A model generated the notes under the pieces. That model ran no database searches and was not told where the DNA came from. It was given only the letters and a program-made list of their open reading frames with translations. From Petrimonas sp. IBARAKI (GTDB lineage Bacteria; Bacteroidota; Bacteroidia; Bacteroidales; Dysgonomonadaceae): 64,000 nucleotides of DNA. A program made the position numbers and the translations under genes. The stretch is taken from NCBI GenBank assembly GCA_002356435.2, contig AP018040.2, positions 806,001 through 870,000 on the forward strand. Reading direction: 5' to 3'. Numbering within the stretch: position 1 is the stretch's first letter; every line of letters starts with the position of its first letter. This document shows, one piece after another, positions 1 through 64,000 of this stretch.

Positions 1-476
1 CCGTGGCGGGCATTGGGGTCGTTGCGGTCCACCCTATAGCCGGTACGCATCGGGATATGGTCGTTCGTGGGGTCACCGTTGGCAAACCGGTCAGGCATAA
101 TCAGGTAGAGCACATCCGATGGACCGAAACTTTCCATGGACATACGTTGCGGATCGCGTTGTTTCAGCTCGTAGTTATACGCGATTTTCTTCTTTCCTTC
201 AGTAAAAACGATTTCGAACTTTTGCGGAGTACTGCCAGAAATATCTAAGTATAAAATCTGATAGTTGGGGTTTTCAAGCGTAACCACCTCTTTCAGATAC
301 ACGCCTTTTGCCGTTACTGCAGCCTTGTACGAGGCGATGTTCCTGCCGAAAATCATCAGTTGTAGCTCGGTCTCCTGCATTCCCGACCACCAGAAAGCGG
401 GTTCGATGCTTATTTGCTGTGCTTGAAGGACTAGTGTTGTAAAAAAGGTAAGAAAAGGAATAATTATTTTTTTCAT
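1..476 (-). CDS. SusA-like GH13 alpha-amylase/neopullulanase, N-terminal part (runs off window edge)
   Basis: About 158 N-terminal codons are present, starting at the ATG whose complement is 474-476; the rest lies beyond position 1. The protein begins with a hydrophobic signal peptide (MKKIIIPFLTFFTTLVLQAQ). An Ig-like N-terminal region (about residues 22-110) of the cyclomaltodextrinase type follows, then the GH13 entry motif SDVLYLIMPDRFANGDPTND. That motif is typical of periplasmic SusA-like alpha-amylases that cut starch oligosaccharides to glucose and maltose. The gene follows susC, susD and susE/F on the same strand, which supports an alpha-glucan locus. A hairpin terminator lies just upstream, so it may be partly uncoupled from susCDE. 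Catalytic residues lie outside the window. Confidence 0.85.
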   Translation of the reverse strand, partial: MKKIIIPFLTFFTTLVLQAQQISIEPAFWWSGMQETELQLMIFGRNIASYKAAVTAKGVYLKEVVTLENPNYQILYLDISGSTPQKFEIVFTEGKKKIAYNYELKQRDPQRMSMESFGPSDVLYLIMPDRFANGDPTNDHIPMRTGYRVDRNDPNARH

Positions 477-491
477 CGTACGAAGTAGACA

Positions 492-532
492 AAAAAGCCT
501 GAAGCTCTCGTTAAGATAGCCTCAGACTTTTT
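492..532 (-). terminator. Hairpin terminator or attenuator between susE/F and the susA-like gene
   Basis: Read on the minus strand, a stem of about 14 bp with two wobble pairs (AAAAAGTCTGAGGCT pairing with AGCTTCAGGCTTTTTT) is followed by a T run. It lies after the susE/F stop and 16 nt before the susA-like start codon. It would end or attenuate transcription from the upstream genes. This is a structure seen by eye; termination is inferred. Confidence 0.6.
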
Positions 533-547
533 GGTAATTATTTATTT

Positions 548-1987
548 TCACTTGATTGACCCTGTGTTGTCGTCAAAATGCAACGTGGCCACCTGGCCGG
601 CTGTAACTGCAACTGCTGCTTGATCACCGCCATCATTTCGGTATTCGATCGTTGTGTTATAAACATTAAATTCAGCCTGCCACCAATCGGGAATCCAGGG
701 ATGGGATACGTACATACGCAGATTGCCGCTTGTTGTTGTCGGGGGCGAAACAACGGTTCGGGTGTCAAGATTGACTGTGAACAAGTTGGATGCTTTATCT
801 TTGTCCCAGCCCCCATAGGTGTCACCCATGCCGAAAACTTTCACCGGGACAACAGACAATTTTTTCTCATTGTTACGCAAATCAAGCACGATAGTGTAAA
901 TCCCCGTCTCGGCGATTGACATGTTGCCGCCACTTTCGGTAACTGCAATGCCATTGGAATCGAAAGAAGTAATTTCTCCAAATCCAAGATTGGTATTTCC
1001 CCAGTTGGCATTGGATAGTTTGAATCCTTTTCCCGCCTCAAGGGAGAGGATCTTCCAGTATAAACCCTCATTTCCCCCTGCCACTTTGTGCATCTCTGCC
1101 GCTGCCTTGGTGCCGGGAGTATCCCATCCGTATGAGGTGGCATCGCCCACCAGATACATTTTTTCCGGATATTCCGGCGGGACAACCGCTTCACCGATGA
1201 TGTCGAAGGAGGCATTGTAGGCACGGCTTCTTAAGTCGTACTGGATGGTGAAGTCAAACTCACCCCCTACTTCTGTGGTGAAGTCGGGACCTCCGGGCCT
1301 TACCTGGCTCATTGCATTTTCGATTAGAGGTGCCTGCGATGTGCCGAAGTTACCCAAGTCAGTAAATAGCTTGGCTTTTCCGCCTTCTTTATTGATTTCT
1401 TGTCCCCAGCCTCCGCTGTACCTGAATTTATAACCGCCGGGTGTCATGTTAAGCTTGCCTTTCCAGGTGATGGTCAACTTGTCGTCGAAGGAAGGAGCAC
1501 TTAACGCTGTTTCTCCATTCCAGCCTTTAGGAGTGGCGGCACCAATTACACCGTAATTTACGGGCAGGATGTTTATTTCCTTTAAAGCGGTATTTACCAC
1601 TACGAAGTAAAAGTCGTCTTTTTCAACCTTTAAGGGGGTGGCATCTTGTGAAAGCGTATATACTGCAATATTATCAGCTTTCTTTACTTCACCTCCATTG
1701 CCATATTTTACCACCTGATTTAAATCGGTAGCAATGGAAATAGTGAAATCTCCTCCAGCTTTTAACCAGGTATAGATTCCTACTAATTCGGGCAGTTCTT
1801 TCACGTCTCCATCGAGAGGAACTGTTTTTAAGGCCGATGCCGGAGCCTCTCCGCTGTAAACGGTGGCCGGACCGCTTATGTACACCCCTTGCTGAATGTC
1901 TTCAACAATTGTCCAGTTTTCGTTGTCGCTGCAATTTGCTAAAAAAGGCAGCAGCAAGAACAATAGATATTTATATAAATGTTTCAT
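548..1987 (-). CDS. SusE/SusF-family outer-membrane starch-binding lipoprotein
   Basis: 479 aa. The signal peptide ends in a lipobox (LANC, Cys19), so a surface lipoprotein is expected. No catalytic domain is visible. After an N-terminal Ig-like part there are repeated beta-rich modules with aromatic starch-binding-style motifs: TPKGWNGETA around residue 155, LVGDATSYGWDTPGT around 280 and FGMGDTYGGWDKD around 385. This layout is that of SusE/SusF proteins, which hold alpha-glucans at the outer membrane. The gene lies 15 nt after susD, the classical order. Which of SusE or SusF it corresponds to cannot be decided. Confidence 0.82.
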   Translation of the reverse strand: MKHLYKYLLFLLLPFLANCSDNENWTIVEDIQQGVYISGPATVYSGEAPASALKTVPLDGDVKELPELVGIYTWLKAGGDFTISIATDLNQVVKYGNGGEVKKADNIAVYTLSQDATPLKVEKDDFYFVVVNTALKEINILPVNYGVIGAATPKGWNGETALSAPSFDDKLTITWKGKLNMTPGGYKFRYSGGWGQEINKEGGKAKLFTDLGNFGTSQAPLIENAMSQVRPGGPDFTTEVGGEFDFTIQYDLRSRAYNASFDIIGEAVVPPEYPEKMYLVGDATSYGWDTPGTKAAAEMHKVAGGNEGLYWKILSLEAGKGFKLSNANWGNTNLGFGEITSFDSNGIAVTESGGNMSIAETGIYTIVLDLRNNEKKLSVVPVKVFGMGDTYGGWDKDKASNLFTVNLDTRTVVSPPTTTSGNLRMYVSHPWIPDWWQAEFNVYNTTIEYRNDGGDQAAVAVTAGQVATLHFDDNTGSIK

Positions 1988-2002
1988 TTCTGTTTAGTTT
2001 AT

Positions 2003-3613
2003 TTAGTTGGTATATCCGGGGTTTTGGGTAAGGTTGGTGTTTAACGAGAGCACATCCGCCGGAATAGGGAATACTGTTCTAAAAGGAGCTGACACAGGCC
2101 TGTCTGATATGGGCAGGTGGTATTTGCCAAAACGGATCAGGTCCTGACGCCTCATCCCTTCCCATGCGAATTCCAGCAATCTTTCATCCAACAGGTTGTT
2201 AAGAGTTGCTGGCCTGGCGCCGGCTCCAGCTCTCGCTCTTACTTGCTGCAACTCGGCATCTCCGTTCTGTCCGGCTCTTACCAACGCCTCAGACTTCATT
2301 AGCAGCACATCCGCATAGCGGAACAATACCCAGTCGTTGTGAACCAGCTGGCCACCCGCCTGGGCTGTCAGGTCGAATTCATATTTAGCCAACCGGGCAC
2401 CGGCGGTTTTCTCGTTGGTACTTCCTGATACATCAAGCGCAATGGCATCCGGCTTGTATTCCAGCTCCTTGTCTCCATCCATCACGGGATTTCCGTCGGG
2501 TCCATAAGCCTTACCCAGGAAATAAGTTTTCTCCATACGGGGGTCAATCGCATCTTTTCTAAAGATAGCCAACGCTTCTTTAGTCGCCGAAGCGCCGTTC
2601 CATCCATCTTGCGAATAGGCTTTTGCGTGCGCATAGTGCCTGGAACGAACCAGGTTCATGTTCCGCGCTTTGTATAAAACCGGATCCATCGGGATAACAA
2701 AAATATTTTCTTTCGAACTTTCGTTGGTGACGCTGAAATTGTTCTCGAATTTAGATTCCAACTCGTAACCCAACTCGGTGATTGCATCACAATAGGCAAT
2801 GGTTGCTTCCCAGGGAGACTTGCTGGCGCCATCGATGGTAAATGTGGCTGTGCCGTTAGGAATTCCGTTGTTGTCTGTCCAGTCATCGTCTGCGTAGACC
2901 TGAGCGTTCAACGCTAGTTTCGCCATCAAAAACAGGGCTACCGGTTGCGTCATTCTTCCGTAATATTCCCCCGGTTTAGAGCTGTTGGCCTTAGCGAGTA
3001 AAGGAATGGATTCTTCCAGCTCTTTCTTTACAAATGTAAACACCTCCGACCGGCTCGACTGTCTTACGTCGGCTATCTGAACAGAGGCTGTTTCAACAAT
3101 GGGAACCCTTGCATAGAGATCCATCAGGTAATAGTAGTACATGGCTCTGATTGCCTTCACTTCAGCCAGGTAGACGGGAAGAAAGCTGTTCTCGGGATCT
3201 TCTTCCATCAACACATTTAACTTGTCAATGGATTGATTGGTTTTACCGATCACCCGGTACAGATAGTCCCAGCTTCCTTTTACCAGGGAGTTGTCGATTT
3301 TCCAGTTATGTGTGAAAATATCTTGCCACAAACCACCATCAAACCAGTCACCACCACGTGTGGGGAGAAGCGCTTCATCGGCTGTAAAAGTGTTGAGGTC
3401 GTAGATTCCCCTGTCTGTGCCGGCCAGGCCTTGGCTTCCTCCGTCTCCGCCGATTTCGGTATATAGGCTGGCTACTGTATTCAGGTAAATAAGCACAGGG
3501 CTTTTAAACGCTTCGCTCTCGGGCATCTGATCTGTCGGATTTTCATCCAAATTACAACTAAAAAGAATGAATGCAAACGAGAGTAAAAAACTGTATAATA
3601 TTTTATTTTTCAT
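2003..3613 (-). CDS. susD: SusD-family nutrient-binding outer-membrane lipoprotein
   Basis: 536 aa with a lipoprotein signal (LFSC, Cys20), followed by the usual SusD start CNLDENPTD. TPR-like helical segments (for example VYLAEVKAIRAMYYYYLMDLYA) and a C-terminal RWEGMRRQDLIRFGKYH-type motif (here AWEGMRRQDLIRFGKYH) identify the SusD/RagB family. SusD caps the SusC channel and binds the polysaccharide. It lies 13 nt after susC and 15 nt before susE/F, so one operon is likely. With susE/F and a SusA-like GH13 downstream, alpha-glucan is the probable ligand. Confidence 0.93.
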   Translation of the reverse strand: MKNKILYSFLLSFAFILFSCNLDENPTDQMPESEAFKSPVLIYLNTVASLYTEIGGDGGSQGLAGTDRGIYDLNTFTADEALLPTRGGDWFDGGLWQDIFTHNWKIDNSLVKGSWDYLYRVIGKTNQSIDKLNVLMEEDPENSFLPVYLAEVKAIRAMYYYYLMDLYARVPIVETASVQIADVRQSSRSEVFTFVKKELEESIPLLAKANSSKPGEYYGRMTQPVALFLMAKLALNAQVYADDDWTDNNGIPNGTATFTIDGASKSPWEATIAYCDAITELGYELESKFENNFSVTNESSKENIFVIPMDPVLYKARNMNLVRSRHYAHAKAYSQDGWNGASATKEALAIFRKDAIDPRMEKTYFLGKAYGPDGNPVMDGDKELEYKPDAIALDVSGSTNEKTAGARLAKYEFDLTAQAGGQLVHNDWVLFRYADVLLMKSEALVRAGQNGDAELQQVRARAGAGARPATLNNLLDERLLEFAWEGMRRQDLIRFGKYHLPISDRPVSAPFRTVFPIPADVLSLNTNLTQNPGYTN

Positions 3614-3626
3614 AATTTCACCTCAA

Positions 3627-6626
3627 TTAAAAGTTAATACTTAAACCCAGTGAATAGGTGCGGGATAATGGATAAAATCTTTTGTCATCTAATCCAATGT
3701 CTGGATTATCAAGACTTACTGTTGTGCTGTTAATCATTGGTGAAAGTCCTGAATAATTTGTAAATGTGTGCAAATTATTTACAGATGCAGTTAAACGTAT
3801 AGAATTTACCCAATTTTTCATTTTTTCCACATTGAAGTTATAGCCCAGTGTTACATAAGCGATATGCAGGTAATCGCCTTTTTCCAGCCAATAGTCGGTT
3901 ACCGTGCTGTCAAAAATTTTCTTCTCGGGAGCATCGGGCAATACATTGTAGGTTGGGAATACGTTCATATTCATGTAGGATAATGATGTTCCATTATAAA
4001 TTTTATGGCCAAAAGCACCGTTCATTTGTGTTTGGATATCGAATGCCTTGTAACGGAAACTGATGTTGGTTCCCATGATCACTTTCGGCATTGCCTGGCC
4101 GGCAAAATACCTGTCGGCTCCGTTATTCAAATTAATAGCCGGATCCTCATCGAGGTTCAGAATGTTATAGCTATAGCTTCCTAATCCGTCGTTGATTATA
4201 CCATTTGATTTAGGTAAGTAGAAAACACCCAATGGCTGACCAACAACCTGATAAGTTACGTATGTGTTCCCACCTTGGAATCCTGCACCGTTAATTCTTG
4301 CCAGTTGCATATATTCTGCTGCATTGAGTTCTTGTCCCATGTAGGTTCCGCTTAACGATAAGAGCTTATTTTTCTGGAATGCCATGTTTCCCGATACGGT
4401 CAACTCCATATCCTCCGTTCTGAGGGGTGTAATACCTAGTGAAACTTCCAAACCGCTATTTTCCATTTCACCTAAATTAGCAAGCAATTTTGGATGCACA
4501 AAGGGAGGTACCGGTACATCGTAGTTATACAGCAAATCTTTTGTCTTGGAGTAATAATAATCGATGGTGGCTGTCAGTTTCCGGTCAAAGAAGGATGCGT
4601 CCATACCCACGTCGAACATGTCTTTGGTTTCCCACCTCAAATCGGGATTCGCATTTCTGTTATACCCGTAGGTTACTGTTGGTACTCCGTTGACACTGGT
4701 CAATCCTGAAGGCCCCATCAGCAAAAGGGAATTGTAGGCACTGATGGCATCCTGATTACCGGTACGTCCGTATCCGACTCTCCATTTAATTTCGTTAATT
4801 TCGTTGATGTCTTTAAGGAAAGATTCCTCGCTCATTACCCACGCCAGAGACGCTGAAGGGAAAAACCCCCATTTGTTGTTCTCTCCTAATTTCGAAGAAC
4901 CGTCGAAACGCATATTTACTGTAGCAATATAGCGGTTAGCGTACATGTAGTTCACCCGACCAAGAAATGAGTTCAAACTGTATCCGTTTTTATATGAACT
5001 CACATCTCCGTACTTTACAACAGCACCGGCAGCCAGGTTGTCATAACCGAAAAAGTTAGTGTCAAATCCACGTGCGTTTGCACCGAATCCGGTGTAATTG
5101 TAGTTCTGCCCCTCAACCAACGCTAATGCGTCTAAACGGCTGTTTTGGAATATTTTCTTGTAGTTCAGGCTTATGTTGCCCATCAGGATATTGCTCTTAT
5201 TCATTCCTCTATAGGCTTTACCTCTGCCTTCCCTTACCCCTTGTTTAATGTTGGTGGGAATGTAGTTCATGTTCTCTTTTGCATTGTAGGTGTAAGACCC
5301 AAATGCACTGAAATTCAGGTTGTCGTTGATGGCCCATGTTAACCGTCCGTTTGTTGACAAATAGGCGTTGTCTTCTCTGTCGCTGATAGTTAAACGGCCA
5401 AGCGGGTTGTCCACTTCGTTTGCATTCGGATCTTCCGGCCAGGTGCCATCATCGTTTTGGGTATTGGGAAAAGTGGGGTTGAAAGATGCGGCGGAATAAA
5501 ACGTCTTTTGGTAGTCGTTGACATATCTGCTTTCTCTTTTTGAACCAAACATACCCAGATCAAGTTTAAGCTTGTTATCGAAGAAAAGCTGACTACCGTC
5601 AATTTTTGCAGTGTAATTCCTCATCGAGTTATTTTTGATTATCCCTTTTTGGTCAATGACACCCAAGGATGCTCTGAAATTGGTTTCAGCTGTTCCGCCA
5701 CCAAAAGAAATGCGGTGATTTTGTGTGTATCCGGTTTGGAGCATTTCTTGCATGAAGTTGGTGTTGGCGCCCTTGTCCAATGCGTTGGCGTATCCCATCG
5801 ACTCCACGGCAGCTCTGTAACCGTCGGCGTTCAACATGTTGATGGTTTTGTAAACATCTTCAACGCCGAAAGTCCCGTCATAATTGATGGATTTTGTTCC
5901 GGCTTTTCCTTTTTGTGTGGTAACAACAATCACACCACTTGCTCCTCTCGAGCCGTACTGTGCTGTTTCCGAGGCGTCTTTTAAGATGGTGAAACTTTCG
6001 ATGTCGGATGGAGAAAGAGCATTCAACAATGCCAGGTCGCCAAACACCCCGTCAATCACTACAAGGGGGTCATTTCCTCCTGATAACGAGGTTGTTCCGC
6101 GAATCCTGATGGCGCTTCCCGCTGTCGGGTCGCCGCCAGTCTTCTGGATATTTACTCCGGCTACTTTTCCTTTAAGGGCATCCAGCGGATTCACGATAAC
6201 CCCGGCGTTCATGTCTTCTCTTCCAACCTTTTCCACGGCACCGGATATGGTACGTGTACTTCCTGTTGCATAACCGATTACCACCACTTCATCCAGCAAT
6301 TCCATGTCTTCTTGCAGGATAACTTCTATGCTGTTTCTGTTTTGAATGGCTATCGTTTGGGTTATATAACCCACATAAGAGATAACGAGTGTTCCATTAC
6401 CCGGAGCCTGGATGGAAAAATTCCCATCGTAATCCGTTACCACACCCGAGGTTGTTCCTTGTAAAAGGATACTGGCTCCGATGATCGGTTCGCCCGCAAC
6501 ATCTTTTACCGTTCCCCGCAAATTTATCGTAGAGCCCGTTTGAGCGCTGACCGATAAAATCATTAGCATGCTCGACAACACTGTCATCAAGAACGCTTTC
6601 GTACTTTTTTTGAAATTTACATGCAT
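3627..6626 (-). CDS. susC: SusC-family TonB-dependent outer-membrane transporter
   Basis: 999 aa. A signal peptide (to about residue 29, SVSAQ) is followed by a carboxypeptidase-regulatory-like beta-sandwich (about 35-110, GEPIIGASILLQGT). Next come a TonB box region (DEVVVIGYATG, about 112-122), a plug (about 125-245, with VVIDGVFGD and GSRGASGVIVVTTKKG-like sequence) and a long beta-barrel ending in aromatic SLGLSINF. It imports oligosaccharides across the outer membrane with SusD. It is the first gene of the locus, with a 288-nt upstream region carrying a likely promoter and operator-like repeats. No SusR-type or ECF sigma/anti-sigma regulator is seen nearby. Confidence 0.95.
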   Translation of the reverse strand: MHVNFKKSTKAFLMTVLSSMLMILSVSAQTGSTINLRGTVKDVAGEPIIGASILLQGTTSGVVTDYDGNFSIQAPGNGTLVISYVGYITQTIAIQNRNSIEVILQEDMELLDEVVVIGYATGSTRTISGAVEKVGREDMNAGVIVNPLDALKGKVAGVNIQKTGGDPTAGSAIRIRGTTSLSGGNDPLVVIDGVFGDLALLNALSPSDIESFTILKDASETAQYGSRGASGVIVVTTQKGKAGTKSINYDGTFGVEDVYKTINMLNADGYRAAVESMGYANALDKGANTNFMQEMLQTGYTQNHRISFGGGTAETNFRASLGVIDQKGIIKNNSMRNYTAKIDGSQLFFDNKLKLDLGMFGSKRESRYVNDYQKTFYSAASFNPTFPNTQNDDGTWPEDPNANEVDNPLGRLTISDREDNAYLSTNGRLTWAINDNLNFSAFGSYTYNAKENMNYIPTNIKQGVREGRGKAYRGMNKSNILMGNISLNYKKIFQNSRLDALALVEGQNYNYTGFGANARGFDTNFFGYDNLAAGAVVKYGDVSSYKNGYSLNSFLGRVNYMYANRYIATVNMRFDGSSKLGENNKWGFFPSASLAWVMSEESFLKDINEINEIKWRVGYGRTGNQDAISAYNSLLLMGPSGLTSVNGVPTVTYGYNRNANPDLRWETKDMFDVGMDASFFDRKLTATIDYYYSKTKDLLYNYDVPVPPFVHPKLLANLGEMENSGLEVSLGITPLRTEDMELTVSGNMAFQKNKLLSLSGTYMGQELNAAEYMQLARINGAGFQGGNTYVTYQVVGQPLGVFYLPKSNGIINDGLGSYSYNILNLDEDPAINLNNGADRYFAGQAMPKVIMGTNISFRYKAFDIQTQMNGAFGHKIYNGTSLSYMNMNVFPTYNVLPDAPEKKIFDSTVTDYWLEKGDYLHIAYVTLGYNFNVEKMKNWVNSIRLTASVNNLHTFTNYSGLSPMINSTTVSLDNPDIGLDDKRFYPLSRTYSLGLSINF

Positions 6627-6757
6627 GTTTGTTAACGTTGTAAGATTAACTGATTTATACTTTTCTACTCTCTACTTTTTTCGCAGAATTACATTAATTA
6701 TAAGTAAATGACGGCAAATGTGTTCTCATTTATTCATATTAATTTCCACTCTTGACA

Positions 6758-6765
6758 CAAAAGTA
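6758..6765 (-). promoter_or_regulatory. Candidate -7 box of the susC operon promoter
   Basis: The minus strand reads TACTTTTG here, an exact match to the Bacteroidetes -7 consensus TAnnTTTG, about 130 nt before the susC start. The expected -33 TTG is not clear at 19-21 nt spacing (GTG is found), which would fit an activator-dependent promoter. The position relative to the inverted repeat at 6782-6824 supports the assignment. Confidence 0.45.
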
Positions 6766-6781
6766 AGGTTAAAGCAAAAAA

Positions 6782-6833
6782 TTGCACAGATAAAACAGTC
6801 TTTTAACTCTGTTTACCTGTGCAAACGATTGCA
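6782..6833 (-). promoter_or_regulatory. Operator-like inverted repeats upstream of susC
   Basis: Two overlapping symmetrical elements are seen. The first is an imperfect inverted repeat of 16-17 bp: TTGCACAGATAAAACAG (6782-6798) against CTGTTTACCTGTGCAA (6809-6824). The second is TGCAAACGATTGCA (6820-6833), with a central CG and 6 of 7 symmetric pairs, which resembles LacI-family operators of the GCAAACGTTTGC type. They lie just upstream of the proposed -7 box, where a regulator of the alpha-glucan genes would bind. The binding protein is not identified. Confidence 0.45.
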
Positions 6834-6914
6834 TTTTTTAAGTGTAAAAAATAAACTGTCAGTAATTTACGGTTTTTGAACGAGTGCCTTATGGTAGGAA
6901 AAAGACGGAGGTTT

Positions 6915-7931
6915 TCACTTTTTGTTTTTGGATTTTTTGATCAGGTTTTTGCTTTTTCCGGAAATGGCTCTCCGTAATCCGATAAGGAATCGTTTGCTTG
7001 GGTTGGATTTTATATAGGATTCAATATGACGTTGTTTTTTCTCTTCGAGGATCTGGTTGATCTCGATAAGAATACCTGATTCTTCCACGTCTCCGAATTC
7101 GTCGTTTATGGAAGTTCCGAAGAAACGCATGGTGGGTGACAATCCCATGTAGGCATTGATGAGCGGTGGAATGTTTAACCCGAAGCTGCGGACTTCCCGG
7201 TTCAGAACCTTGTAGTCTTCCTTGAAGTTTTTCCCTTTAAACAGGTGTTTCATCTTGCCTGTATCGGTATTGGTGACAAGTTGGCTGATTGGGGTGACTA
7301 GTTTGTCCGGGTCGGGAAAATGCAGGTGCATAAAATACAAGATCATGTTGCGGGCTTCTTTGTTATAGGTCCCGTACATGGTTACTTTTCCGAAAAAATA
7401 CCTCATTGAAGGATCAATTACCGTGAGTGCGCCCAGGCCGTCCCAAAGATTATCAAGTGCAAAGATGCCTTTGCGGCTGTGTAAGGTAGATTGATACTCG
7501 AGAGAGACGAACGATCGGCCTAATTCTACGGTGTACGGCAAGTAGTTTTGCAGGAAATCATCGGAGAAGTTTAATAAATGAGCGGTGGCGAGCATCGGCT
7601 TACCCTTCTCATCAAAATCTACTTTTTTACCCATAATGAAGCGGTATCCGCCTAGAATCTCTTCCTTTTCCGGATCCCAGACAATAAGTTGATGATACGG
7701 ATGCTCCATAAGGTCGTATTTGTCGATATCGGCTTCTAGTCCGGTTCCTCCTCCATAGTGACGGAAAGCAATTTCACGTAGCCGCCCCACTTCCCTCATG
7801 AGATTAGGCGAATCGTGGGCAGTGAAGATGTAAATTTCGTTGTTGGCCTTGTTGGTGGATCGTATTCTTTTTCCTACGGTTAGTTCGTTTTTTATGACGG
7901 CTTTATCAATCGGATCGATGATTTTTTCCAT
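6915..7931 (-). CDS. GlsB/OlsB-like N-acyltransferase (GNAT-type, glycine/ornithine-lipid synthesis)
   Basis: 338 aa, no signal peptide. The N-terminal two thirds carry a GNAT-like acyltransferase core of the hemolysin/OlsB type: AHDSPNLMREVGRLREIAFRH, then HPYHQLIVWDPEKEEILGGYRF and the PYTVELGRSFVSLEYQ strand. The C-terminus is strongly basic. In Bacteroides, GlsB-type proteins attach a 3-hydroxy fatty acid to the amine of glycine. The gene follows, 6 nt away, an O-acyltransferase of the PlsC superfamily, the expected GlsA partner. Which amino acid is acylated cannot be read from sequence. Alternative: an unassigned GNAT with a similar fold. Confidence 0.68.
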   Translation of the reverse strand: MEKIIDPIDKAVIKNELTVGKRIRSTNKANNEIYIFTAHDSPNLMREVGRLREIAFRHYGGGTGLEADIDKYDLMEHPYHQLIVWDPEKEEILGGYRFIMGKKVDFDEKGKPMLATAHLLNFSDDFLQNYLPYTVELGRSFVSLEYQSTLHSRKGIFALDNLWDGLGALTVIDPSMRYFFGKVTMYGTYNKEARNMILYFMHLHFPDPDKLVTPISQLVTNTDTGKMKHLFKGKNFKEDYKVLNREVRSFGLNIPPLINAYMGLSPTMRFFGTSINDEFGDVEESGILIEINQILEEKKQRHIESYIKSNPSKRFLIGLRRAISGKSKNLIKKSKNKK

Positions 7932-7937
7932 ACTTAA

Positions 7938-8774
7938 TTAATCTCTTTTTTGGGGTAAATTGTAAACAACGGTTTTTATCTCTTCCGCCCATTGCAGGTG
8001 GCTTTTTGATTTATTCAACGATTGCCAGGGTATGGGTTCTCCAAAAGTGATGTGGAATGTTTGACCTTTGTTCTTGAACATTTCGCCTGGCAGGTATATA
8101 AGTTCTATATTGAATTTTAGTCCCAATGATTTGCGGATATTGGCAAAATTATAAAAGAAGTCTGAGTTTTTCGCGTCGAAATGGACGGGGATAATATCCC
8201 TTTTGTGTTCAATAGCTTTTACGACAAAGTTTTTCATCCATTCCAGATCCTTTATCCGTCCGTTCTGTTTTCGGGAACACAATCCGGCGGGGAAGGTAAT
8301 GATTTGGTTGTCTGACGTGTAGGCTTCGTTTATGGCAGCGGCCGATAGTTTGGCCTGTGAACCATATTTGTTGACCGGAACAAAAATGGATTCGAGGTTC
8401 CTGATGTTTAACAAAACATCGTTAACCAGATATTTGATTTTCCCCTTATATTTTTCCCCTAAATAAGCCGATAGGCAAATCCCGTCCAGGCCACCCAGCG
8501 GGTGATTGGAAGCAAAAACAAATTTTCCCTCCGCGGGAATATTTTCTTCCCCGTGGATTTTTAGGTTGACTTTAAACTCTTTATCCACCAGGGCGAGCAT
8601 AAAATCAACACCCTGCTTATCCCGGTTACGCTCGATGATCGCATTTAATTCATCCTGATGAATGGTGCGCTTTAAATAATTAACGACAAATTTGGGGATT
8701 TTCTTGTAGTGTTTTTTTGCTTTAGCCTGCAAAACACCATCGATATCTAATTTGAAATCAGTTTTTTCCGACAT
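7938..8774 (-). CDS. GlsA/PlsC-like 1-acyl-glycerol-phosphate-type O-acyltransferase
   Basis: 278 aa. The lysophospholipid acyltransferase motif I appears as NHPLGGLDG at residues 90-98. The spacing between His91 and Asp97 is five residues rather than the usual four. A later block (FPAGLCSRKQNGRIKDLEW) resembles the FPEG-like motif, and PVHFDAKNSDF follows. The gene leads a two-gene minus-strand operon with the N-acyltransferase. By analogy with Bacteroides it would esterify a second fatty acid onto the N-acyl-glycine lipid. It could instead act in phospholipid synthesis, but the pairing favours amino lipids. Confidence 0.7.
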   Translation of the reverse strand: MSEKTDFKLDIDGVLQAKAKKHYKKIPKFVVNYLKRTIHQDELNAIIERNRDKQGVDFMLALVDKEFKVNLKIHGEENIPAEGKFVFASNHPLGGLDGICLSAYLGEKYKGKIKYLVNDVLLNIRNLESIFVPVNKYGSQAKLSAAAINEAYTSDNQIITFPAGLCSRKQNGRIKDLEWMKNFVVKAIEHKRDIIPVHFDAKNSDFFYNFANIRKSLGLKFNIELIYLPGEMFKNKGQTFHITFGEPIPWQSLNKSKSHLQWAEEIKTVVYNLPQKRD

Positions 8775-8795
8775 AATGACTTTCCTACGGACTTA

Positions 8796-8828
8796 CAAAA
8801 ATACAAAATAATTAAGAATAAAGGACAA
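8796..8828 (-). promoter_or_regulatory. Promoter of the acyltransferase operon
   Basis: The minus strand has TTG (complement of 8826-8828), a 22-nt gap and TATTTTTG (complement of 8796-8803), matching the Bacteroidetes -33/-7 consensus with slightly long spacing. It lies about 22 nt before the ATG at 8774. Confidence 0.5.
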
Positions 8829-8851
8829 GCAGATCTCATTTATTTAAAACG

Positions 8852-8891
8852 GTAGAAATATTCTACACTATTTTATGGGATTAAATAGTGT
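8852..8891. promoter_or_regulatory. Two overlapping palindromes in the divergent intergenic region
   Basis: GTAGAA-ATA-TTCTAC occupies 8852-8866. A 9-bp stem, ACACTATTT (8865-8873) with AAATAGTGT (8883-8891), overlaps it. They lie between the divergent acyltransferase operon and mraZ. No poly-T follows on either strand, so they are more likely binding sites or RNA structures than terminators. The function is unknown. Confidence 0.35.
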
Positions 8892-8945
8892 GTAAGTTGC
8901 ATCTAATCAGCATTTAAAGAACTTGTTGATAACTTTATTAAAAAT

Positions 8946-8971
8946 AATGTGTGGAAAAGTGGGGGAAAGTG
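8946..8971 (+). promoter_or_regulatory. MraZ boxes (three 10-bp spaced direct repeats) upstream of mraZ
   Basis: AATGTG (8946-8951), AAAGTG (8956-8961) and AAAGTG (8966-8971) recur at exact 10-bp steps, one helical turn, 48 nt before the mraZ start. MraZ from other bacteria binds such tandem boxes upstream of its own gene to control the dcw cluster. A -7-like stretch (TAATTTTA, 8983-8990) follows. The boxes are seen directly; autoregulation is inferred. Confidence 0.6.
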
Positions 8972-9018
8972 GATTTATTTTGTAATTTTACCGCAAAAAT
9001 CATAGAATTAAGAATATA

Positions 9019-9462
9019 GTGTTGCAATTCCTGGGAAATATTGAAGCAAAAACCGATGCGAAGGGGCGGATATTTGTGCCGGCAGTTTTTCGTAAGCGTC
9101 TGCAGGGTGCAGAAGAAGAGTTTTTGGTGCTTCGTAAGGATATTTTTCAGGATTGTTTGGTACTTTATCCCGGTACAGTCTGGGAAAACGAGATCGAAAC
9201 ACTCAGGAGCCGGCTCAACAAGTGGAACAAGGAGCAACAGCAGGTTTTCCGTCAGTTTGTGCTCGACGCCGAACGGATTGAAATGGATGCAAGCGGGCGA
9301 ATTTTAATCCCTAAGCGCTATATGGTGCTGGTGGGTATCGAATCTGAAGTTCGTTTTCTGGGTGTGGATAATACTATTGAGATATGGGCGAAAGAAAAAC
9401 TCGAAAAGCCGTTGGTTGATCCCGATGAGTTTTCAGAAAGGTTGCAAGAGCTGATGTCCTGA
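9019..9462 (+). CDS. mraZ: Transcriptional regulator MraZ
   Basis: 147 aa, starting with GTG at 9019; no ATG fits the conserved N-terminus LQFLGNIEAKTDAKGR. Two tandem AbrB-like DNA-binding halves each carry the DxxxR signature: DAKGR at residues 13-17 and DASGR at 90-94. MraZ controls the division and cell wall cluster and binds its own promoter. It is the first gene of the dcw cluster, 7 nt before rsmH, with matching repeat boxes upstream. Confidence 0.95.
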   Translation: MLQFLGNIEAKTDAKGRIFVPAVFRKRLQGAEEEFLVLRKDIFQDCLVLYPGTVWENEIETLRSRLNKWNKEQQQVFRQFVLDAERIEMDASGRILIPKRYMVLVGIESEVRFLGVDNTIEIWAKEKLEKPLVDPDEFSERLQELMS

Positions 9463-9469
9463 TGTGTCC

Positions 9470-10378
9470 ATGAATTTAAAAATATACCACATACCGGCAT
9501 TGCTTCAAGAAAGTGTAGGCGGGTTGAATATCCGTCCCGATGGGGTTTATGTTGACGTGACATTTGGAGGAGGTGGGCACTCGAAAGAAATATTGAAGCG
9601 GTTGGGAAAGAATGGCAGACTGCTTGCCTTTGACCAGGATGAAGATGCATACCAAAACCATATCCCGGACCCGCGTTTCACATTCGTAAAAAGTAATTTT
9701 CGATTTTTGAAGAATTTTCTGCGCTATCACCGGATAGATGAGGTGGATGGAATTCTTGCCGATTTAGGGGTGTCGTCGCATCATTTTGACGATTCGGATC
9801 GTGGATTTTCCTTTCGGTTGCCGGGAGATCTGGATATGCGGATGAACCGGCTGTCCAGAAAAACAGCCGCTGATGTTTTGAATGAATATTCGGAAGAGAA
9901 GTTGTCGGATATTTTTTTCTTTTACGGGGAATTGAAAAGTGCGCGGAAGATTGCAACGGCCGTTTCTGCTTATCGCCGGTCGAAAAAGATCGGTACTGTT
10001 TCTGATTTCCTGGAGATTATGAAGCCGTTCGCCTTTCGAGAAAAAGAAAATAAAACCCTGGCTCAGGCTTTTCAGGCGTTGCGTATTGAGGTGAATGATG
10101 AGTTGGAGGCGCTGGAGGAAATGTTGTTTCAGGGACTGGAAATGTTGAAACCTGGTGGGCGGTTCAGTGTTATTTCCTATCATTCACTGGAAGACCGGTT
10201 GGTGAAGAATTTCTTTAAGGCCGGAAATTTCGAGGGGCATATCATCAAGGATTTTTACGGTAACAGGGAAACCCCGTTTGAATTGATCAACAGGAAAGTG
10301 ATTGTTCCAACGGAACAGGAGCAGGTGGACAATCCGCGTTCGAGAAGTGCCAAACTGCGAATTGCAGAGAAAATATAA
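9470..10378 (+). CDS. rsmH: 16S rRNA (cytosine-1402 N4) methyltransferase RsmH
   Basis: About 302 aa from the ATG at 9470; an in-frame GTG at 9464 would add two residues. The SAM-binding loop TFGGGGHSKEIL and the acidic FDQDEDA motif lie in the first 60 residues. ADLGVSSHHFDDSDRGFSF follows near residue 100, and the C-terminus has the conserved NPRSRSAKLRIAEKI. RsmH methylates the N4 of C1402 in 16S rRNA. It is the usual second gene of dcw clusters. Confidence 0.95.
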   Translation: MNLKIYHIPALLQESVGGLNIRPDGVYVDVTFGGGGHSKEILKRLGKNGRLLAFDQDEDAYQNHIPDPRFTFVKSNFRFLKNFLRYHRIDEVDGILADLGVSSHHFDDSDRGFSFRLPGDLDMRMNRLSRKTAADVLNEYSEEKLSDIFFFYGELKSARKIATAVSAYRRSKKIGTVSDFLEIMKPFAFREKENKTLAQAFQALRIEVNDELEALEEMLFQGLEMLKPGGRFSVISYHSLEDRLVKNFFKAGNFEGHIIKDFYGNRETPFELINRKVIVPTEQEQVDNPRSRSAKLRIAEKI

Positions 10379-10405
10379 CGGAGGGAGTTTGCACCTCACA
10401 AAGTG

Positions 10406-10747
10406 ATGAAAGTGAAGCTAGACAACATAAGAAAATCATTCGTACACGTTTTCGGTGGAAATGTGTTGACGGAGAACTTTTTCGTCAGGAACCTTACATT
10501 TATTTTGGTTTTGGTTGTCATTATGATTTTGTTCATCAGCCACCGGTACACGGTTTTGCAGCGTATAGCAGAGATGGAGCGCCTGAAAGTTGAGTTGAAG
10601 GACGCTAAGTATGAGTCGCTAGACATTTCATCCGACTTGACTGAAGCCAGCCGCCAGGGACAAATCGAAAAAAGGGTGGAAGAGTCGGGTTTAGAGTTGA
10701 AAATAAATAACCAACCGGTTTATCGCATTCAGAAAGGGAAAAAATGA
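10406..10747 (+). CDS. ftsL: FtsL-like cell division membrane protein
   Basis: 113 aa from the ATG at 10406 (a GTG one codon earlier is also possible). It has a basic cytoplasmic N-terminus, one transmembrane helix (about residues 29-46) and a helical, heptad-like periplasmic part (about 50-90, RIAEMERLKVELKDAKYESL). Size, topology and position between rsmH and ftsI identify the FtsL equivalent, which links FtsQ/FtsB-type partners to FtsW/FtsI at the septum. Sequence conservation in FtsL is low, so the call leans on context. It ends 1 nt before ftsI. Confidence 0.8.
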   Translation: MKVKLDNIRKSFVHVFGGNVLTENFFVRNLTFILVLVVIMILFISHRYTVLQRIAEMERLKVELKDAKYESLDISSDLTEASRQGQIEKRVEESGLELKINNQPVYRIQKGKK

Positions 10748-10748
10748 A

Positions 10749-12947
10749 ATGGGAAAGAAAACCGACGAAAACAAAAAGAGGATTTTAAATCGTTACGGCT
10801 TAATTGTATTCCTCCTTCTGGGAGTTGGGCTAATGATTATTTTCTCTGCAGGAAAGATCGTTTTTACGGCGGAAGGAAAGAAGTGGCGGGAAGTAGGGGA
10901 AAGAGAAACCATTATCAAAGACCGCGTCATTCTTCCTAAGCGAGGAAATATCTATACTTATGATGGGAAGCTTCTGGCTACCAGTGAGCCTTTGTACAGT
11001 GTGTACATGGATTTCTGGGCAGAGGGGATGAGAAAAGATACGTTGATGAAGTATGTTGGTGACCTTTCGGTAGCCCTCGCTAAAAAGTTTCCCGACAGAA
11101 CGGCCTCGCAATACAGAAACATTATCCTGAACGGATGGAAACTACGCGAAAAGGAGGAGCGGCAACTGCAGGAGAATGCCACAAAAGGCAGTGAGAAGAA
11201 GGTAGCGCTGAGGTCGCGCTATGTGCGTATCCTTCGTCCTGACATCTCCTACGTTGACTTGAAAGAGATTCGTACCTATCCGTTCCTCAACCAGCGTTCC
11301 AACCGCAGCGGACTAATTGCCGAGGAAAAAAATGCGCGGAAACGCCCCTTCGGGAACCTCGCCAACAGAACGGTTGGAAACGTATACAAAGACCTTGAGA
11401 AAGGGGGAGCAAGCGGACTGGAATTAAAATACGACTCCCTGTTGAGGGGGATTGAAGGGGTGAAAAGCCGACAAAAAATACAGGGCCGCTGGACCGATAT
11501 AGAGGAGATTGCCGCTAAAGACGGATACGATATCGTAACTACGCTCGATGCCGATATTCAGGATGTGACGGAGCGTGCGCTCCGGGCAAAGCTTGAAGAG
11601 ACGGCGGCTGAATCGGGGACGGCAATTATTATGGAAACCAAAACAGGTGAGATTAAGGGGATTGCCAACTTGGACCGGATGAGTAACGGGAACTATGGTG
11701 AGGGTAATCCCAATGCTTTTTCCTACATGAACGAACCGGGATCTACCTTCAAGACCGTAACGGTCATGGTGGCAATCGATGACGGATTGATAACTCCTGC
11801 CGACTCCTTTCATGTGGGCAACGGACTGTATCAGTACAACGGAAAGTGGGTGCGTGACCACTATTGGCGACAGGGCCGTGACCGGGGATACCTTACGGTA
11901 AAGGAAGGGATAGAAGTCTCTTCAAACGTGGTGATGAGTAAAATTGTACTTAAAGCATACGGTGATGATCCGGCAAAATTTGTAAAAGGCATTGACAGGA
12001 TAGGCTTACGAAAAAAACTCACCTGGGATGTCCCGTTGAACGGAATTGAAGGAACATCATCCATTCGTTTTCCCGATGATAAGGTAAATTACTGGTCCAA
12101 AACCACACTGCCGTGGATGTCTTTCGGTTATGAATCCAAAGTTCCACCCATCTATATGCTGATGTTCTACAACGGTATTGCCAACGGTGGAAAAATGATC
12201 AAGCCGTTTATTGCTAAAACATTGTTGAAAGACGGAAAAGTGGTGGAAGAGTATAAGGCGGAAGTGGTGAACGAAAAGATGTGTAAAGATAGCACCCTGA
12301 TCCAAATCCAGGATATGCTGGTAGGGGTTATTGAGAACGGGACGGCGAAAGTTGTGAAATCGGACTATTTCCCTATTGCAGGAAAAACGGGAACAGCACA
12401 AATAGCCAGTGGTGGCGGATACAGCGATTATTACGTTTCGTTCTGCGGATACTTCCCCGCAGACGACCCAACCTATACGTGTTTCGTAGGTATCAGAAAA
12501 CCTCGAGGAGTTCCGTCAGGCGGAGGACAAGCAGGTATGGTTTTCAAAAATATCGCGGAGCAGACGTATGTTAAGCGGACTCAGCTTGCCCCTGAACAAG
12601 CACGGATAGATTCTACCCTGCAGAAAATGCCGGCTATTAAAAGCGGAAGCTGGGGAAACAGTCAGGCGGTACTGTCGATGCTGAATTTCAAATCTTCCGT
12701 TTCGGATTCCGCTTCCGACTGGGTGAAAGTAAAATACGACAGCGTTGCTTATCATCCACAGGCATTGGCGATAAATAAGAATTCGGTGCCAAATGTGTTG
12801 GGCATGGGTGCAAAAGATGCGGTTTACCTGCTCGAAAAATCAGGATTAAGGGTCAATCTGACCGGCTCGGGGAAAGTGGTTTCGCAATCGTTCACTCCGG
12901 AGAGCAAACTGATTAGAGGTACAACCATTAGCATAACGTTGCGGTAA
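10749..12947 (+). CDS. ftsI: Septal peptidoglycan transpeptidase FtsI (PBP3) with C-terminal PASTA domain
   Basis: 732 aa. One N-terminal transmembrane helix (about 14-34) is followed by the PBP dimerisation domain (about 60-230) and a transpeptidase domain. The active-site motifs are present: S332-TFK (SxxK), S391-SN (SxN) and K546-TGTA (KTG). A single PASTA domain (about 672-732, VPNVLGMGAKDAVYLLEKSG) closes the protein. FtsI crosslinks septal peptidoglycan with FtsW. It is longer than the E. coli protein because of the PASTA domain, which is common in Bacteroidetes. Confidence 0.95.
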   Translation: MGKKTDENKKRILNRYGLIVFLLLGVGLMIIFSAGKIVFTAEGKKWREVGERETIIKDRVILPKRGNIYTYDGKLLATSEPLYSVYMDFWAEGMRKDTLMKYVGDLSVALAKKFPDRTASQYRNIILNGWKLREKEERQLQENATKGSEKKVALRSRYVRILRPDISYVDLKEIRTYPFLNQRSNRSGLIAEEKNARKRPFGNLANRTVGNVYKDLEKGGASGLELKYDSLLRGIEGVKSRQKIQGRWTDIEEIAAKDGYDIVTTLDADIQDVTERALRAKLEETAAESGTAIIMETKTGEIKGIANLDRMSNGNYGEGNPNAFSYMNEPGSTFKTVTVMVAIDDGLITPADSFHVGNGLYQYNGKWVRDHYWRQGRDRGYLTVKEGIEVSSNVVMSKIVLKAYGDDPAKFVKGIDRIGLRKKLTWDVPLNGIEGTSSIRFPDDKVNYWSKTTLPWMSFGYESKVPPIYMLMFYNGIANGGKMIKPFIAKTLLKDGKVVEEYKAEVVNEKMCKDSTLIQIQDMLVGVIENGTAKVVKSDYFPIAGKTGTAQIASGGGYSDYYVSFCGYFPADDPTYTCFVGIRKPRGVPSGGGQAGMVFKNIAEQTYVKRTQLAPEQARIDSTLQKMPAIKSGSWGNSQAVLSMLNFKSSVSDSASDWVKVKYDSVAYHPQALAINKNSVPNVLGMGAKDAVYLLEKSGLRVNLTGSGKVVSQSFTPESKLIRGTTISITLR

Positions 12948-12962
12948 AAAACAGATATTAAT

Positions 12963-14423
12963 ATGAAACTGAGTCAACTTACAGAAAGGTGTAAAATCGT
13001 GGCAATTCACGGGGAAGAGAATGTGGAAGTTGAAAGTATCACTTCCGATTCCCGCCAGGTGCAAAAAGGTTCGCTTTTTATCGCAGTGGAGGGTATCAAT
13101 ACCGATGGACACGATTATATTGCCAAGGCGATAGAACAGGATGTGTTGGTCGTGGTGTATGATAAGCCGATGTTTGAAGAGTATTTTTCGAGAGTTACGT
13201 ACGTTCAGGTCGAAAATTCGGCCGTCGCTTTGGCGCAAATCGCTTCTGTCTGGTACGGGAACCCATCGGAGCAGTTGAAGCTGGTTGGTGTAACCGGAAC
13301 GAACGGAAAGACAACCGTCGCTACATTACTGTACAGGATGTTTCGGACATTGGGGTATGGCGCAGGCTTGCTCTCAACCGTAACCAACTGTGTAAACGAT
13401 GACAGTTACCCCACCACGCATACCACCCTTGACCCCATCACCCTAAACTCTTTTTTGAGGAAGATGGTTGATGCCGGTTGCGAATATGCCTTTATGGAAG
13501 TGAGTTCCCATGCCATTCATCAAAAACGGGTCTACGGACTGCATTTCGAAGGGGGAATTTTTACCAACCTCACGCAGGACCACCTGGATTATCACAAGAA
13601 CATGTTGGAGTATCGGAACGTGAAAAAAGCTTTTTTCGACGCTTTGCCCGAAACCGCTTTTGCCCTTACCAACTCGGATGATAAAAACGGAGGGGTGATG
13701 CTTCAAAATACAAAGGCCAAACGATATACTTATTCCGTAAAAGGATTGGCGGATTTTAAAGCACGGATTTTCGAGAAACATTTTGATGGGACCGAAATAG
13801 AAATTAACGGGAAACAGCTGATTGTACAGTTTGTGGGTGTTTTTAATGTGTATAACCTGCTGGCGGTTTATGGTGTATCTGTTTTGCTAGGAGAAGAACC
13901 GGAGGAGGTACTCAGGATATTAAGCGTTTTGAAACCTGTGGCCGGACGTTTCCAGACATTACGATCGCCCGGAAATTTTACCGCCATTGTAGACTATGCC
14001 CATACACCCGACGCTTTGACTAATGTTCTCAATGCTATCCACGAAGTGCTGGATCAGAAGGGCAATATAATAACGGTAGTAGGATGCGGCGGTAACCGAG
14101 ACAGGACCAAACGTCCGTTAATGGCGCGTGAAGCGGTGGAGTTAAGCAACCGGGTAATCCTGACCTCCGATAATCCCCGGTTCGAAGAGCCGCAGGATAT
14201 CATTGACGACATGGTAGCCGGTTTGGATGATGAGCAACGCCGCAGTGCACTTTCGATCGTGGATCGTCGTGAAGCGATAAAAACCGCTTGTGCACTGGCC
14301 AAGCCAGGTGATATTATTCTCGTTGCCGGAAAAGGACACGAAGACTACCAGGAAATTAAAGGCGTGAAGTATCATTTTGACGATAAAGAAGAGTTGGAAA
14401 AAATATTCCACACGTCACCATAA
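12963..14423 (+). CDS. murE: UDP-MurNAc-L-Ala-D-Glu:meso-diaminopimelate ligase MurE
   Basis: 486 aa. The Mur ligase ATP loop GTNGKTT is at residues 112-118. The downstream conserved blocks [10 protein letters not shown] and [10 protein letters not shown] are present. The motif DNPR (403-406) marks meso-diaminopimelate rather than lysine as the added amino acid, so the peptidoglycan is of the DAP type. The gene starts 15 nt after ftsI in the dcw operon. Confidence 0.95.
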
Positions 14424-14436
14424 CTCATAACTAAAT

Positions 14437-15696
14437 ATGCTGTACTATCTATTTCAATATTTGGACAAACTTGACTTCCCCGGAGCGGGAATGTTTCAGT
14501 TTGTTACGTTCCGGGCAGCACTCGCCGCCCTTGTTTCGTTGCTTTTCTCGGTAATTGTCGGTGCCAGGATCATTCGTAAACTACAAAAGAAGCAGATAGG
14601 GGAAACCATTCGCAACCTTGACCTGGAAGGACAATACAGCAAGCGGGGAACGCCAACTATGGGTGGTGTTATCATTATCCTCTCTATTTTGGTGTCGATA
14701 TTGCTGATGGGTAAATTAGAGAATATCTATATCATTATAATGATAATAAGCACGATCTGGTTGGGTGCTTTAGGCTTTGCCGATGATTATATCAAGGTAT
14801 TTAAAAAAGACAAGGAAGGGCTGAAAGGAAAAATCAAAGTCGTGGCACAAGTCGGTTTGGGTTTGATTGTAGGCTTGATGATGTACTGGAGCCCCGATAT
14901 CGTTGCGCGTGAGAACACCGAAATCCGGGTGAATAATGTCATTGAACAGGTGCAGTATAAAGATCAGAATGTCAAGACCACAAAAACGACCATCCCTTTT
15001 GTGAAAAACAATAATTTTGATTATCGCTGGCTCGTTTCGTGGATGGGCGATTTTGCCGATGAAGCGGTCTGGGTTGTCTTTGTGCTTTCTGTAATTCTGA
15101 TTGTTACGGCAGTTTCAAACAGTGCGAACTTGACGGACGGACTGGATGGCCTGGCCTCCGGATCGTCAGCGGTCATCGGTGTGGCGCTGGGAGTCCTGGC
15201 ATACGTGTCCGGGCGTGTCGACTTTGCTTCATACCTGAACATCATGTACATCCCCGGAGGGGATGAACTGATGGTTTTTGCCGCTGCATTTGTGGGGGCT
15301 ACTGTCGGTTTTCTCTGGTACAACGCCTATCCCGCCCAGGTTTTTATGGGCGATACGGGTAGCCTGACGTTAGGCGGGATTATCGGGGTTTTTGCCGTGC
15401 TTATCCATAAGGAGATGCTGCTTCCTATCTTGTGCGGGGTGTTTTTTGTAGAAGCCCTCTCTGTAATTCTGCAGGTCACTTACTTTAAATATACAAAAAA
15501 AAGATCGGGTATCGGGAAACGGGTGTTTAAAATGTCGCCCCTGCATCACCATTTTCAGAAAGCAGGAAATGCCGGGATCGATGCCCTGATTCAGAAACCG
15601 CTGATCCCGATCACCGAACCCAAGATCGTTTCGCGATTCTGGCTTATAGGAATGATTCTGGCGGTAATAGCCGTAGCAACGTTGAAGATGAGGTAG
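14437..15696 (+). CDS. mraY: Phospho-MurNAc-pentapeptide translocase MraY
   Basis: 419 aa polytopic membrane protein that transfers phospho-MurNAc-pentapeptide to undecaprenyl phosphate, giving lipid I. The signature sites are FADDYIKVFKKDKEGLKGK (about residues 124-142), NLTDGLDGLA and MGDTGSLTLGG. An insertion of about 50 residues after the fourth membrane segment (about 160-205, rich in charged residues) makes it longer than the E. coli enzyme; such a loop is usual in the phylum. It lies between murE and murD with 13-nt gaps on both sides. Confidence 0.95.
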   Translation: MLYYLFQYLDKLDFPGAGMFQFVTFRAALAALVSLLFSVIVGARIIRKLQKKQIGETIRNLDLEGQYSKRGTPTMGGVIIILSILVSILLMGKLENIYIIIMIISTIWLGALGFADDYIKVFKKDKEGLKGKIKVVAQVGLGLIVGLMMYWSPDIVARENTEIRVNNVIEQVQYKDQNVKTTKTTIPFVKNNNFDYRWLVSWMGDFADEAVWVVFVLSVILIVTAVSNSANLTDGLDGLASGSSAVIGVALGVLAYVSGRVDFASYLNIMYIPGGDELMVFAAAFVGATVGFLWYNAYPAQVFMGDTGSLTLGGIIGVFAVLIHKEMLLPILCGVFFVEALSVILQVTYFKYTKKRSGIGKRVFKMSPLHHHFQKAGNAGIDALIQKPLIPITEPKIVSRFWLIGMILAVIAVATLKMR

Positions 15697-15709
15697 TAAA
15701 TCATATATT

Positions 15710-17047
15710 ATGCATTATGAATTAATAATATTGGGTGGTGGCGAATCGGGAGTAGGTTCTGCCATTCTTGCTAAGGCGAAAGGAATCCGGGTTTTCCTTT
15801 CTGATTCTGGAATGCTTAAGGGGGAACACCGGAAAACGCTTGTCGACTACGGAATTGATTTTGAAGAAGGCGGCCACACAGAGGAGAGCATCCTCTCTGC
15901 GAGCGAGATAGTAAAGAGCCCGGGCATTCCCGATACCATACCCTTGATGCAGAAAATTATTTCAAAAGGAATCCGGGTGATATCCGAAATTGAGTTTGCC
16001 GGAAGGTATACCCACGCCAAGATGATCTGTATTACCGGGAGCAACGGTAAAACCACTACGGCAAGCCTTATTTATCACATCCTGAAATCGGCAGGACTAA
16101 ACGTGGGGCTGGGAGGAAACATAGGCAAAAGCTTTGCCAGGCAGGTGGCGGAAGAGAATTTCGACTACTTTGTGCTGGAGTTAAGTAGTTTTCAGCTGGA
16201 AGGCGTGTATGATTTTAAAGCGGATATCGCCGTATTGATGAACATAACTCCCGACCACCTAGATAGGTACGATCACAATATGCAAAATTACGTGGATGCA
16301 AAAATGCGAATCATACGCAACCATAAAATGGGAGATTCTTTTATTTACTGGATAGACGATCCGGTAGTGACAAAGGAAATCGAAAAACTTAAACCCGCAT
16401 CTGATTTATATTCTTTTACTGAAAAAAATAATCAACGGGCTGCGGCTTATTCGGAGGGCAATAAAATGTATATACAAACCAAAGGAACTGTTTTTGATAT
16501 GGAGTTGGAATTGCTGGCGTTACAGGGAATGCATAATTTGTATAACTCTATGGCGTCGGGGATTGTGGCTAAATTACTTGATATCTCGGACGATAATTTA
16601 CGCCTGGCTCTTTCTGACTTTAAAGGCGTTCCGCACCGCTTGGAAAAAGTAGCGTCGGTGCGAGGTGTGCAATACATAAATGACTCCAAGGCTACCAACG
16701 TAAACTCGTGCTGGTACGCACTTCAGAGTATGCGCACGAAAGTTGTGCTGATTCTTGGCGGTACCGATAAGGGAAACGATTACACCGAGATTGAAGAGCT
16801 GGTAAGGCAAAAGGCTAGGGGGTTGATATTCCTGGGAAAAGATAACCGCAAGCTGCGTGCTTTCTTCGACGGGATCGTCCCCGACATAGAAGAGGTAAAC
16901 TCCATGAAAGATGCTGTTGATACCGCTTACCGGATGGCAGAAAAAGGGGATACCGTATTGCTGTCGCCCTGTTGCGCCAGCTTCGACCTGTTCCAGAATT
17001 ACGAGGACCGTGGTAATCAATTCAAGGATTGTGTGAGGAGGTTGTAA
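15710..17047 (+). CDS. murD: UDP-MurNAc-L-alanine:D-glutamate ligase MurD
   Basis: 445 aa. The N-terminal Rossmann-like part begins MHYELIILGGGESGVGSA. The ATP loop GSNGKTT is at 110-116, and NITPDHLDRY and HRLEKV further identify MurD. It adds D-glutamate to UDP-MurNAc-L-Ala. The first codons share the 13-nt string GCATTATGAATTA with the start region of murC (19571-19583), in a different frame. 34 nt separate it from ftsW. Confidence 0.95.
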   Translation: MHYELIILGGGESGVGSAILAKAKGIRVFLSDSGMLKGEHRKTLVDYGIDFEEGGHTEESILSASEIVKSPGIPDTIPLMQKIISKGIRVISEIEFAGRYTHAKMICITGSNGKTTTASLIYHILKSAGLNVGLGGNIGKSFARQVAEENFDYFVLELSSFQLEGVYDFKADIAVLMNITPDHLDRYDHNMQNYVDAKMRIIRNHKMGDSFIYWIDDPVVTKEIEKLKPASDLYSFTEKNNQRAAAYSEGNKMYIQTKGTVFDMELELLALQGMHNLYNSMASGIVAKLLDISDDNLRLALSDFKGVPHRLEKVASVRGVQYINDSKATNVNSCWYALQSMRTKVVLILGGTDKGNDYTEIEELVRQKARGLIFLGKDNRKLRAFFDGIVPDIEEVNSMKDAVDTAYRMAEKGDTVLLSPCCASFDLFQNYEDRGNQFKDCVRRL

Positions 17048-17081
17048 GGGTGGGGTTTGAGATAACTAAAAAAATGAAAAT

Positions 17082-18431
17082 ATGCTTGATAAAATAAAGA
17101 ATGCCATTAATCCGACAAATTTTCAGGAAGATTTAGAAAACTCAAAATCCACGTTGGAGAAATTCGGAGTGAAAATCTTTAAAGGTGATAAAGTCATATG
17201 GTTGGTATTTGTTATCTTGTGTGTGATTTCACTGGTGGAGATCTTCAGTGCTACCAGCACCATTGTTTATAAACAGCAAAATCAATGGGGCCCCATCTTA
17301 CGCCACACCATGTTTTTGATCGGAGGAGTGGGGGTCATTGTTTTGATTCACAATATACCTTACCGGTATTTCTCTTCCCTGATTTTTGTGCTTATCGCTT
17401 CGATCGTCTTACTCCTGCTCACACCGGTTATCGGGACTACGGTAAACGGTGCTGAGCGGTGGATCTCTATCTTTGGTTTTACCATTCAACCGTCGGAAAT
17501 AGCCAAGATATCGCTTATGGGCACGATAGCGTTTCTGCTCAGTAAACAAAACGGCATGAACGACGGCTTGCTCTTCAAGTGGATGATCGGGTTGATGATT
17601 GTTGTTTGCGGCATTATTGCAATGGATAATTTGTCGACGGCAGCGCTGCTCTTTGTAGTTTGTTTTTTGCTGATGTTTATCGGAAATGTAAAGTTGGCAA
17701 GATTGCTAAAAGTGGGCGGAGCAGGGATAGCCTTTCTCGTACTCTTCATTGTGTTGCTGAAAGTGATTCCCGCCGATTGGACCGATTCCGGCGCGTTAAG
17801 CCGTGTAGGTACCTGGCAAAACCGGATTGCAGAATTTGGCAGCCACAAGGAAGAATCGGAAGAGACATACTACACCATTACCGACGAGAACTATCAGGTG
17901 GCACATGCTAAAATAGCCATTGCCAACGGAGGAGTTTTAGGCAAGTTCCCGGGCAACAGTACAGAGCGTGATTTTCTTCCCCAGGCTTATTCCGATTTTA
18001 TTTATGCGATAATCATCGAGGAGATGGGTATTGCCGGTGGAATTTTTGTGCTGCTGCTCTACATCATCATCCTGATCCGGGCGGGAATGATCGCCCGGAA
18101 AACCCAGAAACTTTTTCCGAAATATCTTGTTCTGGGCTCGGCACTCATGTTATCGATGCAGGCGTTTATTAACATGGCTGTGGCTGTGAATTTGATCCCG
18201 GTAACCGGCCAGCCGTTGCCGCTCATCAGCCGGGGAGGGACGTCACTGCTCATCACTTGCGCTTACTTCGGGTTGATTTTAAGTGCAGACAGGTTTGGAA
18301 TCGGAAAGAAGAAAGGAGAGGTGACCATCGATGAAACAGATCAGCCTGATGAGAGAAAAGATAAAAAGAACGCTGTGGAAACCATAGATAAATTGGAAGA
18401 AAAAGTGGAATTTGAAATTATTCAGGTGTGA
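17082..18431 (+). CDS. ftsW: SEDS-family septal peptidoglycan polymerase FtsW
   Basis: 449 aa with about ten hydrophobic segments. Conserved SEDS blocks are NGAERWISIFGFTIQPSEIAK (trimmed here to its key residues), LPQAYSDFIYAIIIEEMG and the C-terminal PVTGQPLPLISRGGTS. FtsW polymerises glycan strands at the septum with FtsI. The charged C-terminal tail of about 40 residues (DERKDKKNAVETIDKLEEKVE) is cytoplasmic. The stop codon overlaps the murG start (TGATG), suggesting translational coupling. Confidence 0.95.
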   Translation: MLDKIKNAINPTNFQEDLENSKSTLEKFGVKIFKGDKVIWLVFVILCVISLVEIFSATSTIVYKQQNQWGPILRHTMFLIGGVGVIVLIHNIPYRYFSSLIFVLIASIVLLLLTPVIGTTVNGAERWISIFGFTIQPSEIAKISLMGTIAFLLSKQNGMNDGLLFKWMIGLMIVVCGIIAMDNLSTAALLFVVCFLLMFIGNVKLARLLKVGGAGIAFLVLFIVLLKVIPADWTDSGALSRVGTWQNRIAEFGSHKEESEETYYTITDENYQVAHAKIAIANGGVLGKFPGNSTERDFLPQAYSDFIYAIIIEEMGIAGGIFVLLLYIIILIRAGMIARKTQKLFPKYLVLGSALMLSMQAFINMAVAVNLIPVTGQPLPLISRGGTSLLITCAYFGLILSADRFGIGKKKGEVTIDETDQPDERKDKKNAVETIDKLEEKVEFEIIQV

Positions 18432-19549
18432 TGTCAGCATTAAAGCCCCTACGGGTAATCATTAGCGGCGGTGGTACCGGCGGACATATTTTTCCCGCTA
18501 TCTCCATCGCTAACGCTATAAAGGAACGGTGGAGCGACGCCGAAATCCTTTTCGTCGGTGCGGAAAACCGGATGGAAATGGAGCGTGTTCCAGCTGCAGG
18601 ATACACCATTGTCGGACTTCCCGTAGCCGGTTTCGACCGGAAAAATCTGCTGAAAAATGTTTCGGTAGCCGTGAAATTATTGAAGAGTATGCGAAAGGCT
18701 AGAGCCATTGTTGCCTCGTTCAAACCCGATATCGCTGTGGGAGTAGGCGGCTATGCCAGCGGGCCCACCCTCCGGGCGGCGGCTGCAAAAGGCGTTCCGA
18801 CAGTTTTGCAGGAACAGAATTCATATGCCGGAGTAACCAATAAGATGCTGGCGCAGAAAGCGACCAAAATCTGTGTGGCGTACGAAGGTATGGAACGGTT
18901 CTTTCCGAAAGAAAAAATTGTGCTCACCGGCAATCCTACGCGACAGGATTTAGTCGTTTCCGAGGAAAACAGGCAGAAAGGATATACGTACTTCGGCTTA
19001 AACCCTGAAAGGAAAACAATACTCCTGGTGGGTGGCAGTCTGGGTGCGCGAACGCTTAACGAAAGCATCATCGGATCGTGCTCCGATATACAGAAATCCG
19101 ATGTTCAAGTTATCTGGCAATGTGGAAAGTACTATTTTAAAGAAATGTCTGACTTGAAGGCGCAGGGAAGAATTCCCGGAAATGTGTATCTGTTCGATTT
19201 CCTCTCGCGCATGGATTATGCCTACTCCGTTGCCGACCTTGTGATTTCACGTGCCGGAGCCGGTTCCATATCGGAATTCTCTCTGCTGGGAAAACCGGTT
19301 ATCCTTGTCCCGTCACCTAACGTTGCGGAGGATCACCAGACACAGAACGCCATGGCGTTGGTGAAAAGAAATGCGGCTATGATGGTGGCCGACGCCGAAG
19401 CAAAGGCACTCTTGTTTGATATGGCTTTGAGTCTGGTAAAAGATGAAAGCAAATTAGAGGGGTTGAGCCGGAATATCTTGAAATTGGCGCAACGAGGTTC
19501 GGCCCGGCGTATCGTGGATGAGATAGAAAAAATAGTGAACAGTGAATAG
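18431..19549 (+). CDS. murG: Undecaprenyl-PP-MurNAc-pentapeptide GlcNAc transferase MurG
   Basis: 372 aa from the ATG at 18431, which overlaps the ftsW stop by one base; a GTG one codon upstream is also open. The N-terminal G-loop is SGGGTGGHIFPA. The second loop is GGYASGP, with the C-terminal donor site LVGGSLGARTLNE and SRAGAGSISEF. MurG makes lipid II on the inner face of the membrane. Confidence 0.95.
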   Translation: MSALKPLRVIISGGGTGGHIFPAISIANAIKERWSDAEILFVGAENRMEMERVPAAGYTIVGLPVAGFDRKNLLKNVSVAVKLLKSMRKARAIVASFKPDIAVGVGGYASGPTLRAAAAKGVPTVLQEQNSYAGVTNKMLAQKATKICVAYEGMERFFPKEKIVLTGNPTRQDLVVSEENRQKGYTYFGLNPERKTILLVGGSLGARTLNESIIGSCSDIQKSDVQVIWQCGKYYFKEMSDLKAQGRIPGNVYLFDFLSRMDYAYSVADLVISRAGAGSISEFSLLGKPVILVPSPNVAEDHQTQNAMALVKRNAAMMVADAEAKALLFDMALSLVKDESKLEGLSRNILKLAQRGSARRIVDEIEKIVNSE

Positions 19550-19575
19550 TATCAACTGTTATATGATTTTGCATT

Positions 19576-20952
19576 ATGAATTATGAATTAATATACTTTA
19601 TCGGTATCGGCGGTATCGGCATGAGTAACCTTGCCCGGTATTTTATACAGCAGGGAAAATCGGTTGCCGGATACGATCGCATGGAAACCCCGCTTACCAA
19701 AGCGCTGGTCGCCGAAGGAGCGAAAGTCCATTATGAGGATTATGTTCGGCTCGTACCCGCTGAATTTCTCGATAAAGAAAAGACACTTGTAGTCTATACT
19801 CCCGCAGTACCGGCATCGCACAGTGAATTGCAGTTTTTCCGGCAAAGCGGTTTTACGATAATGAAACGTGCCCAACTCCTTGGTGAGGTAACCAAGACGA
19901 GCGACGCAGTTTGTGTGGCAGGGACACACGGGAAGACGACGGTGTCAAGCATGACAGCTCACCTGTTGCGGCAATCGGGAGTAGATTGCAACGCATTTCT
20001 GGGTGGAATCCTTAAAAATTACGGCACCAACCTGCTGCTGTCGGATAAAAGTCGCATTACTGTTGCCGAAGCAGATGAGTATGACCGTTCTTTTCATTGG
20101 CTGCAACCCTGGATTGCGGTTATTACCTCGGCCGATCCCGACCACCTGGATATTTACGGGACGCCGGAGGCCTACCGCGAAAGTTTTGAACATTTCACAT
20201 CACTTATCCGGAAGAACGGATACCTGATCCTAAAGAAAGATGCACCGCTAACTCCAAGAACGGATGCAACGGTGACAGTCTTTACCTATTCCGAATCAGA
20301 AGGCGATTTTCATGCTGAAAATATCCGCATCGGCAACGGGGAAATTACGTTCGACTTTGTGTCGCCCAATAGCCGGATTACCGGTATACAGCTGGGTGTG
20401 CCTGTGAAGGTGAACATCGAAAACGCGGTAGCTGCAATAGCTGCAGCTGTATTGAGCGGTGTTAATCCCGATGAGGTACGTGCGGCAATGAAAACTTTCG
20501 GGGGGGCGAAGCGCCGGTTCGATTTTCAATTGAAAACTCCCAACCTCGTTTTTATCGATGATTATGCGCACCATCCACAAGAGTTGACAGCATCCATCCG
20601 CTCTATCAGGCAATTGTATCCCGACCGGAAAGTTACCGGTGTTTTTCAACCCCACCTTTATACGCGTACGCGCGACTTTGCCGATGATTTTGCTCAAAGC
20701 CTCTCGTTGCTCGACGATGTGATCCTGCTGGATATTTATCCGGCACGGGAAGAACCCATACCGGGAATCACTTCGGGGGTTATCTTTGATAGAATCACAT
20801 CGAAGGAAAAGGTGCTTTTGAAAAAAGCCGAACTGCTCGATTTCTTGGAAAACAAAGAGTTGGACGTTTTGGTTACATTGGGTGCAGGAGATATAGAGCA
20901 CTTATTGCCCGCGATTAAACAATTGTTAGAAAAAAAAAGTATCGGAAAATAA
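19576..20952 (+). CDS. murC: UDP-MurNAc:L-alanine ligase MurC
   Basis: 458 aa. The N-terminal motif FIGIGGIGMSNLA binds UDP, the ATP loop GTHGKTT is at 116-122, and the DEYDRSF and DDYAHHPQE motifs are typical of MurC. It adds the first amino acid, L-alanine, to UDP-MurNAc. It lies 26 nt after murG. Its 3' end overlaps one arm of a hairpin (20939-20961) that precedes ftsQ. Confidence 0.95.
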   Translation: MNYELIYFIGIGGIGMSNLARYFIQQGKSVAGYDRMETPLTKALVAEGAKVHYEDYVRLVPAEFLDKEKTLVVYTPAVPASHSELQFFRQSGFTIMKRAQLLGEVTKTSDAVCVAGTHGKTTVSSMTAHLLRQSGVDCNAFLGGILKNYGTNLLLSDKSRITVAEADEYDRSFHWLQPWIAVITSADPDHLDIYGTPEAYRESFEHFTSLIRKNGYLILKKDAPLTPRTDATVTVFTYSESEGDFHAENIRIGNGEITFDFVSPNSRITGIQLGVPVKVNIENAVAAIAAAVLSGVNPDEVRAAMKTFGGAKRRFDFQLKTPNLVFIDDYAHHPQELTASIRSIRQLYPDRKVTGVFQPHLYTRTRDFADDFAQSLSLLDDVILLDIYPAREEPIPGITSGVIFDRITSKEKVLLKKAELLDFLENKELDVLVTLGAGDIEHLLPAIKQLLEKKSIGK

Positions 20953-20975
20953 ATCCGATACAATTTGTATCTTTG
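20939..20975 (+). promoter_or_regulatory. Hairpin and internal -7 box directly before ftsQ
   Basis: GTATCGGA (20939-20946) and TCCGATAC (20954-20961) form a perfect 8-bp stem across the murC stop. It is followed by TATCTTTG (20968-20975), an exact TAnnTTTG -7 box, only 5 nt before the ftsQ ATG. An A-tract (20930-20938) lies upstream. A start at the usual distance would give a leaderless or nearly leaderless ftsQAZ transcript. No TTG is present at -33, so strength is uncertain. Confidence 0.4.
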
Positions 20976-20980
20976 CGTAA

Positions 20981-21712
20981 ATGAAAAAGTTTTTCATCAT
21001 ATTGATTGCGTTGTTGGTAACCGGTTATCTTATTTTTTCGGCTATTTACTTCAATGATTCATCCAGAAACGAGGTGTGCAATAAATTTGAGGTTGTCGTA
21101 AAAGACAGCTTGCACACTCAGTTCATCCATCAAAAAGACATCGAGGTTTTGCTGAAAAGAAAAAAAGTTTATCCGGTAGGTAAAACTATGGACGAAATCA
21201 ATACGCTGGAAATTTTGGATACGATACTGACCAACCGGTTGGTAAAATCGGCGGAAGTGTTTACCACGCAAAATGGAACAATTATTGCGAACATTTATCA
21301 ACGCGAACCGGTTCTGAGGATTATCTCCGACACAAAGGGGAGCTTTTATATCGATGATAATCGGGAACGGATGCCCGTCTCGCCAAATTCTACGGTGTAT
21401 GTTCCCTTGGCTACCGGAGCTATTGATGAAGAATTTGCCCAGAACGAGCTTTACGACTTTGCTGCGTTTCTGAACGAAAATCCCGAATGGAGCGCATGGA
21501 TCGATCAAATTGTGGTTAAGCCCAACAAAGACGTGGATTTGATTCCTCGTGCCGGAGATTTCAGGATCGCCTTTGGGAAATTAGATAACTATTCCGAAAA
21601 GTTTGCCCGGTTTGCCTTGTTCATCGAGAAAGGGTTGAATGTGGTAGGTTGGAACAGGTATTCAGAAATAAGTTTGAAATACGATAACCAAGTGGTTTGT
21701 ACAAAGAAATAA
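20981..21712 (+). CDS. ftsQ: Cell division protein FtsQ
   Basis: 243 aa. One N-terminal membrane helix (about residues 4-24) is followed by a periplasmic part with POTRA-like spacing: the FVVKDSLHTQFIHQKDIEVLL region, then IYQREPVLRIISDTKGSFYIDD. These resemble DivIB/FtsQ proteins. FtsQ recruits late division proteins. The call rests on topology, moderate motif similarity and its place between murC and ftsA. Confidence 0.85.
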   Translation: MKKFFIILIALLVTGYLIFSAIYFNDSSRNEVCNKFEVVVKDSLHTQFIHQKDIEVLLKRKKVYPVGKTMDEINTLEILDTILTNRLVKSAEVFTTQNGTIIANIYQREPVLRIISDTKGSFYIDDNRERMPVSPNSTVYVPLATGAIDEEFAQNELYDFAAFLNENPEWSAWIDQIVVKPNKDVDLIPRAGDFRIAFGKLDNYSEKFARFALFIEKGLNVVGWNRYSEISLKYDNQVVCTKK

Positions 21713-21717
21713 AATAT

Positions 21718-23067
21718 ATGACTCAATCAGGATTTATAGCTGCCATCGATTTAGGAACTTCCAAAATTACCGGCATTATCGGGCGTAAAAACGAAAGCAA
21801 CGTTATTTCCGTTTTGGAGTGTGTGTCTTTACCGTCGGAGAACAGTATCCGTCGGGGGACAATTTATAACATTGATAAAGCCGGGGCAATCGTAAGGAAA
21901 CTGATAAGCATGCTCGAGAATGCGTTGGGAAGGAAAATCGGGAAAGTGTATGTCTCCCTGGGAGGACAATCGGTGCACACGGAAGTAATCCGGGAGATGA
22001 AGCAACTCTCTTCTTCCGGCATCGTTACCGAAGAGGTGGTGGAACAACTCCGGAATGCGGCCGAAAAGTACAAGCCCGATATGCAGCGAAAATACGCTAT
22101 TGGGGATGTGGAGTATTTTTTGGACGACAAGCCGGAAAAAAACCCGGTTGGGGTAACCTGCTCCATGGTAGAGGCAGAATACCAGATTGTGGTGGGCCGT
22201 CCCAACCTGGTATCGAACATCGAGAAAACCATCGTTGATAAAGGACACCTGCAAATTGCCGGATACATCGTTGGCCCGCTTGCTGCCGCAGCTATAGTTC
22301 TTACCGAGGAGGAAAAAGAGTTGGGGTGCGCATTTGTCGATTTTGGTGCCGGAACGACTACGTTATCCATATATAAAGGAGGCCTTTTGCGCCGTATGGT
22401 GACCATACCCTTTGGCGGGAGAAGCATAACCCGGGATATTGCGGAACTCAATTTTGTGGAAAGCGATGCGGAACAATACAAGATAAAATTCGGCAAAGCC
22501 CGGGAAAATAATGAAAGTTCGCTTTTCTCTTCACCCTTTTCATCAAAACCCGATATCGACCTGGTAGAGTTGAACAAGGTTATTGTGATGCGTCTTGATG
22601 AGATTACAGCCAACATCAGGGAACAGATCCGGCTTTCCGGATATCAGGACCAGCTGGGTGCAGGGCTTGTTATCACAGGTGGTGCGTCGCAACTGAGAAA
22701 TCTGGAAGAGTATTTGAGTCAGCAGCTCGATTTACCTGTCCGCAAGGCATCTTCACGGAAGACCCTGGTAAATAACACGCCGGAGTTTGCCAATGATCCT
22801 GCCCTAACTTCAGCGCTGGGAATGCTTTTGCTTGCTAGTGAAAATTGCGAGAAAACGGTTGAAGAATTCGAAGATGAGGAATCCTCGGACCAAAAGTCGA
22901 AAGGATCGGTTTGGAGTAATTTCTTTGGAGACCGGGACAAGGGAGACAAAGGCAAAGAGCAAAAAGAGAAGGAAAGCAAGGGTAAAAAAGAGAAATCCAT
23001 CAACATAGGCGGAAAAATGAAAAATATGTTTTCTACTATGTTTGAGGAAGAAGACGATGATCAGTGA
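21718..23067 (+). CDS. ftsA: Cell division protein FtsA
   Basis: 449 aa from the ATG at 21718; an upstream TTG extends the frame into ftsQ but adds residues unlike FtsA. The actin-like ATPase begins FIAAIDLGTSKITGIIG, with the phosphate-2 region AFVDFGAGTTTLSIY and the adenosine site LVITGGASQLRNL. A charged Lys/Glu linker (about 390-430) leads to a C-terminal amphipathic segment (GGKMKNMFSTMF) for membrane binding. FtsA anchors FtsZ filaments. Confidence 0.95.
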   Translation: MTQSGFIAAIDLGTSKITGIIGRKNESNVISVLECVSLPSENSIRRGTIYNIDKAGAIVRKLISMLENALGRKIGKVYVSLGGQSVHTEVIREMKQLSSSGIVTEEVVEQLRNAAEKYKPDMQRKYAIGDVEYFLDDKPEKNPVGVTCSMVEAEYQIVVGRPNLVSNIEKTIVDKGHLQIAGYIVGPLAAAAIVLTEEEKELGCAFVDFGAGTTTLSIYKGGLLRRMVTIPFGGRSITRDIAELNFVESDAEQYKIKFGKARENNESSLFSSPFSSKPDIDLVELNKVIVMRLDEITANIREQIRLSGYQDQLGAGLVITGGASQLRNLEEYLSQQLDLPVRKASSRKTLVNNTPEFANDPALTSALGMLLLASENCEKTVEEFEDEESSDQKSKGSVWSNFFGDRDKGDKGKEQKEKESKGKKEKSINIGGKMKNMFSTMFEEEDDDQ

Positions 23068-23089
23068 ATGAAAAAAAATATTTCCAACA

Positions 23090-24379
23090 ATGGATACCGA
23101 TATACTAGATTTTCAAATAAACAGCCGTACCGAAGCGATTATTAAAGTTATTGGGGTGGGTGGTGGTGGCGGAAATGCAGTAAACCACATGTTTAAAGAA
23201 GGGATACACGATGTTTCCTTCGCACTTTGCAATACCGATAACCAAGCCTTGTTGAGTTCACCTGTGCCTGTGAAAATACAGCTGGGCGAACATACCACAG
23301 GAGGGTTGGGTGCAGGGAACAAACCCGATGTGGCCCGACGGGCTGCAGAAGAGAGTATCGACCTGATTCAGGATTTGCTGAGTGACGGTACCCGTATGGC
23401 GTTCATTACAGCTGGAATGGGCGGAGGAACCGGAACCGGGGCTGCTCCCGTTGTGGCACGCATAGCTAAGGATATGGGCATTCTCACAGTGGGAATCGTT
23501 ACCATTCCTTTCGTTTTTGAAGGACAGCGTAAGATTGTACAAGCATTGAAAGGTGTAGAACAGATTGCTGCCAATGTGGATGCGTTGCTTGTGATCAACA
23601 ACGAGCGTTTACGGGATATCTATCACGACCTGACGATGCTGAATGCTTTTGCCCGGGCCGATGATACGCTGGCAACCGCCGCCAAGAGCATTGCAGAGAT
23701 CATCACTATACATGGACACGTAAATCTTGACTTTGCCGACGTGGAAACCACTTTGAAAGACGGTGGTGTAGCTATTATGAGTCGCGGCATTGGTTCGGGA
23801 AAGGATCGTGTGAACAGGGCTATCGAAGATGCCATAAATTCTCCGTTGCTCAATAACAACGATGTTTTCAGTGCAAAGAAGATCTTGATCAACCTCTCTT
23901 TTGGCGAGGAAAATCCGCTTATGATGGAAGAGATGAACGCCCTGCACGACTTTATGTCGAAATTCGGCCACGAGATCGAGGTTATTTGGGGGGCTGCCGT
24001 GGAAAAGGATTTGGAGGAAGAGGTCAAAGTAACATTACTAGCAACCGGTTTTTCCATTATGGATGTTCCCGGAATTGAAGAGCAGCACAAAGCGCAAACG
24101 AAAGCGGAAGAGTTGGAAAGAAAAATTAAAGAAGATCAACGAAGGCAAGAGGAGGAGGATGAACAGAAACTCATCGATAAGTATTACGGGACATTGGGAT
24201 TGAAAATGCTTTCTACCGCCAATTATAAATTTGAACCCTTTATCCTTACTATGGACGAACTCGACGATGATAAGGTGTTGGAGGCACTTGAGAAAACACC
24301 GGTATTTAAGCGCGACCGGGATTTCAATCCTCGATTATTCAAGACAGAAACCCGCTCAGCAACATCGTTGTTTGATTAG
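23090..24379 (+). CDS. ftsZ: Cell division GTPase FtsZ
   Basis: 429 aa. The tubulin-type GTP-binding signature GGGTGTG is at 111-117 and the N-terminal VGGGGGNAVNHM loop near 23-33. After the GTPase core (to about 335) comes a charged linker (KAEELERKIKEDQRRQEEEDEQK). The C-terminal tail contains TPVFKRDRDF, the likely equivalent of the conserved peptide that binds FtsA. It lies 22 nt after ftsA. Confidence 0.97.
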   Translation: MDTDILDFQINSRTEAIIKVIGVGGGGGNAVNHMFKEGIHDVSFALCNTDNQALLSSPVPVKIQLGEHTTGGLGAGNKPDVARRAAEESIDLIQDLLSDGTRMAFITAGMGGGTGTGAAPVVARIAKDMGILTVGIVTIPFVFEGQRKIVQALKGVEQIAANVDALLVINNERLRDIYHDLTMLNAFARADDTLATAAKSIAEIITIHGHVNLDFADVETTLKDGGVAIMSRGIGSGKDRVNRAIEDAINSPLLNNNDVFSAKKILINLSFGEENPLMMEEMNALHDFMSKFGHEIEVIWGAAVEKDLEEEVKVTLLATGFSIMDVPGIEEQHKAQTKAEELERKIKEDQRRQEEEDEQKLIDKYYGTLGLKMLSTANYKFEPFILTMDELDDDKVLEALEKTPVFKRDRDFNPRLFKTETRSATSLFD

Positions 24380-24444
24380 CGGAGAGCACAAGGCAAGCCT
24401 CGACGTTGAACCTTGAACTTTAAACATTTAAATAGTTAAACATT

Positions 24445-24894
24445 ATGAACCTGTTCGATACAATTAGCGACGAAATAAAAAAAGCAATGCTCGCCAGAGA
24501 TAAAGTGCGTTTGGAAGCACTGAGGGGCGTGAAAAAAGAATTTTTAGAAGCCAAAACGGCTAAAGGTGCATCTGATGAGCTTTCGGACGAAGCAGCAACG
24601 GCAATTCTGCAAAAAATGGTGAAACAACGCAAAGACAGTGCGGAAATTTATACCGCACAGGGAAGAGCAGACCTGGCTTCTGACGAATTGGCGCAGTTGC
24701 GTGTTATTCAGGAATTTCTTCCTCAGCAACTTTCACCGGAAGAGTTGGAGTCGACCGTGAAGTCGATCATTTCTGAGACCGGTGCCCAATCCATGAAGGA
24801 GATGGGAAAGGTGATGGGAGTCGCTACCCGTCAGCTGGCAGGAAAGGCAGAAGGACGGGCCATTTCAGAAATGGTGAAGAAGTTATTAAGTTGA
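24445..24894 (+). CDS. GatB/YqeY domain protein
   Basis: 149 aa, fully helical in appearance. It starts MNLFDTISDEIKKAMLARDKVRLEALRGVKKE and ends with GKVMGVATRQLAGKAEGRAISEMVKKLL. This is the YqeY family, related to the tRNA-binding tail of the amidotransferase subunit GatB; its cellular role is poorly defined. It follows ftsZ by 65 nt, a neighbour pairing common in Bacteroidetes. Confidence 0.9.
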   Translation: MNLFDTISDEIKKAMLARDKVRLEALRGVKKEFLEAKTAKGASDELSDEAATAILQKMVKQRKDSAEIYTAQGRADLASDELAQLRVIQEFLPQQLSPEELESTVKSIISETGAQSMKEMGKVMGVATRQLAGKAEGRAISEMVKKLLS

Positions 24895-24916
24895 AATAAT
24901 GCCTAAACCTATTCCT

Positions 24917-25792
24917 ATGAAATACCTTTTACCACTGGTTGCATTGTTGATTGTTTTCAGCATACAAGCACAGAGTTTGTCTATTAAAATGGAAGAGCTT
25001 TCGGCTCCAGAATTTATTTCAGCAGTTGAAAAAAGCTCCAAAACCATTATTTTACCCATCGGCGTTTTTGAAAAACACGGTCCACATATGCCGGTCGGAA
25101 CAGATTTGTATACGGCGAGAGAAATTGCGCTCCGAGCAGCCGAGAAAGAATACACGGTAGTTTTTCCATGGTATTATTTCAGCCAGATAAACGAAGCGCG
25201 TCATCAGCCGGGAACGATTGCTTATTCACCCGAGATTATCTGGAAAGTACTTCAGGAAACACTCAATGAACTTAGTCGGAACGGTTTTAAGAAAATAATC
25301 ATTATAAACGGACATGGCGGGAACAACGCGTTTCTGAATTATTTTGGTATGGCGCAATTATCCGAAAAAAGAGATTATGCACTTTACTGGTTTCAACCGG
25401 ACTACGACCCTGAAGTGATCAAAAAGGCGGAAGCCCTGACTCAACACGATCGTTATGATCAACACGCTGGAAACAGGGAAACCTCTATGGTGGCGGCAAT
25501 TGTTCCGGACTTGGTTCATCCCGAAAAGGCAGGGCTACAATCGGGTGTGGATTTGGACAGGTTGAAAAATCTTCCCAGTGTTTATTCCGGAATATGGTGG
25601 TACGCCCGGTATCCTAATCATTATTCTGGAGATGGAAGGAAGGCCAATGCCCATGCGGGAGAACTTATCTTAAACAGTGTAGTGGAGCAATTTGTAAAAA
25701 GTATCCAGGATATCAAGGCGGATAAAAATGTGCCTGAATTGCAAAATCAGTTTTTTGAAGAAGCCGAAAATCCGTTGGATACGAAACAATAA
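24917..25792 (+). CDS. Exported creatininase-family amidohydrolase
   Basis: 291 aa from the ATG at 24917, chosen because it begins a clean signal peptide (MKYLLPLVALLIVFSIQAQ); an ATG at 24899 would add six residues. Creatininase-fold metal ligands are recognisable: E52 and H54 (EKHGPHMPVGTD), D63, H133 (NGHGGN) and E188 (HAGNRETS). The family hydrolyses cyclic amides (creatinine) or related amides. The periplasmic location and lack of pathway neighbours leave the substrate open. It starts just after the yqeY-like gene and may be cotranscribed with it. Confidence 0.8.
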   Translation: MKYLLPLVALLIVFSIQAQSLSIKMEELSAPEFISAVEKSSKTIILPIGVFEKHGPHMPVGTDLYTAREIALRAAEKEYTVVFPWYYFSQINEARHQPGTIAYSPEIIWKVLQETLNELSRNGFKKIIIINGHGGNNAFLNYFGMAQLSEKRDYALYWFQPDYDPEVIKKAEALTQHDRYDQHAGNRETSMVAAIVPDLVHPEKAGLQSGVDLDRLKNLPSVYSGIWWYARYPNHYSGDGRKANAHAGELILNSVVEQFVKSIQDIKADKNVPELQNQFFEEAENPLDTKQ

Positions 25793-25904
25793 AATATTCA
25801 CGGGGCTACACTTTTAGTCATCTTATGAGTATTTACTAACGGAGTAACTTGTCCTATCCACTGACACAGATGGCGTGTTGAAATACAACTCCATTACCTT
25901 AAAA

Positions 25905-26222
25905 CTACTCTGTCCAACTCAGTACTCTCCACTGATTATCAACTTTTTTCAATAGAAATTGCATACCCAACGGATCCATAACGATGGTACTGTCGTTTTT
26001 CATTTTAGTTTCCCATCTCGAAGTTGCTGTATATAAAACAGTATTTGCATCCAGCACTATATACTTTTCACTTTTTATGAATGATTTCTGACTGTTTACC
26101 TGGTTCAGAAAAGCATACATATTTTTAACAGACTGATCGTAATCTGCATAAACGCCTCCAACCAAAGAAACAAAATCAGGTGAGTCCAGGTATATTGAAA
26201 TATACTCAACTTTTGTTATCGT
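25905..26222 (-). pseudogene. Remnant of a DUF4440/SnoaL-like (NTF2-fold) protein
   Basis: An open stretch of about 105 codons ends with a typical DUF4440 C-terminus (DANTVLYTATSRWETKMKND, then GMQFLLKKVDNQWRVLSW). It lacks a normal start: in frame it is coding-like back to ITKVEYISIYLDSPDF, where a TGA interrupts at 26223-26225. A neighbouring frame (about 26226-26280) holds further protein-like sequence ending in TAA. This suggests a frameshifted, decayed gene. A short intact gene starting at an internal TTG is less likely. Confidence 0.5.
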
Positions 26223-26393
26223 TCAATAAAATTGATAATATTTTTCAAATCCGTATTATGATATTCATTTCCAGAATACTATAGATATATTAAGAGACGT
26301 TTGTTTTGTGGTGTAAAGCCATTCTACAAAAAAAATAGATCATTTTAACATATTCGAAATACTAAGAATGGTTTTATATTTAGGTTACATTAT

Positions 26394-26420
26394 CAAAAAC
26401 AAAGCGCCCTTGCGGGCGCC
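26394..26420 (-). terminator. Rho-independent terminator of the ECF/TonB/DUF362/[4Fe-4S] operon
   Basis: The minus strand reads GCGCCC-GCAA-GGGCGC (26404-26419) followed by TTTGTTTTTG. It lies 36 nt after the stop of the [4Fe-4S] protein gene and closes the operon. Confidence 0.85.
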
Positions 26421-26455
26421 TGATAAATAAATTTCTTATACAGAGATTCTACTTC

Positions 26456-28009
26456 TTAAAATCCAAACTCATCAATGGTCACTTCTTCCACTTCTTCTTG
26501 TTTAATCTCAATGGTGTTGTGAGCAGTAAGTCCTTCCACGTAAATGGCTTTATAAGGAATTGCCGGGCACACATACTCACATCCGCCACAACCTACACAA
26601 ATTTCGGGTTCGATTTCGGGGATTGTTAACGCACCTTTGTAAGGAACCATTCGAACGGCTTGTGTAGGGCAGTGTTCGGAGCAGGCGCCACAGCTGGTTT
26701 CATCGTAATAAACGATACAGTTCTCTATAATGAAGTTAACTCTTCCCATCTGTGTGTGGTGCTTTTCCTCCTGACTAAGCTTTACCAGTGCATCTGTCGG
26801 ACAAACGTCGCAGCAAACAGTGCAATCGTAGTTGCAAAAGCCGTGATCGAAATAAAGTTTCGGTTGCATCACCCCGCCCAGTCCATATTCCAGAAACGCC
26901 GGTTTTATCACGTGCGACGGACATTTGCTCACGCAAAGATGACACGAAATACATTTCTCCCGGAAATGATCGAAGTTTAGCGCTCCCGGGGGAGCAATCG
27001 GAGTTTTTCGTTTCAGTTCGCGTTTAGGTAATAACGGTTCTGTTACTGTTTGAGCAAGTAGTTGACCTGCTGCTATACTTGTGATTAGTGTAGCTGACAG
27101 GAAACGACGCTTCGATTCGTCTTTCGGCTTATCTTCCCTAATGTATGAAAAAGCCGGAGCCGTTTCAACTGCCTTTTTTTTCTTGGAGCCAATAAGAGCA
27201 TATTTCATCGCATCACGATGGCAAACTTCAATACAGTTAAAGCAGGTTACGCATCGGTTATGATCGATGACTTTATTTTTTGCATCAATACACGATGCTT
27301 TGCATTTCATCGAACACAAACCGCACATGTTGCACTTGTCATCTATAAATTGAATTTTGAAAAGTGAAAACCGGCTCAGAAATCCAAGTGTAGTTCCTAC
27401 TGGACAAATTGTATTGCAATATGTCCTTCCGTTTTTCCACGCTAAAAAACCGATAACAAGCAGCGTAATTAAAGCGATAATTATCGAAGATACTCCCAAC
27501 GAATAGATACCGACTTTATAAAAACTATAATTATTGAATGATGAGAAAATAGCTTCCAGGAAATTATTTCCTGCCAGATAAGCAGGACGGAAAATGTGTG
27601 TTACCAATCTGCCGTATGCACCGTACGGATCGAGCAGGCCTACCAAGAAGGTGAATCCAAACAAGAAAGCAATAATTGTAGCACCCAAGACACTCCATCG
27701 GAGAACGATTTTTGCTTTGCTGTAGGTGTATCTTTTCTTCTTCTTAAGTATTTTTTTTGAAAACCAGGCAACAATGTCCTGATAGATACCCATTGGGCAG
27801 ATAGATGAACAATACACCCGGCCGAAAATTACTGTAAGCGCTACTAATGCAATCAGAATAATAATATTAAGTGCTAATAATGCAGGAATAAATTGTATAT
27901 CGGTTAGAACGCTGAAACTTTCCGGCAGAAAACCTGAAAAGTCGAGAAAGTAGAGCGTTATTAAAGAAAAAAGTAGTACAGATATCGTTACCCGGATTTT
28001 TTTAAGCAT
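26456..28009 (-). CDS. NapH/MauN-like membrane polyferredoxin
   Basis: 517 aa. Four to five membrane helices in the first half are interspersed with cytoplasmic CSSICPMG and CNTICPVG half-motifs, as in NapH. Ferredoxin motifs follow: CNMCGLCSMKC, CVTCFNCIEVC, CISCHLCVSKC, CDVCP, CGACSEHCP and CVGCGGCEYVCP, enough for several [4Fe-4S] clusters. An internal RRRFLSATLITSIAAGQ-like stretch resembles a second signal. Such proteins move electrons from the quinone pool or ferredoxin to periplasmic partners. It follows the DUF362 gene by 20 nt, so the two probably act together. Confidence 0.85.
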   Translation of the reverse strand: MLKKIRVTISVLLFSLITLYFLDFSGFLPESFSVLTDIQFIPALLALNIIILIALVALTVIFGRVYCSSICPMGIYQDIVAWFSKKILKKKKRYTYSKAKIVLRWSVLGATIIAFLFGFTFLVGLLDPYGAYGRLVTHIFRPAYLAGNNFLEAIFSSFNNYSFYKVGIYSLGVSSIIIALITLLVIGFLAWKNGRTYCNTICPVGTTLGFLSRFSLFKIQFIDDKCNMCGLCSMKCKASCIDAKNKVIDHNRCVTCFNCIEVCHRDAMKYALIGSKKKKAVETAPAFSYIREDKPKDESKRRFLSATLITSIAAGQLLAQTVTEPLLPKRELKRKTPIAPPGALNFDHFREKCISCHLCVSKCPSHVIKPAFLEYGLGGVMQPKLYFDHGFCNYDCTVCCDVCPTDALVKLSQEEKHHTQMGRVNFIIENCIVYYDETSCGACSEHCPTQAVRMVPYKGALTIPEIEPEICVGCGGCEYVCPAIPYKAIYVEGLTAHNTIEIKQEEVEEVTIDEFGF

Positions 28010-28029
28010 GATTGTTCGATCGTGTTTGG

Positions 28030-28971
28030 TTAAATTCTCACCCTCCTGATGTTGAGCTTGTCGAGATTCATCGTCCCCACACCCAATTGCTCCCCTTTTG
28101 CCAAATGGCCAACCTTATCCAGCGGCATTTCCCTGGCCTGGTTGAAGAAATTGGCAGCAGCAGTGTCGACAGCAACGATATCCTGCGAGATGAAGAGGCC
28201 TTTCGACAATACTACATCGGCATCCGATTTTCCTCTGGGGCCGCTAGTCTTCATCAACCGGTAGGCATCAACAACATTCAGGACCGGACGTTTTGCATAG
28301 GTACACACATCAGCGATGCATTGCTGCAAATCGTTGGCGTGGAAAAATCCCCTGTCCCATACAATTCCCATGTAGTTCTTCATGGAGATGGTCAATTGTG
28401 CACCGCCGTGGTTTTTGAGAATAGGAACATTGATCCATTTGTCGGAGTCGACAATGGCTTGGTGTATTTTGGCCTCTTTCAGGCTTCTACCCTTTGGCAA
28501 AGAGACACTCTTGTAATAGGATTCCTGATGTGCGGGAACAACTTTTGCCCCGGCAGCTTTAGCGGCAGCTTCGATTCCGCTGTTAGCGTAACATTTACGC
28601 CAGTCGTCGCACGTGTGGTCGAAAACAGTTACCTCACGGGCACCTGCATCGAAACATTGTTTGATGATTTCCGTCACCAGTTTTGGATTGGTGTTAGCGG
28701 CCAGTTCGGGAGTTTTATCCCATCCGATATTCGGTTTTACACAAACCCTATCTCCCTTGCTGATGAAGTTTTTCATTCCCCCCAATTCGGCAATAGCTTT
28801 GCGAAACATAGCTTCGGGTTCCCCGCCCAATACGGCAACCATGTCGTATTTTGCTGCAGCATTTGTAGTTTGAAACGATTGAGTGAGTACGCTCATCGCA
28901 TCTGCATCTTTAATGGTTGTGACAGCTGCGCCGGTAAGAGCAACAGCTTTCAAGAAATTTCGTCTGTCCAT
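28030..28971 (-). CDS. DUF362-family protein with Tat-type signal
   Basis: 313 aa from the internal ATG at 28971, chosen because it gives the twin-arginine signal MDRRNFLKAVALTGAAV. The body matches the DUF362 family: GVCVKPNIGWDKTPELAANT-like sequence, VTVFDHTCDDW, then INVPILKNHGGAQLTISMKNYMG and DIVAVDTAAANFF. Members often carry or accompany [4Fe-4S] ferredoxin domains; no cluster motif is present here, but the adjacent gene encodes a polyferredoxin. The reaction is unknown. It lies in the same operon as a TonB receptor and an ECF S component. Confidence 0.82.
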   Translation of the reverse strand: MDRRNFLKAVALTGAAVTTIKDADAMSVLTQSFQTTNAAAKYDMVAVLGGEPEAMFRKAIAELGGMKNFISKGDRVCVKPNIGWDKTPELAANTNPKLVTEIIKQCFDAGAREVTVFDHTCDDWRKCYANSGIEAAAKAAGAKVVPAHQESYYKSVSLPKGRSLKEAKIHQAIVDSDKWINVPILKNHGGAQLTISMKNYMGIVWDRGFFHANDLQQCIADVCTYAKRPVLNVVDAYRLMKTSGPRGKSDADVVLSKGLFISQDIVAVDTAAANFFNQAREMPLDKVGHLAKGEQLGVGTMNLDKLNIRRVRI

Positions 28972-29003
28972 AATGTTTTTAATTTGTTGTTCGTTCTGTA
29001 ATT

Positions 29004-30887
29004 TCAAAAATGTAACTGGATTCCGCCGAAGGCAGTAGTTTTCGGCATCGGGTATCCGGCATTTATTTCGTATTCCTGTCCCAATAAATTCTCACCTTTT
29101 AAGAACAGGTTTAACCAGTCAAGTGCCCGGTAATTGATGCGGGCGTTCCAAAGGACAAAGTTCTCCTTTACCGGCTCTGGCTTTACGGTTTTATACAAGT
29201 TTCCGACGTATTGGATACCGGTAGATAAATTCCACCTGTTCTTCGTGTAATTTGCACTGACGTATAGTTTGTGTTCCGGAGCTGCCAATATTTTATAGGC
29301 CATGCTCAATAAACTGTAATTGGCCGAAAGCCGAAAATCACGGGCGACCTGATAGTGGGTGCTGATCTCGAAGCCTTTGTTTTCTACTTTACCGGTATTT
29401 CCCCATTTGCCAATCCCGGGTTCGGCTTGTTGAATCATATTGTCGCCTTTGATATAAAAGAGGTTTAAACCCATATTCAACCGGTTTTCGAGCAATGACT
29501 GCATGAACGAGATTTCGTAATTCATCAATCTTTCCGGAAGCAGATCGGGGTTTTGCGGAGGGAACATATACATCTCGCGAAGGGTAGGGTTTCGGAATCC
29601 TTTGCTGACGATGGCTTTCACAACGGTTGAGGCGGAGGGGGTGAAACTTAATCCGAATTGAGGAATCCATTCAGACCCGTTCTTTTCGTGGTTGTCGAGT
29701 CTTATCCCGGTATTCAATGTGAGTCTGTTTTCCAGTAAGCTTTGCTGGATATTGACGTATCCGGCAACGTTGTTCAGGTGCTCATCGGCTAACTGTACAT
29801 TCTTCGACTCGTCGGGGAATTTGTTCCACGCTTTCCCTCCGAAACGCTGAAAATCAACTCCCGCTGTGGTTTTGTTGCCCTCGAAAAAGGTGTAAGACTG
29901 ATAGACCGAAAGGCCCAGCATCCGGTCGTCTGAATGGAAACGAAACGGTTTGGGCTGTTGTCCTTCTGTGTACCCGTCGTTGATTTTATGCGTCCCGAAA
30001 TTGTAAAAGAATTTTACTGCTCCTGAAGTTCTTTCGTATTCATTTTCAAGAGAAAATGAGGTCATCCCGCGTGTAATATCGGCATCGTTATCGGTTATCG
30101 GAGCAGCGACAGTCCCCGGATTGGACGATTGGGCGTTCGAAAGATTCAAATCCACAAAACTGCTCCAATTTCCGGTAAGATCGTATCCTATTTTTCCGTA
30201 ACCGTTTATCTGCTCAAAATCCATGTTTTCCCGATGTCCGTCGGAACGGTTATACCCAATGTTCCCGTTGATATGCAGCTTCTCTTTCTTCCATCCGCTG
30301 GATGCTTCAGCGCTGAAAGTATTGTAGGTGCCGTACATTAATTGAGCCGAATTGTGCAAGCCGTTCTGCTTCTGCTTTTTGGTAATGATATTGATTACTC
30401 CACCCATTGCATTGGATCCGTAAAGCACTGACGCAGGGCCACGAACCACTTCCACCCGTTCGGTCATCAGGGATTGGTAGCTGTCGGCCAGAGGGTGTCC
30501 CATCAGACCCATATATTGTGGATGTCCGTCGATGAGTACCAGTACTCCCGAAGTAGGGGAACCGCCAATTCCGCGGATGCTCATTCCTCCGGCAGCACCG
30601 GCAGCTACGCCGTATCCCATTACTCCACGTTGTGTGATGTATAGTCCGGGAACTTCCTCGGTAAGCAGCGGCAGAAGCGAAGGTTCCAGTCGGGTTTGAA
30701 TTTGCCGTTCCGTGACGATAGATATGCTCATCGGCACGTTTCTCAGGTTCACCTTCGGTAGCGTACCGGTGACGATCACCTCTTCCAGGCGGATAGAATC
30801 GTTGACCTGCGGTGGATTGTTCTCATCAGCATAACCGGTTGAGAAAACAACGAAACAGGCAAAAAGGATAAATGTAAGTCTACTCAT
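29004..30887 (-). CDS. TonB-dependent outer-membrane receptor (non-SusC type)
   Basis: 627 aa. A signal peptide is followed by the TonB box region (IRLEEVIVTGT, about residue 32-42), a plug (about 45-160, with GGMSIRGIGGSPTSGVLVLIDG and VYGSNAMGGVINIITKK) and a 22-strand-type barrel ending in AFGGIQLHF. Its length and lack of the carboxypeptidase-like N-terminal domain place it with BtuB/FecA-like receptors for small scarce nutrients rather than with SusC. Its start overlaps the phosphoribosyltransferase stop by 4 nt (ATGA). The substrate is unknown. Confidence 0.88.
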   Translation of the reverse strand: MSRLTFILFACFVVFSTGYADENNPPQVNDSIRLEEVIVTGTLPKVNLRNVPMSISIVTERQIQTRLEPSLLPLLTEEVPGLYITQRGVMGYGVAAGAAGGMSIRGIGGSPTSGVLVLIDGHPQYMGLMGHPLADSYQSLMTERVEVVRGPASVLYGSNAMGGVINIITKKQKQNGLHNSAQLMYGTYNTFSAEASSGWKKEKLHINGNIGYNRSDGHRENMDFEQINGYGKIGYDLTGNWSSFVDLNLSNAQSSNPGTVAAPITDNDADITRGMTSFSLENEYERTSGAVKFFYNFGTHKINDGYTEGQQPKPFRFHSDDRMLGLSVYQSYTFFEGNKTTAGVDFQRFGGKAWNKFPDESKNVQLADEHLNNVAGYVNIQQSLLENRLTLNTGIRLDNHEKNGSEWIPQFGLSFTPSASTVVKAIVSKGFRNPTLREMYMFPPQNPDLLPERLMNYEISFMQSLLENRLNMGLNLFYIKGDNMIQQAEPGIGKWGNTGKVENKGFEISTHYQVARDFRLSANYSLLSMAYKILAAPEHKLYVSANYTKNRWNLSTGIQYVGNLYKTVKPEPVKENFVLWNARINYRALDWLNLFLKGENLLGQEYEINAGYPMPKTTAFGGIQLHF

Positions 30888-31282
30888 ACGATCCAGGGAA
30901 ACTTAAAACAATCTTCGTCGTAGAGTGCATAATCAGCATTTCCGTTTACTGCGAAAGTTTTTATTTGTCTGGCACCTTGTAAAAGATCGATGGCGAATTT
31001 AACAGTCGCTCCTGTTTTTATGCGATCTTCCACCAGCAGAATGGTTTTGTCCCTAAAATCGAAGTCGACAGGCGAAATCAACCTGGGGCTATCGTATTTT
31101 GGTTTTTGGCAGGGATCACGAAGATTAATTTTCAATAATTGAATTTCAGTATTCAACCGCTGATTAAGGATTGCGGCCGGGATAATCCCGCCGTTGGCAA
31201 TGGCCACTATCATATCAAAAGTCTCGTGAAATTCAATCTCACGAAACCTTTGCATAACAGCTTCAAAAGACTTTGTATTCAT
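30884..31282 (-). CDS. Phosphoribosyltransferase-like protein
   Basis: 132 aa. The fold is that of type I phosphoribosyltransferases (IVAIANGGIIPAAILNQRL, then the PRPP loop ILLVEDRIKTGATV). The usual DD acid pair in the PRPP loop is replaced by ED-R, so activity or substrate may differ. It is shorter than purine PRTases. It is coupled to the TonB receptor (4-nt overlap) and lies 9 nt after the ECF S-component gene, suggesting that it phosphoribosylates or senses the imported compound, possibly a base. Confidence 0.72.
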   Translation of the reverse strand: MNTKSFEAVMQRFREIEFHETFDMIVAIANGGIIPAAILNQRLNTEIQLLKINLRDPCQKPKYDSPRLISPVDFDFRDKTILLVEDRIKTGATVKFAIDLLQGARQIKTFAVNGNADYALYDEDCFKFPWIV

Positions 31283-31291
31283 TAAATAACC

Positions 31292-31801
31292 TTACACTTT
31301 AGCCAAGGCTTTCAGTATGAAATATCCGGCTGTTAGTTGAATGAGCATTCCGGGAAGGCCGATGCGGAAATCCTGAACGGCTGTGAAAAAGTGTTGGGTC
31401 ATCGCCCATTCAATTCCTGTACCGATCACTTGATAGGCAACGATAGCCAAAAGAATACCCCCGAAGGATACTTTTCCGGAATGTTTTGCCACCATGGAGG
31501 CGGCAACAGCCAAAATAACCGATTTGATGATGATTGCCGGCAGCACGGCGGAAGGAGGCATACCGAACAACAAGTTGTTAGCTAAAGGCGATAGTATTGC
31601 CGTCAACAACCCAACATGAATTCCGTATTTGTACGCTGCGATGAGCGTAAAGAAATAGATGGGAAGAAAAATCAGTCCTCCCTGGGGCACTAAATGCGCC
31701 AGTTGCGGCAATAATAAGTTGCCCAACACAAAACATGTAGCGAACAAGTAGGTTTTTGTGTTGCTCAGGCTGAATGAATAAAGTTTTGCTGTTGTTGCCA
31801 T
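31292..31801 (-). CDS. ECF transporter S component (substrate-binding membrane subunit)
   Basis: 169 aa with five to six hydrophobic helices. The pattern LVPQGGLIFLPIYFFTLIAAYKYG, then GLLTAILSPLANNLLFGMP and a Gly-rich end, is that of small S components of energy-coupling-factor importers for vitamins and bases. The ATPases and T subunit are not in this window and may be shared. It is the first gene of the operon. The ligand is not recognisable. Confidence 0.75.
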   Translation of the reverse strand: MATTAKLYSFSLSNTKTYLFATCFVLGNLLLPQLAHLVPQGGLIFLPIYFFTLIAAYKYGIHVGLLTAILSPLANNLLFGMPPSAVLPAIIIKSVILAVAASMVAKHSGKVSFGGILLAIVAYQVIGTGIEWAMTQHFFTAVQDFRIGLPGMLIQLTAGYFILKALAKV

Positions 31802-31870
31802 AATCTGATGGTTTTATTATTTGTTATTGTTTTAGTTTTGAATTCCTGCTCTAAAATGCAACATAGGTGA

Positions 31871-31878
31871 CAAAAATA
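31871..31878 (-). promoter_or_regulatory. -7 box upstream of the ECF S-component operon
   Basis: The minus strand reads TATTTTTG, an exact TAnnTTTG match, 70 nt before the start codon at 31801. No clear TTG lies at the -33 position. No known riboswitch motif was recognised in the leader. Confidence 0.45.
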
Positions 31879-31964
31879 ATTATAATCTTACGAATAACCC
31901 GCTTTTTAGCCATTTTTTTTATTAGAAAAAATAAAATTGCAATCTTTGCTTGGCAATCAGTGAG

Positions 31965-33131
<1,167 letters not shown>

Positions 33132-33150
33132 TCAGGTTTACGATTGAGTG

Positions 33151-33186
33151 TATATTTGCAATTGTCAGATCTGTATTGCAAATATA
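33151..33186 (-). promoter_or_regulatory. Promoter of the CE1-like esterase gene within a 12-bp inverted repeat
   Basis: TATATTTGCAAT (33151-33162) and ATTGCAAATATA (33175-33186) form a perfect inverted repeat with a 12-nt spacer containing CAGATCTG. The right arm on the minus strand is TATATTTG, an exact -7 box 54 nt before the esterase ATG. The symmetry suggests a regulator site over the promoter. Confidence 0.5.
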
Positions 33187-33256
33187 GTTTTTATTTTGAA
33201 ATATCGGGTATCGAGAGGGTTAATATCGATAAACAGCATCTTTGTGCCGATGGACC

Positions 33257-33287
33257 AAAAAAAAGAGACGCATTCAATGCGTCTCTT
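33257..33287 (-). terminator. Rho-independent terminator of the HEAT/DUF1080 gene
   Basis: A perfect 10-bp stem (AGAGACGCAT/ATGCGTCTCT, 33264-33286) with a 3-nt loop is followed on the minus strand by eight Ts. It lies 12 nt after the stop at 33298. Confidence 0.88.
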
Positions 33288-33297
33288 GGATAAATTG

Positions 33298-36200
33298 TTA
33301 CTTCAGTGGTTTTATCCGGATGTTTCGGAATTTTACCAAGGAGCCGTGCCCCAGGAAACCAATATGTCCGGTTTTATTCAATAACCCGGGATGATCCCGT
33401 TTATCAATCGTCCCGTTTTTGGAGGCTTCGCGGATGTTTCCGTCCAGGATAGTTGTACCGTTAAGAATAACTTTGATGCGATCGCCATCGGCAATTACTT
33501 CCTGATAGTTCCACTCGCCTACAGGCTTCAGGTAACCGCGTTTAGCAGGAATAACGCCATAAACCGAACCGTGATACTGGTAGATTTGGAGATTTTTGTA
33601 GACCGGGGCATCGTTATCAAGAATCTGTAATTCCATTCCTCCATATGCGGCATCGCCTTCTAGCGGCGCGCGGATGCCTAATCCGTTGTTGGCACCCGGT
33701 GTGAGCATAAATTCGAAACGAAATATAAAATTATCGAATTGTTCTTTGGTGTAAAGGTTGCCGCCAAAATTTTGGCTGGGATACAGCACGATGTTTCCAC
33801 TTTCCACCACGTAGTCTTTTTTGTTTCCTGTCCATTCGTTGAGGTTAGTACCGTCGAAGAGTACCCGAAAACCTTCTTTCTTTTCGTCAGCAGGAAGCTG
33901 GAAAGGTTCGGGGCGTTCAATTTCTTTAATAAATATATCGCGATAAGCCACCTTGCTGCCGTGTGCCTGCAACTCAATCTGTTCCGTCGGGAAGATGGGT
34001 TGACTCCTGTTCCAGTAGTTTTCCAACACTACATTGTCAGTAACCAGTTCATCGTTAAGCCACACCGACACCCTTTCACCAATCATCTTGATTCGGAATG
34101 TATTCCATTCACCTACTTTCTGGTCAGCAACTTTTAGCGGTTTGCTCGGATTCTGCTGGTTGTTGTACAATCCACCTGATCCAACCTGTGCTCCTACATT
34201 TACACGGGCGGTGTCCCAGATCTGAACCTGTGGCGTGCCGCGAAGGTAGATCCCTGCATCAGGCTCCGGCCCGGGATAAAGCTTCCAGTCAACCAGCATT
34301 TCGAAATCTCCGTATTGTTTGTTGGTACAGAGGTTGTCCCCTTTTCCGGTGAAGAGCAGTTCACCGTTTTCGATGACCCAGCCCGTTTTTGCTGCTGCGT
34401 CGGCTTTTACCTGGGCTGCAGCGAGTTCTTTTGGCGTCATTTTCGCGCGTTTGATGGGATTCTCTACCAAGCCTTTCCATCCGTCCAGGTTTTTACCGTT
34501 GAAGATGGACACAAAACCTCCGTCTTGAGGATTTTCGTCCAGGTATTTTTTTATGGACTCACGTTGATAGCCAGCATCTGGATTTTTCAATGTTTTACTC
34601 ACTTTCTGGAGTATTCCGGTGGTTACAACACCCGCAAAAGCCGGATTATTTGTGGCGATGTTCATGGCAGCCAATGCGGCATTTTCGCTCAATGCCACAT
34701 TATCCATATACGGGGCTACGAAAAGCATAGCCTGATATTGTCCGGTGTTTCCCAACAGGCGGAGAATGTCGTTTTTCTGTTTCTCGGTCTGTGCAAACTG
34801 CATCACTTCACGGAGATACAGGTATTTTATGGCTCCTGTTTCATTTGATTTATTGATGGTAGCAACGATTGCATCCGTTACTTTGCTCAATTCATTTTTG
34901 TTCTTACTGTTTCTGGCTATATCCAGCATCGGGTAAATGGAGTTGAACGATTTCCAATTGGTCAGTGCATCAAAAGCGGCATTTTTATTGGCCCCGGTTT
35001 CGGTATTGTAGGCCTTGGTAATCATCTCCATTGCTTTTTGAGACCCGCTGTTTGCCAGTGCAGTATAGTAAAGGTGCTTGTTTACAGACTTGTTCATCCG
35101 GTCCGATACCAGCTTCATTTGTTCGTTGGCCGGAAGATACGACAGGGCTGCGTTTACAGCTTGTTGAAGAGCGGGAACATTGGCAGCATCCGATTGTTCG
35201 AGCAATGTGAACAAGTCGGGCAGGTTTTTATCCGTAGAAACGTATTGAAGCGTATTGGCTGCTTCTGTTTTTACGTTTTCGTTACCAGTGAACATTTGGT
35301 TATAAACCAGGTTATACTGACTTTCCATTTTCCGGTTGGCAATAAGCTGTAGGATAGCTTTTTTCCCGACATCCCCGCTTTCGTTGAAAACCGATGCAAG
35401 TGTATAGGAGATATCACCCTTGTATGTTGATAAAGCATCTTTGGCGAGCAACACCGTTTCATCGTCCTGGCTTTTCAATAGTCCGGCTAATACAAGCATC
35501 GCTTGTTCGTTTCCAATTTTTGCCAAGGAAGAAATGGCCGCTTTCTGTACCATTTTATTACCGGATGTAGCGAAATTGGCAAGCATATTAGCTGTATTCG
35601 CTACTTTCTTATCGCCCAACCAGTAAATGATGGCGGTTTGTTTCTCTGCAGAAGCTTTTGGACTTAGTTCCTTCATAATCCTTTCAACCGCTTTTCGGTC
35701 GTTGTTGAAAGGATAGGCGTTAAGCAAACGGGCCAGGTAAGCGATATCCCCGTCTTTCAGTGCACTGTTGAGGAGTTTATTTTTGTCCGTCGAAGGAATT
35801 GCCAGTAAAAGCCCGGCTGCAGCCACTTTCAGATCGGAACGGTTTTGCTTTATGGCAAAGTTGAGCAACCCATTTGCCTCCTTTTCCACCAACTTAACGT
35901 CGGTGTGAGTTAATCTTTTTAAAAGAGAAAGGTAGGATGCCGTAGCATTGTTGTTAAGCTGATAGGAATAATTGACTTTTTGTGCGGCATTTTTCAGTGG
36001 GATAAGGGCATTGCGGCTTCCCAGGCTTCCTAAAGCCGTAAGCAATGCGTTGCTGAGTTCTGCTGAGGGATTTTGTGACAGTGTTGAGAGCAGTGCGGGT
36101 TCGGCTTGGCTGTATCCGGTCTGAGTTAGTGCGTTCACAATATTGAACTTTACAGCATCCGGGGCGTTACCCGAAAGTGCTGCAACGATGGCTTGATTTG

Positions 36201-36684
36201 CCTTCTCACTTCCGATGGAAGCCAATGCCTGTACAGCCGGAGCTGAAAGGTGCGAATCCTTCAGAAAAGCAGATAAAGTTTCCACATTGTTGTCAGTTCC
36301 TATTTGTCCAAGCTGGCGGATAACAAAAGCTTTTACTTCATTATCCAGCGATTGGTTCAATGCTTTTCCGAAAGCATTTGCCGCAAGGGCCCGTTTGGCA
36401 TCATCGTTTGCAACAAAGTTTGTCCATCCGCTGATGGCATAGTCCAATGCTTCGTTGCTCCGGTTGCCCGGAGGGTTCATTCGTCCGATCAAGTCCAGTA
36501 AACCCTGTTCTCCCGTGGAAACCAGATCGGTCATCGTCCGGTTATATTGAGTTTGATTATCGGCCGGAAGTTGTGCCAGTGCATCCGCAATAATGGTGGC
36601 ACTTGTTCTGCCCTGCGGCAGTTGAGCCATTAATGCACCCGTTGCGAGCAGAATGGCTGTTAAAATGGATAGGTATTTTTTCAT
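33298..36684 (-). CDS. Large exported HEAT-repeat protein with two DUF1080 (3-keto-glycoside hydrolase/lyase-type) domains
   Basis: 1128 aa. A signal peptide (about 1-20) is followed by about 690 residues of HEAT-like helical repeats, many with the pattern A-x-x-A-L-x-x-I/L-G. DUF1080 domain 1 (about 722-930, starting FVSIFNGKNLDGWKG) and domain 2 (about 936-1128, FRVLFDGTNLNEWTG) follow. DUF1080 proteins are beta-sandwich enzymes acting on 3-keto-glycosides made by Gfo/Idh/MocA oxidoreductases. The HEAT part may bind partners or glycans. The nearest upstream gene (105 nt) is such an oxidoreductase. Confidence 0.8.
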   Translation of the reverse strand: MKKYLSILTAILLATGALMAQLPQGRTSATIIADALAQLPADNQTQYNRTMTDLVSTGEQGLLDLIGRMNPPGNRSNEALDYAISGWTNFVANDDAKRALAANAFGKALNQSLDNEVKAFVIRQLGQIGTDNNVETLSAFLKDSHLSAPAVQALASIGSEKANQAIVAALSGNAPDAVKFNIVNALTQTGYSQAEPALLSTLSQNPSAELSNALLTALGSLGSRNALIPLKNAAQKVNYSYQLNNNATASYLSLLKRLTHTDVKLVEKEANGLLNFAIKQNRSDLKVAAAGLLLAIPSTDKNKLLNSALKDGDIAYLARLLNAYPFNNDRKAVERIMKELSPKASAEKQTAIIYWLGDKKVANTANMLANFATSGNKMVQKAAISSLAKIGNEQAMLVLAGLLKSQDDETVLLAKDALSTYKGDISYTLASVFNESGDVGKKAILQLIANRKMESQYNLVYNQMFTGNENVKTEAANTLQYVSTDKNLPDLFTLLEQSDAANVPALQQAVNAALSYLPANEQMKLVSDRMNKSVNKHLYYTALANSGSQKAMEMITKAYNTETGANKNAAFDALTNWKSFNSIYPMLDIARNSKNKNELSKVTDAIVATINKSNETGAIKYLYLREVMQFAQTEKQKNDILRLLGNTGQYQAMLFVAPYMDNVALSENAALAAMNIATNNPAFAGVVTTGILQKVSKTLKNPDAGYQRESIKKYLDENPQDGGFVSIFNGKNLDGWKGLVENPIKRAKMTPKELAAAQVKADAAAKTGWVIENGELLFTGKGDNLCTNKQYGDFEMLVDWKLYPGPEPDAGIYLRGTPQVQIWDTARVNVGAQVGSGGLYNNQQNPSKPLKVADQKVGEWNTFRIKMIGERVSVWLNDELVTDNVVLENYWNRSQPIFPTEQIELQAHGSKVAYRDIFIKEIERPEPFQLPADEKKEGFRVLFDGTNLNEWTGNKKDYVVESGNIVLYPSQNFGGNLYTKEQFDNFIFRFEFMLTPGANNGLGIRAPLEGDAAYGGMELQILDNDAPVYKNLQIYQYHGSVYGVIPAKRGYLKPVGEWNYQEVIADGDRIKVILNGTTILDGNIREASKNGTIDKRDHPGLLNKTGHIGFLGHGSLVKFRNIRIKPLK

Positions 36685-36789
36685 TGTTGTTTAATTTAAT
36701 TGTTTTATAAGATTGACAAAGATTGGTAAAGATGGATGGCGGGCTGCCTATGTTTCAATCTTATTCAATCTAGTTCGACCTTGTTCAAT

Positions 36790-38043
36790 CTAAATACTCC
36801 ACGGCGCACGCATTGGCTGATCGGATAAGCGATTGGCTTCCTCGTCGTTCACAAAAATCTCTTTCACCGGATCGTATTCGATTGTTCTGTTTAACCGGAG
36901 TGCTACGGCACCCATGTTCACAATAGTAGCGGAACGGTGTCCGTTCAATTCGTTCAAAGCGAATTTCTGTCGGTTGCGTATTGATTCGATGAAATTGGTA
37001 TTTTGTTCTGTCGGTTCGGGGAAATCGGCCAGTTTTTTCTGCCAGTCGGGAATGTCGCAGACGAAGTTTCTGTAGACATTTCCGTTTGGCCCGGCAATAT
37101 AGGGCGTATTAGGCTCACCGTAGTCGCCTCCCCACAGAATAATCTGGCAGCCGTCGTCATAGGTGTATGTAATGGAACGCCAGGTACCTACTGCGTCGGG
37201 ATGTTGTTGAGGAGCATCCACTTCTACTTTTACCGGGCTTGTATTGTCTTTTCCTAACAAATACTGAACCGGATCGATATAGTGTTGACCCATATCACCC
37301 AGGCCACCGCCGTCGTAATCCCAGTATCCGCGGAATGTTCCGTGCACGCGATGTGCATTGTATGGTTTGTAAGGAGCCGGGCCCAACCACATGTCGTAAT
37401 CGAGTTCTTCGGGAATGGGTTGCGGTTCAAGATGTGTTTTTCCTACCCAGTAGAATTTCCAGTCAAAACCGGTATGTTTGCTGATAGTAACTTTTAACGG
37501 CCAGCCGAGAAGTCCGCTGTCGACAAGCTTTTTGAGTGGCTTTACCGGCGTGCCCAGTCCATAAAACGGGTCTTTGAACCGGAACCATGTATTCAACCTG
37601 AATATATTTCCGTATTGCTGAATGGCTTCAACAACACGCTTGCTTTCGCCGATAGTTCTGGTCATCGGCTTTTCGCAGAAAATATCTTTTCCTGCTTTGG
37701 CTGCTTCTACCGACATAATCCCGTGCCAGTGGGGCGGAGTCGCAATATGCACAATATCCACATTTTTGTCGAGGATAAGCTCACGAAAGTCGTGATAGAG
37801 GCTGATGTTGTCTTTTACCAGGGCTGCGGCCTGGTTAAGGTGGTTCTTATCGACATCGCACATGGCTACAACGCGCGTCTTGTCATAAGAAATGTGTCCG
37901 CGACCCATTCCGCCTACGCCGATAATACCTTTTGTCAGTTCATCGCTGGGTGCGACAAACCCTTTCCCCAATACATTTCGGGGAACCACAGTGAGAAGCG
38001 TTACCCCACCGAGGGTTTTTAAAAATTGTCTTCTGGAGGTCAT
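36790..38043 (-). CDS. Exported Gfo/Idh/MocA-family oxidoreductase
   Basis: 417 aa. A Tat-type signal (TSRRQFLKTLGG) precedes the Rossmann motif GVGGMG (42-47). The catalytic lysine motif EKP is at 124-126, and the C-terminal alpha/beta domain carries DMGQHYIDPVQYLLG. Tat export of an NAD(P)-dependent enzyme implies a bound cofactor in the periplasm, as in glucose-fructose oxidoreductase. It probably oxidises a glycoside hydroxyl. Upstream of the HEAT/DUF1080 gene, it looks like its functional partner. Confidence 0.85.
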   Translation of the reverse strand: MTSRRQFLKTLGGVTLLTVVPRNVLGKGFVAPSDELTKGIIGVGGMGRGHISYDKTRVVAMCDVDKNHLNQAAALVKDNISLYHDFRELILDKNVDIVHIATPPHWHGIMSVEAAKAGKDIFCEKPMTRTIGESKRVVEAIQQYGNIFRLNTWFRFKDPFYGLGTPVKPLKKLVDSGLLGWPLKVTISKHTGFDWKFYWVGKTHLEPQPIPEELDYDMWLGPAPYKPYNAHRVHGTFRGYWDYDGGGLGDMGQHYIDPVQYLLGKDNTSPVKVEVDAPQQHPDAVGTWRSITYTYDDGCQIILWGGDYGEPNTPYIAGPNGNVYRNFVCDIPDWQKKLADFPEPTEQNTNFIESIRNRQKFALNELNGHRSATIVNMGAVALRLNRTIEYDPVKEIFVNDEEANRLSDQPMRAPWSI

Positions 38044-38159
38044 AAATTAAGTTGTAATGTATAATAAAATTAAATTTTGTAAATATAATCAATTTTTGAA
38101 TATGCTCATCTTTTGTTGTGACTTGTTAAATACTTTTATTTTCTTTTGAGTTTTTCCGA

Positions 38160-39392
38160 CTAATTCGAGTTCCAGATAACGGCATCGTTTGTTTTTATTC
38201 CGTGAGCCGGGAAAGGTCTTTTTTCATCAAAAGGGTACAGAGCCTCGATATCTTCAATAACGATATTCTGCTCATTTAAAGACCCATCCGGATTAACTGC
38301 TTTCGTAACGTCTAACCCCAGGTGTTTAGCTAAAAAGGGATAAACCGCGACCCGTTTGTTGTAATCGTAACCGTGTTTGTCGGCAGGTAAATGAGCGTTT
38401 TCAACGACTTGAAACTTGCCAAAAAGTCCGTAAATGTACTGAAGGTGAGGGTATTCAACAGAAGGAGTGTTTTTTGTCCAGTCATCACCGTCAGAAACCA
38501 CCAACATTGGTCGCGGAGCAGCGCAGGCTGCAATTTCTACATTATTGGTTTGGAAATTATCTGTTTTGTGAATCTGCATACCGCTTTCACAAACGCATCC
38601 ACCAAAAAAATGGGCAGAGACCTGAACTACGGGGACAGAAACCGCAATTCTGTCATCGACAGCCGTGAGTAAGAATGCTTGCGTGCCGCCGCCCGAAGCT
38701 CCGGTAATGGCAATCCTTTCCGGATCGGCACCGATGGAAAGTAAAAAATCGATGCTTCGGATGCTGTTCCAGAGTTGTAATTTCAATGCCTCCGGGTGTT
38801 TGTGTATCCATCCATGTTCCCGTGCCAGTTGTCCATATCCGATCATGTCGTACGCAAAAACCATTGCGCCCATCCTAGCCATAGCTGCAAACCTTTTTTG
38901 TGCGTCAGGACGATACCGGCCGTAATCATCAAGCTCTGCCCAGTGTCCGTGCGTATTGAGGATTCCCGGTAAATTTTTAGCAGCGTTTGCCGGTGTATAA
39001 AGGCTTCCGGTAACATATACTCCAGGCAGACTTTCAAAGGCAACATTTTGTACTTGGTAACCCTCGTAAGTGCGTTTATCTCCGAAAATAGGATTAAGGG
39101 GACATTTCTCAGGAAATTTTTCCAACCCCGTTCCTTTCAGGATCTGGTTTCTTATCTTTTCCGCGCGTCTTTTCCAATCCTCAGCAGTAGTGTATTCTCT
39201 CCGTTGTTTCTCCAGAAATTCTTTTCCTTCTGCCTCGGTCCAATAGTATCCAACGCAAAGCATGGTAGAATCCGTTTGTGTTACGTTTACGCTGTTTTTT
39301 TTCTCTTTGGATGTACAGGAATTTACAGCGAGAAGCCCAGTCAGCAAGGATAATAAAAAAAGTCTTTGAATAAGGTTTGTTTTCATTTTCAA
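38160..39392 (-). CDS. Acetyl-xylan-esterase-like alpha/beta hydrolase lipoprotein
   Basis: 410 aa. A lipoprotein signal ends at Cys26 (AVNSC). The hydrolase domain has THGHWAELDD near 148, nucleophile S233 in GASGGG, a probable acid in SDGDDW (301-304) and H340 (DKHGYD). It resembles abhydrolase/AXE-type esterases acting on acetylated or otherwise esterified sugars. It is the last of a minus-strand run with the tandem hydrolase 21 nt upstream. A dienelactone-hydrolase-like or peptidase function cannot be excluded. Confidence 0.75.
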   Translation of the reverse strand: MKMKTNLIQRLFLLSLLTGLLAVNSCTSKEKKNSVNVTQTDSTMLCVGYYWTEAEGKEFLEKQRREYTTAEDWKRRAEKIRNQILKGTGLEKFPEKCPLNPIFGDKRTYEGYQVQNVAFESLPGVYVTGSLYTPANAAKNLPGILNTHGHWAELDDYGRYRPDAQKRFAAMARMGAMVFAYDMIGYGQLAREHGWIHKHPEALKLQLWNSIRSIDFLLSIGADPERIAITGASGGGTQAFLLTAVDDRIAVSVPVVQVSAHFFGGCVCESGMQIHKTDNFQTNNVEIAACAAPRPMLVVSDGDDWTKNTPSVEYPHLQYIYGLFGKFQVVENAHLPADKHGYDYNKRVAVYPFLAKHLGLDVTKAVNPDGSLNEQNIVIEDIEALYPFDEKRPFPAHGIKTNDAVIWNSN

Positions 39393-39413
39393 TGAATAAT
39401 GATGAAAAAGTTA

Positions 39414-41471
39414 TTATTTTCGTAAGAAATCGACGATTTCAGGCTGATTGATTTTATCGGGTTGTTGTTTGTTTTTTGCTGCGAAAATTTTGACCGAGGT
39501 ATTTGGTAAAAAGGCAAGCAAGTCTTTCCACTCATAGGAACCAACGCTCCCCGGAACAATAGAGAAAGCGAAAAGAGGATCGTAATATTTCGTTTCTACA
39601 AAATAACTGCCCGGAGGCGGCGGATCCAGCACCGCAATTTTCTTGAAGGTGTTTTTAAATATTGCATGGAGCAAAGATGGAGAAATCAATGTGCCTTCTG
39701 TTACAACATTCAGGGTTGCATCGTTAAAATTGTCGTTACTCGCAACAAATTGCATCATCAAATCAATCGCTTCGGCTTGAACCCCCGGAATGCTTTTTCC
39801 TGTTAAATTAGCTATGAAGATATAGTTAAACGGCACTCCCTGTACAAACCCGTCGCCTCTGAACTCCGGGTCATATAATTCGCCAATACCCGGTAAATCT
39901 GCTGAAACAACGACATTGCCTGCGTTCAGTATATTCATCAGGGTGGGTTCTTCCAGAAGCTTCTCTTTTCCTGAAGGATGATTCCACACCACTACATTCT
40001 GTGCTTTCATACCCTCCTTTTTAATTACATATACGGGAAGAGCATAGTCGTTCTTATCGTTTTCAATAAAGTACTTTTCTACAACGGCCTCTCCTTTTGA
40101 GAATTTACCCGTAAAAACTGCAGCCGTTAATTTTCTATCAAAATTAATGCCTGCCGTGGTTTTAATTTTATCTTTTACAGAGCTTTGCGGTAAGCTCTTG
40201 GCTGAATAATACCGTTGATTCAATTCAAAAACAGTGTTGCCTTTTAATGAACTGGCAACTTGTCCTGTAGACGTCGCCCAAAGTTCCTCGTCTTTAAAGA
40301 GAGTTACTTCATGATCTGTTGGATCTCCCGGCAGGTTTAAGAATTTCATGAAAAATGAATTAACTGCCTCCCTGTTTTTTTTTGTTGATTGATGCCCTCC
40401 CATATCTTCTACGAACAGAATGTTGTCAGCAATACCCAGTGCGTTGTATGATTTCTTTGCCTCTTTGAAAGTTTCCCGGGCTCCTTGTTGACTAAAAAAA
40501 TCGTGTGTAGTCGTTACGATCAATGTGGGCTTGGGCGAGCGCATATGCAGCAAATCGGGAATGTCAATTCCCTTTTTGATCGACATATAAGGATTCTGTT
40601 CTGCGTCTTGAGGCCCAATTGATTGCAGCAACCTCTTGAATGTAGTAATGTAGCATTCGGGGGCGGCTGCGTGTATACGTTCATCGTAGGCAGCTATTAA
40701 TGCAGTCTGCGTGCCTCCTCCTGAGCGACCAGTAATGCCTATCCGGTTCATATCCACCTCTTTTCGGGTCTCAAGAAAGTCAACAGCCCGTACGCCGTCC
40801 CAAATGAAATAGTCCGAAATTGAAGATCCTGTCAATAAGGTTTGGATTCCGGCGTAGGAATGCTCGGTCGTAGGCCCTCCAATTTGGGATTTTCCCGTAG
40901 TTTCATCCAGGTATTGCAACCTTTCACCTTGACCGATAGGATCATAGGCGAAAACAATAAATCCTTTTTCTACGAAATTAATTATTGAGCGTTGGTAACC
41001 TTCGCTACGAAATCCATTGTCCGAATGTCCGGAACAATAGATGATGGCGGGAGCAGGATGCTGTCTTTTCTTCGGGATAAACAGGCATCCAGTCACATAA
41101 AATCCGGGATGTGACTCGAAAATAATCTTTTCTACCGTGAATTTTTCTCTTTCCAACTGACCGGTTATTCGTGTATTCAATGGTGTTTTTTTGAATTTCA
41201 TCAGTGAAGCCCTGTACTTTTGCTTCAGCTCTTTTTGATAGTCAATCCAATCTGCTTTAGTTTGAATGGTTGAAACGTATTCTGAACGTTTGCCGAGCAG
41301 GTCTTCAGCTTCATTATACAGTATCCGGTACAACGCCCTGAAGTTGTCCTTATAAACCATCCACTTCCCTTCCCCTTGATTATTAGCAAATGAAGATGGG
41401 GAAAAATCTTGTGAGTACCCGTAATAGCCAAGAAAGTAAATGAAAAAAAACAGGGTTAATTTGTATTTCAT
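39414..41471 (-). CDS. Exported tandem acetyl-xylan-esterase-like hydrolase
   Basis: 685 aa with a signal peptide. The first half (about 110-385) is a complete alpha/beta hydrolase: YCSGHSDNG oxyanion region, nucleophile S250 in GRSGGG, D324 (THDFF) and H360 (GGHQS). The second half (about 440-685) has a similar layout (VVWNHPSGKEKLLEE, SADLPGIGELYD) but no GxSxG; the expected place reads TEGTLISPS. It may be a non-catalytic repeat. It lies 21 nt before the related lipoprotein hydrolase, so both may act on the same esterified glycan. Confidence 0.75.
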   Translation of the reverse strand: MKYKLTLFFFIYFLGYYGYSQDFSPSSFANNQGEGKWMVYKDNFRALYRILYNEAEDLLGKRSEYVSTIQTKADWIDYQKELKQKYRASLMKFKKTPLNTRITGQLEREKFTVEKIIFESHPGFYVTGCLFIPKKRQHPAPAIIYCSGHSDNGFRSEGYQRSIINFVEKGFIVFAYDPIGQGERLQYLDETTGKSQIGGPTTEHSYAGIQTLLTGSSISDYFIWDGVRAVDFLETRKEVDMNRIGITGRSGGGTQTALIAAYDERIHAAAPECYITTFKRLLQSIGPQDAEQNPYMSIKKGIDIPDLLHMRSPKPTLIVTTTHDFFSQQGARETFKEAKKSYNALGIADNILFVEDMGGHQSTKKNREAVNSFFMKFLNLPGDPTDHEVTLFKDEELWATSTGQVASSLKGNTVFELNQRYYSAKSLPQSSVKDKIKTTAGINFDRKLTAAVFTGKFSKGEAVVEKYFIENDKNDYALPVYVIKKEGMKAQNVVVWNHPSGKEKLLEEPTLMNILNAGNVVVSADLPGIGELYDPEFRGDGFVQGVPFNYIFIANLTGKSIPGVQAEAIDLMMQFVASNDNFNDATLNVVTEGTLISPSLLHAIFKNTFKKIAVLDPPPPGSYFVETKYYDPLFAFSIVPGSVGSYEWKDLLAFLPNTSVKIFAAKNKQQPDKINQPEIVDFLRK

Positions 41472-41589
41472 AATATTTTGATATTTTTTTCCAAGTTTTC
41501 GTTTGCTTTAACTAATGATGATCTTCATTTTCTTGTATACTGGTTGACTAGTCACAGTTGAGCCCTGTCCAGAAATTGATTTTTTTGGT

Positions 41590-42303
41590 TCAGTCCAATT
41601 CTATGATTTGGATATTCCTGAAATGAATTTCGGAACCTTCTGCCTCCAGGCATATGTATCCCTTTTTTTGTGATGAATTGGTGATCCCGTTTACAAACTT
41701 TCCATTAACAGACAACTTAATGTTCCCGTCAACACACACTACCTCGTAAATATTCCATTCCTTTGTCCCTTTTACCCTGTTTTCTATCGACTTACTCCTT
41801 TTGCCCCGTGGATTTTCAGGGATGATTTCGACTCCTCCAACGCCGAATAATTCACCGTGTACATAAGCGATAGGCGGCTCTACTCCATCGCGGGTATTGA
41901 GTCTGATCCATTCCAGGTCCAACATTTGTACCTCAACACCGTCCGGTAGTCGGTTCTCACCCGGTTGAGCTTTACTCCAGACAAATGTGCCTGAATTTCC
42001 ACCCGGCGCACGATGGCTCCATTCAATGTGCATAATAAAGTTTTCGTACTCTTTTTCGCTTCGGATTACTCCAATGGGCAATCCGGTGCATTTCAGAGTT
42101 TCCCCACTAACCCTCCAGGAATCTGCTTCGGTATTAACCTGATACCATTTTACCGGCTTGGCGTTTTTAAGCTTTCCTGAAAGGACATCCTTCATGTGTA
42201 TAGATTTGCCAAATGTTGCCACTAATTCCTGTGAAGAAGTACGGCTGGTTTTTAATAAGAATACAGAGAGGATAATGCTGATTAATATGACCTGTTTTTT
42301 CAT
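41590..42303 (-). CDS. DUF1080-family (3-keto-disaccharide hydrolase-type) exported protein
   Basis: 237 aa: a signal peptide and one DUF1080 beta-sandwich domain (about 30-237) with [28 protein letters not shown] and the closing [14 protein letters not shown]. Members hydrolyse or eliminate the aglycone from 3-keto-glycosides. The same strand carries a GH109-like oxidoreductase, a second oxidoreductase and a TIM-barrel protein upstream, the family set of the BT2156-BT2160 type operon of Bacteroides thetaiotaomicron. 277 nt of non-coding sequence separate it from the GH109-like gene. Confidence 0.82.
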
Positions 42304-42468
42304 GTTCGAAAATTTAAATTATGCTGATAATTTTACTCAACCAATTTGTCTGGTCAGGCTATTTTATCTGCCCATTTCAGGAAGCCAACTGAATAGCCCC
42401 AAGGTGCCTAAGTTTTATCCGGCAGGAATTGAAATATGTTCGTAATTAACACACGCGAAACTTAAACT

Positions 42469-42568
42469 GAATATTCGGAATTGCCGGTTTACATAAACAC
42501 ACTAGGAGAACTTATTAAAAATTCATCCTACGATCTATCATTGTAAAACGTGGCTATTCCGAATATTC
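42469..42568. repeat. 13-bp perfect inverted repeat spanning 100 bp
   Basis: GAATATTCGGAAT (42469-42481) and ATTCCGAATATTC (42556-42568) flank a 74-nt spacer without open frames. Each arm contains the palindrome GAATATTC. It lies between the GH109-like gene and the DUF1080 gene. No target duplication was found, so a regulator-site pair is as likely as a small mobile element. Confidence 0.5.
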
Positions 42569-42580
42569 TATAACGATTGG

Positions 42581-43933
42581 TCAATGGGCAAATTTCAATC
42601 CGCTTAACTTATTCCAGTCGCCACGGGTGAAATCAGGGATTTTTACAGGCATTCCTCCGTTTAATACAGATTGTTCACTTAACTCAACCAGACAGGACCA
42701 TTCTGCAGCATCATAAACATCCTGATCGAGAGGCAGTCCGTTCCTTAAGCAGTAGATCAGCCGGTAATCCATGATGAAGTCCATGCCGCCGTGGCCGCCC
42801 ACCTTTTTGGCAAATTCACCAATTTCTTTTATGAACGGGTGTTCGTATTGAGTCATTAGCGAGTCAATTTGTGTTTCCGTGAGAAAGCTATGAGCGTTCG
42901 GTTCCAGTGCGATCAACCCGGTTGGGTATTTCTGAAAAAAACCTTTGGTGCCGCTAATGGTGTGTAGCCTGCTGTAGGGCCGGGGACTTGTAACGTCGTG
43001 CTGTATCATTATTGTCCGTCCTTTTTCGGTTTTTATAACGGTTGTATTCATATCACCGAGCTTATACTCCTGCTTTGCCTGAGCCGAATTTTCACCGAAC
43101 TTCTCCTTGGCGTATTCCGTCATTCCAAACTGATTGGAAGAGACGGAAACCAAATAATTCATCTTGTCTCCCCTGTGGATGTTCATCACCTGGCATATCG
43201 GACCGAGTCCGTGTGTGGGGTAGGGGTTGCCTGTATGTGCCGTGTTGAACTTCAATCTCCACATGTCCCAGTAAGCACCGGAACGGAAGTTGCTCTCTCT
43301 TAAGTCGTGAATATAGGCGCCTTCTCCGTGGACAATATTCCCGAAAAGTCCTTGCTGAGCCATATTCAACGTGTTTAATTCAAAGAAGTCATAACAGCAA
43401 TTCTCTAACATCATGCAGTGTTTTCTTGTTTTTTCTGCTGTATCGACTAATTGCCAGCACTCTTCGATAGAAGTTGCTGCAGGAACCTCGATGGCAACGT
43501 GTTTTCCTTGCTGCATGGCATATACAGCCATGGGTGTATGGTGGAGCCAGTCGGTACAAATATAGATCAGGTCGATGTCCTTCCGCCGGCATAATTCTTT
43601 CCATGCGTTTTCCCCTGTATATTCGTCAGCAGGCTTAAGTCCTCTTTTTGCCAACGTATTTTGCGATCTTTTTACCTTATCTGCATCTAAATCGCACAGG
43701 GCTTTTATCTCCACACCTTCGATAAATGTGTATCTCCCTACTGCACCGGTACCCCGATTACCTAATCCGATAAACCCCACCCTGACGGTAGGAATGGGAT
43801 CCACAGCTAACTGTAGTACACTCTTTTGTCCTTTTTCACGCGGAGGTTCCGTGTTCTGTGTCTGCCCGGATAGCTGAGCAAAACCGCTCACCGTGAAAAT
43901 CAGGGCTAAAAACAATATATTGAAATGTTTCAT
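42581..43933 (-). CDS. GH109-like Gfo/Idh/MocA oxidoreductase/glycosidase
   Basis: 450 aa. A signal peptide precedes a Rossmann motif [13 protein letters not shown] (GxGxxG at 56-61) and the EVP motif (149-151), which replaces the usual EKP. The segments [19 protein letters not shown] and [11 protein letters not shown] are characteristic of glycoside hydrolase family 109, whose NAD-dependent members cleave alpha-N-acetylgalactosaminides by transient C3 oxidation. The substrate here is not proven. It lies 9 nt after another oxidoreductase gene. Confidence 0.82.
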
Positions 43934-43942
43934 ACGTTTTTT

Positions 43943-45295
43943 TTATTCTTTTCCGGGCACACCTGCCACCGGGATAATTTCAGGAATGTTTTCAACAGGC
44001 CCCATTACGTAGGTTTTGGGCCCCAGGTAAAGATCGGCGTTCAGTACTTCATCCCACGTGATGTCTTTTCCGGTATAAGCCGCCATACGACCCATGATGG
44101 TGACCAAGGATGAATAAGCCTGATCTTCGCCGTCGTTAATTGTATTTCCGCTTCGAATGGCCGTAACCAGGTTGATGTGTTCCTGGACGAACGGATTCGT
44201 CACTTTCCACTCCGATTGAGTGTCGGTTTCTTCAGGATGCGGATATTCCCAGATAATGTTTCCGTTCAGGTCATACAATTTCCCGGAAGCATCTGCGTAG
44301 CCGTTGGTGCAGTTGATTTGTTCTACTTTTTCGTTGGTACAGCCATCAATCTGTCTGGCAGCACAATGCGTACGCATACCGTTGTCGTACAAGTACTCGA
44401 TGCTGAAGAAATCATACTGGTCGCCGGTTACCCTTCTTTGGCGCCCGCCCCAACCGGTTGCCTTAACGGGATTTTTACCCAAATACCAGTTCATAACGTC
44501 CACCTCGTGGATAAATTGTTCGGTTATGTGGTCGCCCGAAAGCCAGCAGAAGTTTACCCAGTTTCGCAGCATATATTCCATGTCTGTCCATTCCGGCTTT
44601 CTGGTGCGGAACCATAATGCCCCTCCGTTCCGGATGATGTTTGCTCCCACAATATCGCCGATCTCGCCATTGAGAACCCTTCTTCTGGTTTCCATGTAAT
44701 CCTTTTGAGAACGACGGATGGTTCCGCTGACAATGTTTAGGTTCAAGGTTTTTGCTCTTTTGACGGCTGCCAATACCTTTCTGACCCCAAACGGATCAAC
44801 GGCTATCGGTTTTTCCATGAAAATATGCTTTTGAGCATTCACAGCGGCCTCAACATGGGCCGGACGAAAATGGGGTGGGGTACAAAGCAAAACCATATCC
44901 ACACCGGAATCGATTACCTTTTCGTAACTGTCAAACCCGAGAAAACAGTTCTCATCAGGGATTTCAACGTTCCGTTCTTTTTTCAAGATCTCCCTGCAAC
45001 TGTCCAGCTTGTCCTGGAAAACATCCCCCAGCGCGACAATCTGTAGGTTTGGACCTGCGTTCAAGAAGTCCATGGCGGCACCGGTCCCGCGACCTCCACA
45101 TCCAATTAATCCGGCTTTAATTACCTTTCCGTCGGGAGCCTGCTCCAGTAGCTTGGGCAGCGTCAGCTCACCTTTTTTGGATTTATCGGTCGAGCAGGAA
45201 CTCAACATTGGAATTCCTCCCATCATCCCTACTGTTCCGGCCACAACCGAACTTTTTAAAAAACTTCTTCTCGATAATGAATCTTTGTTTCTCAT
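43943..45295 (-). CDS. Exported Gfo/Idh/MocA-family oxidoreductase
   Basis: 450 aa. A Tat-type signal (SRRSFLKSSVVAG) runs into a lipobox-like LSSC (Cys34), so it may be a Tat-exported lipoprotein. The Rossmann motif is GCGGRG (65-70) and EKP is at 161-163; GDHITEQFIHEVDVMNW is typical of the family. It precedes the GH109-like gene by 9 nt and follows the TIM-barrel gene by 54 nt. It is probably one of two oxidoreductases creating 3-keto-glycosides. Confidence 0.85.
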   Translation of the reverse strand: MRNKDSLSRRSFLKSSVVAGTVGMMGGIPMLSSCSTDKSKKGELTLPKLLEQAPDGKVIKAGLIGCGGRGTGAAMDFLNAGPNLQIVALGDVFQDKLDSCREILKKERNVEIPDENCFLGFDSYEKVIDSGVDMVLLCTPPHFRPAHVEAAVNAQKHIFMEKPIAVDPFGVRKVLAAVKRAKTLNLNIVSGTIRRSQKDYMETRRRVLNGEIGDIVGANIIRNGGALWFRTRKPEWTDMEYMLRNWVNFCWLSGDHITEQFIHEVDVMNWYLGKNPVKATGWGGRQRRVTGDQYDFFSIEYLYDNGMRTHCAARQIDGCTNEKVEQINCTNGYADASGKLYDLNGNIIWEYPHPEETDTQSEWKVTNPFVQEHINLVTAIRSGNTINDGEDQAYSSLVTIMGRMAAYTGKDITWDEVLNADLYLGPKTYVMGPVENIPEIIPVAGVPGKE

Positions 45296-45349
45296 ATTAT
45301 ATCAATTATTTGTTAGATAGTTTGGTCAAACTTTTGCTTATATTGACTT

Positions 45350-46261
45350 TTACAAGTACGATATAATTTCATCCATTTGAGCGGAGATCTGCTTCAGGTG
45401 ATTTCTGTCTCCTCCGTTAACCTCTGCTGTTAACCAGCCTCCCTGATGATTTATCTCTCTGACGGCTTTCATTACCACCGGCCAATTGTTGTCGCCTTTC
45501 AGTAAATCAACATTGAAACCTTCCCACAACCCTTTTGAGTTCATAAGTTCCCGACTGAATTCTTTGATGTGAAGTTTCATGATGCGGGAGTTAAGTGTCT
45601 TGATCCAATGTTCGGGCCAGCCGTACCGCAAAACGTTCCCGATATCAAAATACCAACCCACCAGGGGGTGATTTATTTCATCGATAAATCTTTTTGCTTC
45701 AACAGGGCTTATAAGGAAATTGTTCCAGACGTTCTCCACTGCAATTTGCATCCCTGTTTTTTCTGCGTAAGGGATCAATTCCCGAATTGACTGTTGGGAG
45801 GTAATGTATGCCTGCTCGTAAGATACCTTCTCGTTTACTACACCCGGCACGACTAAAACCGTGTCTCCACCCATCTCTTTCACCTCCTGCAAAGATTTTA
45901 TAACAGAGTCGATACACTTTTTCCTCACCGCAGGGTCGGGATCAGAAAGAGGTGAGCTCCAGTGGTCCTTGTTTACAACCGTGGGAAGTTCAATCCCTGA
46001 TTTCGATTTTGCGTCAAGTATTTCTGACATATTGAAGTCGACAGGGCTGTTTAGTTCTACACCGTCAAAGCCCAACTCTTTGACCAGTTTGAATTTATCG
46101 GTTAACGATAGTTCTTCTTTGATCATTCCAAGCCCCAAACTCTTTTTTAAGGCGATTTTTTTCTTCGGCTTACTTTGCGAAACGGATGCAGATGCAAATG
46201 GCGTTACGGCTGCTGCTCCGGCTATGACTGCAGCGGATTTAATGAAATCTTTCCTGTTCAT
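45350..46261 (-). CDS. Exported sugar phosphate isomerase/epimerase-like TIM barrel
   Basis: 303 aa. The N-terminus MNRKDFIKSAAVIAGAAA is a secretion signal of the RK type. The body is an AP-endonuclease/xylose-isomerase-like TIM barrel: KELGFDGVELNSP, then AVENVWNNFL, GWYFDIGNVLRYG and KLHIKEF with conserved metal-binding Glu, Asp and His. Such proteins act as 3-keto-sugar or 2-keto-inositol isomerases or lyases next to Gfo/Idh genes. The gene lies between two oxidoreductase genes on the same strand. Confidence 0.82.
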   Translation of the reverse strand: MNRKDFIKSAAVIAGAAAVTPFASASVSQSKPKKKIALKKSLGLGMIKEELSLTDKFKLVKELGFDGVELNSPVDFNMSEILDAKSKSGIELPTVVNKDHWSSPLSDPDPAVRKKCIDSVIKSLQEVKEMGGDTVLVVPGVVNEKVSYEQAYITSQQSIRELIPYAEKTGMQIAVENVWNNFLISPVEAKRFIDEINHPLVGWYFDIGNVLRYGWPEHWIKTLNSRIMKLHIKEFSRELMNSKGLWEGFNVDLLKGDNNWPVVMKAVREINHQGGWLTAEVNGGDRNHLKQISAQMDEIISYL

Positions 46262-46395
46262 TAGAATTTATGTTTTATAAAGTTATTCCGGGTAGAATGG
46301 ATACTACAAACGGGTGCCTTACTAAAAAGAGCAATAAAGGTAAGTATTATTTTGCAGATGAGTTACAATCGAAATAAATAATTGCATATTTTTGA

Positions 46396-47526
46396 TTATA
46401 ACGACCCTGATCTTCCATCCATGTCGTTTTTGTTTTCGGGATAAAGGGGAAGCTTTATGGGTAAATTATCGCGGGTGGAGCGATAAATAGCCGTGAACAG
46501 TTCCACTGTCCTGCGTCCGTCCTCTCCGGTAACCAGGGGATCCCGGTTTTCGTCCAGGGCAAATAAAAAATCTTCTATTTGACGCTCCATGTAATGGGTC
46601 ATCGGATCGATGCTGCTAAAATGCCGGACATCTTCCATTTTCCATTTCTCCGCCAGCTCTTCTTCTCCGGGAATAGTCCAGAGGTCGTTTACCGGGGGTT
46701 TCAGAATCCCTTTCATCCCTGCAATAAACATGGCGCCACCATCGGTCTGGACACCCGCGGATGCGCCGTTTTCACCGTGCACATGTACTTTTCCGTAAAT
46801 TCCGGGTTTTTGCGAGTTGCTCACGATAACATTTCCTATTCCTCCGTTCCTGAATTTTATTACAGCCAATGCGGTATCCTCCACCTCGATATAAGGATGA
46901 TTCAGGTTTCTCCAGATGCCGTAAACTTCTTCCACCTCTCCCATAAACCAAAGCAGGATATCCAATTGGTGTGGCGCTTGATTTACCAGGACTCCCCCTC
47001 CTTCCGTTTTCCAGTTTCCCCGCCATTTATCGGCATCGTAATAGCTTTTGTCTCTCCAGCCCAGCATGTTAACGGTACCCAATACCGGTTTGCCTATCTT
47101 GCCGGCCTCAATGGCTTTTTTCACCCTCAATACGGGCTCATACCACCTGCGTTGACTGACTACTCCAAGCTTGACTCCCGCCTTTTTACAGGTTGAAATA
47201 ATTTTGTCAGCATCTTCCAGAGTCGATGCCAGTGGTTTTTCCACCAGGATATTGGCTCCTTGCAGGGCAGCTTGTTGTGCCGGCTCCAAATGAAACGGGT
47301 GAGGAGTACAGACGACAGCCAGGTTAATTTTTTCTTTTTTAATGAGCTCCGCCACATCGGTGTAGGCGGGAACTTTGTATTGACAGGCAAAGCCGTTTGC
47401 CGTTTGTTGGGTGCGGCTCCAGACCCCGGCTAGGCGGGCATTAGGCAGATTCTGTATTGCCGAAGCATGCAGGTGGGCCACTTTCCCACATCCCAGAATT
47501 GCGATATTGTAAACAGAATTTCTCAT
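46396..47526 (-). CDS. Cytoplasmic Gfo/Idh/MocA-family oxidoreductase
   Basis: 376 aa, no signal peptide. The Rossmann motif is ILGCGKVAHLH (third Gly replaced by Ala) and EKP is at 96-98, with GGGVLVNQAPHQLDILLWFMGE in the C-terminal domain. It starts 12 nt after the alcohol dehydrogenase stop. The two cytoplasmic dehydrogenases likely process sugars released by the exported enzymes. The substrate is not predictable. Confidence 0.85.
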   Translation of the reverse strand: MRNSVYNIAILGCGKVAHLHASAIQNLPNARLAGVWSRTQQTANGFACQYKVPAYTDVAELIKKEKINLAVVCTPHPFHLEPAQQAALQGANILVEKPLASTLEDADKIISTCKKAGVKLGVVSQRRWYEPVLRVKKAIEAGKIGKPVLGTVNMLGWRDKSYYDADKWRGNWKTEGGGVLVNQAPHQLDILLWFMGEVEEVYGIWRNLNHPYIEVEDTALAVIKFRNGGIGNVIVSNSQKPGIYGKVHVHGENGASAGVQTDGGAMFIAGMKGILKPPVNDLWTIPGEEELAEKWKMEDVRHFSSIDPMTHYMERQIEDFLFALDENRDPLVTGEDGRRTVELFTAIYRSTRDNLPIKLPLYPENKNDMDGRSGSL

Positions 47527-47538
47527 TTCGACATTGAA

Positions 47539-48570
47539 TTAGGGAATCAGGATCACTTTATTTATTCCCGCTTCCTTTCTGTAAAGCCGGTTAAACCATT
47601 CAGCACCCTCAGAAAGAGGTGCCACGGCCGATATCATGCCGCCAACGTCGATTTTGCCGGAAGCCATCAGTTCTAACACCGTTTCGTATTCGCCATTGAT
47701 AGCGCAACTTCCCAGAAGTGAAAGTTCTGTGGTTACAATTTTTTGCAGGGGGACAGTCACCTCGGGCATCAGGTTCCCTATCAGAATTGCTTTGCCTCCT
47801 TTGCGTAAACTGTTTATACACAGGTTTACAGTTTCCGAAACTCCTACTGCTTCAAAAGCCACATCTGCGTTCCGGCCTTTGGTTAGTTGTTGTATTTTCT
47901 CTGAAACGGTTTTATCGGAAGAGAGGAAAGTATGAGTCGCGCCGAAGGCCTTGGAAAGTTCTAATTTTTTTTCATCCATGTCGATAGCAATGATGGGATA
48001 TACACCTGCCGTCTGCAGCAGTTTTACAACAAACAGGCCAATGGTTCCCGTGCCGATAACCACGGCATTTTGTCCCAGTTGAATACCGGATACATTTACT
48101 GCATGCAGGGCTACAGCAACGGGCTCTACCATCGCGGCCTGCTCAAAGGAGACGTTGTCGGGAATCTTGTAAAGTATATGTGCCGGAACAGAAACGAGTT
48201 CGGCAAAAGCACCGTGTTTTGTATAATTCCCCGGGGAAACACCCAGGACTTTTCTATTGTTGCTGAGGTTGTAATGCCCCTGACGTGTGAACCAGTCATC
48301 GAGCGGATATATCGTGGAGTCGAAAGTAACCCTGTCACCCGCTTTCCATCCTGTGACCGCAGTGCCAACTTCCGTAATTATGCCTGCGGCTTCGTGCCCC
48401 ATGACCAACGGGGGGATTCTTCTTCCGGTGCTCCCGTCCATACCGTGGATGTCGCTTCCGCAGATTCCGCAGGCTTGAACCCTTATCAATACTTCGTCGG
48501 CTTCCATATGAGGATCAGGGAAATCACGATAATTCAACTCCATGTATTTGTCTAAAACCAATGCTTTCAT
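47539..48570 (-). CDS. Medium-chain zinc-type alcohol (polyol) dehydrogenase
   Basis: 343 aa from the ATG at 48570, chosen because the conserved MDR start MKALVLDKY begins there; the frame is open further upstream but without homology. The catalytic zinc ligands are Cys37 (GICGSD) and His59-Glu60 (GHEAAG), and GTGTIGLFVVKLLQ is the NAD fold. The structural-zinc loop (about 87-106) has no cysteines (YPLDDWFTRQGHYNLS), unlike typical sorbitol or threonine dehydrogenases. It pairs with the cytoplasmic Gfo/Idh gene. Confidence 0.85.
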   Translation of the reverse strand: MKALVLDKYMELNYRDFPDPHMEADEVLIRVQACGICGSDIHGMDGSTGRRIPPLVMGHEAAGIITEVGTAVTGWKAGDRVTFDSTIYPLDDWFTRQGHYNLSNNRKVLGVSPGNYTKHGAFAELVSVPAHILYKIPDNVSFEQAAMVEPVAVALHAVNVSGIQLGQNAVVIGTGTIGLFVVKLLQTAGVYPIIAIDMDEKKLELSKAFGATHTFLSSDKTVSEKIQQLTKGRNADVAFEAVGVSETVNLCINSLRKGGKAILIGNLMPEVTVPLQKIVTTELSLLGSCAINGEYETVLELMASGKIDVGGMISAVAPLSEGAEWFNRLYRKEAGINKVILIP

Positions 48571-48626
48571 AAAATAATACGATAGGGATTGTAAGTAGTC
48601 TGTTAGATACTCAAAATAATTATTTC

Positions 48627-50666
48627 TTATTTGTTCCTCACGGGGAAAACAGCAATTCGTAGAGTGCTGCATCCGTAGGGGATAAGCTCAATGTTTTCTT
48701 CCCCGCCAACATCCTCTCCCTGTTGAGTGAAATAAGGGACCGGGCCGGCCGACCCGTTGTATTCTTTCCATCCGGGCAGTCGTAATCCAGTTGTCCTTAT
48801 CGTAACGGGTGCATCTTGCAGGGTCCAGGGATAATCAGAAGCCCTGTTTTTTGTTTCAACAACAAAAGCTTTCCCAACATTTTCCTTGCTTAAGTTACGG
48901 ATAGGTAAGGCATAGTTCCAGGGAGAGTCGCTGGTAACCTGGTAATACCATTTTCCGTAACGTTTGGTTTCGTGGGGCTCAGTTGTTTTCTTTTGCCAGT
49001 TTTCATTCATCTTCAGCGCATACAGAAGTGGACCGCGTTCAACGGCCGCTCCGCCATCGTACCATCGGCTTATCGACACTTCCATGGGCAGGCGTAGAAC
49101 GACCTTGTCATTGCTTTTCCAGGCACGATCGATCCTTGCGATTTCACCTTGCCTTGTTTCTGCCGTAACCCCTTCACCGTTTATCGTTATTACGGGGTTT
49201 TTACACCATCGGGGAATACGCAGGTGGAACGGAAATTCTATTTCTTCTTCTTCTCTGTCCGGAAAATCGAAGGTAAAGGCGATGGTTTCCTCAAAAGGAT
49301 ACTGTGTGGACTCTTTAACGGTGATGAGTTGTCCATTTCCCACCCTTGCCGAGACCTCCGATGGGGCGTAAACCAGTGCGGCAATGCCGTTGTCGTTGGT
49401 TGCATACCAGAGATTCTGCGTAAACTTGGGCCACCCCTGATGCATGTTGGAGGTACAGCAGGGGTATCCGGTGAGTTCACCGAAAAGGTTGTCGGTATCG
49501 TGGTGGGGAGTCACGAAGTTCCGCATGTCCCGGCTGACTTTAACCTGGTTGACCTGCTGGTAATACTGTCGAGCGCCAAAATCGTCGGTGGTTTGAGTGG
49601 GTAAGGCATTATAGGCAATTTTTTCGAGGTGGTCCGCCCATTGCACATCCCCGGTAACCTGTAGGATACTCTCCAGCGAATACATCATCTCCACTGCGGT
49701 GCAAAGCTCAGAACCTTGAACGGGATTTCCAAAACGGAGCAATTCGTCGCCCGCCCATAATCCGATGGGCAATCCGATGGTGTTGCGCATATCCCGGACA
49801 GCTTTTTTTACCGCTTCGAGCAGTTCAGGATTTTGATTCTGCTGGAAATAGATAGCCGGTTCTTTAAATCCCTGTCCGAGATTTACACAATGTAAGCTGT
49901 GCTGTCGCGATAGATGATCCTGACGGAGGAATACATCCGTCCAGTTGAATGTCTGTTCGTGGATCAGCTCACCCAACTCGAGCAAAAAAGGATCTCCCGT
50001 AATGTTGTACAACCAATAGGCCATCATCAGGTTATCTCCTCCGCGCTGTTCTCCCCAGAATGTCCAGTTACCCAACGGCGTGTTCGGCAACTCCTTCAAC
50101 TGATATTTGAAATAATTTGTCATAAAGGGAATTATCCGTTTATCCCCGGTTGCGGAATAGTATTGCTGCATTACTTTCAGCATCACCATTTTAGGCCACC
50201 AGTCGTGAGCGTTGTTTCGTTGCAGGCCTTCTTCGGGTTCCCGGTCGGTATCCGGGCCAAAGTATCCGTTTGGCTTTTGCGATGCCAACGTCCACTCAAT
50301 CCAGGGCTGCACTTTCTTTTTTAATTCCGCATCGTTCATGATATAGGCGAGCGGCAAGAGTCCGTCAATCCAGTACGGCCCTCGTTCCCACACGTCTCCG
50401 TCACCGCCCAGCCATCCGTTTCTCTGTCCGGCGACCTGCGGGTAAATGGAGTCCAGATGTCCTGTCATTCCTGTCCGCATCCGGTTCAATTGTTCTTTGA
50501 GCCACCCTTGAGGGCGGATAGCTCCGACGGGCAGTTCGATATAGGTTTTACCGGTCAGCGGGGCACGGTTGCCGGGGTAGTTAGGTGGTTGTCCGGAGTT
50601 ACTTCCTTGTGAATGAGTGCCCGGGATCAGGAAGACCGAAATAAGGATGGCAATTAAATGTCTCAT
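48627..50666 (-). CDS. GH127-type beta-L-arabinofuranosidase-like exported enzyme
   Basis: 679 aa with a signal peptide. The (alpha/alpha)6 barrel of the DUF1680/GH127 family is followed by beta domains. Zinc and catalytic residues by comparison with Bifidobacterium HypBA1 appear as E320 and C322 (SELC) and C403-C404 (YPCCTSN). The family removes beta-L-arabinofuranose from glycoproteins or pectins. It lies 10 nt before the stop-to-start boundary with the next GH127-type gene, so they may form an operon. GH146 is an alternative family assignment. Confidence 0.8.
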   Translation of the reverse strand: MRHLIAILISVFLIPGTHSQGSNSGQPPNYPGNRAPLTGKTYIELPVGAIRPQGWLKEQLNRMRTGMTGHLDSIYPQVAGQRNGWLGGDGDVWERGPYWIDGLLPLAYIMNDAELKKKVQPWIEWTLASQKPNGYFGPDTDREPEEGLQRNNAHDWWPKMVMLKVMQQYYSATGDKRIIPFMTNYFKYQLKELPNTPLGNWTFWGEQRGGDNLMMAYWLYNITGDPFLLELGELIHEQTFNWTDVFLRQDHLSRQHSLHCVNLGQGFKEPAIYFQQNQNPELLEAVKKAVRDMRNTIGLPIGLWAGDELLRFGNPVQGSELCTAVEMMYSLESILQVTGDVQWADHLEKIAYNALPTQTTDDFGARQYYQQVNQVKVSRDMRNFVTPHHDTDNLFGELTGYPCCTSNMHQGWPKFTQNLWYATNDNGIAALVYAPSEVSARVGNGQLITVKESTQYPFEETIAFTFDFPDREEEEIEFPFHLRIPRWCKNPVITINGEGVTAETRQGEIARIDRAWKSNDKVVLRLPMEVSISRWYDGGAAVERGPLLYALKMNENWQKKTTEPHETKRYGKWYYQVTSDSPWNYALPIRNLSKENVGKAFVVETKNRASDYPWTLQDAPVTIRTTGLRLPGWKEYNGSAGPVPYFTQQGEDVGGEENIELIPYGCSTLRIAVFPVRNK

Positions 50667-50676
50667 GCGATTATTC

Positions 50677-52554
50677 TTATTCGTTATAATTCATCCACAC
50701 TTTCATTTGTCCGGCCTCCCGGTTGTCCCACGCGTAATAGGGGATAAAACGGATGGTGTCATCTCCCGAAACGGCGTCGATGGTAGTGACGCCGTTCAGC
50801 AGCGTGGGGTTGAATGTTTCCTTGAATCTGGCAGGCGGGGAAAGTGTCAACTCATCGAACGAAGGGTTGTCCGTTTCTTCCGCGCAATATACGATCGGCC
50901 CTCGTTGAACAGCCCTTTTCCCGGAGTTTTCTTTTACCCGCGGATCGGCCTGTACCGTTTCTGCCGGCATGTCCAGGGCAAGCGTCACCTTGTCTCCCGA
51001 TTTCCATTTCCGGTCGATCACCAGGTATCCCTTTTCAATCAACGGATCGGTTATTGACTCTCCGTTTACGGCAACGGTGTAGTTTTTGCACCATCCGGGG
51101 ATTCGCAGCCGGAATTCTTTCCTGACGGATTTTTTGAGCGACTCAACGGTAAGGGTCACGTTGCCGTCCCACGGATAGCTGGTCTCCTGGACCAGGGTCA
51201 TCGTCTCTTTTCCGGTGTTCACGTCTGCTTTGTTTCCGATGTACAAATTTACCCAGACGGCCCGTTCCGATGTTCCGTAAATATAGTTTCCGATGGAAGG
51301 AAGAAAACGGGAGATCTGGCTGGGGCAACAAGCCGTGCCGTACCATTCCTTGCGGTGATGGTCCCCGTAAGAAGCCAGCGGATTTACGTAAAAGAACAGG
51401 TCTCCCTTCAGCGACACGCCCGCCAGCGCGCCGTTGTACATGGACCTTTCCAGCACGTCCATGTATTTCGAGTCGCCTGTTAGCTGGTGCATACGCGAAT
51501 TCCAGTAGACCATTCCCACCGAAGCGCAGGTCTCGCAATACGCTTCATGGTTGGGCAGGTCGTAAGGCTCCGTGAATCCTTCGTTGTGGCGTGAAGACCC
51601 GATCCCTCCGGTCAGGTACATTTTGGTCAATACCACATCGTCCCACAACCGGTTCAACGCGTCGACATAGCCGGCTTCGTTCTTCAAGGCAGCCACGTCG
51701 GCCATGCCGCAGAACAGGTACATGGCCCGGACGGCATGCCCGTTTATGGTTGATAATTCCCTGACCGGCATCTCATCCTGATAGTACATGGGGTTCCATG
51801 TCCCTTCCGTCCCCTTGGAACCGTGCCCGTGTCCGCGTTCTTCAAGCAGCCAATACGCAAAATCGAGGTACTTCTCCCGGTTGGTAACCTCGTATAGTTT
51901 TACCAGCGCGAGCTCAATCTCCTCGTGCCCCGGGACCCAGTGGCGTTTACCGGGCCCGAACCGGTCCATCATGTGATCGGCCATTCGTATGGAGACGTCG
52001 AGCAGTTTGCGTTTGCCGGTGGCTTTGTAATAGGCCACGGCCGCTTCCATCATGTGCCCGGCGCAATACATTTCGTGCTTGTCCATGTTTGTCCAGCGTT
52101 TATCCCTTCCGGTCAGCGTATAAAATGTATTGATGTATCCGTCCGGCTCCTGGGCGGCCGCAAACTTGTCGATCCACTCATCGGCTTTCCTTTCCAGCTC
52201 GGGGTTGGGGTTGTTTATAAGGCTGTAAGCCATCCCCTCAAGTGCCTTGTAAACGTCGGAATCATCGTAAAAAATGCCCGAATGTTCGCCTGACCGCCTG
52301 GCGGCATTTTCGAAGTTCCGTATCCGTCCGGTTTTATTCTCGATTTGATCGATACATACGGGAAGTGTATGTAAAACGTGATTTTTCAATCTTGGCGACC
52401 AGAAATTGTCGTTGATCTTTACGTGTGAGAAATCGACCGGAGTTATTTTCCTTGTCGATATCTTATTGCTTGAATGTGAATTTTGTCGGCATCCTGTGCA
52501 TGTCACGCTTATTATAACAGCAATTGTTGCCAGAAATATTTTTTTGAGTCTCAT
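50677..52554 (-). CDS. GH127 beta-L-arabinofuranosidase-like lipoprotein
   Basis: 625 aa. A lipoprotein signal ends at Cys22 (CTGC). The sequence is the closest of the three to HypBA1-type GH127: E341 and C343 in YCETCASVGMVYW, and C409-C410 in ACCPSQISRF, the residues that bind zinc and provide the nucleophilic cysteine. It would release L-arabinose at the cell surface or in the periplasm. The local base composition is visibly richer in GC than the neighbouring ribosyl operon (for example 51300-52300), which hints at separate ancestry. Confidence 0.85.
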   Translation of the reverse strand: MRLKKIFLATIAVIISVTCTGCRQNSHSSNKISTRKITPVDFSHVKINDNFWSPRLKNHVLHTLPVCIDQIENKTGRIRNFENAARRSGEHSGIFYDDSDVYKALEGMAYSLINNPNPELERKADEWIDKFAAAQEPDGYINTFYTLTGRDKRWTNMDKHEMYCAGHMMEAAVAYYKATGKRKLLDVSIRMADHMMDRFGPGKRHWVPGHEEIELALVKLYEVTNREKYLDFAYWLLEERGHGHGSKGTEGTWNPMYYQDEMPVRELSTINGHAVRAMYLFCGMADVAALKNEAGYVDALNRLWDDVVLTKMYLTGGIGSSRHNEGFTEPYDLPNHEAYCETCASVGMVYWNSRMHQLTGDSKYMDVLERSMYNGALAGVSLKGDLFFYVNPLASYGDHHRKEWYGTACCPSQISRFLPSIGNYIYGTSERAVWVNLYIGNKADVNTGKETMTLVQETSYPWDGNVTLTVESLKKSVRKEFRLRIPGWCKNYTVAVNGESITDPLIEKGYLVIDRKWKSGDKVTLALDMPAETVQADPRVKENSGKRAVQRGPIVYCAEETDNPSFDELTLSPPARFKETFNPTLLNGVTTIDAVSGDDTIRFIPYYAWDNREAGQMKVWMNYNE

Positions 52555-52632
52555 TGTTAATAGATATTATGGCTGAGGATATTTTCCGGTATCAAAGATA
52601 ATTATTTTTCGTTTGAAAACTGAAAAAACGAC

Positions 52633-52670
52633 AAAAAGGGTTGTCAACAATACAGTTAACGACCCTTTTT
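52633..52670 (-). terminator. Terminator of the ribosyl-scavenging operon
   Basis: AAAAAGGGTTGT (52633-52644) and ACGACCCTTTTT (52659-52670) form a 12-bp stem with one mismatch. It ends in T runs on the minus strand (CCCTTTTTGTCGTTTTTT) and could also work on the plus strand. It lies about 160 nt after the sugar permease stop, beyond the MITE-like element. Confidence 0.7.
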
Positions 52671-52686
52671 AAGAAAGAATGAAAAT

Positions 52687-52809
52687 TTAGAAACTGTTTT
52701 GAATTTTATATTTCTTCAAAATAGCCCGCTATCAAGTGCGAACTGAAAATCCAAATCCATCCCAAAATAGGCATAAAACAGGACATGAAAAAATCAAAAC
52801 AGTTTCTTA
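52687..52809. mobile_element. MITE-like element with TTA flanking duplication
   Basis: GAAACTGTTTTGA (52690-52702) and TCAAAACAGTTTC (52794-52806) are perfect 13-bp terminal inverted repeats around a non-coding 117-bp core. Each side is flanked by TTA (52687-52689 and 52807-52809), a 3-bp target duplication of the TNA kind made by some IS5-type elements. No transposase is encoded, so it would need one from elsewhere. Confidence 0.6.
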
Positions 52810-52827
52810 CAGTATCCCTTTGCAGGC

Positions 52828-53835
52828 TTATTGTCCGGCATAAATGATGGAAATAATGCCTAAGATGAACAGGATAAACATCCATATTAACAGCTTGTTG
52901 GTTGCTTTCGAGGAGTTTTTAAACTCTTTCCAGATAAACACACCCCAAAGTGCTGCCACAAGAGTAGCACCTTGTCCTAAACCATAGGATATGGCTGCAC
53001 CGGCTTTTCCTGCTGCGATGTAACTAAAAGCCGTACCAACTCCCCAAATAACGCCTCCCAATACTCCTACCAAATGCGTTTTTAAATTGCCTTTAAAATA
53101 CTGGGAGTAATTGACAGGATTTCCCACAAATGGTTTTCTCATTACCAGGGTATTGAGAATGAAATTGCTTGCTAATATCCCTATCGAGAATATAAAAAAC
53201 GCGCCATAAGGAGTCAGCATGCCTTCGGTAGGGTTTTCTAAATTTGTCAAATCCATTGCAGAAGCCACGAATCTATAAAAAAAGGACATCAGGAATCCAG
53301 CAATGATTGCGATAATAATTCCTTTTTTCCTTGTCTTTTGTTCCTCGGTTCCCTTGCTCATTCTACTTGAGGCAATGCCGTTCATTATGATCGCAGTGAC
53401 AACCAGGAGAACACCTAGGAATAAAATGACGGGATCGCCTTTTGGTGCACCGAAGTAGTTGATAAAAACGCCCAAAACAAGTGCCAGGCCTACACCCACC
53501 GGGAAAGCAACAGACATTCCGGCCAAAGAGATAGAAGCGGAAAGTAATATGTTGGAAGCATTGAAGATAATTCCTCCTGTAAATGCACTCCAGAAACTTT
53601 TCGGATTTACTTGCGTAATATCATCAATAAACCCTCGTCCTTGTTCACCTATGCTTCCGAGGGTAAAACCAAAGATGATTGAAAGGAGCACGATTCCGAT
53701 TACGTAGTCCCAATAAAACAACTCGTACCGCCAAGTTTTAGCGGCTAACTTTTGTGTGTTTCCCCAAGAGCCCCAGCATATCATGGTTACGACACATAAA
53801 ATTACGGCTAATAAATAATTACCTACTATAAACAT
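52828..53835 (-). CDS. GRP-family (GlcU/RbsU-like) sugar permease
   Basis: 335 aa with about ten membrane helices. The fold of the drug/metabolite transporter superfamily is seen, with the N-terminal MICWGSWGNTQKLA and repeated GxxG-rich helices (GGVIWGVGTAFSYIA, GLGQGATLVAALWGVF) typical of glucose/ribose porters. As the last gene of an operon with ribokinase and ribosyl hydrolases, ribose is the best guess for its cargo. It is similar in kind to RusT of Bacteroides ribose-utilisation loci. Its start lies 88 nt from the GH127-type gene. Confidence 0.78.
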   Translation of the reverse strand: MFIVGNYLLAVILCVVTMICWGSWGNTQKLAAKTWRYELFYWDYVIGIVLLSIIFGFTLGSIGEQGRGFIDDITQVNPKSFWSAFTGGIIFNASNILLSASISLAGMSVAFPVGVGLALVLGVFINYFGAPKGDPVILFLGVLLVVTAIIMNGIASSRMSKGTEEQKTRKKGIIIAIIAGFLMSFFYRFVASAMDLTNLENPTEGMLTPYGAFFIFSIGILASNFILNTLVMRKPFVGNPVNYSQYFKGNLKTHLVGVLGGVIWGVGTAFSYIAAGKAGAAISYGLGQGATLVAALWGVFIWKEFKNSSKATNKLLIWMFILFILGIISIIYAGQ

Positions 53836-53923
53836 ATCCTTTGAAATTAAATTAGTTATTTGTTCATCAAGTCAAATACACCTCTCCACGTTTTGTAGGG
53901 ATGTTGATTAATTTCTTTCATTG

Positions 53924-55780
53924 TTATTCTTTTATCAGGGGCAACCATGTGCATACGTGCGAATCCTCCCAACAGTTCACAGAGGCATAATCTACCATAC
54001 GTATGTTGCCTTTCGTGGTAGGTACGATAAACTCCATGCGGGCATCGGAACGGGTGGGTGTTGTTTTAGTCACTTTCACCACGCCACGCTTGTTCTCTTT
54101 AATTTTTGTTGGCTGATTGAATGTGGGATCGATGTTTTCATCGCGCGCCAATACAATGGGCCCCCAAGTAACCGCCTGGAAGTTTTCGCTTCCCGGAGCG
54201 CTTCCTTGAGGTCCGTCTATCACTCTGGCAATCATTTCAAACTCTATTTCGATGCGATCGTTATTTTTCCATTCACGATCAATAATCGCATACTGTCCCG
54301 ATTCCACCTTTAGGCTTTTACCGTTCACTTTCACCTTATTTTTCTTACTCCATTCAGGTATTCTTATCTGCACCGCGAACCTCTCGGCTTTTTCGGGGTT
54401 CACATGGATTTTCACTTTTCCCGAATGAGGATAATCGGTCTCAATCTTCAATCCCAAAGCTTGTCCTTTCGGCGTAGTGGCATTTACATCCGCCGCATTG
54501 TAGAGGTTGATAACCGGTCCGCGCTCGGAGTTGGTCACAGCGATAAGCGGGATATACGACAAACCTACCGGACCACTCAGGTTACAGCAAGTAACAAGCA
54601 AACCATTGAAGCTACGTCCCCAGCCACTGGCATTTACTTTTTTCCCGTTGAGCAGGTTAGCATAACTAAATCCATCCCCGGTAGGCTTCATGGCACCCAG
54701 CAACCCGTTATATATATATCTTTCGATTTGGTCCATCGGAGAAGACTCCCCGGTTAACCGCATCAATTGGCTGCAGTACTTCATCCATGTAACACCCACG
54801 CAGGTCTCCATCATTCGCTTGATGTTCGGGTGGGTTTGTTCAAGAGCGGTGTTAGTCCATGCCTCTCCATTTACTTTCGGAAAATAAGGCTGATCGGCTC
54901 CTCCATTGCCGATAATGGTCATCTCTTTCGTACGCACATTATTGTAGTAGTTGTCTAACATGCGCTTCACTTCAGGTTTCCCCGTTACGCGGTAATACTT
55001 TGCCAACCCCTCAAACAGAGATGTTATCTCGTATGCTTTGGGATAGGTTCCTGCCATCTTGTAGGGCTCAACGTTGTTGTATGCATTTTCGAACAAGTCA
55101 TGATTTTTCGCTCCTCCCGCTTCGATAATATAGGTTGCAAAATCGAGATACCTTTGGTAGCCCGTCATTTGGTAGAGTCTCATAATCGGCTCAAGTATCG
55201 TGCTCGACTCAATTTTCTCGGAGCTCCATCCCATTTGATTAATTGGTGATTTTGGAGCCGGACCAACTTGGTCAATAACACAGTCTGCCTGACGAATAAG
55301 GCTTTGAAGAACAGCTGGATCGTGGTTTACCCAATCGTAATAATCCATCAGTCCAAGCATAACGTATTTCCGCTCCCATATATCTCCTGTGGCGCTTTCA
55401 GGTTGCTTTTCTATTGGCGAACAACTGATACTTCCATTCGGGCGTTCGGTAGAGAGCAAATCCTTAACGGTTTCATCCAATATTGTTTTCAGTTCGGGAT
55501 CTTGGGTGTAACGATAGAACAAGCTTGCCGACCGGGTTGCCTTACCCCACATCTCACCCAGTGCGAACTGGGTCCTTCCCACGCGAAACAAATCAACGAA
55601 AGTGGCGTAAGGGAGTACACCCTTATTCCAATTGACCAGGGAATTTTGTATGTCGTTTTCCAAATTCCCATGTAGTTTTATGGAATTTGGGGCTAATGGA
55701 AACTGTTGGTCTTTTACCTGCGAAAACAGTGTTGCTGATAAGCTAAAAAGTAAAATAATAAATATAGTGTTTCGTAGCAT
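53924..55780 (-). CDS. GH127-like (beta-L-arabinofuranosidase-fold) exported protein
   Basis: 618 aa with a signal peptide. It is divergent from the two GH127-type proteins upstream, but the key residues remain: E326 and C328 (METCVGVTW) and C398-C399 (VTCCNLSGPVG), expected to bind zinc and act in catalysis. A C-terminal beta domain follows. It lies inside the ribokinase/ADP-ribosylglycohydrolase operon, 49 nt from its neighbour, so its substrate may be a pentofuranoside other than arabinose, such as a ribofuranoside. That is inference from context. Confidence 0.72.
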   Translation of the reverse strand: MLRNTIFIILLFSLSATLFSQVKDQQFPLAPNSIKLHGNLENDIQNSLVNWNKGVLPYATFVDLFRVGRTQFALGEMWGKATRSASLFYRYTQDPELKTILDETVKDLLSTERPNGSISCSPIEKQPESATGDIWERKYVMLGLMDYYDWVNHDPAVLQSLIRQADCVIDQVGPAPKSPINQMGWSSEKIESSTILEPIMRLYQMTGYQRYLDFATYIIEAGGAKNHDLFENAYNNVEPYKMAGTYPKAYEITSLFEGLAKYYRVTGKPEVKRMLDNYYNNVRTKEMTIIGNGGADQPYFPKVNGEAWTNTALEQTHPNIKRMMETCVGVTWMKYCSQLMRLTGESSPMDQIERYIYNGLLGAMKPTGDGFSYANLLNGKKVNASGWGRSFNGLLVTCCNLSGPVGLSYIPLIAVTNSERGPVINLYNAADVNATTPKGQALGLKIETDYPHSGKVKIHVNPEKAERFAVQIRIPEWSKKNKVKVNGKSLKVESGQYAIIDREWKNNDRIEIEFEMIARVIDGPQGSAPGSENFQAVTWGPIVLARDENIDPTFNQPTKIKENKRGVVKVTKTTPTRSDARMEFIVPTTKGNIRMVDYASVNCWEDSHVCTWLPLIKE

Positions 55781-55829
55781 AACTTTTTTAAATTGTATTG
55801 AATTTATAATAAACAGAGTGGATGGTAGA

Positions 55830-57542
55830 CTATAGATTCTCTATGCGTACATCACTCCAGTATGCGGCCTCCCATGCCCACCCGTTTGCTTTATTCTCAA
55901 GGTCTATTTTGACATTTTTATTTCCTGCAAAGGGAGTTAGGTCAAATTCAACATCTAACCATCCGTTTTCATCTACGGTATCCTTCCCGATGGTCACCTC
56001 TTTTTGTATAGAACCGTTGACCCGAATAACCAGTAGCCAATCGCCTCCGTTATGGTGAGACACCTGAGTCTTAAGAACTGTCTTCTTCCCATTGGGAATG
56101 TCTACAACTCGTGTTAGCACGCAAGGCATATCTTTAGATAAAGGATGCGTAAGAAGCACGTTGTTTTTTCCTTTGTAGGTCTCGCGGAGTCCCGGCTGCA
56201 TATCGGAGCCGCAAAAAGCGATTATCCATCCCGGGAATCGTTGGTCCAGATCACCTTGAATATTCACCATGGCTAAATGTTTAATCTTCTCCATTTCTTT
56301 TTCCGTGAAAAGAGAGTTGGCTATCGGTTCCGGATCCCAACTAAACACCAATGGACTTGGAGTGGGTGTTTTAACGGGAATCACAAATACTTCTTCTCCG
56401 TTTGAATCGGTCTCTACACGTCCACCTTCTTGCACAACGTATTCTCTGGCAAGCTTTTCGCAAACGTCAAGCAATTTCGGGAAATTGTAAGGCGTGTGGG
56501 AGAATTTGGTTTCCTGGTCAAGATTTTCCTTGAATCGGTCTGGCAGGTTCGACGTACCCATGGTGGTAAACAACACACCTGCTGCATTTGAAGGGTTGCA
56601 ATCGGAGTCTTGTCCACAACGGGTAGAAATAATAATTGTCTGGTCTATATCCTTCTCTCCGTAAAGCATACCGATAAGGATATATGCTCCATTTATTTTC
56701 ACATCTATACCACCGTTTGAGTTCTTTTGGTATTCGGGATTTCTCCGATACTTTTCCTGACATAACTCCCAAGTGGCTTTCCAATCGGTCGGGTTGGCCT
56801 TGTACCATGAAACCACGTCGCGTACCATCTCGGCATATTGGCATCCCTCGGGGATACATGCTAACCCTGCCTCGATGATTTTTATGATATCATCTTCAAA
56901 AAACGCTTCACTATACATACCGCCGACAAATTGCCCCGCATACACACCGTCGCTGTAATTCATCAGTCGTCCGAATGTATCACCCAAGGCTATCGGCACA
57001 TTGGGCATTCCGGGGGCGATAAGACCGGAGTAATCGGCTTCTATTTGATAGTCAATATCATGAGGGTTGTTGCTGAAAGCCGGATGACTGCAATCGGGAG
57101 GGGCAATCCCCATGCGCAGGTTGCGTCTGCCGGTCTCATTAGCACACCATAAAGGGTATTCCGTATTTGCGAAATCAATACCTGCCTGACGGATAGAAAC
57201 ACTTATGCCATACTCTTCCAGAGAACGCAAGAAGGTCATTTCCACATAGAGGTCGTCTTGATTAAAAGCTTCATTAATCATTTCATGGCCCCATAGTGGC
57301 ATCTCCTCTAAAGGGATAATTTCGTCTTTCCACTTGAATTCGGTGGGGGCAGCCCAACTAACCCCCACTATCTGGCCGAGCCAGCCTGCCTGTAATTTAT
57401 CTCGATATTCCCGGACGGGTAGCCTCCGGTATTTTATGTCAAGATCGTTTTTTCGTGTTAAGGAGGTACATCCCGTCAAGCTCATTGTGAAGATAATAAC
57501 AGCTATTTTTAAAATTGTTTTCCGAATTCTTAAAAGGATCAT
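55830..57542 (-). CDS. ADP-ribosylglycohydrolase-family lipoprotein with C-terminal beta domain
   Basis: 570 aa. A lipoprotein signal ends at Cys25 (SLTGC). The ADP-ribosylglycohydrolase core (about 45-330) contains NQDDLYVEMTFL and the magnesium-binding motif TRCGQDSDCN (DSDCN at 312-316). A C-terminal beta-sandwich (about 425-570) is extra to the family's usual 300-350 residues and may bind sugar. Export makes protein de-ADP-ribosylation in the cytoplasm unlikely; hydrolysis of a ribosyl link outside is a better fit. It is operonic with ribokinase. Confidence 0.82.
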   Translation of the reverse strand: MILLRIRKTILKIAVIIFTMSLTGCTSLTRKNDLDIKYRRLPVREYRDKLQAGWLGQIVGVSWAAPTEFKWKDEIIPLEEMPLWGHEMINEAFNQDDLYVEMTFLRSLEEYGISVSIRQAGIDFANTEYPLWCANETGRRNLRMGIAPPDCSHPAFSNNPHDIDYQIEADYSGLIAPGMPNVPIALGDTFGRLMNYSDGVYAGQFVGGMYSEAFFEDDIIKIIEAGLACIPEGCQYAEMVRDVVSWYKANPTDWKATWELCQEKYRRNPEYQKNSNGGIDVKINGAYILIGMLYGEKDIDQTIIISTRCGQDSDCNPSNAAGVLFTTMGTSNLPDRFKENLDQETKFSHTPYNFPKLLDVCEKLAREYVVQEGGRVETDSNGEEVFVIPVKTPTPSPLVFSWDPEPIANSLFTEKEMEKIKHLAMVNIQGDLDQRFPGWIIAFCGSDMQPGLRETYKGKNNVLLTHPLSKDMPCVLTRVVDIPNGKKTVLKTQVSHHNGGDWLLVIRVNGSIQKEVTIGKDTVDENGWLDVEFDLTPFAGNKNVKIDLENKANGWAWEAAYWSDVRIENL

Positions 57543-57584
57543 TATTTATAATTTAAAGTAACAGCAAATATGCACTTTGAGGTT

Positions 57585-58514
57585 TTACAGGTAGATGTTG
57601 TTTTGATTTAAAAAGGTGACAATGTCCTGTTCATCGGGTATTGAAGGCTGTGCTCCAAGTGAGGTGACACATAGCGCTGCCGCTGCAGTTGCATAAATAA
57701 GTGCTTGTTTAATTTCGCTGTATTTCCCAATTCCGACTGCAAGAGCCCCACAGAAAGTATCTCCCGCCGCGGTGGTATCTTTTACCTGTACCTTGAATGC
57801 TGGAATCTTTAACCAATCAGTGCCGTTGCTGTATATGCATCCGCTACTGCCAAGGGTGAGGATCACGTTTTTCACCCCTTTCTCTAAAAGAGTTTTTACC
57901 ATTTCCTCTTCACCAATTTGCTCAATTTGGCATTTGCTGATGGTTTCTGCTTCAGTTTCATTCACCACCAGCATATAAATGGACTGTAAAATCTCATCTT
58001 CAATACTGTAAGCGGGAGCGGCATTTAAGATTACTTTTGTATGCCCCGTTGATATTTTGCAAATCGTCTTTACTGTTTCATAAGGAATTTCCATTTGAAG
58101 CAAAATAGTATTGGCCTGAATGAGGCGGTTGGAGTGGGGAATGATATAATCGGAGGAGAGGTATTGGTTGGCACCCGGAATCACAATGATGCTGTTCTCT
58201 CCGTGTTTATCTACCCAGATTGAGGCAGTCCCAGTGGTGACATTCTCCTTTACAAGAGCAAGCGATACATCTATCCCTTCCTTGTTATAATAAGCCAAAG
58301 CATTTTTCCCATTGAGATCGTTTCCTACGCAAGTGATGAAACTTACGGCTCCGCCTGATCTGCAGGCTGCAACCGCCTGGTTGGCCCCTTTGCCTCCCAT
58401 GGCTTGTGTAAAAGACAATCCTTCAAGGGTTTCCCCTCCTTTGGGGAAATGATCCGTAGTTACGATATAGTCCAAGTTTGAACTTCCTATAACGACAATT
58501 TGATTCTTTTGCAT
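57585..58514 (-). CDS. rbsK: Ribokinase (PfkB family)
   Basis: 309 aa. The N-terminal PfkB motif is AMGGKGANQAVAAC (GGKGAN at 40-45). The C-terminal motif DTTAAGDTFCGALAVG supplies the catalytic Asp252. Both closely match ribokinases, which phosphorylate ribose at O5 using ATP. Its place among two ADP-ribosylglycohydrolase genes, a phosphodiesterase and a GRP-type permease points to ribose catabolism. No deoxyribose- or fructose-specific features were recognised. Confidence 0.9.
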   Translation of the reverse strand: MQKNQIVVIGSSNLDYIVTTDHFPKGGETLEGLSFTQAMGGKGANQAVAACRSGGAVSFITCVGNDLNGKNALAYYNKEGIDVSLALVKENVTTGTASIWVDKHGENSIIVIPGANQYLSSDYIIPHSNRLIQANTILLQMEIPYETVKTICKISTGHTKVILNAAPAYSIEDEILQSIYMLVVNETEAETISKCQIEQIGEEEMVKTLLEKGVKNVILTLGSSGCIYSNGTDWLKIPAFKVQVKDTTAAGDTFCGALAVGIGKYSEIKQALIYATAAAALCVTSLGAQPSIPDEQDIVTFLNQNNIYL

Positions 58515-58612
58515 ATTATATATAAGATTTGACCCTGAAATGATATTCAGGTTGGTAATGATCCCGATTATTTTTGTTAGCTTATGTCGTACGGTTTAAA
58601 AAAAGTGATTTC

Positions 58613-59692
58613 TTACCACAATTTCAACGTGATGTGACGGTCCTTCCCACATATACAATTTGAGAATTCAACGTCGGTGCCGGTAGGGATGGTTGCACGC
58701 AACACCTGATTCGGATATAACGGCATTGGGTACATATACTCCCCATACTTGATTTCATAAGCGATATCGCTGAGATTGGTGATCTCGATCATCCCATTTT
58801 TCTCGTTAATCACTCTCACAGAAAGTGAAGCTTTGATAAGGGATTTCAGTAATCCTTCATCTCCTGACAAAACATTGTTATAGAATGCCAGGGTTCTGCC
58901 CGAAAACATCGCGTCCTTAACTCCCTGTTCGGTATAATCTTTAGCAAATACCAGGGTCATTGGACGCATTAACTTCCCCCTGTAGAGGTTGGCACTGGTG
59001 TAGTGAATATCAGAGTTGGATATGGGAGCCAGATTAAACTCCTGACACCAGTCAATAACCTTCGGATAAGCCTCCCAACCATTAAAAACTTCTATTCCGT
59101 GAATTTTCTGCTTTTCAATTAATTCTCTATGAATAGGGTACATTGTGCTTTTATCATCCGGCCAACCGGGATGATTCCATAAAATAAAACCACCTTGTTT
59201 CATTGCCTCATCGATCGCTTCAATCGCATCCGGACGCTCAAGCTTGTTCGCATCTTGAATAAAAAGGGCGTTCAGGTGACCCAGCGGTTTCTGACGCGTA
59301 ATTTCTGCTCCTTTTATTACCAGCATCCCAATGGCATCTCCCTGGGCTTTTGCGATTTCATAGGATTTGTTGTGATCGCTGATCAATATTTTCTTATTGG
59401 CCCGGTATTCAATATGGTCCGTTATGGCTATTACGTCCAGACCTTCATTCCAGGCTTCCTTGACCCGTTGGTCTGGCCAAACTTTTCCATCGGAAAAAAC
59501 GGTATGCACGTGAAAATCACATTTCAGCGTTTTGTATCCGTCAATATCGGGTATTCTGATGTTGTATCGATAATCCTGACTGTTTAAATTCGGATATTCG
59601 TAGACCTCATCGTTTTGGACCTGGGCAGTACTGTTGAAAAAAAAACTGAGGAACAAACAGATGTAAATGTAAGGAAGTGCTTTTGTTTTCAT
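58613..59692 (-). CDS. Exported PHP-domain phosphodiesterase (Sb-PDE-like)
   Basis: 359 aa with a signal peptide. The PHP metallo-hydrolase motifs are CDFHVHTVFSDGK (His-x-His), AITDHIEY, and later LWNHPGWPDD and ISNSDIHY. The layout matches the exported Sb-PDE family, reported to split phosphodiesters. A C-terminal beta domain (about 285-359) follows. In this operon it could cleave a phospho-ribosyl substrate (ADP-ribose, NAD or nucleotides) before sugar uptake. The family assignment is firm; the substrate is inferred. Confidence 0.8.
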   Translation of the reverse strand: MKTKALPYIYICLFLSFFFNSTAQVQNDEVYEYPNLNSQDYRYNIRIPDIDGYKTLKCDFHVHTVFSDGKVWPDQRVKEAWNEGLDVIAITDHIEYRANKKILISDHNKSYEIAKAQGDAIGMLVIKGAEITRQKPLGHLNALFIQDANKLERPDAIEAIDEAMKQGGFILWNHPGWPDDKSTMYPIHRELIEKQKIHGIEVFNGWEAYPKVIDWCQEFNLAPISNSDIHYTSANLYRGKLMRPMTLVFAKDYTEQGVKDAMFSGRTLAFYNNVLSGDEGLLKSLIKASLSVRVINEKNGMIEITNLSDIAYEIKYGEYMYPMPLYPNQVLRATIPTGTDVEFSNCICGKDRHITLKLW

Positions 59693-59775
59693 ATATTCAT
59701 TGTATTTTTCTTACAACGTGAATTTATTTTTTGATTAAATTGTAGATGTGATTTTTTTCTATCCTTTATGACTGA

Positions 59776-61323
59776 TTAATAATAAATTAATTTCCCCGGT
59801 TTGTTTTTGGAATATTCAATCACATCCTGTGTTTCTATTCGGTATCCGTCAGGGATTTCTTTGGCTTTTAATGTGATGTTGTTTTCGCCCTCCTTCAAAT
59901 CATAATTCCAGGTAAGCTCATGGCGTCTTACGCGATTATCTGTGGGGATTTTTGCCACTTCATACAAGTTGCCGTTGATATATACTTCGATTTCCAGGAC
60001 AACGTCGGGCAGGTTGTTATTCTTCATAGCCCTGCCTCCCAAAACAAAACCTGAACCATTGATCTTGAATGTTACTTCTCTGTTTTTACGGGTAAGACTG
60101 CTTCCAATCCTTCTTCTCTCAACCGGATACAACCCTTCAAAGCTCTTTTCAAAAGGAACAGGTTCTGGTTGCTGGTATTTGATGGTGAACATATCTCCAT
60201 CCAGTCGTCCACCGTTTCGGACGATCATTTCTCCCGCATGACGTAAACCTGTTTCGTAGACCTTGTTGAGGGACATCTCGGTGTGTGCAAAATTTAAATC
60301 CTCTACTTTGTCCAATCCCTGTTTCCAATATGCCGGTATCTTGTCGTACCCGATCATTGTTCCTAGAATTCCGGCAGCATTGGCCGGATTACAGTCTGAA
60401 TCGTACCCGCATCGCGTACTGATATCAATAGTCGCGCCATAATCACCCTTGCCATAAAGTAAGCCAATAACAATATATGCACCGTTGATTGTAGCATCAA
60501 TGTTGAAAGGCATAAAAACTCCGTCCGGACAACCGATATCTGATGTCCATTTTTTTTGTGCCTCAAACCACGCCTTCTTCCAGTCATTCGGATCTTCACG
60601 ATAACACTGTATCATATCGGCAATGCATTGATAGTAGTTGCTCTGCTTAGGGATAGATTTCAAAGCTTCTTCCACAATGAATTCGATATCATTATGCACA
60701 AAAGCCAGTGCATACATGGCCGCCACATAAATCCCGCCGTATACTCCATCGCCATAATTCATGATATGCCCAATTCTCCAGCCAATCTCTGATGCGGCAT
60801 TGACCATTGCCGGAGACATCAACCCGGCAAAATCGGCTTCAATCTGGAAATCAATATCATCGGCATGTGGATTGTTTTTCCAATGTCCTGACTCGGGTGG
60901 CATGATACCGTTCAGGATATTGTATCTGGCAGCCTGGTTTGCATGCCATAACGGGTAGCCTGCATTGGCAAAGTATTTTGCATGTAATGAGTCGGGTGCG
61001 TCCAGTCCATACTTGTCAAAGACCTGTACAAATGTTAAATCCATATAAACGTCGTCATACAAGCCCGGGGAATTTTTGTAATACCACGACATGCGTGAGC
61101 CGTCCCAGGGAATGCCGATCTCTTCTCCGATCATTGTCCCGTTCCATTTGAACTCAGTAGGGCCACCGTAGGTACATCCAATTACCTGGCCTGCCCAACC
61201 TCCTTTGATTTTATTCAGCAGCTCTCCTTTGCTGATTTTATAATCTTTTGCAAACGTGTCGCCCACATTGCACGATAAAAGGGCAATCGCACCATAAAAG
61301 AAAAAAAGCTTAAGTTGATTCAT
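59776..61323 (-). CDS. Exported ADP-ribosylglycohydrolase-family protein
   Basis: 515 aa with an N-terminal signal (up to about residue 25). The ADP-ribosylglycohydrolase core includes LYDDVYMDLTFVQVF near residue 90 and the metal motif STRCGYDSDCNPANAAG near 300, nearly identical to its operon partner. A shorter C-terminal beta domain ends the protein. It is the first gene of the operon, directly under the promoter and palindromic operator at 61377-61419. Two exported paralogues in one operon suggest a two-step or two-substrate system. Confidence 0.85.
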   Translation of the reverse strand: MNQLKLFFFYGAIALLSCNVGDTFAKDYKISKGELLNKIKGGWAGQVIGCTYGGPTEFKWNGTMIGEEIGIPWDGSRMSWYYKNSPGLYDDVYMDLTFVQVFDKYGLDAPDSLHAKYFANAGYPLWHANQAARYNILNGIMPPESGHWKNNPHADDIDFQIEADFAGLMSPAMVNAASEIGWRIGHIMNYGDGVYGGIYVAAMYALAFVHNDIEFIVEEALKSIPKQSNYYQCIADMIQCYREDPNDWKKAWFEAQKKWTSDIGCPDGVFMPFNIDATINGAYIVIGLLYGKGDYGATIDISTRCGYDSDCNPANAAGILGTMIGYDKIPAYWKQGLDKVEDLNFAHTEMSLNKVYETGLRHAGEMIVRNGGRLDGDMFTIKYQQPEPVPFEKSFEGLYPVERRRIGSSLTRKNREVTFKINGSGFVLGGRAMKNNNLPDVVLEIEVYINGNLYEVAKIPTDNRVRRHELTWNYDLKEGENNITLKAKEIPDGYRIETQDVIEYSKNKPGKLIYY

Positions 61324-61376
61324 GAGAATTCAGTTATTGGGTGTATAATTTTGAGTCGAATCCGTTATCAGTTGTG

Positions 61377-61407
61377 CAAATATAGAGTAAAAAAAATTTA
61401 TGAACAA
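61377..61407 (-). promoter_or_regulatory. Promoter of the ribosyl-scavenging operon
   Basis: The minus strand has TTG (complement of 61405-61407), a 20-nt gap and TATATTTG (complement of 61377-61384). This matches the Bacteroidetes -33/-7 consensus exactly, giving a leader of about 50 nt before the ATG at 61323. Confidence 0.75.
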
Positions 61408-61419
61408 ACGTTTGTTCAT
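61400..61419. promoter_or_regulatory. LacI-family operator, perfect 20-bp palindrome
   Basis: ATGAACAAACGTTTGTTCAT is a perfect palindrome with the central CG and AACGTT-like core usual for LacI-family operators. It covers the -33 TTG of the operon promoter, so binding should repress. The lacI-type gene is divergent, its start 322 nt away. A half-site-like ATTTGTTCAT lies at about 53855, before the permease. Confidence 0.82.
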
Positions 61420-61666
61420 TTTTTGAGAAAAAAACAGCCGATTTCAGTAATTGATTTATAGTGTATGGAGCAATTGCAAACCTTTTATGTGTATAGTTGG
61501 CTGATAAATAGCATTATACGCTTGATTTCGTGATTGTTGAAAGTATATTCAAAAGTCAACATGATAGACGAATGATGCAAATTGTTTATCTGTGTAACCT
61601 CATTATTTGCATGGAATCTTATTGAGATTTTGGGTTGTGCTAACGATTGAGCATTACTGATTTTAT
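61420..61666. other. Non-coding divergent region between operon and LacI gene
   Basis: No gene is supported here. The only structure noted is ATGCAAAT (61575-61582) with ATTTGCAT (61605-61612), a weak inverted repeat. It would be free to hold leader sequence or a second site of the regulator. Confidence 0.5.
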
Positions 61667-61696
61667 TTGTATATTGATTAATATTACTTACTTTTG
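61667..61696 (+). promoter_or_regulatory. Promoter of the LacI-family gene
   Basis: TTG (61667-61669), a 19-nt gap and TACTTTTG (61689-61696) match the Bacteroidetes consensus. The gene would be read from about 61703. Confidence 0.7.
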
Positions 61697-61740
61697 ACCA
61701 GAATTTCTTTTTTTGATGGGTAGAACAGATAGATTATATA

Positions 61741-62775
61741 GTGAAAACGCCGGAAGACATGAGCAATCATAAAGTGAGTATTACTGACATAGCAAAAAAA
61801 GCCGGACTCTCCACGACCACCGTATCAAGGGTCATTAATGGTAAAGGTGAACAATACCGCATCAGTAAAGTTTCACAGCAGAAAGTTCTGGAGGTAGCCA
61901 AAGAGATGCGGTATGTACCGAACCTTTACGCGGCCAATCTCCGTACGGGGAAAAGCAATACCGTTGCGCTTATCGTCCCCTCTTTAAGCAATCCGTTTTT
62001 TGCTGCCATAGCTAGCGGACTGAATGCAGAGATCAGGAAATACGGATATATTACCATTATCAGCGATAGTGATGAGAACTTTGAAAACGAGAAAAAAGAG
62101 TTGGAGCAGTTGAGTGCTAGAAATATTGAGGGGTTGATTATTGTTCCTTCCGGAAATCAGTGGAGGCATATAAAAGAGCTCTATGATCAACAATTGCCCA
62201 TTATTTGTATTGACCGGTATTTTGAAGATTTGGATTTGCCCTATGTCTCTACGGATAATTATGATGGAGCATTTCATGCTACAAAGTATCTCATTAATAA
62301 CGGACATGTATCCATAGCCTGCATACAAGGTGTCAAGGAGTCAACGCCAAACCGGTTGCGGGTAAAGGGATTTAAAGAGGCGCTTGAACAATCGGGTATC
62401 CGTGATTATTGGGTTGTTGGAGATGATTTTACTATACAGAACGGATACCTGGAAACGAAACTCCTGATGCAGCAGAAGGTAAGGCCAACAGCCATATTTA
62501 CCTTAAGCAACACCATTGCAATGGGGTGTATAAAGGCATTGAAAGAGGAAAATATACGCATACCGCAGGATGTCTCCATTATAACATTTGATGAACACCC
62601 CTATCTCGATTATCTATCAACGCCTCTCTCGTGTGTAGCCCAACCCGTAAATGATATCATCCGGATTGCGGTTAAGTTTCTTTTTTCAAAACTGGAAAAC
62701 AAGGATATGAATGCGATCAAGGTGCTTTTAAAACCCAAAATCATAATTAAGGATTCGGTCAAGACAATATTATAA
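61741..62775 (+). CDS. LacI-family transcriptional regulator
   Basis: 344 aa from the GTG at 61741; the ATG at 61759 (MSNHKVSITDIA) is equally or more likely and keeps the whole DNA-binding domain. The helix-turn-helix is VSITDIAKKAGLSTTTVSRV (about 12-31) with hinge LYAANLRTGKSN. The rest is a periplasmic-binding-protein-like sensor (FTIQNGYLETKLL, ITFDEHPYLDYL). It lies divergent from the ribosyl-scavenging operon with a perfect LacI-type operator between them. It is probably a repressor relieved by a sugar such as ribose. Confidence 0.93.
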   Translation: MKTPEDMSNHKVSITDIAKKAGLSTTTVSRVINGKGEQYRISKVSQQKVLEVAKEMRYVPNLYAANLRTGKSNTVALIVPSLSNPFFAAIASGLNAEIRKYGYITIISDSDENFENEKKELEQLSARNIEGLIIVPSGNQWRHIKELYDQQLPIICIDRYFEDLDLPYVSTDNYDGAFHATKYLINNGHVSIACIQGVKESTPNRLRVKGFKEALEQSGIRDYWVVGDDFTIQNGYLETKLLMQQKVRPTAIFTLSNTIAMGCIKALKEENIRIPQDVSIITFDEHPYLDYLSTPLSCVAQPVNDIIRIAVKFLFSKLENKDMNAIKVLLKPKIIIKDSVKTIL

Positions 62776-62857
62776 ATTTAGTTATTAAAGCACTGGAGTA
62801 TACTTCTGTTTCCGGTCAATATATCCCATTTGAAATAATTGGATAACTTTCATCCCG

Positions 62858-63904
62858 CTATCTGGCACTTTCGATCATGGAAAGAATATTCTCCAGGGGT
62901 GTTCCTGCCTGAATATTGTGGCAGGAACAACAGATGTAACCACCATTCTTGCCCAGGGTCCTGACACATTCCCGTGTCTCTTCCGCCACTTCTTCTGCTG
63001 TGCCCATGGGCAGTATTTTCTGGTTCTCCACGCCACCGTGAAAGATCAGTTCATTTCCGAAGGCCTCCTTAAGTGCCGAACGATCCATACCGGGACATAC
63101 ATGTTGTATAGGGTTCAGAATATCAATGCCACATTCAATCAGTTCAGGTATCAATGGCAGCACGGCCCCGTCGGTATGATACAATACTTTTTTCCCATGC
63201 CGGTGAATCAGGTCACACCACCCTTTTAGCCGGGACTTGAAATGTGTCCTCCAGGACTCCATCGGAATTAGCATGTTGCTTTGCATACCCATGTCGTCAC
63301 TGATAAAAACGATATCAAGCGAATCGTCCATTTCCGTTAACATTCGTTCCAGCATTGCGGTTTGAATGGCATCAATCTTCTCCAGGGCAGCATCGAGAAA
63401 ATCAGGATTGATGATCGTGTCCAGCAAAGCATTTTCCAACCCCCGCATCTGACAATAAATTTCGAAGTGTGATATCCAGGGCCCTATGGTGGCAAAATCC
63501 CAGGCACGGGCCTCCAGGGCAGCTTTTTTTGCCCCGGCATAATCAAATTTGTCCGGGTTGGGCCATAAGGGATAGCTCTCCAGTTGGGAGGGGGAGTGGT
63601 AGTCGGCAATCGGAGGATTGATGTATTCCTGGTAGGTAGCCAGTCCGGCCTTGGTCATGCGTGTGGGAACCCCCCACATGGTGATCTCCCCACTGTCGTT
63701 GGGGTCGAAAAAGCGGCCTGCATATCCGGGGAAGATCCATACGATCTTGTCAATGCCCAGTGCATGATAGACAGCCAGCTCATCCTGTAGGCCGGTATGT
63801 TCACGCAAAACATTCAGGATTTCCGGGGTACACCAAATGTCCACCGGCGTCCGGTCCACGGGTCGGCGGTTGATGGTAGAAAGAATTCGTTCTCTTGGAG
63901 TCAT
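62858..63904 (-). CDS. URO-D/MtaA-like methyltransferase-family protein
   Basis: 348 aa. The N-terminus MTPRERILSTINRRPVDRTPV and the later HRHGKKVLYHTDGAV, NPIQHVCPGMD and FHGGVENQKILPMGTAEEV are typical of uroporphyrinogen-decarboxylase-fold proteins of the MtaA/CmuA-like catabolic branch, not of HemE. Such enzymes move methyl groups to or from corrinoid proteins. No corrinoid protein gene is in the window. It is convergent with the LacI gene (82-nt gap) and seems unconnected with the ribosyl operon. A role in demethylating a substrate is possible. Confidence 0.75.
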   Translation of the reverse strand: MTPRERILSTINRRPVDRTPVDIWCTPEILNVLREHTGLQDELAVYHALGIDKIVWIFPGYAGRFFDPNDSGEITMWGVPTRMTKAGLATYQEYINPPIADYHSPSQLESYPLWPNPDKFDYAGAKKAALEARAWDFATIGPWISHFEIYCQMRGLENALLDTIINPDFLDAALEKIDAIQTAMLERMLTEMDDSLDIVFISDDMGMQSNMLIPMESWRTHFKSRLKGWCDLIHRHGKKVLYHTDGAVLPLIPELIECGIDILNPIQHVCPGMDRSALKEAFGNELIFHGGVENQKILPMGTAEEVAEETRECVRTLGKNGGYICCSCHNIQAGTPLENILSMIESAR

Positions 63905-64000
63905 GATAATAATTGTTTTAATGGTGGTTTTTGATATTGCGGTAAATACATGTTTTATTGTTGCAAATATCGCATGCGTAGCCTCTTTTCTTTACCTTTT

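Follow-up and report, generated by a model that had tools for sequence, protein, structure and literature searches.

The rus locus, reportedly described by Glowacki et al. 2020, is said to encode ribokinases, a nucleoside hydrolase and an ADP-ribosylglycohydrolase-type enzyme. In Bacteroides thetaiotaomicron the locus (BT2803-2809) functions in ribose catabolism according to passages of two papers (PMC12596196, PMC11699363), the first of which proposes the RusT permease as importer of free ribose; the work on B. thetaiotaomicron is also cited in a passage of PMC10776610. The window analysed here, a stretch of 64,000 nucleotides from Petrimonas sp. IBARAKI, contains six open reading frames on the minus strand at 52828-61323 and a divergent lacI (ORF list), with the following features.

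59776-61323, minus strand: ADPRGH-A, probably exported protein of ARH/DraG fold with a C-terminal beta domain (PF03747, model, lipobox pattern)
58613-59692, minus strand: PHP-domain metallohydrolase with a signal-like N-terminus (PF02811, PDB 3e38, motifs)
57585-58514, minus strand: ribokinase (PfkB; TIGR02152 above cut-off; ribokinase structures)
55830-57542, minus strand: ADPRGH-B, second ARH/DraG-family protein, putative lipoprotein (PF03747, lipobox pattern)
53924-55780, minus strand: divergent GH127-like protein with a signal-like N-terminus (PF07944, PF20736; GH127 structures)
52828-53835, minus strand: GRP-type sugar permease, probable ribose permease (PF07168, PF06800)
61741-62775, plus strand: divergent LacI-family regulator (PF00356 and sugar-binding domains)
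61400-61419, no strand assigned: putative LacI operator, perfect 20-bp palindrome (sequence; core in related loci)
61377-61408, minus strand: Bacteroidetes-type promoter TTTG-N20-TATATTTG (motif; TTTG box within the operator)
52622-52671, minus strand: intrinsic-terminator-like hairpin and T tract after the permease gene (folding, z -5.45)

The gaps within the operon are 83, 98, 42, 49 and 88 nt in gene order, and the sequence-only reading of six minus-strand genes with gaps of 42-98 nt was borne out by the ORF list and Pfam domains. The first gene is separated from lacI by 417 bp, and the last, the permease gene, from the next co-directional gene by 273 nt. The six genes are presumably carried on one transcript. 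The operon has in common with rus, as the enzymes of the latter are reportedly described, a ribokinase, a sugar permease and an ADP-ribosylglycohydrolase-type enzyme, whereas it is unlike rus in having two ADPRGH genes, a PHP gene, a GH127-like gene and a LacI-family regulator and in having neither SusC/SusD nor a nucleoside hydrolase, the domain of which (PF01156) was found in the genome only at G000:C1:1442005.

In our judgement this is probably a ribose-scavenging operon, compact and repressed by LacI, that belongs to the Bacteroidetes rus type, and its six genes most likely serve to cut ribose off larger molecules outside the cytoplasm, import it and phosphorylate it. In the proposed pathway, a two-metal site in ADPRGH-A and ADPRGH-B would hydrolyse the ribosyl bonds of small ribosides outside the cytoplasm to yield D-ribose, and the PHP and GH127-like proteins would act on these ribosides or on neighbouring substrates to take off different groups (phosphate, other furanosyl residues). 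The GRP permease would take in ribose for conversion to ribose-5-phosphate by ribokinase. Since the operon is without SusC/SusD, its substrates would be expected either to pass through general porins by virtue of small size or to be cleaved at the surface.

Gene neighbourhoods of related loci

Neighbours were counted by direct BLAST over 80 named loci around ADPRGH-A relatives, 43 of which are at least 20 kb. A ribokinase was found near ADPRGH-A in 41 of the 80 loci, a permease in 40 and LacI in 18, with ribokinase in 29 and permease in 26 of the 43 long loci. Clustering, in which genes were hidden under overlapping ORFs, gave lower counts (40, 38 and 16 of 80; 28 and 25 of 43). Ribokinase was not found in 39 of the 80 loci, some on short contigs, or in 14 of the 43 long loci. 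Nucleoside hydrolase relatives occur in 21 of the 80 loci, the families being named from cluster representatives, and the partners of ADPRGH-A vary further to include esterases, DUF4434, an acetylesterase and a fucosidase. The recurrence of ribokinase and permease beside ADPRGH-A relatives supports the ribose-centred pathway and the likeness to rus loci put forward in the sequence-only reading. The PHP and GH127-like genes were each found beside ADPRGH-A in one locus of the 80.

Bacteroides xylanisolvens XB1A (L084) carries LacI, ribokinase, SusC, SusD, three ADPRGHs, two PF00756-type esterases and a permease, with identities to the window proteins of 43% for LacI, 44% for ribokinase, 53% for the best ADPRGH and 66% for the permease, and with an operator-like site at 2 mismatches. 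Unlike the operon, this locus has SusC/SusD and esterases (clusters named from representatives), and a PHP or GH127-like gene was not found there by direct BLAST. The loci of Aquirufa (L054, L060, L061) and of a Cytophagaceae MAG (L059) are compact, with ribokinase, nucleoside hydrolase, ADPRGH and permease; they have the three-gene core in common with the operon and no SusC/SusD found within 4 kb, but differ in the nucleoside hydrolase and in that PHP, GH127-like and ADPRGH-B genes were not found.

No SusC/SusD pair was detected by Pfam in the six genes, lacI or the downstream genes scanned, which confirms the operon as SusC/SusD-free and sets it apart from PULs. The absence is not special, contrary to the weight first given to it, because 17 of 22 comparable loci with ribokinase, ADPRGH and permease and with 4 kb seen on each side also show none by direct BLAST (16 of 21 by clustering), a biased count. 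LacI, nucleoside hydrolase, ribokinase, permease, ADPRGH-B, SusC and SusD occur together in the genome of the nearest relative (L172). The six from LacI to SusC are also present on one relative contig (L175/L045), where a SusD-cluster gene and an ADPRGH-A accompany them. The tree groups ADPRGH-A with L033, L034 and L035, all three with SusC/SusD beside it, and this grouping suggests loss or re-arrangement of SusC/SusD in the window lineage; the placement of ADPRGH-B is untrusted, its long branch having been flagged by the program. The SusD of L035 matched 34 places in the genome, all partial and at no more than 38% identity (best E 3.4e-22), with no close relative among them. Comparison of 460 bp around the first-gene start and lacI with eight loci gave short matches only, of at most 38 bp, and consequently no SusC/SusD remnant was seen; the best short match of the 460-bp comparison falls at the operator.

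Proteins encoded by the operon

PF03747 scored 127 bits in ADPRGH-A and 82.4 bits in ADPRGH-B. Searching solved structures with single sequences was unproductive for both proteins, and matches were obtained with the profile and the model. Residues 30-367 of the AlphaFold model of ADPRGH-A (pLDDT 93.9) aligned with ARH3 at Z 32.8 and rmsd 2.5 over 297 residues, and the fold is held in common with human and coelacanth ARH3 and R. rubrum DraG (Z about 27.6-32.8) at identities of about 13-17% in the fold alignments. The ARH/DraG fold was assigned to ADPRGH-A by the model and to ADPRGH-B by PF03747 only, the model of the latter being mediocre (pLDDT 74.4). Residues E57, D90, D91, D308 and D310 of ADPRGH-A are invariant in 65 of 65 alignment rows, and the acidic metal residues (Glu, Asp-Asp, Asp-x-Asp), in common with ARH3 and DraG, are kept in both ADPRGHs and align with MJ1187 and DraG in the profile.

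Position 311 is Cys in 62 of the 65 rows (Asn in 2, Ser in 1) and Thr or Ser in the five solved chains shown, while at position 89 the rows have Tyr in 53 cases and Phe in 8, ADPRGH-B has Gln, and the chains of MJ1187 and DraG have Thr. Unlike ARH3 and DraG, the ADPRGHs have Asp-Asp preceded by Tyr (A) or Gln (B) and, in both, Cys after Asp-x-Asp in place of the Thr or Ser beside the metal aspartates, which we take to be a ligand in ARH/DraG enzymes. Since these neighbours of the metal site are unlike those of solved ARH enzymes, catalysis may differ. The ADPRGHs also differ from ARH3 and DraG in the C-terminal beta domain and in probable export: lipobox patterns are LLSC in ADPRGH-A and LTGC in ADPRGH-B, and both look exported, probably as lipoproteins, the export calls for operon proteins being made from N-terminal sequences read by eye together with the lipobox pattern. 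ADPRGH-A is a putative riboside hydrolase. Close relatives of ADPRGH-B have identities of 83% (L033), 74% (L172) and 74-75% (L045/L175, one gene); in 393 genomes, its own gene aside, the listed matches are at most 43% identical and mostly coincide in position with ADPRGH-A matches.

A broader proposal is offered tentatively, at less than even confidence: the exported ARH-fold proteins may form a new ribofuranosidase family of glycoside hydrolases derived from the ADP-ribosylhydrolase fold and freeing ribose from non-nucleoside ribosides, and compact SusC/SusD-free operons may be dedicated small-riboside scavengers across Bacteroidota, their LacI operator and upstream promoter box being fused. 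If true, the 'ADP-ribosylglycohydrolase' group of gut and environmental Bacteroidota would become testable extracytoplasmic ribosidases, and the operon a compact six-gene system for finding which ribosides bacteria eat.

The PHP protein scored above the PF02811 cut-off and matched PDB 3e38 with E 5.1e-79; its motifs (HVH at 61, DH at 92, AEITR at 129, NHPGW at 173, SDIH at 227) are presumably the His/Asp/Glu metal motifs of the PHP superfamily. The curated CehA/McbA model NF038032 gave 75.2 bits, short of the cut-off of 80. PHP relatives are present in 56 of 393 genomes of the order at E<=1e-60, own genome counted. The single locus of the 80 with a PHP gene near ADPRGH-A is L033, and in the order genomes, many of them fragmented assemblies, no PHP match fell near an ADPRGH-A match elsewhere by the listed places. 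On account of this one occurrence in 80, the fixed chain starting at the PHP protein was rejected as a general feature.

The same rarity counts against an operon specific for ADP-ribose, NAD or (poly)ADP-ribosylated material, in which the PHP protein would split the pyrophosphate and the ADPRGHs the ribosyl bond, with ribose then imported and phosphorylated. The PHP gene in the operon and the ARH3 fold of the ADPRGH-A catalytic domain with its conserved acidic metal residues agree with this scheme, but the Cys in place of the Thr or Ser of solved relatives does not, and the varied partners of ADPRGH-A fit varied ribosides better than one cofactor. We consider it quite unlikely, and nothing specific points to ADP-ribose, NAD or poly-ADP-ribose, the substrates first suggested. 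We also think it quite improbable that the substrate is a polymer or oligomer of ribosyl phosphodiesters (capsule-like, teichoic-acid-like, RNA fragments), its phosphodiesters cut by the PHP protein and its ribosyl bonds by the ADPRGHs. This substrate would also account for the PHP gene, and unrelated phosphoesterase-type genes are located beside other ADPRGH-A genes (PF00149 and DUF4434 in L164, PF04185 in L062), as is a sulfatase/phosphodiesterase-superfamily protein in L059; these neighbours, however, come from different families and occur singly, SusC/SusD for oligomer import are missing from the operon, and the PHP activity is a predicted one.

The GH127-like protein matched PF07944 (122.4 bits) and PF20736, the catalytic and middle domains, and the GH127 C-terminal domain was unmatched in Pfam. 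The best match to GH127 structures has E 3.2e-27, and a Glu and three Cys (ETC at 325, CC at 398) are taken by us to be the zinc-cysteine site of GH127. The aceric acid hydrolase model scored 146, far short of its cut-off of 950. The one relative near ADPRGH-A is again in L033, the L099 copy being closer to the downstream GH127 genes, and strong relatives sit in other gene contexts. The PHP and GH127-like genes are local additions to the operon.

The substrate might instead be a furanoside of plant or microbial origin that contains other pentoses (e.g. beta-L-arabinofuranosides), the GH127-like protein being the main enzyme and ribose secondary. In favour are the GH127-like gene of the operon, the two further GH127 genes immediately downstream, and a GH127-like relative that sits together with a GH106 rhamnosidase in a SusC/SusD-type locus. 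This reading is unlikely: a curated model identifies the kinase as a ribokinase, domain and curated models identified no arabinose catabolic gene among the six, the downstream GH127 genes lie past the terminator hairpin, and a relative of this GH127-like protein was found in one of the 80 related loci. The ribokinase scored 319.2 bits with the TIGR02152 equivalog (cut-off 299.65) and 1e-62 with the best ribokinase structure, and is the sole close match in the genome, the next having 26% identity. Permease relatives recur beside ribokinase and ADPRGH-A in the related loci, and the permease is a probable ribose permease, a specificity that we infer.

Operator, promoter and terminator

The sequence ATGAACAAACGTTTGTTCAT is an exact palindrome at 61400-61419, in agreement with the single palindromic operator of the sequence-only reading. 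Its inner 18 bp occurs perfectly just once in the genome (3.69 Mb), with five further sites at 3 mismatches, and the backwards control has none. The operator core (<=2 mismatches) was found in 10 of 17 related LacI-operon regions (91-537 bp, some overlapping an annotated ORF start, those of L038 and L175 carrying an identical string) and was absent from the other 7, versus 7 of 500 random 230-bp windows, which are mostly coding. With all 80 loci taken together, the palindrome has 8 intergenic matches at <=1 mismatch, compared with 0-2 for shuffled palindromes. The regulator scored 253.5 bits with an RbsR-type model, under its cut-off of 382. The divergent lacI, the palindrome and its core in related loci support LacI control as first proposed. 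LacI would bind the palindrome, and a ribose-type ligand would act as inducer by freeing LacI from it.

Promoters of Bacteroidetes have the form TTTG/TAnnTTTG. The TTTG box of the promoter TTTG-N20-TATATTTG falls within the palindrome, and this arrangement is what is new here, the gene set itself being of the known rus type. The operator-promoter phase is the same as in the window in seven related loci (L033, L040, L044, L037, L038, L039, L175), and is limited to 3 of 9 operator sites in one comparison and 5 of 17 LacI-operon regions in another. By itself the promoter pattern is weak, with 4 in the window against a shuffle mean of 1.33 and at least 4 in 5 of 100 shuffles. Sigma-70-type matches in a consensus scan of the window are uninformative because 27 were found against 28.5 expected, and sigma-70 consensus promoters were dropped. 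The 'strong promoter' claimed is best read as a candidate of Bacteroidetes type. If true, LacI repression with the operator over the upstream TTTG box would offer a concrete model for a phylum that has a promoter type of its own.

The consensus scan listed no minus-strand terminator after the permease gene. The minus-strand fold of 52620-52680 has a free energy of -18.7 kcal/mol (z -5.45) with none of 200 shuffles equally stable, a strong hairpin that upholds the single terminator.

Gene content and predicted enzymes of the operon

All six minus-strand ORFs proposed in the sequence-only reading, and the LacI ORF divergent from them, were found exactly at the positions claimed. The assigned identities were backed by Pfam and NCBIfam, including two PF03747 proteins of the ADP-ribosylglycohydrolase family (ADPRGH-A and ADPRGH-B).

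52828-53835, minus strand, GRP-type permease
53924-55780, minus strand, GH127-like protein
55830-57542, minus strand, ADPRGH-B
57585-58514, minus strand, ribokinase
58613-59692, minus strand, PHP protein
59776-61323, minus strand, ADPRGH-A
61377-61408, minus strand, predicted promoter
61400-61419, putative palindromic operator
61741-62775, plus strand, LacI

The ribokinase scored above the NCBIfam equivalog cut-off and was the sole close ribokinase match in the 3.69-Mb single-contig genome, in which no PF03747 genes were found beyond the two of the operon. The intergenic gaps were 42-98 nt as claimed, and 273 nt of spacing follow the last gene. Folding reproduced the proposed terminator as a hairpin past that gene (-18.7 kcal/mol, z -5.45), which is absent from the list returned by the consensus scan.

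The AlphaFold model of ADPRGH-A was confident (pLDDT 93.9). As modeled, the first domain (residues 30-367) aligned with ARH3 (Z 32.8, rmsd 2.5, 297 aligned, 14% identity), and residues about 400-506 were similar to the beta domain found at the N-terminus of family-2 carbohydrate esterases (Z about 10), a likeness from which no function follows since the fold is common. Residues E57, D90, D91, D308 and D310 were invariant in 65 of 65 aligned rows and correspond to the Glu, Asp-Asp and Asp-x-Asp of MJ1187 and DraG in the alignment. Cys occupies position 311 in 62 of the 65 rows, a position that is Thr or Ser in the five solved chains compared; position 89, preceding Asp-Asp, is Tyr or Phe, with Gln in ADPRGH-B and Thr in MJ1187 and DraG. 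The catalytic domain also matched PDB 8xks_Q and 8xqw_G (Z 29.0 and 27.8), a structural match placing an ARH-like fold in the Orf2971/Ycf2-FtsHi motor complexes.

The N-termini, lipobox-like in both ADPRGHs and signal-like in the PHP and GH127-like proteins, are compatible with export. The GH127-like protein retains the Glu-x-Cys and Cys-Cys residues, and the PHP protein, with PDB 3e38 as closest structure, scored narrowly below the CehA/McbA cut-off. The literature search found no enzymology of the ADPRGH group among the papers it listed. The interest of the operon lies in these uncharacterised, putatively exported ARH-fold enzymes and in the overlap of operator and promoter.

Overlap of the putative operator with the promoter

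The claimed operator, ATGAACAAACGTTTGTTCAT, proved to be a perfect palindrome. In the genome, an exact match to the inner 18 bp occurs once and five further sites have 3 mismatches; the same 18 bp read backwards as a control had zero. The promoter TTTG-N20-TATATTTG, which we take to match the Bacteroidetes-type motif, overlaps the palindrome, with the TTTG box within its downstream half. The pattern occurred 4 times in the window versus a mean of 1.33 in shuffles, and by itself means little.

The phase of operator and promoter, defined by a TTTG placed at position 7 within the 12-bp core and a spacing of 19-20 nt to TAnnTTTG, recurs around ADPRGH relatives in other genomes (loci designated by L-numbers): at 3 of 9 operator sites (L033, L040 and one L044 site) and in 5 of 17 LacI-operon regions (L037, L038, L039, L044 and L175). 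In total seven related loci keep it, L038 and L175 with an identical string. The core at ≤2 mismatches was present in 10 of the 17 regions versus 7 of 500 random 230-bp windows, a comparison in which the random windows were mostly coding, region lengths varied and some regions overlapped an annotated ORF start. Across 80 loci the core had 8 intergenic matches at ≤1 mismatch versus 0-2 for shuffled palindromes, and two of the 8 (in L092 and L107) do not adjoin such genes. The sequence supports a model in which LacI, predicted to bind the operator, would repress by covering the upstream promoter box.

Related loci and the absence of SusC/SusD

Of 393 genomes sampled from the order, 51, its own included, had matches to ADPRGH-A at E≤1e-20, and 80 of the 121 loci found were kept. 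Direct BLAST detected ribokinase in 41 of the 80, permease in 40, SusC in 25, nucleoside hydrolase in 21, LacI in 18 and a PF00756-type esterase in 13; among loci of at least 20 kb (n = 43), ribokinase was present in 29 and permease in 26. SusD was assigned to 22 loci by clustering versus 10 by BLAST with a single representative. Based on these co-occurrence counts, ribokinase, permease and ADPRGH form the core. The PHP and GH127-like genes, each in 1 of the 80 loci, are local additions; their relatives occur in 56 and 21 of the 393 genomes respectively, own genome included, and ADPRGH-B has few close relatives. Four stretches around GH127-like relatives encode GH106 rhamnosidase, apiosidase-like, phosphodiester-glycosidase-type and FAD oxidoreductase genes; no ribokinase was recognised there, three scanned genes having no Pfam match. 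A recurrent longer locus (L084, L087, L080, L085, L093 and L103) holds ribokinase, SusC, SusD, permease, three ADPRGHs (the first divergent, about 650-670 aa) and two PF00756-type esterases.

All three core genes were present in 36 loci, 22 of which show 4 kb past both ends. No SusC/SusD match lay within 4 kb in 17 of the 22, a count obtained with one SusC and one SusD representative and biased towards loci free of these genes, the others being longer; 8 of the 14 loci cut short have a match. In 16 of these 17 loci the long ORFs on the flanks were catalogued, and the two scanned (in L074 and L062) were neither SusC nor SusD. On these counts, the missing SusC/SusD looks ordinary for the core.

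The nearest relative, L033, contains SusC, SusD, two DUF-type genes, ADPRGH-A (85% identity to the window), PHP (80%), ADPRGH-B (83%) and GH127-like (87%) genes. A second locus of that genome, L172, contains LacI, nucleoside hydrolase, ribokinase, permease, ADPRGH-B (74%), SusC and SusD. The operon looks like a single compact unit joining what that genome divides between two SusC/SusD loci. Another contig, represented by L045 and L175, encodes LacI, nucleoside hydrolase, ADPRGH-A fragments, ribokinase, permease, ADPRGH-B, SusC, a 659-aa gene of the SusD cluster and ADPRGH-A (66%). The ADPRGH-A copy between its ribokinase and nucleoside hydrolase (L175:10720-11564) consists of two short matching ORFs and is seemingly broken. 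In the tree, ADPRGH-A falls into a four-row group of support 100 with L033, L034 and L035, all three with SusC/SusD; the simplest reading of this grouping is that SusC/SusD may have been lost in the lineage of the window.

Proposed pathway and neighboring genes

The published rus loci are the closest known system. In Bacteroides thetaiotaomicron rus corresponds to BT2803-2809, with RusT proposed as the carrier of free ribose (PMC12596196), and rus allows nucleotides and nucleosides to be used as carbon sources (PMC11699363). In the pathway proposed here, extracytoplasmic ARH-fold hydrolases would free ribose from small ribosides, the permease would import it, ribokinase would phosphorylate it and LacI would sense its supply. 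The ADPRGHs probably act on ribosides other than nucleosides, since nucleoside hydrolases are an extra of some loci (21/80) and the other partners vary by locus (esterases, DUF4434, acetylesterase and phosphoesterase-type genes). ADP-ribose, NAD or poly-ADP-ribose, suggested earlier as substrates, are possible yet without specific support. Unrelated phosphoesterase-type genes adjoin ADPRGH-A relatives in L062 (PF04185), L164 (PF00149 with DUF4434) and L059 (sulfatase/phosphodiesterase superfamily), a hint of phosphorylated ribosides.

Downstream on the minus strand, window 31965-50666 encodes a 3-keto-disaccharide hydrolase and several Gfo/Idh/MocA oxidoreductases, one of which carries a GH109 C-terminal domain. 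Genes for a xylose-isomerase-like protein, AXE1-type esterases and GH127 proteins are also present, and the region looks like a cluster for oxidative (3-keto) glycoside degradation. On the other side, the end of a URO-D/MtaA-type gene (62858-63904) adjoins that of the lacI gene; in L042 and L043 a gene of the URO-D cluster directly follows ADPRGH-A.
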